A stretch of 43,615 nucleotides of DNA from an uncultured Butyrivibrio sp. (lineage in GTDB: Bacteria; Bacillota; Clostridia; Lachnospirales; Lachnospiraceae): positions 1 to 43,615 of the forward strand of contig CAMVNV010000015.1 of assembly GCA_947168935.1 (NCBI GenBank). Reading direction: 5' to 3'. Position 1 is the stretch's first letter. The number at the start of each line of letters is the position of its first letter. Shown here piece by piece: positions 1 through 43,615 of this stretch. The position numbers were made by a program, and so were the translations under genes. The notes under the pieces were generated by a model, which saw nothing but the letters and a program-made list of their open reading frames with translations, ran no database searches and was not told the origin of the DNA.

Positions 1-31
1 TCCTGCAAGATGACTAAAGCTATATCACTCC

Positions 32-1342
32 TTATCGGTTGGTTGCTTGATCTTCTGTAGCGTTAGGATCCTGTGTGCCTGAATTATAATCATAACCATC
101 TCTTGGTGTTTCCTCGATTCCTTCAACCATGATAAGGAGGTTAGGGTTGATGTCAAGGATAGCCTGGCCGCAGCGGCTAGCTGCATACTGCCAGTTGTTC
201 TCATCTGTAGAATCATCCCACTTTACAGCGCCTGATTCTGACTGAGAGAATTTACCATGTGGCTCATTCTTTAAATCGCAGGCAATGATTGTATCATCAT
301 TCTTGTACTCATTTACAAACCATGTCCAGCCTTCGATCCAGTCTTCTGTTGTGAATCCCTTAGGACCATACCAGGATGGATAGTTGTGACCTGAGTTGTT
401 AGCATCAACACTGTGAAGATCCATCATTACTTTGATACCATTGTCCTTACACATTGAAAGGAATGTATCAAATACCTGTCTTGAATCCATATCGGATCCA
501 TCAGGATTCTTAAGTTCAGGATTAGAGTTAGTGTTGATGTTAACTTTGATCTTCTCTCCTGCCTTCCACTCAAGAAGAAGCTCTGTAGAGATCGGGACAC
601 GAACGATATTGATGCCGTGATCAGCCATACCCTCTACTACTGTCTTCATGTTTGCATTCCAAAGACCATGGAATACTCTTTCTGAGCAGTTAAATCCAAA
701 CCAGTTGGCACCTGTAAGATAAACTTCGTTGCCGTATTTATCAAGGATATTGGCTCCATCTGTATGAAGCCAGTCATCTCCCTGTACAACTTCAGCTGCC
801 GGATCATCAGGTCCGGGTGTTGGAGTTGGTGTAGGATCCGGAGTTGGATCAGGTGTTGGATCAGGTGTTGGTGTAGGATCAGGATCTGGAGTTGTTGACT
901 GACCGGAGCCTTTAACTTCTCCTTCTGCAAATACTTCGATAGTATCTCCTACATGACCTGTTCCCTGAATACCAAATTCAACTGTATATCCCGGATCGAT
1001 TACGCTGTTCCATTCCATTGGTGTTATTACGTAGTAGTCTCCGTCTTCCTTAATGTTAACATTCCAGCTTGAGTCGATCACTACGTCAGATTTTTTTACC
1101 TTAACTGTCCAGGTCTCAGCCCTTTCTTCAGTCTCATTTTTAACCTTGATGAGAACCTGATAGCCTGAACCCCAGTTATTAATTGTATAGTCTGTTGTTA
1201 AGCTCGTGCTATCTGCGCTCTGGCTATAGCCGCCGGCAGCAAATACATTTACTGAAGAATAGCTTGTACTGGACATAAGTAAAAATGCTGAAAGCATTCC
1301 TACAAGAGCTCTCTTGCAGATAGCGTTTTTCCTATTATGCAT
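32..1342 (-). CDS. Secreted GH5 cellulase with N-terminal CBM2, C-terminally truncated
   Basis: Secreted glycoside hydrolase of family GH5, expected to cut beta-1,4-glucan. Residues 1-36 form a signal peptide. Residues 50-145 are a CBM2-like cellulose-binding module ([18 protein letters not shown]). Residues 150-182 are a Pro/Asp/Thr linker, and the GH5 barrel starts near residue 190. The acid/base Glu lies in DLKNEP (Glu360). The protein stops at residue 436, shortly after MVEGIEETP, so the last barrel strands and the nucleophile Glu are absent. The bases beyond the stop do not encode the expected continuation in any frame. It follows the GH9 gene by 19 bases and shares its N-terminal style (MH..K..CK+.LVG). 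The ATG is preceded by GAAAGGA. As it stands it probably lacks activity unless the left end is an assembly or rearrangement artefact. Confidence 0.85.
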   Translation of the reverse strand: MHNRKNAICKRALVGMLSAFLLMSSTSYSSVNVFAAGGYSQSADSTSLTTDYTINNWGSGYQVLIKVKNETEERAETWTVKVKKSDVVIDSSWNVNIKEDGDYYVITPMEWNSVIDPGYTVEFGIQGTGHVGDTIEVFAEGEVKGSGQSTTPDPDPTPTPDPTPDPTPDPTPTPTPGPDDPAAEVVQGDDWLHTDGANILDKYGNEVYLTGANWFGFNCSERVFHGLWNANMKTVVEGMADHGINIVRVPISTELLLEWKAGEKIKVNINTNSNPELKNPDGSDMDSRQVFDTFLSMCKDNGIKVMMDLHSVDANNSGHNYPSWYGPKGFTTEDWIEGWTWFVNEYKNDDTIIACDLKNEPHGKFSQSESGAVKWDDSTDENNWQYAASRCGQAILDINPNLLIMVEGIEETPRDGYDYNSGTQDPNATEDQATNR

Positions 1343-1361
1343 TTAAATCCGGTCCTTTCAA

Positions 1362-3770
1362 TTATTCTACTGTTACGCTGATAGAATCACTTACGCTGCC
1401 TGCACCCTGAATACCAAATTCTGTAGAAGAACCTGGCTGAAGTGTAGAATTCCAGGACATAGGTGTGATCACATAGTAATCACCTGACTCATCAACATTT
1501 ACGCACCAGCTTGAGTCGATAGTAACTTCGCTCTTCTTAACTTTTACTGTCCATCCGTCGACTGTAGTATCGGAATCATTCTTAACTTTGATAATAACCT
1601 GATATCCGCTGCCCCAGTTGTTTACTGTGCAATCAGCTGTAAGCTCGCCTGAAGGTGTTTGTACTGGATCTGGGTCCGGAACTGGATCTGGGTCTGGTAC
1701 TGGATCAGGATCTGGAGTTGGAACCGGGTCTGGATCAGGTGTTGGTGTTGGGTCTGGATCCTGAACAGGTTCAGGAGCATAGCCTTCACCGATAACAAGC
1801 TTTGATCCTTCAAAGAGCTGCATGCCATCTGGTGTAGACATCTGGCTGTTGCTTGTACCGCCAAGTCCTGCTACGCAAGGGCTCTTAGAATAATCCCACT
1901 TACCAGGAGCTGAGATTCTAACCTGAAGTTCGCACTTGCACTCACTCTGTCCACCAGGATAGATCTGTGCACCGTCAAGGTTAAGATCGATATAATAAAT
2001 ACCTTTTGTATCAGATTCCTTGAATTCAGAAATCTTAACTGCATGCTGCATATAAGTTGTAGAAACCTTCATGTCAGAAGGGCTATAACCCTGTGCAATA
2101 ACATCACTAAGATCGAAGAACATACGAAGTGTTAAGTTATCAGTTAATCTTGCCGGCCAAGCTGTGTGGTTCTCGATAACAGTCTTGATCTCAACAAAGT
2201 TAATTGCATTGTTCTTATCTTCGCAGTTGATACCAGCAGAAAGAACGAATTCTTTTCCATCTGTCTCTTCAATTGCATTAGGTGTCTGAACAGCGCCATA
2301 TCCGTTCTTCTCATAAAGATATGCACATGCACCTGTGAAACCTGCATTGTAGTCACAAGCAACTTCGTTAGCTTGATAATCGCTACGAACATCCTTGTAA
2401 GATGAATCTGAAGGAGCACCAGGGCCACCTACGATAGCACCAACAAGTGTATGTCTTGAATTCTCAGGAGCTGCGTTTAAGTTGTTGGACCAGCATCCGT
2501 GCGCTGCTCTGTGGTGAGGATTCTTAGGAGAATTCTCATTATAGCCAACCATGTAGTTCTGACCTGAGCTACCAAGTGTATAGTTTATAGTTCTTTCGAT
2601 ATATGCATTAGCATCTGCGATATGTGTAGCATCTGCCTTATCAAGTCCGACATAGATTGTATCTATGAAAGCCTGGTTACATGCATAACGTACTGAGCCC
2701 CATTCACTGAGGAATGAAAGTCCGCCAGGTGTAATTGTAATAGAATTAGAACCTTCTTTTTTACCATTCCAGCAGTCAATGCTGTTCTCGATAACGGTAT
2801 AGTACTCATCCTTGCCTGTGAGCTCTGCAAGTAAAAGGCATGCTCCAAGGTGAGTATCATCCCATGACATTGTCCATGAATATGCAACCTCATCACCGCC
2901 CTGGAACTCTTTACCAAAGTATGTAGAATACTGCTCGGCTTTTTCTAGATAAGAATCATCTCCTGTAGCCTTATATAGCCAGCATCCGGCAAGTGAAAGC
3001 TCATCATAGAATCCGCTGTAGGATGTATAGAATCCGTTTGCAGCTTTGTATCCAGCGTCACTCTTAGCTCTTTCAGCCATGCCGTAAAGAGTCTTAGCGT
3101 GTGCAAGATACGAAGCACTAAGTGAAGGATCAGAATCCTTGAATACAAGTGATGCAACTGCAAGAGATGCTGCAGCTTCACCTGTTACGCAGGAACCGCC
3201 ACCAGCTGATGTATCATCAACCTTGAATGAAGGTCTGTCCATCTTGAGCTCTACAAGCTCAGGTGCTCCCCAGAAGCCGTGGTCTTTGCCGCCATCGCCA
3301 ACCTGGTAATAATATGTGCTTGAATCAGGATTACATTTTACGAAATAGTCATTGGCCCACTTGATATCGTGAAGCATCCACTTCTCCTGGCCAGACTGAG
3401 TATATGCGTCCGGGTTGTTAAGATATGACCAACCAAGGATCATTGAAGAATAAGACATTGGCAGATTGAACTTTACGTTATCACCTGCATCGTACCAACC
3501 GCCTGTAAGATCGAGGCCATTGTCTGCACCATCGTTAAGACCGGAATCAGCTCTCCAGTTAGTTCTGGAAAGTGTCTCTTCAGACAGCTTACCTGACTCC
3601 TGAAGCTGATAGAATAACAATGATTTAGCCAGTGCATCCCCGTAATTATAACTTCCTGCTGCATCTGCCGTCACTGAAACTGACGGAAATCTGCAACATG
3701 TCGCTACCAGCATTGCTGCAAACGACCCCACAAGAACTTTCTTGCAAAAAGACTTTTCACCTTTATGCAT
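1362..3770 (-). CDS. Secreted GH9 endoglucanase with CBM3c and CBM2
   Basis: Secreted processive-type endoglucanase of about 802 residues. In order: signal peptide (about 1-38), GH9 catalytic domain (about 40-490), CBM3c-like module (about 506-660), Pro-Asp linker rich in PDPDPVP repeats, and a C-terminal CBM2-like module (about 712-802). The catalytic Asp pair is seen in WYDAGD (near 92-97), the His signature in NPHHRAAHG (near 417-425), and the acid Glu in [11 protein letters not shown] (near 468). GH9-CBM3c fusion is the classic theme-B arrangement, in which CBM3c feeds the cellulose chain to the active site. AAAGGAGG lies upstream; a TTG at 3776 is possible, but the ATG at 3770 matches the N-terminus of the neighbouring GH5. 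It is first in a two-gene operon with the truncated GH5. Confidence 0.95.
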
Positions 3771-4216
3771 TATCAAGCCTTCCTCCTTTAAATGGTTTTG
3801 TAGTTTATTTTATATCAGCGCGCATGATATCAAATTCAGGTATTCATTCCCCTATATACCTTCATGAATAGTTTACTTAAAGAAGTAATAATCTAATAAA
3901 AACTCTATTTTATATCGGCTAAAAAATATCAGTTTCCAGCAAAACACTATACAATCAGTATATTTTGAAAGATGCAAAAAAACAGTTTACAAATTACGTA
4001 ATTTTTACATCAATATCTTCACACTTATATCATCACCTAAAACAACAACCATTCAGGAATACCATAAACATCATAACTTAAACGTTTACTTTCGTAAATA
4101 TACCAACTTAATATTTGTTAATAGTAATTAATATTTTTACTCTTTTTATATGTAATTATTACAAAATTCTGTGTACTATTTTCTTTGTTTTTTGTTTCTT
4201 ACAGTTTTGATGTATG

Positions 4217-4345
4217 ACTTTTTGTCGCTTCGTTCCAAAAGTCATGTAAATAGGCCAATTGAGAATACCTTCGGTGCCTAGCCTATTTACCTACCGATTC
4301 ACTTTCTTACGAAATCCGCAGTAAATGCGGATTTCTGATTCAAAG
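4217..4345. repeat. Cluster of three successive hairpins
   Basis: Three inverted repeats in about 130 bases. The first has ATGACTTTT and AAAAGTCAT arms around a 13-base loop. The second has AAATAGGC and GCCTATTT arms around a longer loop that itself contains ACCTTCGGTG. The third has GAAATCCGCA and TGCGGATTTC around GTAAA. No ORF covers them. They could form a structured RNA on either strand or be remnants of an intergenic repeat element. Strand and function are unknown. Confidence 0.55.
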
Positions 4346-4411
4346 TTGCGAAAACATATATATTCATCGTAACATTTATCATATTTATAGTATCGGTCCT
4401 CCTGTCATGAT

Positions 4412-4427
4412 TTCCTCAGCTGAGGAA
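4412..4427. promoter_or_regulatory. Perfect 16-base palindrome
   Basis: TTCCTCAG followed by CTGAGGAA is a perfect dyad with no spacer, in a gene-free region between two cellulase genes. It could be an operator, but it is about 640 bases from the nearest downstream start (the GH9 gene), so the assignment is weak. Confidence 0.3.
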
Positions 4428-4563
4428 TGAGCCTATTTTAGCATGCGCAGTATTCGATGTTAAAATGCATTATCGGCAAATTAACAATTATATTTTTTCT
4501 ATTTTAAAAGAATATAGATAAAATTTTTTATATAAATAACAAAAAGTTTCCGTATACCAATAA

Positions 4564-4583
4564 AGGAGGAGCCGAGGCTCCTC
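4564..4583 (-). terminator. Hairpin terminator after the GH5-CBM2 gene
   Basis: Perfect 9-bp stem GGAGGAGCC / GGCTCCTCC with a 2-base loop, followed on the minus strand by TTTATT. It lies about 130 bases beyond the stop codon of the GH5-CBM2 gene. The U-tract is short, so termination efficiency is uncertain. Confidence 0.55.
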
Positions 4584-4684
4584 CCATTGTAGCTATGATC
4601 TTTTTGATATATTACTCAAAAATCATACCGCATATAGCTTACTGCGAAATATCATTGCGTTTTTGATTTAAGATATTTGTGTTG

Positions 4685-4709
4685 AGATTGAAAATATTAA
4701 ATTTTCAAT
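4685..4709 (-). repeat. AT-rich hairpin directly after the GH5 stop codon
   Basis: GAGATTGAAAAT and ATTTTCAATCTC are perfect 12-base arms beginning right at the stop codon at 4711-4713. The arms resemble the AT-rich hairpins at 21563-21589 and 37210-37238. It may stabilise the 3' end of the cellulase mRNA. Confidence 0.5.
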
Positions 4710-4710
4710 C

Positions 4711-6330
4711 TCATTCTACTGTGACATCTATTGCAGATCCGATAGAACCTGATCCCTGAATTCCAAATTCAACTGATGAACCTGGCTGGATATTTGAATT
4801 CCATGACATAGGTGTGATCACATAATAGTCACCGGACTCTTCAATGTTTACGCACCAGCTTGCATCGATCTTAACCTGGCTCTTCTTAACCTTTACAGTC
4901 CAGTTTGATACAGCAGATGCAGAGTCATTCTTAACCTTGATGATAACCTGATAACCTGAACCCCAGTTGTTGATAGTATATGTGGCATTAAGGTCGCCAT
5001 TATTTACAGGTGCTGGATCATCAGAAGGCTGTGGATCTGGCTGTGGCTGAGGGTCTGGCTGTGGCTGTGGATCTGGCTGTGGCTGAGGATCAGTTGTTGG
5101 AATCTGCTTACCATTGATAGTTGCAGGTGTTCCATCAACGTGCTTCATGATAGCGCTGATGATCTCAGGATCTTTCCACTGGAGTGAGTTTCTATCGATA
5201 TACATGTGGCACTCGCCGTTTGATCCAGCAGAATTGTTTTCGTATACATTGTTATCCCAAAGGACCATAGCTACGTTGCTGTGCTTAGCAGCTGCGCCCC
5301 AGTAATAATCAGCCCACTTCACTCTCTCATCCTTATTGTTTCTGTTGGTAGCACTTGTCTCACCAACAACTACAGGGATGTTCTTTGAAAGGAACTTGGA
5401 ATCAAGATCATTAAAGAATGAATCAATGTCGCCCTTAAGGTTGTCACTAAAAGTCTTAGTATATGTATCACTTGCAAGAGCGAATGTATAAGGGATGTAA
5501 GCATGAACTGAAAGGATCAGTCTGTTACTTGCACTGTCCTTTGGCATCTTAAAGCCATCTGTCATACATCCTTCAATTGAAGCATCATAACCAGGAACCA
5601 TAACGCATCTTGTAGCGTTATTGCCACCAGTTGCTCTAATAGCATCAAGAGCTACCTGGTTGTAATCATTGATACATGCAACAGCTTCTTTAATGTCTGA
5701 GCTTGGATTGTTTCTAGGGAACCACCACTCTTCGCTGTGTCCTACAAGTCTGGGCTCATTCATTGTCTCGAAAACGAGATGATAATCATAATTCTTGAAC
5801 TCATTAGCTACCTGTGTCCAGATAGACTTAAAGTATTTTTCTGAACGATCCTTATTTGCATTGTTAGGAACATAGAAGCAATAGTCTGAGTTGATGTCAT
5901 GATGTGTATTAAGGATTACATACATATCATTAGCAATAGCATAATCAACTACTTCCTTAACTCTGCTCATGAAGAAATCAGGAATCTGATAATCAGAACC
6001 TGTTGTGTACTGTCCCCATGAAACAGGTATACGAATTGTATTAAAACCTGCTTCTGCGACAGCGTCGATCAGAGCCTTAGTTGTTTTAGGATTACCCCAA
6101 TATGTTTCATTCGAGCTGGTGTATGGGAAATTAGAACTCTGTCCATAAGAATCAAGACTGTTTCCCAGGTTCCAGCCTACTGTCATATCTGAAACTACTT
6201 CTGTCGCGGTCTTATCTGTTCCGGCAGCATAAACCGTCTTTGCAGAAAGTAAAGGTTTCAGAGAAGTCAGCGCAAGCGATACCCCAAGTAATGCCATCGC
6301 TTTTTTAATGCATTTGAAATTTTTGCGCAA
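4711..6330 (-). CDS. Secreted GH5 endoglucanase with C-terminal CBM2
   Basis: Secreted endo-beta-1,4-glucanase of about 539 residues. A signal peptide ends near VYAAG. The GH5 barrel spans about residues 40-400, with acid/base Glu192 in ETMNEP and nucleophile Glu324 in VVVGETS. It is followed by a Pro-Gln-Asp linker (PQPDPQPQ repeats) and a CBM2-like domain of about 95 residues. I chose the TTG at 6328-6330 because GGGAGG lies 8 bases before it; the earlier TTG at 6354 would place that ribosome site inside the gene. A strong promoter precedes it (6369-6398). The intact active site makes it the functional counterpart of the truncated GH5 at the left edge. The linker differs from those of the other two enzymes, so the modules were probably shuffled. 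Confidence 0.95.
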
Positions 6331-6368
6331 AGCTATGCACCTCCCATCTGTCAAAACGCAACATCTAC

Positions 6369-6398
6369 ATAATAGAAGAAGCTTATTTATTAAGTCAA
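6369..6398 (-). promoter_or_regulatory. Sigma-A promoter of the GH5-CBM2 gene
   Basis: On the minus strand TTGACT (6393-6398) and TATTAT (6369-6374) are separated by 18 bases, and the start codon lies about 40 bases downstream. Both boxes are close to consensus. Confidence 0.7.
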
Positions 6399-6399
6399 C

Positions 6400-6781
6400 T
6401 GTAAAATATTGTAATAGTATATCTATAAAATATAGTTTCCTCTTTGAGTCGCGCTATAATCTCGCCACAATATGCATATTATCTAATTTTCTTTTTTAAT
6501 AAATGGTTAATTTTTGTACACATCTTGCAAATTTAGCATTTTATCAGTTAAGTGCATCTATACAAAACTAACAATTACGAGTCCTCTTTTTCTACATAGA
6601 AAAAGCTGCGTTTCCAATACATATGAATTGTACATATCGATTTGTACACTAACTTCTGTTAAAATAATAATGTTACACATTAAATAACAATTCAAGATGA
6701 TATAACAAATATATCTTTTGTATAAAAGCATATTTGGGTTATTTCATTTGGATTTAAGAAAAAAGTATTGGGGGACATTGT
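6400..6781. other. AT-rich divergent intergenic region
   Basis: Region between the leftward GH5 gene and the rightward three-gene cassette. It holds a perfect short hairpin at 6586-6605 (CTTTTTCTA and TAGAAAAAG around CA) and several TTGTAC/GTACA-like words, but no ORF I would call a gene. The promoter of the rightward cassette must lie here; no box pair stands out. Confidence 0.5.
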
Positions 6782-7012
6782 ATGGATTTTGATTTGATCT
6801 TGCTTTATTTAATTATCTATGGAATTCCTGTAGCTGTTTTAATCTGGTTTATCTATTCTATTGTTAAATTCGTAAAAAGAGATAAAAGCGACAAGCGTTA
6901 TTGCAGGATATGCATTATTTCATTATGCATTTCAGGCCTGTTACTTATTACAATAATAGCATTTTACCTCTTTGTCATATGGCTCTTGACCAATATGGTT
7001 AGAAATATGTAA
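6782..7012 (+). CDS. Small two-helix membrane protein
   Basis: A 76-residue protein with two hydrophobic stretches (about 5-30 and 46-72) separated by a basic, Cys-containing cytoplasmic-looking loop (KFVKRDKSDKRYCRICI). GGGGGA lies 6 bases before the ATG, so translation is credible. I do not recognise a family. Ten bases separate it from a 45-residue membrane peptide, which in turn touches the PstS-like gene, so the three are probably one operon and may form a membrane complex. Confidence 0.7.
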   Translation: MDFDLILLYLIIYGIPVAVLIWFIYSIVKFVKRDKSDKRYCRICIISLCISGLLLITIIAFYLFVIWLLTNMVRNM

Positions 7013-7022
7013 GGAGGCTTCC

Positions 7023-7160
7023 ATGGACAACAAAACATTTCTAAAAATAATCGCAGCGATCTCCATTCTCGGAATCCTTAGCATTGTCGCTCTTAGTATC
7101 TGGACCTACCTGTTATATACAGACTGTTCCATTATTTCTTACATAGCTAACAGGGGGTAA
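7023..7160 (+). CDS. 45-residue single-pass membrane peptide
   Basis: Short reading frame starting MDNKTFLKIIAAISILG and ending NRG, with one hydrophobic helix (about residues 7-32). AAGGAGG lies at the right distance before the ATG. Its stop TAA overlaps the first possible ATG of the PstS-like gene, which suggests coupled translation. No family recognised. It is likely to be missed by automatic calling because of its length. Confidence 0.65.
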   Translation: MDNKTFLKIIAAISILGILSIVALSIWTYLLYTDCSIISYIANRG

Positions 7161-7165
7161 TGACG

Positions 7166-8128
7166 ATGAAAATGGGTAAACAGTTATGTATCATCATCTG
7201 CATGATACTTGCCATAGTCCTTTTTGATATATCGGTCTTTAATATAGTTACCAAAAGGTATATCGATAATAGAGGCTCTGAAATGAAGAGCCGTTCCATA
7301 GAAGTATCTGAATATCTTCCATTTACAAAAGATTCAGGCATCTGCCATATTGATACAGATGTTAAGCTCTCCGGCGACCTACCAGTATTAGACGGGGCTG
7401 CCGCCCTGTATCCTGTGTTCTCAGCTTTTGTAGATGCAACATATCCAGAGGACAGCGTATCCTTTGACGGCACTGACTTTACAGCTGACAGCGCTCTTCA
7501 GTTCCACAACACAAGAGGTGCTTATCAGGCAGTTGTTGACGGAAGCGCCGACATTATCTTCTGCGCCCAGCCTTCTGAAGAGCAGCTAGCCTACGCAAGC
7601 GAACACGACGTCGAACTCACCCTGGTACCTATCGGCTACGAAGCATTTGTATTTATTGTGGGAAAAGACAATCCTGTAAACGATCTTACTATCGAACAGG
7701 TACAGGGCCTTTATACCGGCAAGTACACAAACTGGTCCCAGGTCGGCGGAGACGACCGCCTTGTAGATGCTGTTCAAAGAAATGTGGGAAGCGGCAGCCA
7801 GACTGCGATGCTCTCTTTTATGAACGGCCAGGAAATGAAACACTCATTCTTTGGCGCGCTAACAGGCAGAGCCATCGGCTTCTCCTTCAGATACTACGTA
7901 GAAGGACTCAACGGCAACTCCTATGTCAAAATGCTGGCCCTAAACGGCGTATACCCCAGCGAAGAAAACATCGCCAACGGAACCTACCCAATAGCAAGCA
8001 ACTTCTACGCCGTCTACAACAATGCCAACTCCAATCCAAATATACCAATCCTCATAGATTTCATACTATCAGAAGAGGGCCAGGCAATCGTAAAACGAAG
8101 CGGCTACACACCCCTTGCCCAAAACTAA
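7166..8128 (+). CDS. Membrane-anchored PstS-like substrate-binding protein
   Basis: About 320 residues. An uncleaved-looking N-terminal helix (about 5-25) anchors a phosphate-binding-like domain of the PstS/PBP superfamily. Recognisable features are LDGAAALYPVFSAF near the first lobe, DIIFCAQPSEEQ, TLVPIGYEAFVFIVGKDNPV, and FILSEEGQAIVKRSGY at the end. It lacks the lipobox usual in Gram-positive PstS, and no PstC, PstA or PstB gene is nearby, so it may sense rather than transport an anion; that is inference. AGGGGG lies 8 bases before the ATG at 7166; an ATG at 7160 is too close to it. The second half uses many C-ending codons unlike its neighbours, a possible sign of transfer. Confidence 0.8.
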   Translation: MKMGKQLCIIICMILAIVLFDISVFNIVTKRYIDNRGSEMKSRSIEVSEYLPFTKDSGICHIDTDVKLSGDLPVLDGAAALYPVFSAFVDATYPEDSVSFDGTDFTADSALQFHNTRGAYQAVVDGSADIIFCAQPSEEQLAYASEHDVELTLVPIGYEAFVFIVGKDNPVNDLTIEQVQGLYTGKYTNWSQVGGDDRLVDAVQRNVGSGSQTAMLSFMNGQEMKHSFFGALTGRAIGFSFRYYVEGLNGNSYVKMLALNGVYPSEENIANGTYPIASNFYAVYNNANSNPNIPILIDFILSEEGQAIVKRSGYTPLAQN

Positions 8129-8199
8129 AAGGCAAACACCCTCCCAGCTGCAAATCCGATTTCTGTAATAACAAGTACTACAAATAAAAAAATAGTCAT
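8125..8199 (-). CDS. Possible 24-residue hydrophobic peptide
   Basis: Tiny frame on the minus strand, starting MTIFLFVV and ending RVFAF, almost entirely hydrophobic. AAAGGGG lies 8 bases before this ATG (a second ATG at 8205 is only 2 bases from it). The start codon lies in the arm of a 13-bp inverted repeat (8190-8202 with 8238-8250), so its translation could be controlled by structure. Its 3' end overlaps the end of the PstS-like gene by 4 bases. It may equally be a chance frame inside a terminator. Confidence 0.35.
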   Translation of the reverse strand: MTIFLFVVLVITEIGFAAGRVFAF

Positions 8200-8250
8200 G
8201 TTCATATCCCCTTTCGTTTATTCTAAAGAGAATATAAAACATGACTATTT
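8190..8250 (-). terminator. Large-loop inverted repeat after the lipoprotein gene
   Basis: Thirteen-base perfect arms AAATAGTCATGTT and AACATGACTATTT with a 35-base loop. On the minus strand the second arm runs into a T-rich tract (about seven Ts). It lies about 67 bases beyond the stop of the lipoprotein gene and can serve as its terminator, but the long loop is unusual and contains a ribosome-binding-like AAAGGGG. Confidence 0.5.
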
Positions 8251-8316
8251 GTCATACAATATTTACACAGGTGAAATGCATTTATTGAAGGTAAGATGCA
8301 TCACAGGGCGTAGATA

Positions 8317-10095
8317 TCAGCCAACATATACAAGGCCTGGGAAGATCTCCTGAATTGATACACCGTCAACTGTTCCTTCATATCCGATGTCATCAATGTA
8401 TAGTCTAAGATACTGTCCATCTGATGAAAGAAGGTCAACATAAGATGATCCATCCGTTGATACAATAGTAAAACTTGTACCGGATTTTACGCTTATCATC
8501 TCGCCTGTAGGCTCTCTGTCACCATCAAGCTTCTCCATCTCAACGCTCTTTGCTGATACGATATCTTCAGTGCAAACATCAGTTATAACGCATGTCTTAG
8601 GGTCTGCCTGTGGCATTCCGTCATCACCAATAGAGTAATAATTGTAGTAAGTGAAAGTTCCAAGTGCTCCGCTTCTGTCAACAATTATGAAATTATCTGC
8701 ACATGAAAATACCTTAGGGCCGCCATACTCTGTATCTGAGTCGATCCATACTGCTGTATAGCCTGAAACACCAACATATTCACTGCCACCATCAGTTATA
8801 TCAAAAATATGCGTATCATAGAAATCATTACCAAATTCAGTAGATATATGAATATACTCTCTGCCATCATCCATTACAAAATGATTTGCAGTGTAATAAT
8901 CTGTATCTCCAGAATAGTAATCATCAAATTCAGCACTGTTATCTCCATTTACAAGAACAAGGCCGCTTCCCTGACTGTTCTTAGTGATATAAAGACCGTC
9001 TGTATCAGCTTCATCCTCAGATTCATAAAGCGGAATTTCTTCTTCATAGCAGTATGTCTTACTTGTATCGAATTTTAACTCTTCATTTATAATCTCATCA
9101 TCATAAGCAAATGAAACTTCAAATGCGCCTGATGCATAATCAGCTATATCATACTGATTGAATACTATATGAATACCATCTATAGCCATGTACCAGTTGT
9201 AACCAAGTTCGTAGTCCTCAGCTCCTGATTCTATGCTCTTCTTTTCATCAGGATCAAACTTATAGTGACTAAGGGACTCATCAATATCAAAAAATGTGCC
9301 TTCGCCATCTTCTACCTGATCAAAGAGGTCCTCTTTAAGGAGTTCGTTGAATTCGTCTTCTGAAACATTTACAACATCACCAAGGCTGATCTCTTTACCA
9401 TTTGAAACATAGTAATTGTAGCCATATGCTGCATAATATCCATGGGCACCACCGCCATATGAATCATAAGTTTCGCATATGCTCAGTACCAGGCTGTCTG
9501 ACCTTGTTATAGCCTGATATACATCCTCGTAGTACTCGCTGGGAAAAGAGTCAGGGTCAGATTCATACTGAGACAGAGCCATGTCACTCATCTCTTCGAA
9601 TTCTGAATCGAAGTTATCAAGCATAGTATCGGCACTAGCCTTAAGTGTCTTGGCAAGTTCAGGATAATCATCCTCCATATCAGCGACAACCATTATAGAA
9701 TTGTGAGACATCTCACAAAGCTCTTCTTTGTTACCGTCTTGTGAATATTTATAGTTGGATCTGTAAACTGATTTATATGAAGGAGCTCCGCTTCCATATA
9801 CGTTTATACGTGTATAGGCCTGTTCGTCTGCATCTGCCTCTTCAACTTCTTCATCTTCTGAAGATTCTTCAGTTGAAGCATCATTTGATGCATCTGATTC
9901 TTCAGAGCTGTCCTCATTTGATTCATCAGTATTTTTAGCATCATCTTCGGTTTCTTCTTTAGATGAATCTTTGCTGCTATCCTCAGCAGCATCCTCTTCT
10001 GTATCGCCATATCCAGGCAATTCAATTCCGGAAAAAGAGCAGCCGGATAATAAAAGTGCTGCGCATAAAGGCGCAATTATGTTAGCTTTTTTCAT
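8317..10095 (-). CDS. RsiV-like lipoprotein with DUF4163/DUF3298-type domain
   Basis: About 592 residues. Signal peptide with lipobox LLSGC, then a long acidic Ser/Glu/Asp linker to about residue 100. A domain follows that resembles the RsiV/PdaC extracellular region: SYGGGAHGYYAAYGYNY, then ISLGDVV, and WYMAIDGIHIVF near the end of the DUF3298 part. A further beta-rich C-terminal half (about 330-592) is not recognised. It should be tethered to the outer face of the membrane; a peptidoglycan- or lysozyme-related role is suggested only by the family. The start at 10095 was chosen because GGAGG lies 6 bases before it, whereas the upstream ATG abuts the ribosome site. The tether resembles that of the lipoprotein at 18591-19724. 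Confidence 0.8.
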   Translation of the reverse strand: MKKANIIAPLCAALLLSGCSFSGIELPGYGDTEEDAAEDSSKDSSKEETEDDAKNTDESNEDSSEESDASNDASTEESSEDEEVEEADADEQAYTRINVYGSGAPSYKSVYRSNYKYSQDGNKEELCEMSHNSIMVVADMEDDYPELAKTLKASADTMLDNFDSEFEEMSDMALSQYESDPDSFPSEYYEDVYQAITRSDSLVLSICETYDSYGGGAHGYYAAYGYNYYVSNGKEISLGDVVNVSEDEFNELLKEDLFDQVEDGEGTFFDIDESLSHYKFDPDEKKSIESGAEDYELGYNWYMAIDGIHIVFNQYDIADYASGAFEVSFAYDDEIINEELKFDTSKTYCYEEEIPLYESEDEADTDGLYITKNSQGSGLVLVNGDNSAEFDDYYSGDTDYYTANHFVMDDGREYIHISTEFGNDFYDTHIFDITDGGSEYVGVSGYTAVWIDSDTEYGGPKVFSCADNFIIVDRSGALGTFTYYNYYSIGDDGMPQADPKTCVITDVCTEDIVSAKSVEMEKLDGDREPTGEMISVKSGTSFTIVSTDGSSYVDLLSSDGQYLRLYIDDIGYEGTVDGVSIQEIFPGLVYVG

Positions 10096-10272
10096 TTCCA
10101 TCCTCCAGATTGGTAATAAGTCAAACACTGAAATCTTAACACAAGTTTCTGTCAATTACCAAGCACATTCGATAAAATAACAATTCCAGCAGATAAACAG
10201 AATACGCCAATTTCAGAAACAAATAAATAATCAAACCAAATATATAGAATATTCCAGAATGTTAATAGAACA

Positions 10273-10302
10273 GAAAAAGACCCACCGCATATGCCGTGGG
10301 CC
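10273..10302 (-). terminator. Terminator of rpiB
   Basis: On the minus strand GGCCCAC and GTGGGTC arms enclose the self-complementary GCATATGC, followed by TTTTT. It lies about 45 bases beyond the rpiB stop codon. Confidence 0.75.
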
Positions 10303-10348
10303 TTGAACTTTTATAAGTATTCGCTATATCAGTGTGACATCACATCAG

Positions 10349-10822
10349 TTAATCCTTGATCTGATCCAATGGTACGCAGTGCTTATCATTGATATCGCAC
10401 ACTTTCTGAACTCTGCGCCTGTATTTGGCATCTGTAAGTGCATCTGTATGGAGCCATGTCTTAACTATTTCCATGGAAATAAGTGTTCCGATGATCTTAG
10501 CTCCAAGGCACAGGATGTTGGAATCAGTGTGCTGACGGGCAAGGGTTGCACAAAGAGGATCCTGACATACAGCTGCATAGCATCCGCTTATCTTGTTGGC
10601 GATAAGAGCACTTCCGTATCCTACGCCGTCAACGAATATGCCTCTGTCGCACTGGCCTTTTGCAACTGCAAGGGCCGCAGGATATACAAAGTCAGACAGA
10701 TCACAGCTTTCCTCGTCATAGGTGCCAAAATCTTCTACTTCGTAGCCATTATCAAGAAGATATGCTTTAATCTCATTCTTCATGGCTGTTCCGGCATGGT
10801 CACAAGCCATCGCAATTTTCAT
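10349..10822 (-). CDS. rpiB: RpiB/LacA/LacB family sugar-phosphate isomerase, altered active site
   Basis: A 157-residue protein of the RpiB family, which interconverts ribose 5-phosphate and ribulose 5-phosphate or related sugar phosphates. The N-terminal ACDHAG motif (residues 6-11) and the GYGSALIANKI helix are intact. The position normally held by the catalytic Cys in the CGTG motif is Asp65 (GIFVDGVGYGS), so the proton-transfer residue is changed. It may use Asp/Glu chemistry or act on another sugar. AGGAGG lies 8 bases before the ATG at 10822, which fixes the start. The frame is open further upstream, but that stretch encodes a different fragment in another frame. Confidence 0.85.
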   Translation of the reverse strand: MKIAMACDHAGTAMKNEIKAYLLDNGYEVEDFGTYDEESCDLSDFVYPAALAVAKGQCDRGIFVDGVGYGSALIANKISGCYAAVCQDPLCATLARQHTDSNILCLGAKIIGTLISMEIVKTWLHTDALTDAKYRRRVQKVCDINDKHCVPLDQIKD

Positions 10823-10940
10823 ATAATATACCTCCTGCGATCTCTTTAAGTCCATTAGCAGAGCCTGCCAGTGTAATAACTGCAGCAGAAAGCTCCTGCA
10901 TGGATGCGCCTGATGCAATTTCCCAAGCTGCATTATCACC
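10800..10940 (-). pseudogene. Possible 3' remnant of a chemotaxis receptor gene
   Basis: In a frame different from rpiB, the minus strand encodes about 45 residues between two stops. They include IASGASMQELSAAVITLAGS and then LKEIAGGIL. This has the heptad style of the C-terminal signalling tail of methyl-accepting chemotaxis proteins. A stop directly precedes it and it has no start, so it would be a decayed fragment that now overlaps the rpiB ribosome site. The match is by eye and short. Confidence 0.35.
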
Positions 10941-11033
10941 TTAATTTTATCGGCTAAAATGGATTATTTAATAACACAAATAGATTCAAAAGCGCATTTT
11001 TATTATCACTATCTTGTATCAATGTTAACGATT

Positions 11034-11061
11034 TTGTATACTTTAAGATAGAAGATACTAT
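11034..11061 (+). promoter_or_regulatory. Putative promoter of the diguanylate cyclase pair
   Basis: TTGTAT (11034-11039) and TACTAT (11056-11061) with a 16-base spacer, about 60 bases before the start codon. Transcripts starting here would carry the second hairpin of the element at 11054-11103. Confidence 0.4.
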
Positions 11062-11103
11062 GCGCATCTAGTACATGATTAGAAATACAAGGAAGTATTT
11101 CTA
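11054..11103 (+). repeat. Two-hairpin GGA element, copy 1 (diguanylate cyclase leader)
   Basis: Contains the conserved spacer ATCTAGTACATGATT, then arms AGAAATAC (11081-11088) and GTATTTCT (11095-11102) around AAGGAA. The first hairpin (GATAC...GCATC) has one mismatch and lacks GGA. It is 6 bases upstream of the GGAG ribosome site of the downstream gene. The loop sequence ACAAGGA within a stem matches the known style of CsrA/RsmA sites. Confidence 0.65.
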
Positions 11104-11123
11104 TATAATGGAGCATACAGTGT

Positions 11124-12821
11124 ATGTACAAAAAAAGCATTCACCAAAATGTAATTACTCTTCTTGTACTATTTATAGCGGTTACATCTATTATGCTGGC
11201 CTTTGGAAGTGACGTTTTTTCTTCCCAAAGTGCAGTTTCTTTAGGTGGTTTTGATGAGGGCTATTCCATAAGTGCCCGCAACGAAGTCCTTGAATCTGTT
11301 TCCCTGTCTTCTTTTCACATCAAAAATATCAAAAGGGGTGAAATAATAAGACTATATAACGAACTTCCTGAAGAAAAGATCGTTTCACCAACCCTTATGT
11401 TTATAACTTACCTTTCCATAGTTGACGTATATGTAGATGGAAGGCTGGTTTATTCCTATGGTCATGAGTATTACAACGAAGAAAAGATTATTCCCAAAAA
11501 GCAGCATCTTATAACTCTTGATGATCGGGACAAAAACAACAAACTGGAGATAGTTGTTGTAGCCGGCGAAAATGGAGCTTTTGAAAGTCTTGGTCCGATC
11601 TACTTTGGCACTAGAAAGGATCTCATTAAATCATTTTTACAAAAGCATAGGCTGGTTATCTTTATTGGCGGTTTTTTTATCATGTATGCTTGCCTTTTGT
11701 TATCACTTGCACTATACCTGTCCTTGCAGAAAAAAAGAGCCTTGTCACTATTAACAAGCGCCGGCGTTGCCATTTTATTCGGAGCATACATCTACGCTTA
11801 TGAGGATGTATTCTGCTTTATAAGCAACAACGCCTACTTCTTTACTATGCTTGAATATATAACTTTGTATTTCATTCCACTTGCCATTGTTCTGACGATC
11901 TATTCTGTCCAAAATTACAAGGCAGGGCTTTTTCAGCGTATTCTTGAGATAATAAATTTCATTTTACCTGTGATCTTTATAATCCTGCACGTTTTGAACA
12001 AGGTTCACCTGAGCCGATTCCCTATAGCAATTCACATACTATGTGTTGCTGATATCCTGTTTATTTTCCCTCCTCTTGTAAAAAGACTCTATTCAGAGTT
12101 CAAAAAAGAACTGGAATCTACTACCTATACCGGCATAAATGCTTTTTCTTATCTTACCTTTGGCTTTATCATATTCATGTTTATGGGCTTTATCGAGATA
12201 GTCAAATATAATGTGCAAATATATGGAAGTAATCCGGATAACTTTTTAACCAGGGTCAATTATCTGACTTTGGGTGCTTTGTATTTCGCTATATGTCTTT
12301 TCATATATTATCTTTTAAATGGTATAGAGCATGTTAACTCTAAGTATGTTAAGGAGCAGCTCGAGGGTCTTGCATATACTGATGAACTTACAGGGCTTAT
12401 GAACAGGGCTAAGTGCATGCAGTTCATCAAAACGCTCTCAGGGCCTTATGCCGTTGTAAGTATTGACCTTGACAGACTTAAAACTGTAAACGACTCCTAT
12501 GGACACCTTGAAGGGGATAAGATGATCAAGTCATTCGCAGAGCTTCTTGTAAAGGCATTCCAGGGTGCGTCTCTCATCGGTCGTACCGGCGGAGATGAAT
12601 TTATGGTCATTTATGAAAACCCTTCTTCAAATGTATGCGACATGGCGATAAGACAGCTTGAAGATGATATGAATGAGTTCAACCAAAAGGGCGAGATATT
12701 CAATCTTTCAGCTTCAATGGGATATGCCTATAGTTCAGAACGTAGTTCTATGGGCTTTACAGATGTTTTTTATCTTGCAGATTCAAGAATGTATGAGATG
12801 AAGGAGAAACATCATGCTTAA
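11124..12821 (+). CDS. Membrane diguanylate cyclase (7TMR-DISM-like sensor, GGDEF)
   Basis: A 565-residue c-di-GMP synthase. One N-terminal helix (about 10-30) leads to an extracytoplasmic beta domain (about 35-175), then seven or eight membrane helices (about 180-395), and a GGDEF domain (about 405-560). DELTGLMNR opens the domain, and the active motif RTGGDEF is intact (GGDEF at 489-493). No RxxD inhibitory site is seen five residues before it, so product inhibition may be weak or absent. Layout and lengths match 7TMR-DISM receptors, which sense extracellular ligands. GGAG lies 10 bases before the ATG. It overlaps the next, similar gene by 8 bases. A structured GGA-loop hairpin sits just before its ribosome site. 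Confidence 0.9.
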   Translation: MYKKSIHQNVITLLVLFIAVTSIMLAFGSDVFSSQSAVSLGGFDEGYSISARNEVLESVSLSSFHIKNIKRGEIIRLYNELPEEKIVSPTLMFITYLSIVDVYVDGRLVYSYGHEYYNEEKIIPKKQHLITLDDRDKNNKLEIVVVAGENGAFESLGPIYFGTRKDLIKSFLQKHRLVIFIGGFFIMYACLLLSLALYLSLQKKRALSLLTSAGVAILFGAYIYAYEDVFCFISNNAYFFTMLEYITLYFIPLAIVLTIYSVQNYKAGLFQRILEIINFILPVIFIILHVLNKVHLSRFPIAIHILCVADILFIFPPLVKRLYSEFKKELESTTYTGINAFSYLTFGFIIFMFMGFIEIVKYNVQIYGSNPDNFLTRVNYLTLGALYFAICLFIYYLLNGIEHVNSKYVKEQLEGLAYTDELTGLMNRAKCMQFIKTLSGPYAVVSIDLDRLKTVNDSYGHLEGDKMIKSFAELLVKAFQGASLIGRTGGDEFMVIYENPSSNVCDMAIRQLEDDMNEFNQKGEIFNLSASMGYAYSSERSSMGFTDVFYLADSRMYEMKEKHHA

Positions 12822-14649
12822 GCGCATTATATCTCTTTTGATATCCTTCATATTATTCCTGTGTCTTATGGCAGGCGGTCACAAGCTTATCAGGCCAACA
12901 GGTCTTGATCAAATAATTGTGCTTGATAGCGGCTGGACGGTCACTTATAACGACACAGTCTTTGAGAATAATTCGCTCTCTGAACTTAGAGAGCTTATTG
13001 GTAGTGGCACTTATAAGGGCGACCGGATCATATTCAAGAGGCAGCTCCCTGACCTTAAAGGTTTTACCGCTCCATCAATTCTGTTCCAGTCTGAGTTCAG
13101 TGCCTGGGAGATCCGTATCGATGGCGTTTTGGTCGCAGATTATCTGATGGACAAATATAACAAAGGGGAATTTGTAGGCTGCGCAAACAATTTCTATACT
13201 TTTTCTACCTACTATTCATATGCAACTTTTGAAATTGAGTTCCATGTTGCTGAAGACGGCGCATATAACTATTTTTCTGCACCCGCAGCCGGAAGCTATC
13301 AGGACCTTCTTTTGTATTTCATATATAACTACTTGTATATCCTTATGTCTTCATGCTTTTTCATCATATTCGGAGTATTGTTCCTTGCCATCTCCATTGG
13401 CTTTAGGCGTATACTTCCGGAAGTTGATATACAGATCTACTCTGCACTTTTGTATATTGCTCTTGGAATCTGGTTCCTGGCACAGTTCAATCTCCTTGAT
13501 TTCATTGTCGATACAAACGGACACGAAACCGAGATCGAGTATATATCTTTGTATATGGTAATCCCGCTTATGTACTTTGTTATGGGCTCTGCCCATGATT
13601 TCCTCAGAAAAAAGATATATCTTGTATTTGCAATTATCAGTACTATTTTTGCGACAACTCCTATTGTGATCCATTTCCTTGGCGGAACGCACATCAATAA
13701 ATTCCTCTACCTCTACCAGATCAATGCGACTATTCTATTTGTATTTATGCTTATCATGGTAATAAAAGATATCAGACAACAGACTATCAGCACATCTCAG
13801 TTTATCCAGCTTGTAGGTATGAGTATGATATCTCTGGCATTTATTTTCAATGTAATCTTCCTGTATCTGGAAGTTGCAGGTATAAGCGAGCAGATCATGC
13901 TGTCCAAGGAAGCTGTTCCAATGGGAACCTTCTGTATGGCATTTACTTCACTTGTTAACTACTACCTGTATATCTCTGAATCCTACGGCCGTAAAAAGGA
14001 ATATGAGTCTCTTGCCCATCTGGCCTATGCTGACGGACTCACCAATATTCCAAACAGGTCAAAATATGAAAAGTATCTTTCTGATCTTTCCAAAAGCGGT
14101 GAGGACTACTGTATTATCAGTCTGGATCTAAATAATCTTAAGAAAGTAAATGATAATATTAGTCACCTTATGGGTGATAAGTATTTAAGACAGTTCAGCC
14201 ATGCTCTGGAAGAATGCTTTAATGAAAAGGGATTTATTGCAAGAATAGGCGGCGATGAATTCGTTGCCATATTAAAGGGTGAACATATTAATGATGCCGA
14301 TGAACTTATCGGTCAGCTTAATGATGCCATGGACAGACTTAACAAAAAAGATTCCAGCTTCATTCGCAGCGTTGCTACAGGCTATGCCTATAAGCACGAA
14401 ACTGACGAACAAAGCTGGAATGCTGTATATCTCCTCGCAGACAAGAGAATGTATGCAAATAAGGCTGATATAAAAATAGGGGAATTATTATTTTTTGGAC
14501 TTACTTCTTTCAAAGAAGTCATCAACCTGCTGCATGACTTCCCTTTGTCCTGCACTTTTAAGGATGTAGCCCTGAGGTTTAAGCCTGAGGACTTTAGCTA
14601 CACTTTCCTTATCTCCTTTTCCCGTAAGAAATATTACAGGTATATCTGA
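12814..14649 (+). CDS. Second membrane diguanylate cyclase (7TMR-DISM-like, GGDEF)
   Basis: A 611-residue paralogue-like partner of the preceding gene with the same plan: N-terminal helix, extracytoplasmic beta domain (about 30-165), seven or eight membrane helices (about 175-390) and GGDEF (about 400-550). GGDEF is intact at 479-483 (ARIGGDEF), with no RxxD inhibitory site. The start overlaps the previous gene's end, so translation is probably coupled. After the normal domain end (LLADKRMYANKADI) it continues for about 58 residues that lie antisense to the last 162 bases of the receiver gene on the other strand. This tail looks unlike any domain and may come from loss of the original stop. 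Confidence 0.88.
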   Translation: MLKRIISLLISFILFLCLMAGGHKLIRPTGLDQIIVLDSGWTVTYNDTVFENNSLSELRELIGSGTYKGDRIIFKRQLPDLKGFTAPSILFQSEFSAWEIRIDGVLVADYLMDKYNKGEFVGCANNFYTFSTYYSYATFEIEFHVAEDGAYNYFSAPAAGSYQDLLLYFIYNYLYILMSSCFFIIFGVLFLAISIGFRRILPEVDIQIYSALLYIALGIWFLAQFNLLDFIVDTNGHETEIEYISLYMVIPLMYFVMGSAHDFLRKKIYLVFAIISTIFATTPIVIHFLGGTHINKFLYLYQINATILFVFMLIMVIKDIRQQTISTSQFIQLVGMSMISLAFIFNVIFLYLEVAGISEQIMLSKEAVPMGTFCMAFTSLVNYYLYISESYGRKKEYESLAHLAYADGLTNIPNRSKYEKYLSDLSKSGEDYCIISLDLNNLKKVNDNISHLMGDKYLRQFSHALEECFNEKGFIARIGGDEFVAILKGEHINDADELIGQLNDAMDRLNKKDSSFIRSVATGYAYKHETDEQSWNAVYLLADKRMYANKADIKIGELLFFGLTSFKEVINLLHDFPLSCTFKDVALRFKPEDFSYTFLISFSRKKYYRYI

Positions 14650-15258
14650 TGTACCTGTTTCTGTTCTCATCATCTCAAGAACCTGAGGTCCTGTTGTAAC
14701 AGGCATCTCATAGTCAAGTAGTACAAGGTCAGGGACATTTTTGGCAATATAGGTAATTGCCTGCATGCCGGAATTTACAATTGTAACCTTGTATTTTTCT
14801 GAAAGCCAGTCTTTAACAAGATGAAGGAAGGTTGGATCATCATCTACCAGAAGGATATTTTTCCTTGCATTAATAGAATCCTGATTCTCGGCAAGCTCTG
14901 CAAGTTTTGCAACAAGCATCTTGATATCCAGAGGTCTTTCAAAGATATTGTCGATGACAGATTTGCCTATAACTTTGTTCAGCGCTTCAACTTCTTCCTC
15001 ATCTCCTATTACGCTAAGGCTCTTTTCCTTCTCAATACAGGTATCTTTTAAAAATATAAGCGCCTCTGTAACATCCCGGATAAAATCCCCAAGATAGAAC
15101 AGGATGAAATCAGCAGACTCTATGAGTCCCTTGATATCATCGATTACAGGACCGCTTCCGGATACATTAAATCCTGCTTCTTTTAAATTTTTGGTTATGG
15201 CATCTACCATAAATGTAGAACCCTGGCTTATAAGCAAAACGTTCTTGTTCATATTCAT
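14488..15258 (-). CDS. Double-receiver response regulator without output domain
   Basis: A 256-residue cytoplasmic signalling protein. The second half (about 133-250) is a canonical receiver: acidic pair in LLVDDDP, phosphoacceptor Asp in LLDYEMP, Thr in FLTGKG and Lys in YILKS. The first half (about 5-125) has a receiver-like fold pattern but no clear acidic pocket. There is no DNA-binding or enzymatic output domain. It lies 28 bases after the hybrid kinase gene, so it is the likely end point of a kinase-receiver-HPt-receiver phosphorelay. AGGTGG precedes the start; an ATG two codons later is equally possible. Its 3' end overlaps the diguanylate cyclase tail by 162 bases on the opposite strand. 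Confidence 0.85.
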   Translation of the reverse strand: MNMNKNVLLISQGSTFMVDAITKNLKEAGFNVSGSGPVIDDIKGLIESADFILFYLGDFIRDVTEALIFLKDTCIEKEKSLSVIGDEEEVEALNKVIGKSVIDNIFERPLDIKMLVAKLAELAENQDSINARKNILLVDDDPTFLHLVKDWLSEKYKVTIVNSGMQAITYIAKNVPDLVLLDYEMPVTTGPQVLEMMRTETGTSDIPVIFLTGKGDKESVAKVLRLKPQGYILKSAGQREVMQQVDDFFERSKSKK

Positions 15259-15286
15259 ATGTCCACCTCATCGACATATAACATGG

Positions 15287-18200
15287 TTAGTTAGATCCGG
15301 ATAATACTTTCAGTGCTTGTTTTAATCCTACGTTTATTTCATTCCAGTCGGCTTTGTGAATTGCTTCTTTGAGTTTCTTATATATCGTCTCTTGTTCTTT
15401 AGGGAGTTCATATTCATCAATTTGATTGAGCACCATTATCATGGAATCATAATCATACATCTGTGCTATCTCAGTCATTGCATCATAGGCTTCTTTGAGC
15501 TGATCAAAAGATATAGGCTCTTTGGCTTTGCCGCCCTCTTCCTGGCCATCCCTCTTAGGATCGGCTCTTCTGATGCTGTCTACAAGTTCAATGTATTCTT
15601 TTAATAACACTGGTGTCTTTGATTTAATTATATCATCATTTTGGTCATTACCGGCTTTTTCCAGTTCCTCCGCAAGTGTTCCAAGTTTTCCTGCACCTAT
15701 TATTCTGGAGGAGCTCTTTATGGCGTGAACTTTGATGGTAAAGTTATCGTAATCCGAGGTCTCAAAAGCATTTTCAATTATTGAGATACTCTCATCAGCC
15801 CCTTCTTCGTATAATCTAAGGGCATCTTCATAACCTGTTGGGGATCCGCAGTTATACAATCCTTTATTAACGTCTATTCCTGATATGTTGCGTATCCACT
15901 TTGGAACCTGGGAATCAGGATCAAAGCTTCCATATTCTTCTTTTTCTATATTTTCTTTTCCCGAAGTAGATTTTTTTGAAGTCTGCTTTGCCTTAGGATC
16001 CTTTTCCTTACAATCATTATCGTCCGTTACGATAGCAAGTCCTTTTGGTAAAAGAAATTTAAGGATAACAACTTCCAAAAGGGTCGGATCAATAGGCTTT
16101 GAGATATAATCATCAAAGCCTTCTGCCATGTACAGATCTCTTGAACCTGATACTGCATTGGCGGTAAGGGCTATAACCTGGGTCTTTTCTTTATCTATAA
16201 GTTCATGCTTTTTGATGATCCTGAAGGTCTGGATGCCGTCCATTTCAGGCATTCTGTGATCAAGGAAGATCATGTCGTATTTATTTTTATGTAATAGTTC
16301 AAGACACTCTCTTCCGCTTGTTGCTGTATCTATCTGAAGCTGGGTCTTTTTAAGAAGACCTTCTATTACAGTAAGATTCATCTTGGTGTCGTCTACAACA
16401 AGGATCTTGGCATCAGGTGCTATAAAGCTTTCACGATACTTATTCCTGCTTGCGATGGAACGTTTAAGCGCCTGATCAAAGTCACCTATAGGAGTTTCAT
16501 CAACAATTTTTTGCTCAAGATCAAATGTGAAAGTTGATCCTTTTCCATATATGCTTTCAACTTCAAGCTTTGAATTCATCATGTCAAGAAGGTCCTGAGT
16601 TATGCTCATTCCAAGGCCCGAACCTTCTACAGTTCTGTTATGACGCTCATCAATTCTTTCAAAGGCGCTGAAGAGCTTAGGCATTTCCTCTTCTTTGATT
16701 CCTATTCCTGTATCAGCTACTGAAACATTAATGACAATATCATCATCCTTACGCTCTTTAATGTGAATATCTAAAGTCACGCTTCCTTCTTTAGTGTATT
16801 TAACGGCATTGGTAAGGATATTGGTGATGACCTGTTTGATCCTTATCTCATCTCCGTAGAGAATATTGGGAATCTCAGGATCTATCTTAACTTTGAGTTC
16901 AAGACCTTTGTCTTCAGATTTTTTCTTGATCATGTTGACAAGGTCATTGAGCACTGATGATACGGCATACTCAACCGGAACTATCTCAAGCTTACCAGCC
17001 TCGATCTTGGAGAAATCCAAAATATCATTAACGATTCCAAGGAGGTTATTACCTGCACTTCTGATATTTTCTGCGTAGTTTAATATTTCCTCCTGATGGC
17101 TCTCTCTAAGGATCATCTCATCCATTCCAAGTATTGCATTGATAGGAGTTCTGATCTCATGAGACATGTTGGACAGGAAGGATGACTTGGATTCAGAGGA
17201 CTTTTTGGCGATCTCAAGCTCTTTTTCCAGCTCATGTTCTTCGTTAATATGACAGATGTATTTCTCGATGGCATAAACCGTCTTTTTGATTGAATCATTT
17301 ACAACCTTGATCTCATCGTGACTTTTTACATTCAGATTTTCAACCTTGCGGCCAACAATAAGCTTGCTGTCATCATCCGCATCTGCATATTCCCGCATAA
17401 AATCTGACATTCTTCCAAGAGGCGCACCTATAGCAACCTTGGTATAGAAATTGGCTATTCCCGCAATTGGAACTCCCACACACAGCATCAGAAGAAGCAT
17501 CTTGATATCATAGCTAAGAGTTGTCGCATCAAGAGTAAATACAAAATTGTTGATATCTTCCTGAATTTCTGCTTCCGAAACCGTTCCACTAAGCTTTCCT
17601 AAAAGTTCACCTCTTTCTATGTTACTGATCATAATACTCTTGATATCCGGGAAAAGAGCTATCATAAAAATTGCTACAAATATACCAAGAATAATCTCTA
17701 AAAGGATTATGATGGCAGTTATCTTTATGCTGACTTTGGTCTTTTTAAAGCCCGCCTGAAGCTCTATGTCAGAATAGTAAAAGCTAGTGTAGGTCACTGA
17801 AACCGGGAATGGATATTTTAGATTATCAGGAGCTTTGGTGAAATAAAAATGCAAAAGGAATGCAGTCAGAAACGCAACAACTATCCCTCTGAAAAAATAC
17901 TTCATGAATAAGGGATAAGCATCAAGCGTATACTGCTTACCATCTACTACCACTATGGTAAAAAACTGCATAAAGGTAGTTATCAAAAGTGTGGCAGCGG
18001 CAGTTATTGCAGTTTTAATCCAGGTAGAAAACATCCTGTACTGGCCTGCCAGTGAAAAGCAAAGAAGGACAGCAAGGTTTATTGACATCTTATATACGTT
18101 ATCACTGTCAGCAATAAGAACATAGATAAACATGATCAAAAAGCTTATCAGTGACACAAAATATCCATAAAGACCGCCAAGGATAAGGTATGGCATAACA

Positions 18201-18358
18201 GCAAAGGCGGCTATAACTACTCCGCCCACTTCGAGATTAAAAAGATCACAGTGAAGAGAAGCATACACACAGAGCCACATAAGGCCCAAAAGCAATGTGG
18301 CGCTTATAAGTGTGTTGATAACCACTGTAGATTTTTTGTAGCTACTCAAATCTGCCAT
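15287..18358 (-). CDS. Hybrid histidine kinase with receiver and HPt domains
   Basis: About 1023 residues. The N-terminal part has about seven membrane helices (to about residue 315), including a possible extracytoplasmic loop at about 240-285. A HAMP-like linker and coiled coil (about 312-395) precede HisKA, with phospho-acceptor His400 in SNMSHEIRTP. The ATPase domain has ADTGIGI and GSGLGMSI. A receiver follows with IFLDHRMPEMDG (Asp about 700), then an HPt domain with KVHAIKSSS (His about 878). The protein can thus carry a full phosphorelay, probably passing phosphate to the double-receiver protein downstream. The start is uncertain: ATG at 18358 has GAGGTG at a long 13-base distance, while ATG at 18379 has no ribosome site. 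The tandem GGA-hairpin repeat lies immediately upstream. Confidence 0.9.
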   Translation of the reverse strand: MADLSSYKKSTVVINTLISATLLLGLMWLCVYASLHCDLFNLEVGGVVIAAFAVMPYLILGGLYGYFVSLISFLIMFIYVLIADSDNVYKMSINLAVLLCFSLAGQYRMFSTWIKTAITAAATLLITTFMQFFTIVVVDGKQYTLDAYPLFMKYFFRGIVVAFLTAFLLHFYFTKAPDNLKYPFPVSVTYTSFYYSDIELQAGFKKTKVSIKITAIIILLEIILGIFVAIFMIALFPDIKSIMISNIERGELLGKLSGTVSEAEIQEDINNFVFTLDATTLSYDIKMLLLMLCVGVPIAGIANFYTKVAIGAPLGRMSDFMREYADADDDSKLIVGRKVENLNVKSHDEIKVVNDSIKKTVYAIEKYICHINEEHELEKELEIAKKSSESKSSFLSNMSHEIRTPINAILGMDEMILRESHQEEILNYAENIRSAGNNLLGIVNDILDFSKIEAGKLEIVPVEYAVSSVLNDLVNMIKKKSEDKGLELKVKIDPEIPNILYGDEIRIKQVITNILTNAVKYTKEGSVTLDIHIKERKDDDIVINVSVADTGIGIKEEEMPKLFSAFERIDERHNRTVEGSGLGMSITQDLLDMMNSKLEVESIYGKGSTFTFDLEQKIVDETPIGDFDQALKRSIASRNKYRESFIAPDAKILVVDDTKMNLTVIEGLLKKTQLQIDTATSGRECLELLHKNKYDMIFLDHRMPEMDGIQTFRIIKKHELIDKEKTQVIALTANAVSGSRDLYMAEGFDDYISKPIDPTLLEVVILKFLLPKGLAIVTDDNDCKEKDPKAKQTSKKSTSGKENIEKEEYGSFDPDSQVPKWIRNISGIDVNKGLYNCGSPTGYEDALRLYEEGADESISIIENAFETSDYDNFTIKVHAIKSSSRIIGAGKLGTLAEELEKAGNDQNDDIIKSKTPVLLKEYIELVDSIRRADPKRDGQEEGGKAKEPISFDQLKEAYDAMTEIAQMYDYDSMIMVLNQIDEYELPKEQETIYKKLKEAIHKADWNEINVGLKQALKVLSGSN

Positions 18359-18390
18359 AAAAAAACCGATACACCTCATCAAACAATGTT

Positions 18391-18448
18391 GAAGATATAG
18401 GACATATCTAGTACATGTTTAGAAGTTCATGGATGAACTTCTATGTAC
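18391..18448 (+). repeat. Two-hairpin GGA element, copy 2 (first of a tandem pair)
   Basis: 58-base unit. Hairpin one is GATAT-AGGAC-ATATC (18394-18408). A spacer TAGTACATGTTT follows. Hairpin two has arms AGAAGTTCAT (18421-18430) and ATGAACTTCT (18433-18442) around GG. Outer GTACAT and ATGTAC can add a further helix. GGA is exposed in both loops only on the plus strand, which is antisense to the flanking genes. Confidence 0.75.
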
Positions 18449-18506
18449 GAAGATATAGGACATATCTAGTACATGTTTAGAAGTTCATGGATGAACTTCT
18501 ATGTAC
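18449..18506 (+). repeat. Two-hairpin GGA element, copy 3 (second of the tandem pair)
   Basis: Base-for-base repeat of the unit at 18391-18448, directly abutting it, with hairpins at 18452-18466 and 18479-18500. The identity points to a recent duplication or active maintenance. A run of seven Ts follows at 18540-18546, but I see no clear hairpin in front of it. Confidence 0.75.
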
Positions 18507-18590
18507 GAAAGACAGCATAGTCCAATGAGTATATCGGCATTTTTTTCATAATGATGTAGTTTTAATAAGCGCCTTTTGGTCCTTTATAGA

Positions 18591-19724
18591 TCAAAGTGAA
18601 TGAGTTTCAATATAATCTGACATTAAAAGCCAGTCAATATCCACTACTCTTGATAACCACTCTGCGCACAAAGCGGTATATTCTTCATCAGATATCTGGT
18701 ATTCAGGTTTCTTGGCGGCATTGTCAAGATCTGCTGTATCAGGGCCTTCTACGTGAACATCGCCTTCCCAGTATCCAAGGAACTCATCTTCTACAAATCC
18801 TGTATTACCCCAGTCGGTGCCATCAGGATCTACAAGCGATGGATCAAAATGGTATTTCCATGTACCAGAGTATGCAGCTCCGCTACTTCCATCTTCATAA
18901 AAGCTGCCATCATCTCCTAGCCAGAGGGAACATCTGCATCCACCTTCAAAGATATGAACAGGCTTACCATCTATAAGGGTATATACTCTTTCAAATATGC
19001 TTGTGGAAGTCCACTCATCGCCATTTGCCACGCCAAAGATAAGCTCAAATACGCCGTCGCTGTTAAGATCTACATAGGTATATCTAACATTGTTGATGTC
19101 AAAGCCATAGTCCATCTCAAAGTTTGAACCAAGCTTTTGTGTTTCGTTTTCTTTAAAGCCCGGATTAAGAATTCCAAATTCACTAAGCTCAAAATCTCTT
19201 TTTTCATCTACAAGGGAATACTCAGGAGAGACTGATATATCATCTAGTATTCCGCGACCTTCATTCATCCATTCCAGATTTTCTTCATAGATGTCGTAGG
19301 TCTCCTGGAAGGCGTCTTTATATAGCTCGTCGTATTCTTCGATTATGGTCTGGTCTGTAAGTCTGTAGATATAGCCATCGCCTTCTTTTACAAGATAGGT
19401 GCGGTCATAGAGGCCTTCCTGGGGGCCAATTCCAGATGATGCCTGGTCTGATCCACTTTCGGAATCGTCTTCTGTAGAACTATCTGCTGCGCTATCTGAC
19501 TTTTCCTTGGAAGCATCTGCGTTTTCATCTTCGGTTTGGTCTTTGGACTCACCTTCGGATGTAGTTTCTTCTTTGGTCTCATCTTTGGTTTCTTCTGTAG
19601 CCGCATCGTCTTTACTAGCAACTGATGCTTCTTCGCTGCTTCCACTTCCTGGCAAGGAGAGATCTCCGCAGGCTGTCATTGCAACTGCTGATAATAGGAA
19701 GATAGCTATTGCTCTTTTTTTCAT
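18591..19724 (-). CDS. Lipoprotein with acidic linker and EF-hand-like motif
   Basis: 377 residues. Signal peptide with a lipobox ending MTACG, followed by a long Ser/Glu/Asp/Lys linker (about 25-100) that would lift the rest off the membrane. The folded part contains VDLNSDGVFELIFGVA, a calcium-binding-like D-x-N-x-D-G-x-x-E motif of the kind seen in repeat-containing surface proteins. No enzymatic motif is recognised. AAAGGA precedes the ATG. Its linker style and size class resemble the lipoprotein at 8317-10095, but the folded domains differ. Function unknown. Confidence 0.7.
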   Translation of the reverse strand: MKKRAIAIFLLSAVAMTACGDLSLPGSGSSEEASVASKDDAATEETKDETKEETTSEGESKDQTEDENADASKEKSDSAADSSTEDDSESGSDQASSGIGPQEGLYDRTYLVKEGDGYIYRLTDQTIIEEYDELYKDAFQETYDIYEENLEWMNEGRGILDDISVSPEYSLVDEKRDFELSEFGILNPGFKENETQKLGSNFEMDYGFDINNVRYTYVDLNSDGVFELIFGVANGDEWTSTSIFERVYTLIDGKPVHIFEGGCRCSLWLGDDGSFYEDGSSGAAYSGTWKYHFDPSLVDPDGTDWGNTGFVEDEFLGYWEGDVHVEGPDTADLDNAAKKPEYQISDEEYTALCAEWLSRVVDIDWLLMSDYIETHSL

Positions 19725-19838
19725 AAAATATGTCCTTTCAATATGTAATGCAGGTGAATGATAAAATCATGGCACCCACTAATGAACTAAGTTGTCTTGA
19801 TGATAATAAGAATATACTAAAATTATACATTCGTAAAT

Positions 19839-19874
19839 AATACCGATGCAAGGAAAGTTCCCTACATCGGTATT
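19839..19874 (-). terminator. Hairpin after the radical SAM gene
   Basis: Arms AATACCGATG and CATCGGTATT with a second complementary pair GGAA/TTCC inside the loop, about 40 bases beyond the radical SAM stop. Only a short T-rich stretch follows, so it may be a terminator or an mRNA-stabilising structure. Confidence 0.5.
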
Positions 19875-19913
19875 AAAGAGTACTATTCATATCCAGGAGT
19901 AGATCTTATAAGA

Positions 19914-21416
19914 TCATGCGCCTTCATTCTCTTTTGGTCTGTTATCACTGTGCTCATCTTTAGGCGTAACACATAATTCAAGCTTCTTTATGCTTTCCAA
20001 TTTTTCCGGTGCATAATTCTCATAAGCTTTTTTGAAGTGTTTCTGGCTAGCCCAGATTTCATCTGCAACCGGCCCCCACTCTTTTGAATAGGAATCACAC
20101 TTAGCACAGAGATGCTCTACACTTTCCTCTGATTCTTCATTGGTTCCATGAGCTCCGGATCTGGCCACCATATCTCTTAGCAGCTCAGGATTTTCAAGCA
20201 TAGGACAGGGTCTTAAATGATTCTTGTTAAATGGCTGTCCCTTATGATATTCCATAAACAGAGGACTCTGGAGCATTTCAAGTATTGAATGCGTATGAAT
20301 GTTAGTGTTGGAGAAGTGAATAAATACGCAGGGTTCAGCATCTCCGCTTGAATTGATATGGAAGTAATTTCTGCCTCCTGCAATACATCCGCCAACAGCT
20401 TCACCGTCATTCTGGAAGTCCATTGGGAAAAAGCCTATATCGCACTTATCACTTCTAAGGTATCTTATTCTATCCACCATCTTCTTTCTCTGTTCTACTG
20501 TAGGCATCAACTCAGGAACAGCGTTATTGCCAACCGGCATATAGTGGAAGAAGAATCCGAATCTTGCACCTTTTTCAGCGATGAATTCAATAAACTTAGG
20601 ATCCGTTACTGCCTCAATGTTATTTCTTGTATAGCAGATGGAAGTTCCATATACTATTCCGTACTTCTTGAATAAGTCCATGGCCTTCATGACAGCATCA
20701 TAGTGTCCTATTCCACGTCTTGCATCATTTGTATCTGGAGTTCCTTCGATAGAAAGCTGGAACGTGATATTTCCAAGCCTTACAACTTCTTTACAGAAAT
20801 CCTCATCAATAAGGGTGGAGTTGTCATAAATAGAAAATTCTACATCATTGTGCTTTTCAGCAAGCCTAAGTACATCCTTTTTTCTTACAAGAGGTTCTCC
20901 TCCTGTCATCATGTAAAGGTATACTCCAAGCTCTTTTCCCTGAGTAACGATCTTATCCATGTCTTCAAAAGACAGGTTGTGTTTGGGACCATATGTTCCT
21001 GACCAACAACCCTGGCAATGCATATTGCAGGCACTTGTGGGATCAAAAAGGATCAGCCACGGGATATTGCAACCATACTTCTTCCTGTTGGCCCTGATCA
21101 TCTTAGTACCTCTGAAAAAAGCTTCATAGCCAAGGTTAAGCATAAGCATCTTCGCCACATGTGGATCAGTGTCATCAACCACTTTGTTAAGGAACTTGAC
21201 CCATCTGTTGTCAGGATCTTTAAACGCAGCTCTTACTTTATCGAGACTATCTTTTTTAGCTCCGTTTTTGCCCCAGAATATCTCTGCCTCATCTACAAGT
21301 TTAAGATATGTCTGCGTTCTGTTTTCTGACTTGTCGAGGTTAGAAAGAAATCTGTCAATTAGTATACTAAATGCCTGTCTTTGAGCTTTGTGAGAAATAT
21401 TTTCTACCAGCTGCAT
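19914..21416 (-). CDS. Radical SAM protein with C-terminal Cys-rich extension
   Basis: 500 residues. The [4Fe-4S]/SAM site is the CxxxCxxC motif at Cys130, Cys134 and Cys137 (SACNMHCQGCWSG), followed by the GGEP motif (MMTGGEPLV). The C-terminal third adds many Cys: GGCIAGG, AEPCVFIHF, RPCPML and HLCAKC. These could bind a second cluster in the manner of SPASM/twitch domains. The N-terminal 110 residues are helical and not recognised. The substrate cannot be told from sequence. GGGAGG lies about 10 bases before the ATG. It is transcribed divergently from a TetR gene, with a GTTACA-type palindrome between them, so it is the likely target of that repressor. Confidence 0.85.
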   Translation of the reverse strand: MQLVENISHKAQRQAFSILIDRFLSNLDKSENRTQTYLKLVDEAEIFWGKNGAKKDSLDKVRAAFKDPDNRWVKFLNKVVDDTDPHVAKMLMLNLGYEAFFRGTKMIRANRKKYGCNIPWLILFDPTSACNMHCQGCWSGTYGPKHNLSFEDMDKIVTQGKELGVYLYMMTGGEPLVRKKDVLRLAEKHNDVEFSIYDNSTLIDEDFCKEVVRLGNITFQLSIEGTPDTNDARRGIGHYDAVMKAMDLFKKYGIVYGTSICYTRNNIEAVTDPKFIEFIAEKGARFGFFFHYMPVGNNAVPELMPTVEQRKKMVDRIRYLRSDKCDIGFFPMDFQNDGEAVGGCIAGGRNYFHINSSGDAEPCVFIHFSNTNIHTHSILEMLQSPLFMEYHKGQPFNKNHLRPCPMLENPELLRDMVARSGAHGTNEESEESVEHLCAKCDSYSKEWGPVADEIWASQKHFKKAYENYAPEKLESIKKLELCVTPKDEHSDNRPKENEGA

Positions 21417-21440
21417 ACTTGTCTTACCTCCCCATGAAGT

Positions 21441-21471
21441 GTTACAATCATCCTGTTGTTACAAGTGTAAC
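21441..21471. promoter_or_regulatory. Candidate TetR operator
   Basis: Perfect 14-base palindrome GTTACAAGTGTAAC (21458-21471), with a further GTTACAA half-site at 21441. TGTAAC half-sites recur near 21538 and 21558. All lie between the radical SAM gene and the divergent TetR gene. The palindrome sits about 42 bases upstream of the radical SAM start, suited to blocking its promoter. Confidence 0.55.
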
Positions 21472-21562
21472 GCCGCCGTATTAAGAATACAACAATTCTG
21501 CCCTCGGACATGACAATAGCTGCCACATTTGAAGCGATGTAACATAATTGGATTTTTTGTAA

Positions 21563-21655
21563 CGTCGGAGATTAAGTTTGAAAATAAAATTTTCAAACTT
21601 CACAAAGTGGTGTCGCGAGCTCCACCACTTCAACCATTAGTCACTCGTTTCACTC
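21563..21655 (-). repeat. Double-hairpin intergenic element with GTGACTAATG box, copy 1
   Basis: In plus orientation: AT-rich hairpin with arms AAGTTTGAAAAT and ATTTTCAAACTT, then a hairpin with arms AAGTGGTG and CACCACTT around TCGCGAGCTC, then CATTAGTCACTCG and a CACTCG repeat. Read on the minus strand this is GTGACTAATG, hairpin, AT-rich hairpin, the same order as in the two copies at 37207-37386. It lies in the leader of the TetR gene. Confidence 0.6.
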
Positions 21656-21672
21656 GTGACATGAGGTTAAAA

Positions 21673-22257
21673 ATGAAAACTACAAAAGAAACTATGACAG
21701 AAATGCAGAAAAAAGAAGTTCTTCGAATGAATAATAAGGAATCCAATCAGCTTACCAGAGAATGTCTGCAGCTTTCGCTGATGCATCTAATGGGTGAACA
21801 TCCATATGAAAAGATCACAGTCAGTGAAATCGTACGCCGTGCCGGAGTCTCAAGGACGGCCTTCTATCGTAACTACAATGATAAAGAAGATATTCTGCAT
21901 GAACTTGGTAACAGGATGATAAAGAGCATCGCAGAAATAAGTGAACGGCCTGAACTTCATGAAAATCCGCATCAGTGGTTTGAACTTGTATTTCGAACTG
22001 TTCGCAGAGATAAAGACACTATTGCCCTGCTTGATCAGGCGGGTATTCTTCAAAGTGAACTCTTCTCCGGCAAATCAATTTCAAAGCTTCTGTATACTAC
22101 AGCTGATACTGATACCAAGTACATAAGACTTGCAGCTGAAGCCGCTTTCTTCCAGATACTCATAAGCTGGTTCAGGGATGGCATGCAGGAAGATGAAAAG
22201 CACATGGCTGATATCTGCGTTGAAATCTTTGAAAACATGATGACGAAGCTTCCGTAA
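21673..22257 (+). CDS. TetR/AcrR family transcriptional regulator
   Basis: 194 residues. The N-terminal helix-turn-helix is typical: ITVSEIVRRAGVSRTAFYRNYNDKE (split here as ITVSEIVRRAG and VSRTAFYRNY), at about residues 43-75. The C-terminal ligand domain is helical and diverges from well-known members. Start at 21673: GAGGT lies 7 bases upstream, and the open frame before it runs through the hairpin element, so is non-coding. It is divergent from the radical SAM gene, with which it shares candidate operators, so it probably represses that gene or itself. Confidence 0.85.
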   Translation: MKTTKETMTEMQKKEVLRMNNKESNQLTRECLQLSLMHLMGEHPYEKITVSEIVRRAGVSRTAFYRNYNDKEDILHELGNRMIKSIAEISERPELHENPHQWFELVFRTVRRDKDTIALLDQAGILQSELFSGKSISKLLYTTADTDTKYIRLAAEAAFFQILISWFRDGMQEDEKHMADICVEIFENMMTKLP

Positions 22258-22263
22258 TGATTT

Positions 22264-22401
22264 CTAGGAGTTTATTACAAGTAAGTCCGGCTCTACGTGA
22301 CATGTTAGAAATAGTATATCTACTCCAGCTGCTTTAGCATCTTCAAAAGCTTTTGCAAACTCAGGATGGGTGTTTACATTGGGCCTGACTTCCGATACGC
22401 C
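22264..22401 (-). pseudogene. sfsA: 3' remnant of an sfsA-like gene
   Basis: The encoded VRPNVNTHPEFAKAF and AAGVDILFLTCHVEPD match the C-terminal end of SfsA (sugar fermentation stimulation / DNA-binding) proteins, where a RP..dIDPeFa..L..A..aGVeila.. pattern closes the domain. Only about 45 residues remain; the N-terminal OB-fold and nuclease-like core are missing. The open frame extends upstream to 22488, but that part does not resemble SfsA. The intergenic stretch of 339 bases around it holds no other gene. Confidence 0.6.
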
Positions 22402-22596
22402 GTCCATCCTAGTATTCATCATACCAGTAATCTTCCGCCGCGTCGTAGGATGTGCTTCTATTTGCATATTTCGGAATAAATTGTTCAAGAAAAAAGCCGA
22501 TAATATAAACGGTTATTCTTTTTTATAGGCTTACAAACATTCATACTAGTGTGTTGACTCGTTCATCTTTAATCAAATTACAAAGGGGTAAATAAT

Positions 22597-22791
22597 ATGA
22601 ATCCAGAAAAACAGGCCTGCACATGTAAGAATATCAAATATAAAGATATCATTAATTTGGTATTATCGGGTGTTACTGAGGTCAAAGATGTTCAGGAGAA
22701 GCTCCGCTATGGAACCGGGTGCGGCAAGTGTGTGGAATTCATAGAATTTCTGATCAAGGATGTAGCGGCTAATCCAGGAAATTATAAATAA
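22597..22791 (+). CDS. BFD-like [2Fe-2S]-binding protein
   Basis: 64 residues, whole protein equal to one BFD-like domain. The four cluster Cys occur as C-x-C near the N-terminus (ACTCKN) and C-x-x-C near residue 47 (TGCGKCVEF), the spacing typical of bacterioferritin-associated ferredoxin and NifU-linked domains. It probably passes electrons or helps iron release or Fe-S assembly; no partner gene adjoins. AAAGGGG lies 8 bases before the ATG. A TTGACT box at about 22553 suggests its own promoter, and a strong terminator follows. Confidence 0.85.
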   Translation: MNPEKQACTCKNIKYKDIINLVLSGVTEVKDVQEKLRYGTGCGKCVEFIEFLIKDVAANPGNYK

Positions 22792-22802
22792 TGTCTTTTT
22801 TC

Positions 22803-22850
22803 AAAAAAATAAAGGAATCAGCACGTTTAACGCGTCTGATTCCTTTTTCT
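22803..22850. terminator. Bidirectional terminator
   Basis: Arms AAAGGAATCAG (22811-22821) and CTGATTCCTTT (22836-22846) with a run of As before and Ts after, between the BFD gene (plus) and the NSS transporter (minus), both of which end here. Confidence 0.85.
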
Positions 22851-22856
22851 TATTTA

Positions 22857-24212
22857 TTAAGCAAGACCTGTTAAGAACAGAATAAATATCAGAACAGGAA
22901 GTACAAATCTGAAGTAATACTTCAGGAAAGATGGGAGCTTAACGCCCTCTCCTGTGTTAACTTCTTCCTGGTACTTATCGAATCCCCATCCCCATTTTGT
23001 TACGCAGAATAAGAGGAATATGATGGCACCTATTGGAAGGAAGAGGTTACTTACCATAAAGTCTTCTGAATCCAGGATGTCCTTGTTTCCAATAATTGTA
23101 ACGCCCTTGAGGATATTGTAGCCAAGTGCGCAAGGTGTGCAGGTCACAAGAAGGATTATGTAGTTGATAAGTGATGACTTCTTTCTGGACCAGCCAAAGT
23201 TATCAATGCCTACAGCAATGATATTTTCAAATACAGCGATTACTGTAGAAAAGCTTGCAAAGGTCATGAATACGAAGAACAGTGTGCCCCAGAGTCTTCC
23301 AAAGTTCATGTGAATGAAGATCTCAGGAAGTGTGATAAAAATAAGTGAAGGGCCTGCTGTTGTCTCGATTCCGTATGAGAAGCAAGCAGGGAATATGATA
23401 AGTCCTGAAAGTATAGCTATAAGTGTATCAAGGAGGCAGATTCTAAGTGATTCTCCCACAAGACCTTTATTCTTGTGCATATAGCTACCAAATATCTCCA
23501 TGGATGCTGCTCCAAGTGATAAGGTGAAAAAGCTCTGGTTCATTGCTGCTGTTATAACTTTTCCAAGTCCTACTGTTTTAACTGACTTAACAGATGGAAG
23601 CAGATAGAATTTGATACCTTCTGCTGCGCCTGAAAGTGTAGCACTGTTGATGGCAAGGACGATGATAAGTACTATAAGCGCGATCATCATGAACTTTGTG
23701 ATATTCTCAATACCCTTCTGAAGTCCCATGGCACATACAACGATGCCGAATGTAACTGTAAGGATCATAAAGAACATAGCCTGCTTTGGAGATGCAAGCA
23801 TGTCATCAAACACCTGTGCAACAGTATTTTCTGTATTTACAGTTTCGAATCTGCCTGTTGCAAACTTGATCATGTAGTTGATCATCCAGCCAGATACTGT
23901 TGTGTAGTACATCATGAGCATAAGATTGGCTATAAAGCAGACCCATCCATGGATATGCCACTTAGTGCCCTTTGGCTCAAGGACCTTATAAGCCTGAACT
24001 ACGCTCTTTCTGCTGGCTCTTCCCACAGCCAGCTCCATTGTAAGAATCGGCGCCCCCATAATAAGCAGAAACAGGAGGTAGAAAAGAACAAACAGTCCAC
24101 CGCCGTTCTGACCTGTAATATATGGAAATTTCCATACATTACCTATACCGATTGCGCATCCTGCGCTGACAAGGATAAATCCAAGTCTTGATTTGAAATT
24201 CTCTCTTTCCAT
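22857..24212 (-). CDS. Sodium-dependent transporter of the NSS (LeuT/SNF) family
   Basis: About 451 residues and 11-12 membrane helices. The first helix carries the family signature GIGNVWKFPYITGQNGGG, which forms the sodium and substrate sites in LeuT. NSS members import amino acids or related amines with Na+; the substrate here cannot be deduced. The ATG at 24212 is chosen because GGGAAAAG precedes it; a TTG at 24224 overlaps that site. It stands alone, with an extended -10 promoter at 24337-24345 and a strongly folded 95-base leader between promoter and gene, so its expression is probably controlled through the leader RNA. Confidence 0.9.
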   Translation of the reverse strand: MERENFKSRLGFILVSAGCAIGIGNVWKFPYITGQNGGGLFVLFYLLFLLIMGAPILTMELAVGRASRKSVVQAYKVLEPKGTKWHIHGWVCFIANLMLMMYYTTVSGWMINYMIKFATGRFETVNTENTVAQVFDDMLASPKQAMFFMILTVTFGIVVCAMGLQKGIENITKFMMIALIVLIIVLAINSATLSGAAEGIKFYLLPSVKSVKTVGLGKVITAAMNQSFFTLSLGAASMEIFGSYMHKNKGLVGESLRICLLDTLIAILSGLIIFPACFSYGIETTAGPSLIFITLPEIFIHMNFGRLWGTLFFVFMTFASFSTVIAVFENIIAVGIDNFGWSRKKSSLINYIILLVTCTPCALGYNILKGVTIIGNKDILDSEDFMVSNLFLPIGAIIFLLFCVTKWGWGFDKYQEEVNTGEGVKLPSFLKYYFRFVLPVLIFILFLTGLA

Positions 24213-24236
24213 AACTTTTCCCAATTTATTAGTATT

Positions 24237-24333
24237 TTTTATGTCCGTGTGCTAAAAAGATGCAAAATACAGGCATCTGTTTGACGCTTTGCCGCGTTTA
24301 TGCTTTTACGCACTAAATCGCACAGACATAAAA
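24237..24333 (-). promoter_or_regulatory. Structured leader RNA of the NSS transporter gene (riboswitch or attenuator candidate)
   Basis: On the minus strand TTTTATGTC+TGTGC (24320-24333) pairs with GCACA and GACATAAAA (24237-24252), a 14-bp closing helix with a 2-base bulge. Inside are GCGT/ACGC arms and a hairpin GATGC/GCATC followed by TTTTT (about 24255-24278), which looks like an intrinsic terminator. The promoter's expected start point falls at the first arm. I do not recognise a known riboswitch class. Confidence 0.5.
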
Positions 24334-24336
24334 TAT

Positions 24337-24345
24337 ATCATAGCA
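24337..24345 (-). promoter_or_regulatory. Extended -10 promoter of the NSS gene
   Basis: Minus strand TGCTATGAT, with a weak TTCCTA box 17 bases upstream. Transcription would start near 24330, exactly at the folded leader. Confidence 0.5.
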
Positions 24346-24381
24346 TAATTAATGTATTTTAGGAACAGTTAAATTAATTTT

Positions 24382-24417
24382 CATCAAGAAAATCCCACCT
24401 GCAATCGCAGGTGGGAT
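24382..24417 (-). terminator. Strong hairpin between NSS and pgi promoters
   Basis: Perfect 11-bp stem ATCCCACCTGC / GCAGGTGGGAT with loop of four, followed on the minus strand by TTTTCTT. No minus-strand gene ends here, so it may insulate the NSS promoter from antisense transcription. Confidence 0.55.
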
Positions 24418-24423
24418 GTACCG

Positions 24424-24474
24424 GATCCAGGATGGATCTTAGCACATGTTCAGAAATACACGGATGTATTTCTA
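24424..24474 (+). repeat. Two-hairpin GGA element, copy 4 (upstream of pgi)
   Basis: Hairpin one is GATCC-AGGAT-GGATC (24424-24438). Spacer TTAGCACATGTTC. Hairpin two has arms AGAAATACA (24452-24460) and TGTATTTCT (24465-24473) around CGGA. Compared with the 18.4-kb copies both stems change in a compensating way while loops AGGAY and NGGA stay. It lies before the likely pgi promoter. Confidence 0.7.
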
Positions 24475-24510
24475 TACAAAAAAACGTTTTCCTAAAAAAA
24501 TGTTACTTTT

Positions 24511-24541
24511 TTGTCATTCTGCACCGAATATGTATTATAAT
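24511..24541 (+). promoter_or_regulatory. Putative promoter of pgi
   Basis: TTGTCA (24511-24516) and TATTAT/TATAAT (24533-24541), spacer 16 bases to the first of the two overlapping -10 choices. About 60 bases before the start codon. Confidence 0.6.
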
Positions 24542-24599
24542 AAAGTGTGTGCGTACAAATACACATTAATCTAGCCAATTAAAGAAAGAGGTATAAGTA

Positions 24600-26183
24600 A
24601 TGATCAACTGGAAAAACGCAGATGAACTCAAGTCATTTAACGATCTTTATGCTCTTAAAGACCAGGTAAATCTTGTAGACGTTATGGATGGAGCAAATGG
24701 TGCAGAAAGAGTAAAGAAATACTCTGCTGCTATGTCAGGAGGACTTTCTTACAACTACGCAGCTAAGCAGGTAGATGATACCGTGCTTTCTGCTCTTGCA
24801 AAATTTGCTGAAGAAGCACAGCTCGTTGAGAAATTTGAGGCTCTTTACAATGGCGAAGTAATAAATACAGGTGAAAAGAGACTCGTTCTCCACCAGCTCA
24901 CTCGTGGTCAGCTTGGAAACGACGTAGTTGCAGACGGCGTTAACAAGAGAGACTTCTATGTTGAGCAGCAGAATAAGATCGCTGATTTTGCAAACAAGGT
25001 TCACAACGGCGAGATCACAAATGAAAAGGGTGAGAAGTTCACTACAGCTGTACAGATCGGTATCGGCGGAAGTGACCTTGGTCCTCGTGCTATGTATCTT
25101 GCACTTGAGAACTGGGCTAAGTCAAACGGCAAGTTCTTCATGGATGCAAAGTTCATTAGTAACGTAGATCCTGACGATGCTACTGCTGTTCTTAACAGCG
25201 TTGACGTATCACGTTCAATCTTTATCCTTGTATCTAAGTCAGGTACAACACTTGAGACTCTTACAAACGAAGCTTTCGTTAAAGATGCTCTTAAGAAGGC
25301 TGGTCTTGATGCTTCCAAGCACATGATCGCCGTTACAAGTGAGACATCTCCTCTTGCTAAATCCAGTGACTATCTTGCAGCCTTCTTTATGGATGACTAT
25401 ATCGGCGGCCGTTATTCTTCAACATCAGCTGTAGGCGGAGCTGTTCTGTCTCTTGCTTTCGGACCTGATGTATTCAAGGCTTTCCTTGACGGCGCTGCAG
25501 CTGAAGATAAGAATGCTACTAACAAAGACCTCACTAAGAACCCTGCTATGCTTGATGCCCTTATCGGCGTATATGAGCGTAACGTTCTTGGATATGAGTC
25601 TACAGCAGTTCTTCCTTACTCTCAGGCTCTTTCACGTTTCCCTGCTCACCTTCAGCAGCTTGACATGGAGTCTAATGGTAAGAGCGTTAACCGTTTTGGT
25701 GATAAGGTTGACTACGTTACAGGACCTGTTATCTTCGGTGAGCCTGGAACTAACGGACAGCACTCCTTCTACCAGCTCCTTCACCAGGGAACTAACATCA
25801 TTCCTCTTCAGTTCATCGGTTTCAAGAACAACCAGACAGGCAATGATGTAGATATCCAGGGAAGCACAAGCCAGCAGAAGCTCTGCGCTAACGTAGCAGC
25901 TCAGATCATGGCATTTGCTTGTGGTAAAAAAGATGAGAACGCTAACAAGAACTTCGAGGGCGGACGTCCTTCAAGTATCATCGTTGGTGATAAGCTCACT
26001 CCTGAAGTACTCGGCGCTTTACTTGCTCACTTTGAGAACAAGGTTATGTTCCAGGGATTTGCCTGGAACCTTAACAGCTTTGACCAAGAAGGTGTTCAGC
26101 TTGGTAAGACTCTTGCTAAGAAGGTTCTTGCAGGCGATACAGCAGATGCTCTTAAGGCATACAGCGATCTTCTTGGAATCTGA
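24600..26183 (+). CDS. pgi: Glucose-6-phosphate isomerase
   Basis: 527 residues, full length for the large bacterial form. Converts glucose 6-phosphate to fructose 6-phosphate in the cytoplasm (glycolysis and gluconeogenesis). Sugar-isomerase motifs are clear: VQIGIGGSDLGPRAM, LVSKSGTTLET (phosphate-binding Ser/Thr loop), GGRYSSTSAVGG and the C-terminal GEPGTNGQHSFYQLLHQG with the catalytic Glu and His. GAGG lies before the ATG. Codon use is strongly biased, as expected of a highly expressed gene. It is monocistronic, with a promoter upstream and a strong terminator downstream. Confidence 0.97.
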   Translation: MINWKNADELKSFNDLYALKDQVNLVDVMDGANGAERVKKYSAAMSGGLSYNYAAKQVDDTVLSALAKFAEEAQLVEKFEALYNGEVINTGEKRLVLHQLTRGQLGNDVVADGVNKRDFYVEQQNKIADFANKVHNGEITNEKGEKFTTAVQIGIGGSDLGPRAMYLALENWAKSNGKFFMDAKFISNVDPDDATAVLNSVDVSRSIFILVSKSGTTLETLTNEAFVKDALKKAGLDASKHMIAVTSETSPLAKSSDYLAAFFMDDYIGGRYSSTSAVGGAVLSLAFGPDVFKAFLDGAAAEDKNATNKDLTKNPAMLDALIGVYERNVLGYESTAVLPYSQALSRFPAHLQQLDMESNGKSVNRFGDKVDYVTGPVIFGEPGTNGQHSFYQLLHQGTNIIPLQFIGFKNNQTGNDVDIQGSTSQQKLCANVAAQIMAFACGKKDENANKNFEGGRPSSIIVGDKLTPEVLGALLAHFENKVMFQGFAWNLNSFDQEGVQLGKTLAKKVLAGDTADALKAYSDLLGI

Positions 26184-26214
26184 TTGTTTAGATTTTAGAT
26201 ATCATCAAAAAAAT

Positions 26215-26250
26215 AACAGGAGCCGTAGCAATACGGTTCCTGTTTTTATT
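26215..26250 (+). terminator. Terminator of pgi
   Basis: Arms AACAGGAGCCGTA and TACGGTTCCTGTT (one G-T pair) with loop GCAA, followed by TTTTTATTT. It lies about 30 bases beyond the pgi stop and can also serve the opposing gene, which ends at 26276. Confidence 0.85.
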
Positions 26251-26275
26251 TGTAATTTATATGTCTCATCAGCTC

Positions 26276-27958
26276 TTATTCATCTTCTGAAACAAGTCCC
26301 AGGAAGAGATAAGCATTTCTACTTCTATAGTTAGCTATGTTGTTGATCTGTAAAGTACATCTGTGACCATTTCTTGAATAATGACAAACTTCAAATTTAT
26401 CATTAGAATAAACTGCTTCCATTAGCTCTCTGACCTTTTGAGCCTCTTCACTATCAGAATTAAGGAATCTCTCAGCCTCACCAATGGATGCAAAGCCCAG
26501 CATATGTATATAATCAGTAAATGATTCGTTAAATGTAAGGAGTGTTATCTCGCCCTTATGCTCTTCTACCAGCGCCATCGGGAACTTGATCTTCTTGGTC
26601 TCATCTTCCTCATTACCAAGAGGATCCTGGGAAAGAAGATTAATAGTTCCGATCTTCTCATGATACTTACGAAGACCAGTATTTTCTTTTGGCATATCAA
26701 GGTTAAATATCTCTTCATAAGGCCCTGGTTTTGAATAAAGGAAGCCCTGGATCTGGTCACATCCAACCAGTCTTAAATATTTAGCCTCTTCAACTGTTTC
26801 AACGCCTTCTGCTATGGTTCTGATGCCAAGCTGCTTGGTCATTCCTATAACGCTCTCGATGATGATCTTTGAGTTCTTGCTCTCATTAAATCCTGCAAGG
26901 AAAGACATATCGAGCTTAAGACAGTCAAAGGTGAACATCTGCATGGAATTAAGAGATGAATAGCCACTTCCAAAATCGTCCATCCATACTTCATAGCCCT
27001 GAAGCCTGAAGGCATCTATAATATTTTTTACCCTTTCAGAATCAAGTGAGAAAATAGATTCTGTGATCTCAATATTGATGTATTCTGAAGGTATACCACT
27101 ATCAAGTACGATCTCGTCTATCTCAGATACGATATCTCCGCCTACAAAATCCTGCTGTGACAGGTTGATGGATATAGGCATTATGTGCCCGCCTTCTTCC
27201 ATTATCTTTTTCTGAACGTTGCAGACGTACTGTGTGACTGCAAGGTCAAGCCTTCTTATAATGTGGTATTTTTCCAGAACAGGAACAAAGTCTGCAGGCG
27301 AGATAAAACCAAGGTCAGGATCGACCCATCTAGCAAGAGCCTCATACCCACTGATTTCTCCGGTAAAAGATCTTACAAGAGGCTGGAACCATGCACGTAT
27401 ATAGCCCTTTTCAATTGCATCATCAAAATGCTCGATAATATAACGAGTGCGCTGATAGTCATCATCCAGCTTCTCATCATAATAACCAAACATTGAGTCA
27501 TACTGGTGCTTTAATGAATCGCAGGCTATCTTAGCCTTATCCATACAAAGCGTACATTCAAAATCATCGGTGGTAGGAAAATATATTCCCGCATGAAGCT
27601 GCATATGTGTTTCCATGCGGAATGGACGTAGCTCTTCACATATCTGCTTGATCTTCTCTTCGATCTCATTTTTGTCAGCAACTATACAGAAGTGATCTGT
27701 GGCCACGTGAGAACAGATCTCCTGCGGGAAGATTGCCTGAATCGTCTGACCGATAAGTCTGAGGCAGTCACTTCCAGCAGCAAATCCATATTTTTCATTA
27801 TAAGATCTAAAGTTTTCGACGTTAAAATAAACAAAGGCTATATCATTTCGAATCGTCGGGTCATCCAGGACATCCTGTGCAAGGATCCTGAAGCTATCAA
27901 ATGTAGATAGGCCTGTGAGTTCGTCAATTTGCTCGACATCTTTTGAATGGTCGCTCAT
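26276..27958 (-). CDS. c-di-GMP phosphodiesterase (degenerate GGDEF, active EAL)
   Basis: 560 residues, soluble. The N-terminal GGDEF domain (about 10-150) has the motif replaced by ATDHF, so it should not synthesise c-di-GMP but may bind GTP. The EAL domain (about 175-425) keeps the catalytic set: YEALAR (EAL at 206-208), INLSQQDF, the Glu of NIEITES, DDFGSGYSS, KLDMSFL and AEGVET. It should therefore hydrolyse c-di-GMP. A further C-terminal domain (about 445-560) has a PAS-like pattern and could sense a signal. It opposes the two membrane cyclases elsewhere in the window. AAAGG lies about 12 bases before the ATG. Confidence 0.92.
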   Translation of the reverse strand: MSDHSKDVEQIDELTGLSTFDSFRILAQDVLDDPTIRNDIAFVYFNVENFRSYNEKYGFAAGSDCLRLIGQTIQAIFPQEICSHVATDHFCIVADKNEIEEKIKQICEELRPFRMETHMQLHAGIYFPTTDDFECTLCMDKAKIACDSLKHQYDSMFGYYDEKLDDDYQRTRYIIEHFDDAIEKGYIRAWFQPLVRSFTGEISGYEALARWVDPDLGFISPADFVPVLEKYHIIRRLDLAVTQYVCNVQKKIMEEGGHIMPISINLSQQDFVGGDIVSEIDEIVLDSGIPSEYINIEITESIFSLDSERVKNIIDAFRLQGYEVWMDDFGSGYSSLNSMQMFTFDCLKLDMSFLAGFNESKNSKIIIESVIGMTKQLGIRTIAEGVETVEEAKYLRLVGCDQIQGFLYSKPGPYEEIFNLDMPKENTGLRKYHEKIGTINLLSQDPLGNEEDETKKIKFPMALVEEHKGEITLLTFNESFTDYIHMLGFASIGEAERFLNSDSEEAQKVRELMEAVYSNDKFEVCHYSRNGHRCTLQINNIANYRSRNAYLFLGLVSEDE

Positions 27959-28072
27959 TGATACATTCTGCCTTTCTTTTCCCGATTTCTAGTGTTTACC
28001 TTTTTATTTATCGGTATATTAAGCCTTTTCCTTTAATATTTTTGATATAAATTAAACAAATGAAAAAAGCGA

Positions 28073-28708
28073 TCAGCCTCTCTTACTCTCTTCGAACTTC
28101 TTAACAAAATCAACGATAAAGTCTACTGAGTTCTCAATTCCAAGTGCAGAAGAATTGATAGTAAGATCATAACTACTGCAGTGGCCCCACTTCTTGGAGC
28201 TGTAATAGTTATAATAGCTTCTTCTTTGCTTGTCCTTCTTGTTCATCATGTCACGAGCCTTTTCATCAGAAGTAAGATCTGCAAAACGTGCTCTGATGCG
28301 GGCAATCTTGTCTTCTTCATCGCCTGTTATAAATACATTTACTACATTGTGGAAATCTGAAAGAGCATAATCAGCACAGCGGCCTACGATTACGCAAGGA
28401 CCTTCTTTTGCCAGATTCTTGATAGCATCAAACTGTGCCAGGAATACTTTGTGACTGATAGGCATATCAACAAAGCTGGATGAATTATATCCAAAAGAAT
28501 ATGTGTCCATAACAAGATTGTACATAAAGGAATTGGTAGGTCTCTCATCATGGGTCTCTATCATTTCTTCGCAGAATCCGCTCTCCTTGGCAGCTCTGGC
28601 TATAAGTTCCTTGTCATAGCACTTAATACCGCACTTCTTGGCAACCAGTTCACCTATCTCTCTTCCACCGGAACCGAACTCACGCCCAATAGTAATAATA
28701 GTCTCCAT
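28073..28708 (-). CDS. Cytidylate-kinase-like protein
   Basis: 211 residues of the cytidylate-kinase-like family. The N-terminal P-loop is GREFGSGGREIG, differing from the classical GKS/T ending of true Cmk. Other features are VIVGRCADYAL and the lid-like DKQRRSYYNYYSSKKWG. Members are common in Clostridia and are thought to be nucleoside- or nucleotide-kinase-like; the true substrate is unknown. GAGGAGG lies 7 bases before the ATG at 28708, which rules out the longer frame to 28771. It stands alone between the GGDEF-EAL gene and the rluD operon. Confidence 0.85.
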   Translation of the reverse strand: METIITIGREFGSGGREIGELVAKKCGIKCYDKELIARAAKESGFCEEMIETHDERPTNSFMYNLVMDTYSFGYNSSSFVDMPISHKVFLAQFDAIKNLAKEGPCVIVGRCADYALSDFHNVVNVFITGDEEDKIARIRARFADLTSDEKARDMMNKKDKQRRSYYNYYSSKKWGHCSSYDLTINSSALGIENSVDFIVDFVKKFEESKRG

Positions 28709-28853
28709 AGTACTGCCTCCTCGGTATTCATGAATATTTACGGACGCCATCTGGATTTTGGCCAGAATCAACTCGAATGTCAGAAACTACGTCCTTTAAT
28801 AGAGTATCTTATATAAATATTATAATTTAATTGAATCTAAAAAACAATTAAAC

Positions 28854-28897
28854 AAAGGGTCAAAACGGCTTATTTTTGCCAATTTGACCCTTTTTCG
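28854..28897. terminator. Terminator after rluD
   Basis: Arms AAAGGGTCAAA and TTTGACCCTTT, with GGC/GCC pairing inside the loop. The plus side has the better T-run; on the minus strand TTTGTTTAATTG follows. It separates the rluD operon from the cytidylate-kinase-like gene. Confidence 0.7.
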
Positions 28898-28902
28898 GCG
28901 AT

Positions 28903-29847
28903 TTATTTTAGCGTTTCCAGTAAATGCACAAAGTACTCAGGAAGCGGAGCTGTTGTCTCCACATATTCTCCTGTTGTGGGATGTGTAAAGCCCAGTATTC
29001 TTGCATGAAGACACTGTCCATTAAGCTTGATATTAGTCTTTCTGCCATCCTTATAGACTTCATCTCCCAAAAGAGGATGTCCTATCGATGACATATGGAC
29101 TCTTATCTGGTGTGTACGACCCGTTTCAAGTCTGCAGGCTACATAAGTCATCTTGGACTCATAAAAGCGCTTTAAGACCTTGTAATGGGTCACAGCATGC
29201 TTTCCATTTGGAACATTCATGGCCATCTTCTTGCGATCCGTTGGATGCCTTCCGATGCTTCCCTCAATTGTTCCCTCTTCATCATCTATGATGCCGTAGA
29301 CTATGGCAACATATTCTCTTTTTATGGAATGCTCTTTGAGCTGAGCAGCGATCTTTTTATGAGCATTATCATTTTTGCAGATAATAACGGACCCGGTGGT
29401 GTCTTTATCTATCCTGTGGACAATACCAGGGCGCATAACACCGTTGATGCCCGACAGCTTGTCCCCGCAGTGATGCATGACAGCATTGACCAAGGTACCT
29501 TCATAGTGCCCTGCAGCTGGATGAACCACCATATCCTTGGGCTTATTGATAACAAGAACGTCGTCATCCTCATAAAGGATATCAAGCGGGATATCTTCAG
29601 GCTTAATGTCAAGGATCCTTGGCGGCGGAACCACAAGTTCCACTGCATCTCCAAGATTTACAGTAACAGAAGCCTTTAAAACAGGCTTATCATTGACCTT
29701 GACCTTGCCTTCTTCAATAAGTCCTTTAAGGTACGACCTGGAATGCTCCGGGAAAAGAAGTGAAAGAACCTTATCAAGTCTTTTGCCAGAGAGCTTATCA
29801 TCAATAAATTCAGTTTGCTTTACAAGTTCTAATTCATTGTTATCCAT
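28903..29847 (-). CDS. rluD: RluA-family 23S rRNA pseudouridine synthase
   Basis: 314 residues. An S4 RNA-binding domain (about 20-78) precedes the RluA catalytic domain. The catalytic Asp147 lies in GIVHRIDKDTTG, and the LETGRTHQIRVHM motif follows. RluD-type enzymes form pseudouridines in helix 69 of 23S rRNA; assignment to RluD rather than another RluA member is by length, the S4 domain and gene context next to lspA. It starts 3 bases after the lspA stop with no strong ribosome site, suggesting coupled translation. Confidence 0.9.
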   Translation of the reverse strand: MDNNELELVKQTEFIDDKLSGKRLDKVLSLLFPEHSRSYLKGLIEEGKVKVNDKPVLKASVTVNLGDAVELVVPPPRILDIKPEDIPLDILYEDDDVLVINKPKDMVVHPAAGHYEGTLVNAVMHHCGDKLSGINGVMRPGIVHRIDKDTTGSVIICKNDNAHKKIAAQLKEHSIKREYVAIVYGIIDDEEGTIEGSIGRHPTDRKKMAMNVPNGKHAVTHYKVLKRFYESKMTYVACRLETGRTHQIRVHMSSIGHPLLGDEVYKDGRKTNIKLNGQCLHARILGFTHPTTGEYVETTAPLPEYFVHLLETLK

Positions 29848-29850
29848 AGA

Positions 29851-30390
29851 TTATTTAAACTCACGGAATTTCTTCTGCTGCTTGAAGCTAAGGAATGCAA
29901 AATCATTCTCTTTGTAGTAGAACAAAAAGAGGATCAGCAGAAGGAAAGTCGATACGGTAACATATATATCGGCCACATTAAAGATTGGGAAATTAATGAG
30001 CTTGAAATATATAAAGTCTACAACGTAATTTGTTCTGAATCTGTCGATCATATTGCCGCAGGCACCGCTTCCAACCATTACAAGAAGTATGTGGAGTGCG
30101 TTATACTTCTTATCATCAGGTACAAGGGCAAGTACGTATACGATTATAACCATGATCAGAATAGCTATCAGAATGAAGAAAGCCTTCTGGTTCTGGAGCA
30201 TTCCAAAGGCCGCGCCCTTGTTTTCAAGGTACTGAAGCTCAAGTACGTTCCTGATTATAGGAAAAGATGCCTTGTCTTTGAGCTTAGCTACAGCCAAAAC
30301 CTTTGTAAACTGGTCAAGTGCTACAAGTGCAAGAAAAGCAAGTATATCAACAACTAGAAATGTAATCTTTTTTCTGGTGATGTGTTTCAT
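29851..30390 (-). CDS. lspA: Lipoprotein signal peptidase (signal peptidase II)
   Basis: 179 residues, four membrane helices. The aspartyl protease that cleaves prolipoproteins. Family motifs are present: DQFTK in helix one, ENKGAAFGML, GNMIDRFRTNYVVDFIYF with the first catalytic Asp, and FNVADIYVT with the second. The ATG at 30390 has AAGGGGG about 11 bases upstream and leaves a 16-base gap after aroB; the longer frame would overlap aroB. It can process the lipoproteins encoded in this window (8317, 18591 and 34521 genes). Confidence 0.95.
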   Translation of the reverse strand: MKHITRKKITFLVVDILAFLALVALDQFTKVLAVAKLKDKASFPIIRNVLELQYLENKGAAFGMLQNQKAFFILIAILIMVIIVYVLALVPDDKKYNALHILLVMVGSGACGNMIDRFRTNYVVDFIYFKLINFPIFNVADIYVTVSTFLLLILFLFYYKENDFAFLSFKQQKKFREFK

Positions 30391-30406
30391 TATAGGAAAA
30401 TCCCCC

Positions 30407-31510
30407 TTAATCTCCATTTTCAAAATAGAGAATTTCTTTTACAGCTTCCCTTATCTCATCATCTGTAACTGTAGTATCGATGAATGCATCTCCGATATCG
30501 TGAAGCAGTATGAATTTGACCTGTTTATTATCCATCTTCTTATCGCTTTTTACAAGTTTAACGATTTCCTCAGGATCAACGTTCTCTACAGAGATAGGCA
30601 GGTTAAATGGAACGAACATGTCTCTTATCTCATAGCAGGTTCCTGTCTCGATAAGGCCTTTTTTCATAGAGATGTATGCAGCTGCAATGCAGCCAAGAGC
30701 TACACATTCGCCATGGAAGAGCTCAAAGTTTCTAGCCTTCTCAATAGCATGTCCGATAGTATGTCCGAAATTAAGAAGAGCTCTTTCGCCCTTTTCTGTA
30801 GGATCACGCTGTACCACGTCGCGCTTGATCTCACAGGACTTCTTGACCATCTGGGACAGGATCTTGTGATCACGCTCACCTATCTCGTACATGTTCTCAA
30901 TAAGCCAGAAATAGAACTCCTGGTCCTTGATAAGGCCGTGCTTCATGACTTCAGCAAAACCTGAAGCAAACTGACGCTCTGAAAGAGTATCAAGTACAGC
31001 GATGTTCATATAAACAAGTCTAGGCATATAGAATGCGCCGACCATGTTCTTATATCCTTCATAATCAACACCAGTCTTGCCGCCAACACTTGAATCTGTC
31101 TGTGCAAGAAGTGTTGTAGGAATCTGAATAAAGGCAATTCCTCTAAGATAACTTGATGCAGCAAAGCCTGTGATATCACCAACCACACCGCCGCCAAGAG
31201 CTATAAGAAGGTCATGTCTGTCAAAATGCTTGGAAATAAGGAATCCATAGATTCCGCCAACTGTATTAAGGTTCTTGTTCTCTTCACCTGCTTCTATCTC
31301 GTAGGAAAAGACCTGGCTTCCAACCTTTTTAAGTTCCTTCTCAACCGCTTTGGAATAAAGTGGTCCAACGTTTGAATCTGTAATAATTGCTATACGTCTG
31401 CCTTTAAAGCCAAGTTCTTCGACAGCTTTAGAAAGCTTTGAAAAGCCATCTTCGAACATAATGTCATAACAAGGCTGCCCATCACGAGCTACATTTATAA
31501 CTTCTCCCAT
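30407..31510 (-). CDS. aroB: 3-dehydroquinate synthase
   Basis: 367 residues, full length. Second step of the shikimate pathway: converts DAHP to 3-dehydroquinate with NAD and a divalent metal. Motifs include IALGGGVVGDITGFAASSYLRG for NAD/substrate binding (two parts: ALGGGVVGD and GFAASSYLRG), QIPTTLLAQTDSSVGGKTG, and metal ligands in HGLI, LNFGHTIGHAIE and HGECVALG. GGAGG lies at the right distance before the ATG. It heads the aroB-lspA-rluD operon, downstream of a terminator that follows sepF. Confidence 0.97.
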   Translation of the reverse strand: MGEVINVARDGQPCYDIMFEDGFSKLSKAVEELGFKGRRIAIITDSNVGPLYSKAVEKELKKVGSQVFSYEIEAGEENKNLNTVGGIYGFLISKHFDRHDLLIALGGGVVGDITGFAASSYLRGIAFIQIPTTLLAQTDSSVGGKTGVDYEGYKNMVGAFYMPRLVYMNIAVLDTLSERQFASGFAEVMKHGLIKDQEFYFWLIENMYEIGERDHKILSQMVKKSCEIKRDVVQRDPTEKGERALLNFGHTIGHAIEKARNFELFHGECVALGCIAAAYISMKKGLIETGTCYEIRDMFVPFNLPISVENVDPEEIVKLVKSDKKMDNKQVKFILLHDIGDAFIDTTVTDDEIREAVKEILYFENGD

Positions 31511-31521
31511 AATTCCTCCAA

Positions 31522-31562
31522 AACTAAAAATATCAGCAGGAGCAAAAATGCGCCTGCTGATA
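31522..31562 (-). terminator. Terminator between sepF and aroB
   Basis: Minus strand arms TATCAGCAGG and CCTGCTGATA with a 12-base loop, then TTTTTAG. It follows the sepF stop by about 40 bases and ends just before the aroB ribosome site, so partial read-through could couple the two. Confidence 0.8.
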
Positions 31563-31604
31563 AAGATTTTACATTATTTAGCCTATAATCTCAATACTAT
31601 GCTT

Positions 31605-32132
31605 TTAGCTAAACATAGTTGGACCAGTGTGAAGATTATCACCAAGTGATCCACTGATCATCTCCTGAAAATCTCCGGAAATATCAACACTTGAAGGTGT
31701 GATGATAAATATGTACTTGGAAATCTTCTGAAGATTGCCGTTGATAGCGAAACAGGAACCAGATGTGAAATCAATGATTCTCTGTGCAACATCAACGTCA
31801 AGTCCTTCAAGATTAAGGACTACAGTTCTGTTTGAGAGAAGTGTCTCTGTGATCTCTCTTGCGTCTTCAAATGATGTTGGCTTTACAACGCATACTTCCA
31901 TTCCAGATGTCATAGATTTTTTTCTCGCTGAGATTGATGTGATAGGTTTGCTTGGATTGCTTCTCTTAAGCTTGTCTTCCGGTACTTCGATAGAAGGATC
32001 ATCCTTACCGATAGGTGCAGTTTTTAAAGCGGCTGTGCCTTTATCATAGTATTCATCATCGTTGTCATAGTAATCTTCATCTTCACCGTCATTAAGCTTG
32101 ATGGCCTTTAAAAATTTATCCATTGCGCTCAT
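31605..32132 (-). CDS. sepF: Cell division protein SepF
   Basis: 175 residues. N-terminal amphipathic segment (MDKFLKAIKL) for membrane binding, an acidic linker with many Asp/Tyr, and the conserved C-terminal SepF domain (about 80-165): VVKPTSFEDAREI, NRTVVLNLEGL, QRIIDFTSGSCFAING, IFIITP. SepF tethers FtsZ to the membrane during septation. Start at 32132: GAGGAG lies 8 bases upstream. The usual neighbours (ylmE, ylmG, divIVA) are absent; a HlyD-like adaptor lies immediately upstream. Confidence 0.93.
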   Translation of the reverse strand: MSAMDKFLKAIKLNDGEDEDYYDNDDEYYDKGTAALKTAPIGKDDPSIEVPEDKLKRSNPSKPITSISARKKSMTSGMEVCVVKPTSFEDAREITETLLSNRTVVLNLEGLDVDVAQRIIDFTSGSCFAINGNLQKISKYIFIITPSSVDISGDFQEMISGSLGDNLHTGPTMFS

Positions 32133-32214
32133 ATGTACTCTCCTCACTCTGCTGTGTGATAGAACCAGCAGCCACAAATAAAACTCTTTTTTATTACTTC
32201 CCTAAGCTATACCT

Positions 32215-32243
32215 ATTATCTAATTTTTACAGCAATGTGTCAA
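32215..32243 (-). promoter_or_regulatory. Sigma-A promoter of sepF
   Basis: Minus strand TTGACA (32238-32243), 17-base spacer, GATAAT (32215-32220), about 80 bases before the sepF start. Near-consensus. Confidence 0.75.
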
Positions 32244-32405
32244 CCCTTATAACATTTTCAATATAAAAGCGGTCCAAAGCCTTGAAATATCAATAGTTAC
32301 AACATTATACTTTTTCTTAACATTTATACACAATTACTAAACAATATCAATTGTATAATATTTCATAGTTACCGACCAATACTGGTTTCAACGCCTTATC
32401 AGCCA

Positions 32406-33806
32406 TCAGTCATAGATAAGTTCATCATCTGAAACTGTTGTTGCATCAAGTGCAATGAAATCATAAACATTAAGACCGTATTCAGTATTTGATTTTACAA
32501 TAGAATATTCGTCATTGCTATAAAGAACTTCTATCTGCTTAAAATCTGCATAACCTTTATTAATATTGTAAACACCTGTAAGTGATGCAACTTCACTCAC
32601 TGTAAATTCAGCATTGGTAGCAGGGAATATCAGAACGTCTCCGCTGGCTATGGCATCCTGGTCTATATAATACTTATCATCAACAAGACTGTGAATACTT
32701 ACCACTACTTCTTCTGTAGACTGTGATCCATCTTCAAGGAAAGTCTTTCTGTGAACAACTGTATTACCTTCTGCTGTCTCCATTACCAGTTCTGATGGTA
32801 TGACATAAAAGTTCTTTTCTATTATAGAAGTATTTGGAATCTTAAGTCCTGTCACGTTCTCTGTTATAAGCTCTATGGAAAGGAATCTGTCGGTTGCGAA
32901 AGTTATCATAGAATTAGTAAACGAGAACTGGACAAATATCTCTCCTGCACTATTAGTATATGTACTAACCTGTCCCCATGCCGTAACCTGATTCTTAAGG
33001 AATTTGATCTTGATATACTCTTTTTCCAAAAGATAATCAGCTGTTTCCTTATCAGGGACCTGTATTACTACTGACCAGTCTTCGCTTCTGGCAAGCTTAT
33101 AAGCAGGAGCTCCAGCTGTAACAACTTCAGAAGAGCTGAAGGTTGTCTTCTCATACTTGGTCTGGTCAAAAAGGTCCGACTTCATGTCGTGGAGCTTCAG
33201 ATCTTCATAGCCATCCTGGGAATAAAGAACAATTCCACTTGAAGGAGCATTTCTATATATAAAGTTACGTGTAGATGAACTGAGTTCTCCAATGTTATTG
33301 AGATATGAAGTGTTTACAAGCTTGGACAGTGTACCATTAATACTTGTTTTAAAATCATATACACTGCTGAAATTGGTCTTGTCAAAAGTACTTGTAAAGT
33401 CTTCTATATCTTCTTTGATCTCTTCATAATCGCCTTCAGAAAGAGCTACTGCTGTAGCATCACCTGAAAGAGATGACATATCTGAAAGTGAATCAGCTTC
33501 GTCAACGATATAAACAAGGTCGCCTTTGGCAACTCTTCTGTCTTCTGTTGCAAAGTAATAAACACTTCCTGCGGTATCATTTTCTACAATGTCTTCTTCT
33601 CTCAAAGCAATCGCTGTATAGGTATTGTTCTGAGAAAGGGATCCTTCCATTACTTCATAGCCTACTACATGTTTCGCCTTAACGTACTGTACAACGCTTA
33701 TGATCATGTAAACCAGAAGTACGGCAAAAATCAAAATACCGATCCTGTCAGGCGTAAACCCTGAATTTATATTTGTTATTTTGCTGTTTTTCTTCTTTGC
33801 GGCCAT
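32406..33806 (-). CDS. HlyD-like membrane fusion / adaptor protein
   Basis: 466 residues. Short basic N-terminus, one membrane helix (about 22-42), then an extracytoplasmic body. An N-terminal barrel/lipoyl-like half (EGSLSQNNTYTAIALREE, AGSVYYF, VAKGDLVYIVD) and a later matching half (SSGIVLYSQDGYE, LKIPNTSIIEKNFYVIP) flank a helical stretch (about 120-190). This is the plan of HlyD/RND periplasmic adaptors. No exporter gene is next to it. The order adaptor-sepF suggests an envelope or division role, as inference. The ribosome site (GGAAA) is weak. Confidence 0.75.
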   Translation of the reverse strand: MAAKKKNSKITNINSGFTPDRIGILIFAVLLVYMIISVVQYVKAKHVVGYEVMEGSLSQNNTYTAIALREEDIVENDTAGSVYYFATEDRRVAKGDLVYIVDEADSLSDMSSLSGDATAVALSEGDYEEIKEDIEDFTSTFDKTNFSSVYDFKTSINGTLSKLVNTSYLNNIGELSSSTRNFIYRNAPSSGIVLYSQDGYEDLKLHDMKSDLFDQTKYEKTTFSSSEVVTAGAPAYKLARSEDWSVVIQVPDKETADYLLEKEYIKIKFLKNQVTAWGQVSTYTNSAGEIFVQFSFTNSMITFATDRFLSIELITENVTGLKIPNTSIIEKNFYVIPSELVMETAEGNTVVHRKTFLEDGSQSTEEVVVSIHSLVDDKYYIDQDAIASGDVLIFPATNAEFTVSEVASLTGVYNINKGYADFKQIEVLYSNDEYSIVKSNTEYGLNVYDFIALDATTVSDDELIYD

Positions 33807-33824
33807 TGTATTTCCAATCTGCTG

Positions 33825-33857
33825 ATAAAAAGCCGCGGCAATATTAAGCCGCGGCTT
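33825..33857 (-). terminator. Terminator after the P-loop gene
   Basis: Minus strand AAGCCGCGGC and GCCGCGGCTT arms with a 7-8-base AT loop, followed by TTTAT, located between the P-loop gene and the adaptor gene. Confidence 0.85.
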
Positions 33858-33933
33858 ATAATCTGCTTTTTTATGAGTTTAAGTGTAAACACTCAAAAAG
33901 TTTTCAAACTATACTAATTCTATTATATTGTTA

Positions 33934-34353
33934 TCAAAGAGAAATCACTATCTTTGATCGAACAGACTCGGGAAGTTCGTCTTCATCTTTAGAAACGCTT
34001 AATATAAAATCGATTCCAAATTTCTCGCTTAACTTGTCCAGTTTGTTTACAGTTTCGGTCATGTCATTCTCACCAATTCCAGAAATAGAAAGGAAACTGT
34101 CGAGATAAACCTGCTGCAAATCTCTGTCCTGTGAAATAATTCCACTTGTAAATCCGATAAACTCTTCAGGAGTTTCTACCATGAACTCAGGAACTACGAT
34201 CATGCGGACTTTATTATTCAATTCATACATGTGCTTGGTGTTTTTGTCGAGAAATACGACGTTGCCTAGAATGTTCTTAACTTCAGAATTGACTTTGTCT
34301 AAAAGACATTTAGTCTTCCCCTTCCCTTTTCTACCTACGATAAGCTGAACCAT
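33934..34353 (-). CDS. Small P-loop protein of unknown function
   Basis: 139 residues. Walker A is at the N-terminus (IVGRKGKGKTK). VVFLDKN and MIVVPEF are beta strands, and FLSISGIGENDMT may lie at a Walker B-like position, though no clear DE pair follows. The whole protein is one small nucleotide-binding domain, about the size of nucleotide kinases but with no lid or base-recognition motif I can name. GGGAGG precedes the ATG and a near-perfect promoter lies upstream, so it is expressed on its own. Confidence 0.7.
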   Translation of the reverse strand: MVQLIVGRKGKGKTKCLLDKVNSEVKNILGNVVFLDKNTKHMYELNNKVRMIVVPEFMVETPEEFIGFTSGIISQDRDLQQVYLDSFLSISGIGENDMTETVNKLDKLSEKFGIDFILSVSKDEDELPESVRSKIVISL

Positions 34354-34399
34354 AAGCGTAACCTCCCTTGTATGTAGTTTGTTGAACTTTCATATAATT

Positions 34400-34428
34400 A
34401 TTATAGCTTTATGAATCTCAAATGACAA
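34400..34428 (-). promoter_or_regulatory. Sigma-A promoter of the P-loop gene
   Basis: Minus strand TTGTCA (34423-34428), 17-base spacer, TATAAT (34400-34405). Confidence 0.75.
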
Positions 34429-34479
34429 CCTCAAAAACCACCTAAAATGAGACTTCATAATATAACACCTTTGCTCTTG

Positions 34480-34510
34480 AAAAAAGAAACACGCAGTATC
34501 TGCGTGTTTC
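34480..34510 (-). terminator. Terminator of the mgsA-dac operon
   Basis: Minus strand GAAACACGCAG and CTGCGTGTTTC around ATA, followed by TTTTTTC, 10 bases beyond the carboxypeptidase stop. Confidence 0.9.
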
Positions 34511-34520
34511 GTAGTATAAG

Positions 34521-35486
34521 CTAAGATTGTGTAATTTTCTGAAGAAGAGCTGTCATTTCGCTATACAGAGTATCTCCATCTTCAGCTCTCATTATAACAG
34601 CAATATAAGGATTACCTGAAGAATCCTTAGCGAGAAGGATAAGGCAATGTCCTGCTGCATTAGTAGTTCCGGTCTTACCACCTATTACAGTAATGCTGGA
34701 TGGTGCCTGTCTGTCTCCTCTTAAATAGCCGTTAGTAGATTTTACATCTACCTCAACACTACTTCCATCCTTGCGGGAATAAACAGTAGAGTAGCCTGAC
34801 ATGTTTATGATCTCCTGAAATACGTCATACTGCATTGCAGCATTGAAGATCAGGTACATATCATAAGCGGTAACATAATGATTATCCTGTGTAAGTCCGT
34901 GGGGATTAGCAAAATGGCACTTTGTAGCGCCTATCTCCTTGGCTTCCTCATTCATGAGATTTACAAATCCGTCAACGCTTCCGCCCACATTATCTGCAAT
35001 GAGCATACCTGCATCATTGGCAGAGTATATCAAAAGTATATGAAGAGCCTGATCAAGGGTCATGGTATCACCCTCTTTGAGACCGATAAGCTGCGCACCT
35101 GATTCATTAATATTAACTGCTTTAGTTGCAGTTAATACCTGATCAAGGCTTCCATATTTGAGAGCAACAAGTGCTGTCATAATTTTAGTAAGGGACGCAG
35201 GATCAACCTGCTCATTGACATTAATAGCATACAGCGTCTCTCTGTTGTTAAGATCAAAGAGACCTGCACATGAATTCTTAGACATACTAATGTTTCCGTC
35301 TGTAATGTCAGAACCGACTACACACAGATCAGAAGCAAAAGTATCTACCATATCTGATGAAATAGATGTATAAACGCTTTCCGTGGAATACGGAATAGCG
35401 TAAGACGATGATCCACACGCTGTAAGTGAAGCGATGGACAAAAGAGCTGTTACCAGGGTAATAAGTCTTTTATTTATACATTTCAC
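34521..35486 (-). CDS. D-alanyl-D-alanine carboxypeptidase, probable lipoprotein
   Basis: 321 residues of the S11 (PBP5/6-like) family. Catalytic motifs: SLTK (Ser98, Lys101), SAN (Ser155, Asn157) and KTG (Lys271). It trims the terminal D-Ala of peptidoglycan stem peptides. The N-terminus ends in a lipobox-like SLTACG, so it is probably lipid-anchored rather than held by the C-terminal amphipathic helix of typical DacA; the protein stops soon after the catalytic domain. The start is GTG at 35486, overlapping mgsA by 17 bases, with GAGGAG 12 bases upstream. Second gene of a two-gene operon. Confidence 0.9.
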
Positions 35487-35865
35487 GCCACTCTAAATCT
35501 CCTCTGTCAAGTGATTTGATCAATAACTCAGCGGATGCGAGGTTAGTGGCTACAGGGATATTGTGGACGTCACAAAGGCGCATTACATTGCTGACATCTG
35601 GCTCGTGTGACTTCTGTGTAAGCGGATCACGCAGGAAAATAACAAGGTCGATCTCATTATGTTCGATCGCTGCTCCTATCTGCTGCTCTCCCCCGAGATG
35701 TCCTGCAAGAAATTTATGCACGCTGAGGTTAGTTACTTCTTCAATAAGACGACCGGTTGTTCCTGTTGCATAAAGATCATTGCGGCTTAAAATCCCCCTA
35801 TATGCTATGCAAAAGTTCTGCATAAGCTTCTTCTTCGCATCATGAGCGATCAGTGCTATATTCAT
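35470..35865 (-). CDS. mgsA: Methylglyoxal synthase
   Basis: 131 residues. Converts dihydroxyacetone phosphate to methylglyoxal and phosphate. Family motifs: [19 protein letters not shown] (phosphate binding), [25 protein letters not shown] and [12 protein letters not shown]. The catalytic Asp of the usual GGDQQ motif is Glu60 here (GGEQQ), which may lower or alter activity; Asp80 in RDPL is kept. GGAGG precedes the ATG and an extended -10 promoter lies at 35898-35906. It is coupled by overlap to the carboxypeptidase gene. Confidence 0.9.
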
Positions 35866-35897
35866 TAGTTAATTCCTCCATTGCCATACATAAATTT

Positions 35898-35906
35898 ATT
35901 ATAACA
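35898..35906 (-). promoter_or_regulatory. Extended -10 promoter of mgsA
   Basis: Minus strand TGTTATAAT about 33 bases before the start codon; no good -35 box, consistent with an extended -10 type. Confidence 0.55.
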
Positions 35907-36026
35907 CAAAAAATGTATAGTACTAATTTTTTTCAATACAATCAAGGTCAAAAAATAAATCTGACCAAATATAAAAACCAAAGATATAACAATACCTTTT
36001 TACAGGTACTGTGTCAACAGTTATAT

Positions 36027-37157
36027 TTAGTACGATTTTCTCATCTGCTGCAGGCCTACATTTAAAACAAATCCGACACCTATATACACAGATACGATCG
36101 ACGTAAGACCTGAACTGACCAAAGGAAGCGGGATACCCGTGTTAGGAAGGGCGCCCGTAGCAACGCCAATATTTAGAAGTCCCTGGAAGCCGATCCATAC
36201 TGCCATTCCTGTCGCAATAACAGAACCAGCGATGTCTTTGGCCCTTGCTGCTGTTATAAGACACTTCATAGTGATGGCAACAAGCAAAAATACCACAACA
36301 CATGATCCTATAAAGCCAAACTCTTCACCTATTACTGTGAAAATAAAGTCTGTACTTGATTCCGAGATATAACCACTGTTTAATACTGAGCTGATCTCGT
36401 TTGTATCATATCCTTTACCCTGAAGCTGGCCAGAACCAATAGCCATGATAGAGTTCATGGTCTGGTAAGCCGTAGAATCTGCATAATCTTCCGGATGAAG
36501 CCATGCAAGAATACGTTCCTGCTGATAGGGCTTGAGAATAGGGCTATCCTCAAGAAGTGCCAGATAAAAAGCCAGCGCCGCGGACGGAATACCTGCAAGA
36601 AGTACTCCTGCAACCAGTTTCCAACTTATACCTCCGACAAAGAGGATCATAACAAAGATCGTACTAAGCATTATAGTCGTAGACAGATCCGGCTCCTTGA
36701 GAATAAGGATAATAGGCGGAACCAGAAGACCTATTGCTGAAAGTAAAAATCCAGCTGTCTTGATCTTCTTTTGATTAACCATAATGAACTTGGCATAAAA
36801 CAAGATAATAAGAATCTTGGATATCTCTGAAGGCTGGAAAGTAATACCTGCGATCATGAGCCATCTCTGAGCACCATGAGAACCGCTACCAAAAAGCAGA
36901 ACGCCCAAAAGCAGCAAAACCGCGAGGATATAATATGCCCAATAAAAATTTAAAAGCTTGGTATAATCAAGCAATGATACCACCAGCATTACAATACATC
37001 CCAGCACAATACCTGTTATCTGCTTGTTCTGAAGTGATACATCCGAAGAACTGACAGCAATAACACCCACAATAGACAAAGCAATTACCAGGAATATCAG
37101 GATGAAATCGTAATTTCTAAGTTTATATCGTTTTAAAAATTCAAGGATTTTCTTCAT
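36027..37157 (-). CDS. rodA: SEDS peptidoglycan polymerase RodA
   Basis: About 376 residues and 10 membrane helices. RodA polymerises glycan strands for cell elongation with its partner PBP2, whose gene lies directly upstream. SEDS features include FQPSEISKILIILFYAKF, LKEPDLSTTIML (with the catalytic-site-like Asp of this family), STDFIFTVIGEEFGFIG and GIPLPLVSSGLTSIVSVYIGVG (split as GIPLPLVSSGLTS and VYIGVG). The ATG at 37157 fits the weak GAGAG site better than the ATG at 37166. A double-hairpin repeat pair sits between it and mrdA and may tune its expression. Confidence 0.93.
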   Translation of the reverse strand: MKKILEFLKRYKLRNYDFILIFLVIALSIVGVIAVSSSDVSLQNKQITGIVLGCIVMLVVSLLDYTKLLNFYWAYYILAVLLLLGVLLFGSGSHGAQRWLMIAGITFQPSEISKILIILFYAKFIMVNQKKIKTAGFLLSAIGLLVPPIILILKEPDLSTTIMLSTIFVMILFVGGISWKLVAGVLLAGIPSAALAFYLALLEDSPILKPYQQERILAWLHPEDYADSTAYQTMNSIMAIGSGQLQGKGYDTNEISSVLNSGYISESSTDFIFTVIGEEFGFIGSCVVVFLLVAITMKCLITAARAKDIAGSVIATGMAVWIGFQGLLNIGVATGALPNTGIPLPLVSSGLTSIVSVYIGVGFVLNVGLQQMRKSY

Positions 37158-37206
37158 AAAGTGCATTCTCTCTATAAATCGACTGAAGATAAAATAATTC
37201 CCATAA

Positions 37207-37277
37207 CCGGAAGTTAAAAATATTCATATTTTTAACTTCTAGCGATGTTCTATTTATAGAACATCGCATTAGTCACC
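37207..37277 (-). repeat. Double-hairpin element with GTGACTAATG box, copy 2
   Basis: Minus strand order: GGTGACTAATG, hairpin with arms GCGATGTTCTA and TAGAACATCGC, TAG, hairpin with arms AAGTTAAAAATAT and ATATTTTTAACTT, CCGG. It lies in the mrdA-rodA gap, about 50 bases before rodA. Confidence 0.75.
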
Positions 37278-37319
37278 TCTGACCTGTCCTTTAGGTCTAG
37301 TGTTAAATCATCTCAATGT

Positions 37320-37386
37320 CCGGAAGTTAAAAATATATATATTTTTAACTTCTAGCGATGTTCTTTAGAACATCGCATTAGTCACC
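37320..37386 (-). repeat. Double-hairpin element with GTGACTAATG box, copy 3 (overlaps the mrdA stop)
   Basis: Nearly identical to the copy at 37207-37277, with a shorter first loop (GATGTTCT and AGAACATC arms around TT) and a few changes in the AT-rich loop. Its GTGACTAA supplies the last codon and stop of mrdA, so it was inserted at or has captured the gene end. Confidence 0.75.
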
Positions 37387-40227
37387 GGTTCCCCCGCCTT
37401 CAAGCGTCTGTGCGGATCCGTCGAGAAGTTCTTCTCTAGCATCTACATTGTAATAATAATCATATACATCACGTGTAATCTGAGCTGCATAGCTTGATGT
37501 ATAACCAAAGGCAACCCTGGTTGTGATAGAAATCTCCGGATTATTGTATGGAGCATAGCTTACAAACAGAGCGTGGTTAGCTCTATCACTTCTCTCCTGC
37601 GCTGTACCTGTCTTACCTGCAACCTGAACGTTGAGATCATCATAGTCACTTCTTTTCTCAACAACGCCTCTCATACCTAAATGAATTGCATCCCAATAGC
37701 TTGAAGGAAGGTCTACAGTATTTCTTACTGTTGCGGAATACTCCTGAAGGAGATTGCCGTTAGAGTCTGTAGTCTTATCAATAAGAGTCAGGTTGAAGCA
37801 TGTTCCTGAATTAGCAACCGTAGTAATATAGCGGGCAAGCTGAACTGTTGTAAATGAGTTGGTACCCTGACCGATAGCAGATCTAACCGCGTCCTGGGTA
37901 GATACGATAGGAGCACTCTCTTCTATTTCAATTCCGCTCTTTTCTGTAAGGCCATACATATCACAGTATTTTTTGAGAGTTTCAAGACCCTTATCAGAAT
38001 TGTAGGTTCCATTCTCACTTCCAAGTCTGTATCCAACTTCATAGAAGAAGCAGTTACATGAATTAGTAATACCACCGGCAACAGTAAGCTCACCATGTGA
38101 ACCCGGATATATCCAGCAGTGAGGACCGTTAGTGAATTTATCAAAAGTACCTGTACACTTGATACTGGATGTAGTTGTTATTACGCCTTCCATAAGCCCC
38201 GCTGTTGCAGAAAGCGGCTTAAATGTTGAACCGGGAGCAGTCCTCTGTTGTGTTGCATAGTTATAAAGAGGAGTAGATAGATCTGCACGAAGCTTTGCAT
38301 AATACTCAGCATCAACGCCATTGGCCATTCTATTGTTGTCATATCCAGGATATGATACCAGGGCAAGAACATCACCTGTATTAACATCAGTAATTACGAT
38401 GGAGCCTGAACATGGATCAAGGTTAAGCTGTGCAGGTGTAAGCTCCAGATTATTAATACGATTAATGATAAAAGTATATGCAGATTCATTTCCTGCTTTC
38501 CAGGAATTAAGTTCTGTTTCTTCAAGTTCTACAACACCCTGCTCTAAAAGCACGTTACAGCAGTCACGGCCTGTGATAAGGTCAGCCTGAATGATATAAC
38601 GATAGAGCATCTTGCTGAAGGTAAGATCATTTTTAAGTTTATCAGTTATATAAGAAATAATGTGTTCGTATATTTCTTCAGAATCCGTATACTGGCTGTC
38701 GAGACTGAGTTTTGTAATGTCTATCCAGTTCTGGGCTATTGCATAATGCAGATACTCATACAAAGAGATGCTTTCATCCTTGGTATAAGTTATGTATGTT
38801 TCATCTTCTGTGTCTTCGTTTACAAGGACGTTGTTATCACGAAGTATTGTAGTGATATAGGTCTCATAGTTCTTGTATTCAAGAGAAAGCTTATTATATG
38901 GAGTCTGCTTCTCCATAAGCTCACTTCTTAAACCTTCAAGAACATTTTCCTGCTTATTGTTAAATACTCCAAGAACCTTAAGTTCTGTCTCCTTGGCATC
39001 ATCCTTGGTGAAATGAGTTGTATCAATGACTGAGTTTTCAAAAAGCTTGAAATAAACATCATAAATAGCGATCTTAAGATCTGAAGTCTTGACCGTAGTG
39101 CTAACAGTCTTTGCATTAACTATCTTATTAACAAGAATACCAGCAAGTCTTGATTCAAGAATGTCATAGCAGGCTTCCTGCAAGTTCTTGTCGATAGTAA
39201 GATATACATCATTACCAGACCTTGGCTCTACATAATTGGTAGTCTCAAGAACCTGGCCCACTGTATCAACATAAACAGTCTCAGATCCCTTGGTTCCCTG
39301 AAGAGTTGTCTCCATGGCCTGTTCAATACCTGACTTACCAACAGTATCACTTGAAACATATCCCATATCAGGATAATCAGCCTGAAGCTGAGCAAGCTCT
39401 GCGGATGATACCTTGCCTGTGTATCCAAGGATCAGGGCAAAATATTCTGCATCTACATATTTTCTTGCAGTATTTTCTTCTATGCTTACGCCAAGAAGAC
39501 TATCACTGTTTTCCATAATGTCAGAAACGGTCTGATCAGAAACCGCTTCTGCGATTGTTGTATCAATATATTTCTGGTATGAGTTAAGACTCATGTAGTA
39601 TCTTAAAGTAACTACTTTAAGGAATCTGTCATTGGTGTAGCCCGCTCCTGCCACAAAGCTCTTCTTGTCATCAGGATCTGTGCGTTCACCAACTTCAAAT
39701 TTATTGCCAAGATACTCCATGACTTCTGTAGGAGTAGCTGTTCTTTCCTTATAAGCCAGTTCATCGATCTTAGAATGACCGTAGATATCTGCAAGGAATC
39801 GAAGAAGCGTTGTACCTTCAACAGTAAATTCAAACTCTCCATTCTCGTCAAGCTGAATACTAAGATCATTAACAACTGTATCACCGTTGCTTTCAACTAT
39901 ATCTATAACCTTGTTGATAGTCTCGTTGATATTTTCATCTCTAAGGGAATCTGATTCGTAGACATCTTCGATTACTACGTTGTTGGCAAGCTCGTTGTAG
40001 GCAAGAAGGTTACCATTACGATCATAGATATTGCCACGCGTAGCCTGGATATCCTTGGTCTTCTCTATTCGAAGCTGAAATGATTCAAGATAAGATTCAC
40101 CACTTATTATCTGCAACTCAAAAAGACGGTACAAAATACCGCTGGCTGCAAGGATCATGACCAGTGCGATCACAGTAAATCTTGACGTTATAAACTTTAA
40201 GACTGCCTCTTTTACATCATCAAACAA
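37378..40227 (-). CDS. mrdA: Penicillin-binding protein 2 (class B) with large insertion
   Basis: About 949 residues, far longer than the usual 600-700. N-terminal membrane helix (about 18-38), pedestal domain (ATRGNIYDRNGNLLAYN), then the transpeptidase domain. Its active Ser667 lies in APGSTFKP, with SxN in NSCNCFFYEVGY and KTG in VAGKTGTAQ. An extra, mostly helical and charged stretch at about residues 350-600 separates QEACYDILESRL from SGSIVITDVNTGD. PBP2 crosslinks peptidoglycan for elongation as the RodA partner. I prefer the TTG at 40227 (AAAGGAG 11 bases before, 8-base overlap with mreD) to the ATG at 40257, which lies deep inside mreD. Its 3' end lies in a repeat element. Confidence 0.92.
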   Translation of the reverse strand: MFDDVKEAVLKFITSRFTVIALVMILAASGILYRLFELQIISGESYLESFQLRIEKTKDIQATRGNIYDRNGNLLAYNELANNVVIEDVYESDSLRDENINETINKVIDIVESNGDTVVNDLSIQLDENGEFEFTVEGTTLLRFLADIYGHSKIDELAYKERTATPTEVMEYLGNKFEVGERTDPDDKKSFVAGAGYTNDRFLKVVTLRYYMSLNSYQKYIDTTIAEAVSDQTVSDIMENSDSLLGVSIEENTARKYVDAEYFALILGYTGKVSSAELAQLQADYPDMGYVSSDTVGKSGIEQAMETTLQGTKGSETVYVDTVGQVLETTNYVEPRSGNDVYLTIDKNLQEACYDILESRLAGILVNKIVNAKTVSTTVKTSDLKIAIYDVYFKLFENSVIDTTHFTKDDAKETELKVLGVFNNKQENVLEGLRSELMEKQTPYNKLSLEYKNYETYITTILRDNNVLVNEDTEDETYITYTKDESISLYEYLHYAIAQNWIDITKLSLDSQYTDSEEIYEHIISYITDKLKNDLTFSKMLYRYIIQADLITGRDCCNVLLEQGVVELEETELNSWKAGNESAYTFIINRINNLELTPAQLNLDPCSGSIVITDVNTGDVLALVSYPGYDNNRMANGVDAEYYAKLRADLSTPLYNYATQQRTAPGSTFKPLSATAGLMEGVITTTSSIKCTGTFDKFTNGPHCWIYPGSHGELTVAGGITNSCNCFFYEVGYRLGSENGTYNSDKGLETLKKYCDMYGLTEKSGIEIEESAPIVSTQDAVRSAIGQGTNSFTTVQLARYITTVANSGTCFNLTLIDKTTDSNGNLLQEYSATVRNTVDLPSSYWDAIHLGMRGVVEKRSDYDDLNVQVAGKTGTAQERSDRANHALFVSYAPYNNPEISITTRVAFGYTSSYAAQITRDVYDYYYNVDAREELLDGSAQTLEGGGTGD

Positions 40228-40738
40228 ACTTAGTCGCGCTCCTTTGAATAATATCATCTAATTTAGTATTTATCTTAAGTATTACCGGATACAGAAAAAG
40301 AGCTATGATAGCTGTATATACGACCTCAGGGATAATCTGGTGATACATATAATAGCTGATGTCGAACTTCGCACGAAGAAGGAACATAAGAACATAGCAC
40401 ATAAACTGATAGAAAAAGTCCCCTACAGTTATAAGTGAAAGGGGCAATATGATATTTTCCGGGAAAAAGATTTTGTGAAACATACCGGCAAAGAATCCGG
40501 AATACATGTACAAAAGCGCATATATACCAATAAAACTGCCAAAAAATATGTCAACTAAAAGACCGGCTATAAAACCGGCCAGAAGGCCATGCTTCTCCCC
40601 TCTCATGATACCGCTTGAACAGGTGATGATCATGAGACAGTTCGGGACTGTTCCACCAAATGCAAAGTATCTGAAAAATGCAGTCTGCAGAACAAAGCAT
40701 GCAATTATCATAATTAACGTTACAAGAAATTTACGCAT
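40220..40738 (-). CDS. mreD: Rod shape-determining protein MreD
   Basis: 172 residues, five or six membrane helices, with family-like stretches GEKHGLLAGFIAGLLVDIFFG (split: GEKHGLLAGF, GLLVDIFFG) and GIYALLYMYSGF. Membrane partner of MreC and MreB in the elongation complex. It starts 3 bases after mreC and overlaps mrdA by 8 bases, so the genes are translationally coupled. Confidence 0.9.
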   Translation of the reverse strand: MRKFLVTLIMIIACFVLQTAFFRYFAFGGTVPNCLMIITCSSGIMRGEKHGLLAGFIAGLLVDIFFGSFIGIYALLYMYSGFFAGMFHKIFFPENIILPLSLITVGDFFYQFMCYVLMFLLRAKFDISYYMYHQIIPEVVYTAIIALFLYPVILKINTKLDDIIQRSATKFV

Positions 40739-40741
40739 ATA

Positions 40742-41617
40742 TTATTTGTCGTCTGGGGCTGTTTGTTTGAGAGTCGTAATTACAAGCACTTCATCAAGAT
40801 GTTCAAAGTCAACAGCCGGTGTAAGCGTGCCGGACTTTGTAAGGTTATTGGAATCAGATTCTATAGTGGTAATATATCCAATAAGTATTTCAGGAAGATA
40901 CTTGTCTGAAATATTGGATGTAACTACCTTATCACCAATAACAACAACGTCTGCACTATCCTGAAGTTTGGAAAAAGTAATAACACCCTTCTCATAAGAC
41001 TCAAGGTTACCGGTTACGATCAGATTGTCGGAAGTTGACAGGACCATACCACTTACAGAGAAGTTATCTGCAATTATGGTTGTGACCTTAGCCCAGTCAG
41101 GACCTATTGATGTGATCCTTCCTACAAGACCGCCACCAGCAATAATATTCATATCTACAGCAAGGCCGTCATCTGTTCCCTTATCTATAACAAAGCTATA
41201 GAACCAGTTACCTGAATCCTTGGCAATTACGTGAGCCCCAACCTTTTCATAAGACTCATACTGAGCATCAAGCTCATACAGCTCTCTTAAGGTATTAAGC
41301 TCGTACTTGTCCTGAGTCAGCTGCATATTTTCCTCTGTAAGCTGATCTACACGCGCCTGTAGCTCTTTATTCTCCTCCTGAAGCTGCTCTATGGTATCAA
41401 ATCTGTCCACTTCGCTTATAAGCCAGGTACCTGCAGTTGTAATTCCCCTTTGAAATGGCACCACAACAAATCCGGCTATTGTATTTGCAATACCAGAAAA
41501 AAGGTTTGTTGTAAGTGTTATGACCATCAATGCGACAGCCACTATTGTTAAAATAAAGAGGAGATACTTACCGGGGATGGTAAACTTATCTCCTCCTCTT
41601 TTTATCACAGGACTCAT
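40742..41617 (-). CDS. mreC: Rod shape-determining protein MreC
   Basis: 291 residues. Short cytoplasmic N-terminus, one membrane helix (about 17-40), a coiled coil (about 75-112, LQEENKELQARVDQLTEEN), and a double beta-barrel domain (about 120-280) with AKDSGNWFYSFVIDKGT and GGGLVGRI. It scaffolds PBP2 and RodA outside the membrane. It follows mreB by 4 bases and precedes mreD by 3. Confidence 0.93.
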   Translation of the reverse strand: MSPVIKRGGDKFTIPGKYLLFILTIVAVALMVITLTTNLFSGIANTIAGFVVVPFQRGITTAGTWLISEVDRFDTIEQLQEENKELQARVDQLTEENMQLTQDKYELNTLRELYELDAQYESYEKVGAHVIAKDSGNWFYSFVIDKGTDDGLAVDMNIIAGGGLVGRITSIGPDWAKVTTIIADNFSVSGMVLSTSDNLIVTGNLESYEKGVITFSKLQDSADVVVIGDKVVTSNISDKYLPEILIGYITTIESDSNNLTKSGTLTPAVDFEHLDEVLVITTLKQTAPDDK

Positions 41618-41621
41618 TTAC

Positions 41622-42617
41622 TCATTCCTTCAGCGTAGCAAGTGATTTGTACTGATCATCCTTGATTATTTTTGAAAGTCCAAGAGTTACGGATTCAACC
41701 GGCTCTTCAGAAATATTAACATTAAGACCACAGCCATTACTGATTCTCTGTGCAAGGTGGCAAACCTGTGAAGCTCCACCAGTAAGATAAAGACCATGCT
41801 TATAAATATCTGCAGCAAGTTCCGGAGGAGTTCTCTCAAGAGTTGCTCTTACGTTATCAAGAATTGTATCGAAGTTCTCTACAAGTGCGTTATTAACAAT
41901 ATCAGTAGGAATCTCACGCTCGATAGGAAGACCTGTTACGATATCTCTTCCGTATACGATAGCCGGCTTTCCTTCCTTTTCAAGATCACGAAGATCGATC
42001 TTAACGTTCTCAGCTGTCTTAGAACCGATAATAAGACTGTATTCCTTACGAATAGCGCTTCTGATAGATTCGTCAAACTTACGTCCGCCTACCTTGATAA
42101 GCTTACTAAGTACGATACCACCAAGTGAAAGAACTGAGATCTCAGTTGTATCGTAACCTACGTTAACTACAAGGACACCGTTAGAGTTCTTAACGTCTAC
42201 GTCCATTCCAAGTCCGTCTGCAATAGCCTTGTAAACTACGTTAACCTTCTTGGACTTAACATTACTGTCTCTGATAAGATCGATGAAAGCTCTCTTTTCA
42301 ACTTCTGTAATATCATAAGGAATAGCGATGTAGTAATCTGCAGGCTTTGAACCACCCTTCATATCATCTGTAACGAAGAGCTTTACAAGCATCTCCATAT
42401 TCTTGATATCAGCTATAACACCATTGTTGAGAGGATATGTAACCTTAATATTACTAGGAGCCTTCTCGTACATATCATAGGCTTCATCACCGTAAGCAAG
42501 AACTGTTGTCTTGTTCTGAATAGCGATCATATTCTTCTGAACAAGAGTAGAATCTGTTGATTTGTTATAGATCTTGATAGTGCTTGTACCAAGATCGATA
42601 CCGAAAGCGTTATTCAA
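41622..42617 (-). CDS. mreB: Divergent MreB/Mbl-like actin homologue
   Basis: 331 residues of the MreB/FtsA/Hsp70 actin superfamily. FGIDLGTSTIKIY gives the first phosphate loop, GVIADIKNME matches the MreB GVIADF segment, and LTGGASQVCHL the adenosine site. Two motifs depart from MreB: the phosphate-2 loop normally DIGGGTT reads VNVGYDTT (151-158), and the EEP..AAIG helix that carries the catalytic Glu reads VYKAIADGLG (128-137). Nucleotide hydrolysis may therefore be lost or weak. Position at the head of mreC-mreD-mrdA-rodA supports a role in rod shape. It starts 18 bases after the radC stop. Confidence 0.88.
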   Translation of the reverse strand: MNNAFGIDLGTSTIKIYNKSTDSTLVQKNMIAIQNKTTVLAYGDEAYDMYEKAPSNIKVTYPLNNGVIADIKNMEMLVKLFVTDDMKGGSKPADYYIAIPYDITEVEKRAFIDLIRDSNVKSKKVNVVYKAIADGLGMDVDVKNSNGVLVVNVGYDTTEISVLSLGGIVLSKLIKVGGRKFDESIRSAIRKEYSLIIGSKTAENVKIDLRDLEKEGKPAIVYGRDIVTGLPIEREIPTDIVNNALVENFDTILDNVRATLERTPPELAADIYKHGLYLTGGASQVCHLAQRISNGCGLNVNISEEPVESVTLGLSKIIKDDQYKSLATLKE

Positions 42618-42635
42618 TGTGGACCTCCTGAAAAA

Positions 42636-43367
42636 TCAATTGTACTGATCGTTTTCTAAAATTTCATTTAAACTGGAATACTGCCTGTCGCCGATTATTA
42701 TGTGATCATAAACAGGTATTTCCATAATTCGTCCAAGTTCCCAAATCCTTTTGGTCATATCGATGTCCGCTTCTGAAGGAAGCGCACTTCTACTTGGATG
42801 ATTGTGAAGTAGCGCAATCTGCGCTGCCCCTGTCATAAGAGCCTGTCTGAATATATGTCTGGCACTTATATTACACGACGATACTGTTCCTATGTACAGC
42901 GTCTTATCACATATAAGACGCATTCTTGCATCGAGTGCAATTAGTATCACATGTTCCTGATCTTTGTGTCGTAGCTGTTCCATATAGTATCTGGCAATCT
43001 CTTCGGAACTGTGAAAAGTAACTTCATCGCTCTTTTTACTACGACTGATCCTAAGAGACAGTTCTGCGATGCATTTGATCTGCACTGCTTTGACCTGTCC
43101 AAGACCATCTATTTTCATAAGCTCATCAACTGATAGCTGATAGAGCCCGCCAATTCCCGCTTCATAGTCTTTGCATCTTTCAAGAACCTTCGTACCGATC
43201 TCGATTGGATCATGATCTTTGGTACCGCATCTTATGATGATTGCTAGGAGTTCCGAATCAGACAGACTATGTGGACCATATTTCAGGAATTTCTCAAATG
43301 GAAGGTCTTCTTTGATGGTAATACCATCACGAAGTTTCAGGCTTAGGGACCTGCTCGTTTTATTCAT
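42636..43367 (-). CDS. radC: RadC family protein (JAMM/MPN domain)
   Basis: 243 residues, full length. N-terminal helical part with a helix-hairpin-helix-like segment (MKIDGLGQVKAVQIK), then an MPN/JAMM domain with the metal motif HNHPSRSALPSEAD (H-x-H-x10-D). The family was once tied to DNA repair; its true role is unsettled. GGAG lies at 6-7 bases before the ATG at 43367, which is preferred to the upstream frame to 43385. radC next to mreBCD is a well-known arrangement in many bacteria. Confidence 0.93.
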   Translation of the reverse strand: MNKTSRSLSLKLRDGITIKEDLPFEKFLKYGPHSLSDSELLAIIIRCGTKDHDPIEIGTKVLERCKDYEAGIGGLYQLSVDELMKIDGLGQVKAVQIKCIAELSLRISRSKKSDEVTFHSSEEIARYYMEQLRHKDQEHVILIALDARMRLICDKTLYIGTVSSCNISARHIFRQALMTGAAQIALLHNHPSRSALPSEADIDMTKRIWELGRIMEIPVYDHIIIGDRQYSSLNEILENDQYN

Positions 43368-43504
43368 GCTTTCTCCTGCAAGCAAATAAGCCTCTCCGGG
43401 CAGATGAAAGCATAATAATTTTACTACAAAATATTTTTGATGTATACCCTTATCAAAAGATTAAATTCCTTGTGCTGTTCAACCCAAGGCTATTACAGTG
43501 CTTT

Positions 43505-43615
43505 TCAGATTTTAAGCTGATCTTTGGTTATAAGGCCCTTATCCAGCATGTACTGTACAGTCTTAAGGATTCCAAATCTTGCATGAGGATATGTAAGTCC
43601 GCCCTGGAAGTATAC
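43505..43615 (-). CDS. C-terminal end of an unidentified gene (partial)
   Basis: Last 36 codons of a gene running in from the right edge: it contains YFQGGLTYPHARFGILKTV, then YMLDKGLITKDQ, and ends QLKI. Codon use and frame look real. I do not recognise the family with confidence. The stop TGA is at 43505-43507; the 120 bases before radC hold only the presumed radC promoter. Confidence 0.6.
   Translation of the reverse strand, partial: VYFQGGLTYPHARFGILKTVQYMLDKGLITKDQLKI

Follow-up and report, generated by a model that had tools for sequence, protein, structure and literature searches.

Hairpin repeats in a Butyrivibrio genome are probably small mobile DNA elements and not CsrA-binding RNAs

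A contig of an uncultured Butyrivibrio sp. (CAMVNV010000015.1 of assembly GCA_947168935.1, positions 1 to 43,615; the whole 43,615 nt are referred to as the window) carries four copies of an element consisting of two hairpins with GGA in the loops. The question raised by this locus is whether the element acts as RNA, possibly bound by CsrA as the original prediction suggested, or whether it is a DNA hairpin. All four copies were confirmed at their predicted positions with two covarying hairpins each (Table 1), hairpin 1 of the 11-kb copy being degenerate, as had been claimed. The hairpins match no Rfam family: none reached its gathering score in the window, and six sub-threshold matches (E 0.76–3.7) lay on seven loci. 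A covariance model built from the four copies found them with E values of 7.5e-17 to 2.9e-14 in a search of the window; such a search is circular for those four copies, though not elsewhere in the genome. On their own strand the next match reached an E value of 3.4; the best one on the opposite strand (1.3e-4) is an echo of the palindrome. Copies c2 and c3 form a perfect tandem of 58 nt with identical sequences. Since c3 lies between two minus-strand genes, its UCC strand is the coding strand.

Table 1 Repeat units in the window and their settings
Unit	Position	UCC strand	Hairpins	Setting
c1	11051..11110	minus	hairpin 2 at 11080-11103; hairpin 1 degenerate	divergent gap, 10349-10939 (-) to GGDEF gene 11124-12821 (+)
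c2	18391..18448	minus	hairpin 1 18394-18408, hairpin 2 18420-18443	
c3	18449..18506	minus	hairpin 1 18452-18466, hairpin 2 18478-18501	between minus-strand genes 18591-19724 and 15287-18382 (hybrid histidine kinase)
c4	24421..24481	minus	hairpin 1 24424-24438, hairpin 2 24452-24473	divergent gap, 22857-24224 (-) to phosphoglucose isomerase gene 24600-26183 (+)

The expectation of many further copies was confirmed by covariance-model searches of the source genome and its relatives. The source genome yielded 89 matches at E ≤ 0.001; none of 60 relatives had a match in the same search, in which 89 candidates per genome were scored. Butyrivibrio sp. MC2013 has 66 matches (E ≤ 0.01), and matches were also found in other genera of the family, 28 of them in genome G417 and others in G458 and G459. 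Absences in this cross-genus survey carry little weight because only 13 candidates per genome were scored. From 140 rows obtained for the source genome, 106 units were kept by hand after opposite-strand palindrome echoes and weak rows had been dropped; 13 of the kept rows have E values above 0.01 (up to 3.6). These units occupy 75 places, 24 of which hold two to four units, and are dispersed, mostly intergenic palindromes. Leaving out eight contigs with weak or partial matches only gives the 67 arrays used for the orientation, stop codon, -10 box, terminator and tag counts below; another count comprises 62 arrays with a readable core. Viral contigs gave no exact match to two repeat patterns.

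The repeat unit is about 58 nt long. Its parts, read along the strand that is usually coding, are arm A, a hairpin with an ATCC loop, a 4-nt bulge, arm A' and a short hairpin, which has an ATCC loop too. A partial next unit follows some arrays (counted on 55 arrays of the source genome with a readable core). Arm A is typically GTACAT in the source genome and GACAT in MC2013, and arm A' is its complement. Compensating changes, on which the original prediction was built, were found in 12 of the 15 stem pairs, which vary on both sides among 74 matches of the source genome (73 distinct). In the alignment of these matches, which is fitted to the model, 95.9% of the cells are paired, a value reached by none of 500 shuffles. 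The outer helix GTACAT/ATGTAC covaries as well. This outer helix, the partial next units, the mostly non-coding position of GGA and the genome-wide copy number were absent from the original prediction.

Neighbouring genes were called with a simple purpose-written ORF caller for the orientation and stop codon counts. Among the 56 arrays of the source genome that lie between co-directional neighbours, 46 have UCC on the coding strand and the other 10 have GGA there. Arrays starting flush at the stop codon of the upstream gene are often seen in the source genome and in MC2013; in the source genome this applies to 28 of 49 arrays, compared to 6.9 expected. In genus g66, represented by G417, the element is placed flush with a TATAAT -10 box at 17 of 25 loci (≤ 1 mismatch; background 1.8%), the 25 including four second units of arrays identified by eye. 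The same placement behind the -10 box was observed by eye in G458 and G459 at 16 of the 18 loci with a readable first core (20 loci in total, two pairs of which look like duplicate contigs). A fixed orientation and a flush start might also reflect an RNA function. Of the 18 genes scanned that precede flush arrays, five have motility families, perhaps a sign of a regulon; the genes near the arrays are of mixed function. A run of five T within 8 nt was found behind none of the 67 arrays on either strand, so the arrays are not ordinary terminators; T runs are present at the 18.4-kb array, but further out.

Placement against the -10 box in g66 would suit a repressor site, and tandem units would fit an array of double-stranded operators in which a DNA-binding protein reads the repeated ATCC/GGAT motif, for example behind the -10 box. 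We regard this as improbable, given that operators keep their sequence, whereas here the arms vary while remaining complementary, and that TATAAT seldom precedes the arrays in the source genome (1/67 exact, 6/67 with ≤ 1 mismatch).

The type of base pairs provides an additional means to tell DNA from RNA pairing. Of 1476 stem cells in an alignment of 82 units, 1451 are Watson–Crick pairs, five are G.T and seven A.C, hence there is no G-U excess on either strand. The count excludes the closing pair of the short loop (12 G.T in the 82 units, one A.C), and the alignment favours well-formed units, since it omits degenerate copies and additional units within a tandem. In g66, nucleotides 2–5 behind the -10 box vary in sequence, and 100 of 108 cells there are paired with arm A' (27 of 32 loci resolved; the anchor for L151 was a neighbouring TATAAT). 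These nucleotides lie upstream of the start site predicted from the box and should therefore not be transcribed. Covariation without a G-U excess, together with paired promoter bases, points to a hairpin formed in DNA as far as the sequences can tell, which favours the alternative that the original prediction had named.

A role as binding site for CsrA, on which the original prediction had leaned, finds little room in these data. One strand of the repeat loops reads ACA-N-GGA-UGU, which resembles the CsrA consensus, and both csrA and fliW are present in the source genome. The presence of csrA does not discriminate, however: all 12 genomes tested have it, six of which match the repeat model and six of which do not. 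Among the 912 cells that make up the inner 8 bp of this hairpin's longer form in 114 units, five are A.C, equivalent to G-U on the GGA strand, and one is G.T, a slight tilt to the GGA strand; this falls short of a clear G-U excess on that strand, and G-U pairs are rare on both. The 18.4-kb tandem offers four GGA loops and a good fold of the GGA strand (z -6.2), but the opposite strand folds better (z -9.0). A plus-strand sponge RNA with outer stem and T run was rejected for this array on the same ground, and being one among many, the array is not special as a sponge candidate. As GGA is coding in so few of the co-directional arrays, we consider it very improbable that GGA hairpins are bound by CsrA on the transcribed strand, be it as leader sites or as sponge RNA, and reject a CsrA RNA for most copies on the basis of orientation, G-U counts and the lack of a link to csrA. 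Within the window, this reading could still hold for c1 at 11.08 kb, which is located 20 nt upstream of the GGDEF gene and has its GGA on the coding strand.

Comparison of orthologous sites indicates a turnover of copies. For 12 sites of the source genome with an orthologous gene in 40 stretches of MC2013, one is shared and 11 lack the repeat there (one of ten shared when the two weak sites C31 and C8 are excluded), absence being defined as no match to the core pattern within 260 nt of the tested gene end. At the shared site, 17 of 17 relatives of the genus have a tight gene junction, while the source genome and MC2013 carry the element, which supplies a TAG stop codon. The protein of the C12 gene ends one codon earlier in the source genome than in relatives. 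For the pfk promoter, seven genomes of g66 were compared. The -35 and -10 boxes are common to G417, G459, G460, G457 and G461; the element stands right behind the -10 box in G417 and is missing in the other four. At this position G458 carries an array whose sequence differs; G102 was not alignable there. Judged by such genome comparisons, the empty sites in relatives show insertion, although target duplications are not readable, since the flanks are too diverged (70–75% identity). The original prediction had set itself against copies confined to recent mobile insertions free of structural constraint; the missing matches in the 60 relatives and the empty sites in the sister species agree with the first half of that description, while the constrained stems contradict the second.

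Turnover also bears on the assumption that the repeats are mRNA hairpins of the UCC strand selected for an RNA function, as a 5' stem in g66 or an intergenic one in Butyrivibrio, where the stem would protect the RNA or a putative RNA-binding protein would bind the ATCC loops. The prevailing orientation, the position in presumed leaders or intercistronic gaps, the conserved loops and the start codon that often follows soon after the element in G417 are in line with it. It is nevertheless unlikely in our view: sites turn over, the adjacent genes are of mixed function, G-U pairs are rare on the UCC strand (five in the stem count, apart from the loop-closing pair), and the covarying bases include ones that should not be transcribed.

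None of the candidates examined could be identified as the mobilising enzyme. Matches to Y1_Tnp occurred in 10 of 12 genomes searched, with or without the repeat; as the presence of Y1_Tnp was not linked to the repeat in these genomes, mobilisation of the RAYT/REP type was set aside. G417 (99% complete, 28 repeat matches) and G102 (92% complete, one repeat match) had no match to a Y1 transposase; a Y1/RAYT enzyme would thus not be required in G417. The source genome has three Y1 matches that look like IS200/IS605 insertions, one of them truncated. The stretches around two of the genes are devoid of repeat matches, and the third gene is about 1.1 kb away from a unit, with no unit at its ends. 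MC2013 has four matches, G177 two and G196 one, those of the latter two genomes being longer (241–281 aa). On contig C3 a tyrosine recombinase gene lies between two units. Besides itself, it matched three other stretches of the DNA compared (L056, L267 and L269, of which the last two overlap) at 24–26% identity, and with so few matches it was not taken as the mobiliser.

Several known systems share features with the repeat. Non-autonomous elements derived from IS200/IS605 are one-strand hairpins with a short fixed target and a fixed orientation. The repeat is similar in forming one-strand hairpins inserted beside a short fixed target in fixed orientation, but differs in that the Y1 genes of the source genome have no adjoining units and two repeat-bearing genomes have no Y1 match. 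CsrA sites and CsrB-type sponge RNAs present GGA in hairpin loops, several per array. The arrays described here do so too, yet their GGA is mostly non-coding, their symmetry is kept in DNA and a csrA link is lacking. An integron attC site was rejected, as the core sites RYYYAAC/GTTRRRY were found at the ends of 0 of 109 units. In its habits the repeat resembles REP sequences. As described in the parts of a REP survey consulted here (PMC3733652), GTAG/CGTC REPs, BIMEs and REPINs are short, mainly intergenic palindromes present in tens to thousands of copies, clustered, with alternative complementary stem residues, placed near the 3' end of the upstream gene and often supplying a TAG stop with their termini; these traits recur in our repeat. 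In contrast to REPs, the Butyrivibrio repeat has no tag at the foot of the long hairpin (GTAG 0/109, CGTC 1/109 units with readable core, of 125 given) and G-T pairs are rare in it, whereas G-T pairing was often observed according to the same parts of the survey; moreover, G417 lacks a Y1 match, and a flush placement behind the -10 box is not mentioned for REPs in those parts. Families are reported there from Proteobacteria, Cyanobacteria and several other phyla, one superfamily being tied to transposase genes in its table, and the main text, in the form consulted, does not contain the words Firmicutes or Clostridi-. The TAACTGA direct repeats of marine Beggiatoaceae (PMC4679880) likewise lie between genes throughout the genome, and some of them overlap the stop codon of the preceding gene and are read in the direction of the following start codon, but they are direct repeats of seven bases and not covarying hairpins. 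Among the matches listed for open-licence papers (title and start of abstract), none described such a repeat in Butyrivibrio or Lachnospiraceae, nor did those listed for stop codon or promoter repeats and CsrA in this group.

Taken together, the results make the repeat a probable small mobile DNA element rather than an RNA bound by CsrA. On balance we favour placing all copies in a single family of short palindromic DNA repeats dispersed through the genome, similar to REP/BIME and probably mobile. The unit would be recognised as folded single-stranded DNA, with stems kept symmetrical at the DNA level, and an enzyme supplied in trans may copy or move it. It would be kept mainly where no reading frame or promoter is broken, and effects on mRNA (a supplied stop codon, a leader or intergenic hairpin) would be secondary. 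We offer more tentatively, as possible rather than likely, a family of hairpin DNA whose insertion is governed by expression signals (flush behind the -10 box in one genus, flush at the stop codon in another, with one orientation prevailing) and which is moved by single-strand machinery other than Y1/RAYT. Its target would perhaps be DNA that RNA polymerase has opened, or else a TAA-type sequence shared by TATAAT and the TAA stop codon.

The case calls for caution, as strong stem covariation alone is no proof of a structured RNA; claims based on it need strand-specific G-U counts and checks of gene orientation. For a repeat that is probably mobile DNA, REP-like habits would extend to Butyrivibrio and relatives in the absence of the tag and, in one genome that is 99% complete, of a Y1 match. 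Comparison of related genomes that differ in carrying copies at one promoter makes it possible to find the mobilising gene. Depending on its placement, the repeat can provide a stop codon, make an operon junction longer or give rise to an untranslated leader, and in this way it shapes the starts and ends of genes.

All four copies of the element named in the original prediction were found at their places in the window, and each contains the short and the longer hairpin described there. The loops read GGA on the strand first considered and UCC on the opposite strand. Alignment of many copies revealed a third helix, formed by an outer arm (A) ahead of the long hairpin and its own complement (A') past a 4-nt bulge. 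The arm sequence is GTACAT in many copies of the own genome, i.e. that of the uncultured Butyrivibrio sp. Behind some arrays, part of a further unit follows, again with the arm of that locus: 7 of 55 arrays showed a match of at least 13 of the 14 bases and 13 of 55 a match of at least 11, compared to 0.9% and 9.2%, respectively, when arms from other loci were used.

The wider covariance-model search that had been envisaged, based on the four window copies, yielded 89 matches in the own genome (E ≤ 0.001) and none in the 60 relatives searched, which include 36 members of its genus. Butyrivibrio sp. MC2013 was the only hit in a pattern scan of named genomes and features 66 matches at E ≤ 0.01. 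With a two-species model (13 candidates scored per genome), 5 out of 397 genomes from Lachnospiraceae, the family to which Butyrivibrio belongs, gave matches; the own genome is included in this number. Match counts were 28 in G417 and 1 in G102, both from a second genus (g66), and 3 and 1 in the further genomes G177 and G196, respectively. Two additional g66 genomes, G458 and G459, likewise contain matches.

Both neighbouring genes have UCC on their coding strand at 46 of the 67 own-genome arrays and on their non-coding strand at 10; the neighbours are divergent in 4 and convergent in 3, and 4 arrays have no neighbour within the stretch examined. The GGA strand resembles the CsrA consensus, and the own genome was confirmed to encode both csrA and fliW. 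For most copies, however, the GGA strand is the non-coding one, and csrA is present in 12 of 12 genomes irrespective of the repeat. CsrA binding by the GGA hairpins is regarded as very improbable.

Where the upstream gene is co-directional, the match starts −10 to +3 nt from the end of the stop codon in 28 of 49 arrays, whereas 6.9 would be expected for uniform placement in the gap. The same tendency was observed for MC2013, where 12 of the 29 listed loci have the stop end −11 to +10 nt from the match (two others, L105 and L127, are second units of arrays already counted). TAA accounts for 17 of 20 flush stops (−1 to +2), counted by eye, versus 58% in other long ORFs (164/285, P = 0.009). The window copies are not flush: c1 and c4 are located in divergent gaps and the tandem c2/c3 about 80 nt past a stop. 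The tandem region has a minus-strand folding z of −9.0.

Comparison of individual sites between genomes pointed to insertion of the element. On contig C12, the element lies between a PilZ/YcgR gene and a gene which we take, from its protein start, to be response-regulator-like, both in the own genome and in MC2013, and its TAG terminates the first gene. The counterpart in 17 of 17 genus relatives is a tight gene junction, with the first protein one codon longer. At C42:13471, the own genome has TGA at the element edge; the corresponding codon in MC2013, which lacks the element there, is TAA. Only 1 of 12 testable own sites is common to both genomes in the MC2013 stretches examined. At the g66 pfk promoter, −35 and −10 boxes are common to five genomes (G102 is not alignable there); G417 has two units past the −10 box and the other four genomes none, and, at this position, G458 carries an array whose sequence differs.

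In G417, the unit starts flush 3' of TATAAT, exact in 12 of 25 loci and with at most one mismatch in 17 of 25 (background 0.12% and 1.8%). For G458/G459, two more g66 species, 16 of 18 readable loci were flush by eye with at most one mismatch. The corresponding exact and one-mismatch values are 1/67 and 6/67 in the own genome (background 0.17% and 3.4%) and 0/26 and 3/26 in MC2013. Genes downstream of the G417 elements are of mixed functions, presumably including phosphofructokinase, ribosomal protein L6 and rubrerythrin among others, as read off protein starts. The element by the L6 gene is placed after a stop codon.

An RNA hairpin acting from one strand is expected to accumulate G-U pairs on that strand. 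Stem cells of 82 units comprised 1451/1476 Watson-Crick, 5 G.T, 7 A.C and 13 other pairs, omitting the pair closing the short loop (12 G.T, 1 A.C). The inner 8 bp of the long hairpin gave 903 Watson-Crick, 1 G.T, 5 A.C and 3 other pairs in 114 units; clear G-U accumulation was found on neither strand. In g66, 100 of 108 cells are paired between arm A' and nucleotides 2-5 past the −10 box, which lie upstream of the usual start site; one position shows all four pair types. Both observations indicate that stem symmetry is maintained in the DNA or that both strands are important.

Other repeats and neighbouring features were also recorded (see table). Among the own-genome loci examined, no additional copy of the second palindrome was found. 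The tyrosine recombinase has only weak homologues in the remaining DNA examined.

Repeat units and neighbouring features in the window and at other own-genome loci
Feature	Location	Remarks
Units c1; c2; c3; c4	window 11051-11110; 18391-18448; 18449-18506; 24421-24481
Outer stem CCGATA..CTCAT / ATGAG..TATCGG	window 18367-18546	encloses the tandem; T runs on both strands; immediately 5' of hybrid histidine kinase gene start
Second palindrome (GAAGTTAAAAATAT...)	window 37192-37251, 37305-37364	two copies, 87% alike; nearer copy ~13 nt past stop of gene 37378-40257 (-); arm TAGAAGTT...AACTTC similar to the unit's arm
Tandem GGATCTGG-type repeats	window 804-918, 1654-1780	inside ORFs 32-1342, 1362-3776 (-); probably protein linkers
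Foldback element, ~270-340 bp, inverted ends ~60 nt	L061 4026-4299, L054 3967-4308	a single unit inside on C27, two in inverted orientation on C149
Unit upstream of tyrosine recombinase gene	L049 4025-5402	distance 160 nt
Short hairpin without UCC loop (GTTACGGAACGTAAC and similar)	L035 4055-4115, L068 4080-4140, L064 4044-4104	stem kept
Two-unit array, flush at stop	L067 4090-4208	separates flagellin-N-domain gene from fliW-csrA

In a survey, REPs are described close to gene 3' ends, with termini supplying TAG stops (PMC3733652), and the repeat resembles them in both respects. Unlike the GTAG/CGTC REP superfamilies, it has no tag, and a Y1 transposase search in G417 gave no matches; it therefore behaves like a REP but is not assigned to either superfamily. 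An RNA role in addition to mobility may be considered: of 29 genes listed upstream of flush arrays, 18 were scanned, and 5 of these have motility families. Taken together, we conclude that the repeat is most likely a REP-like palindromic DNA element, which is probably mobile.
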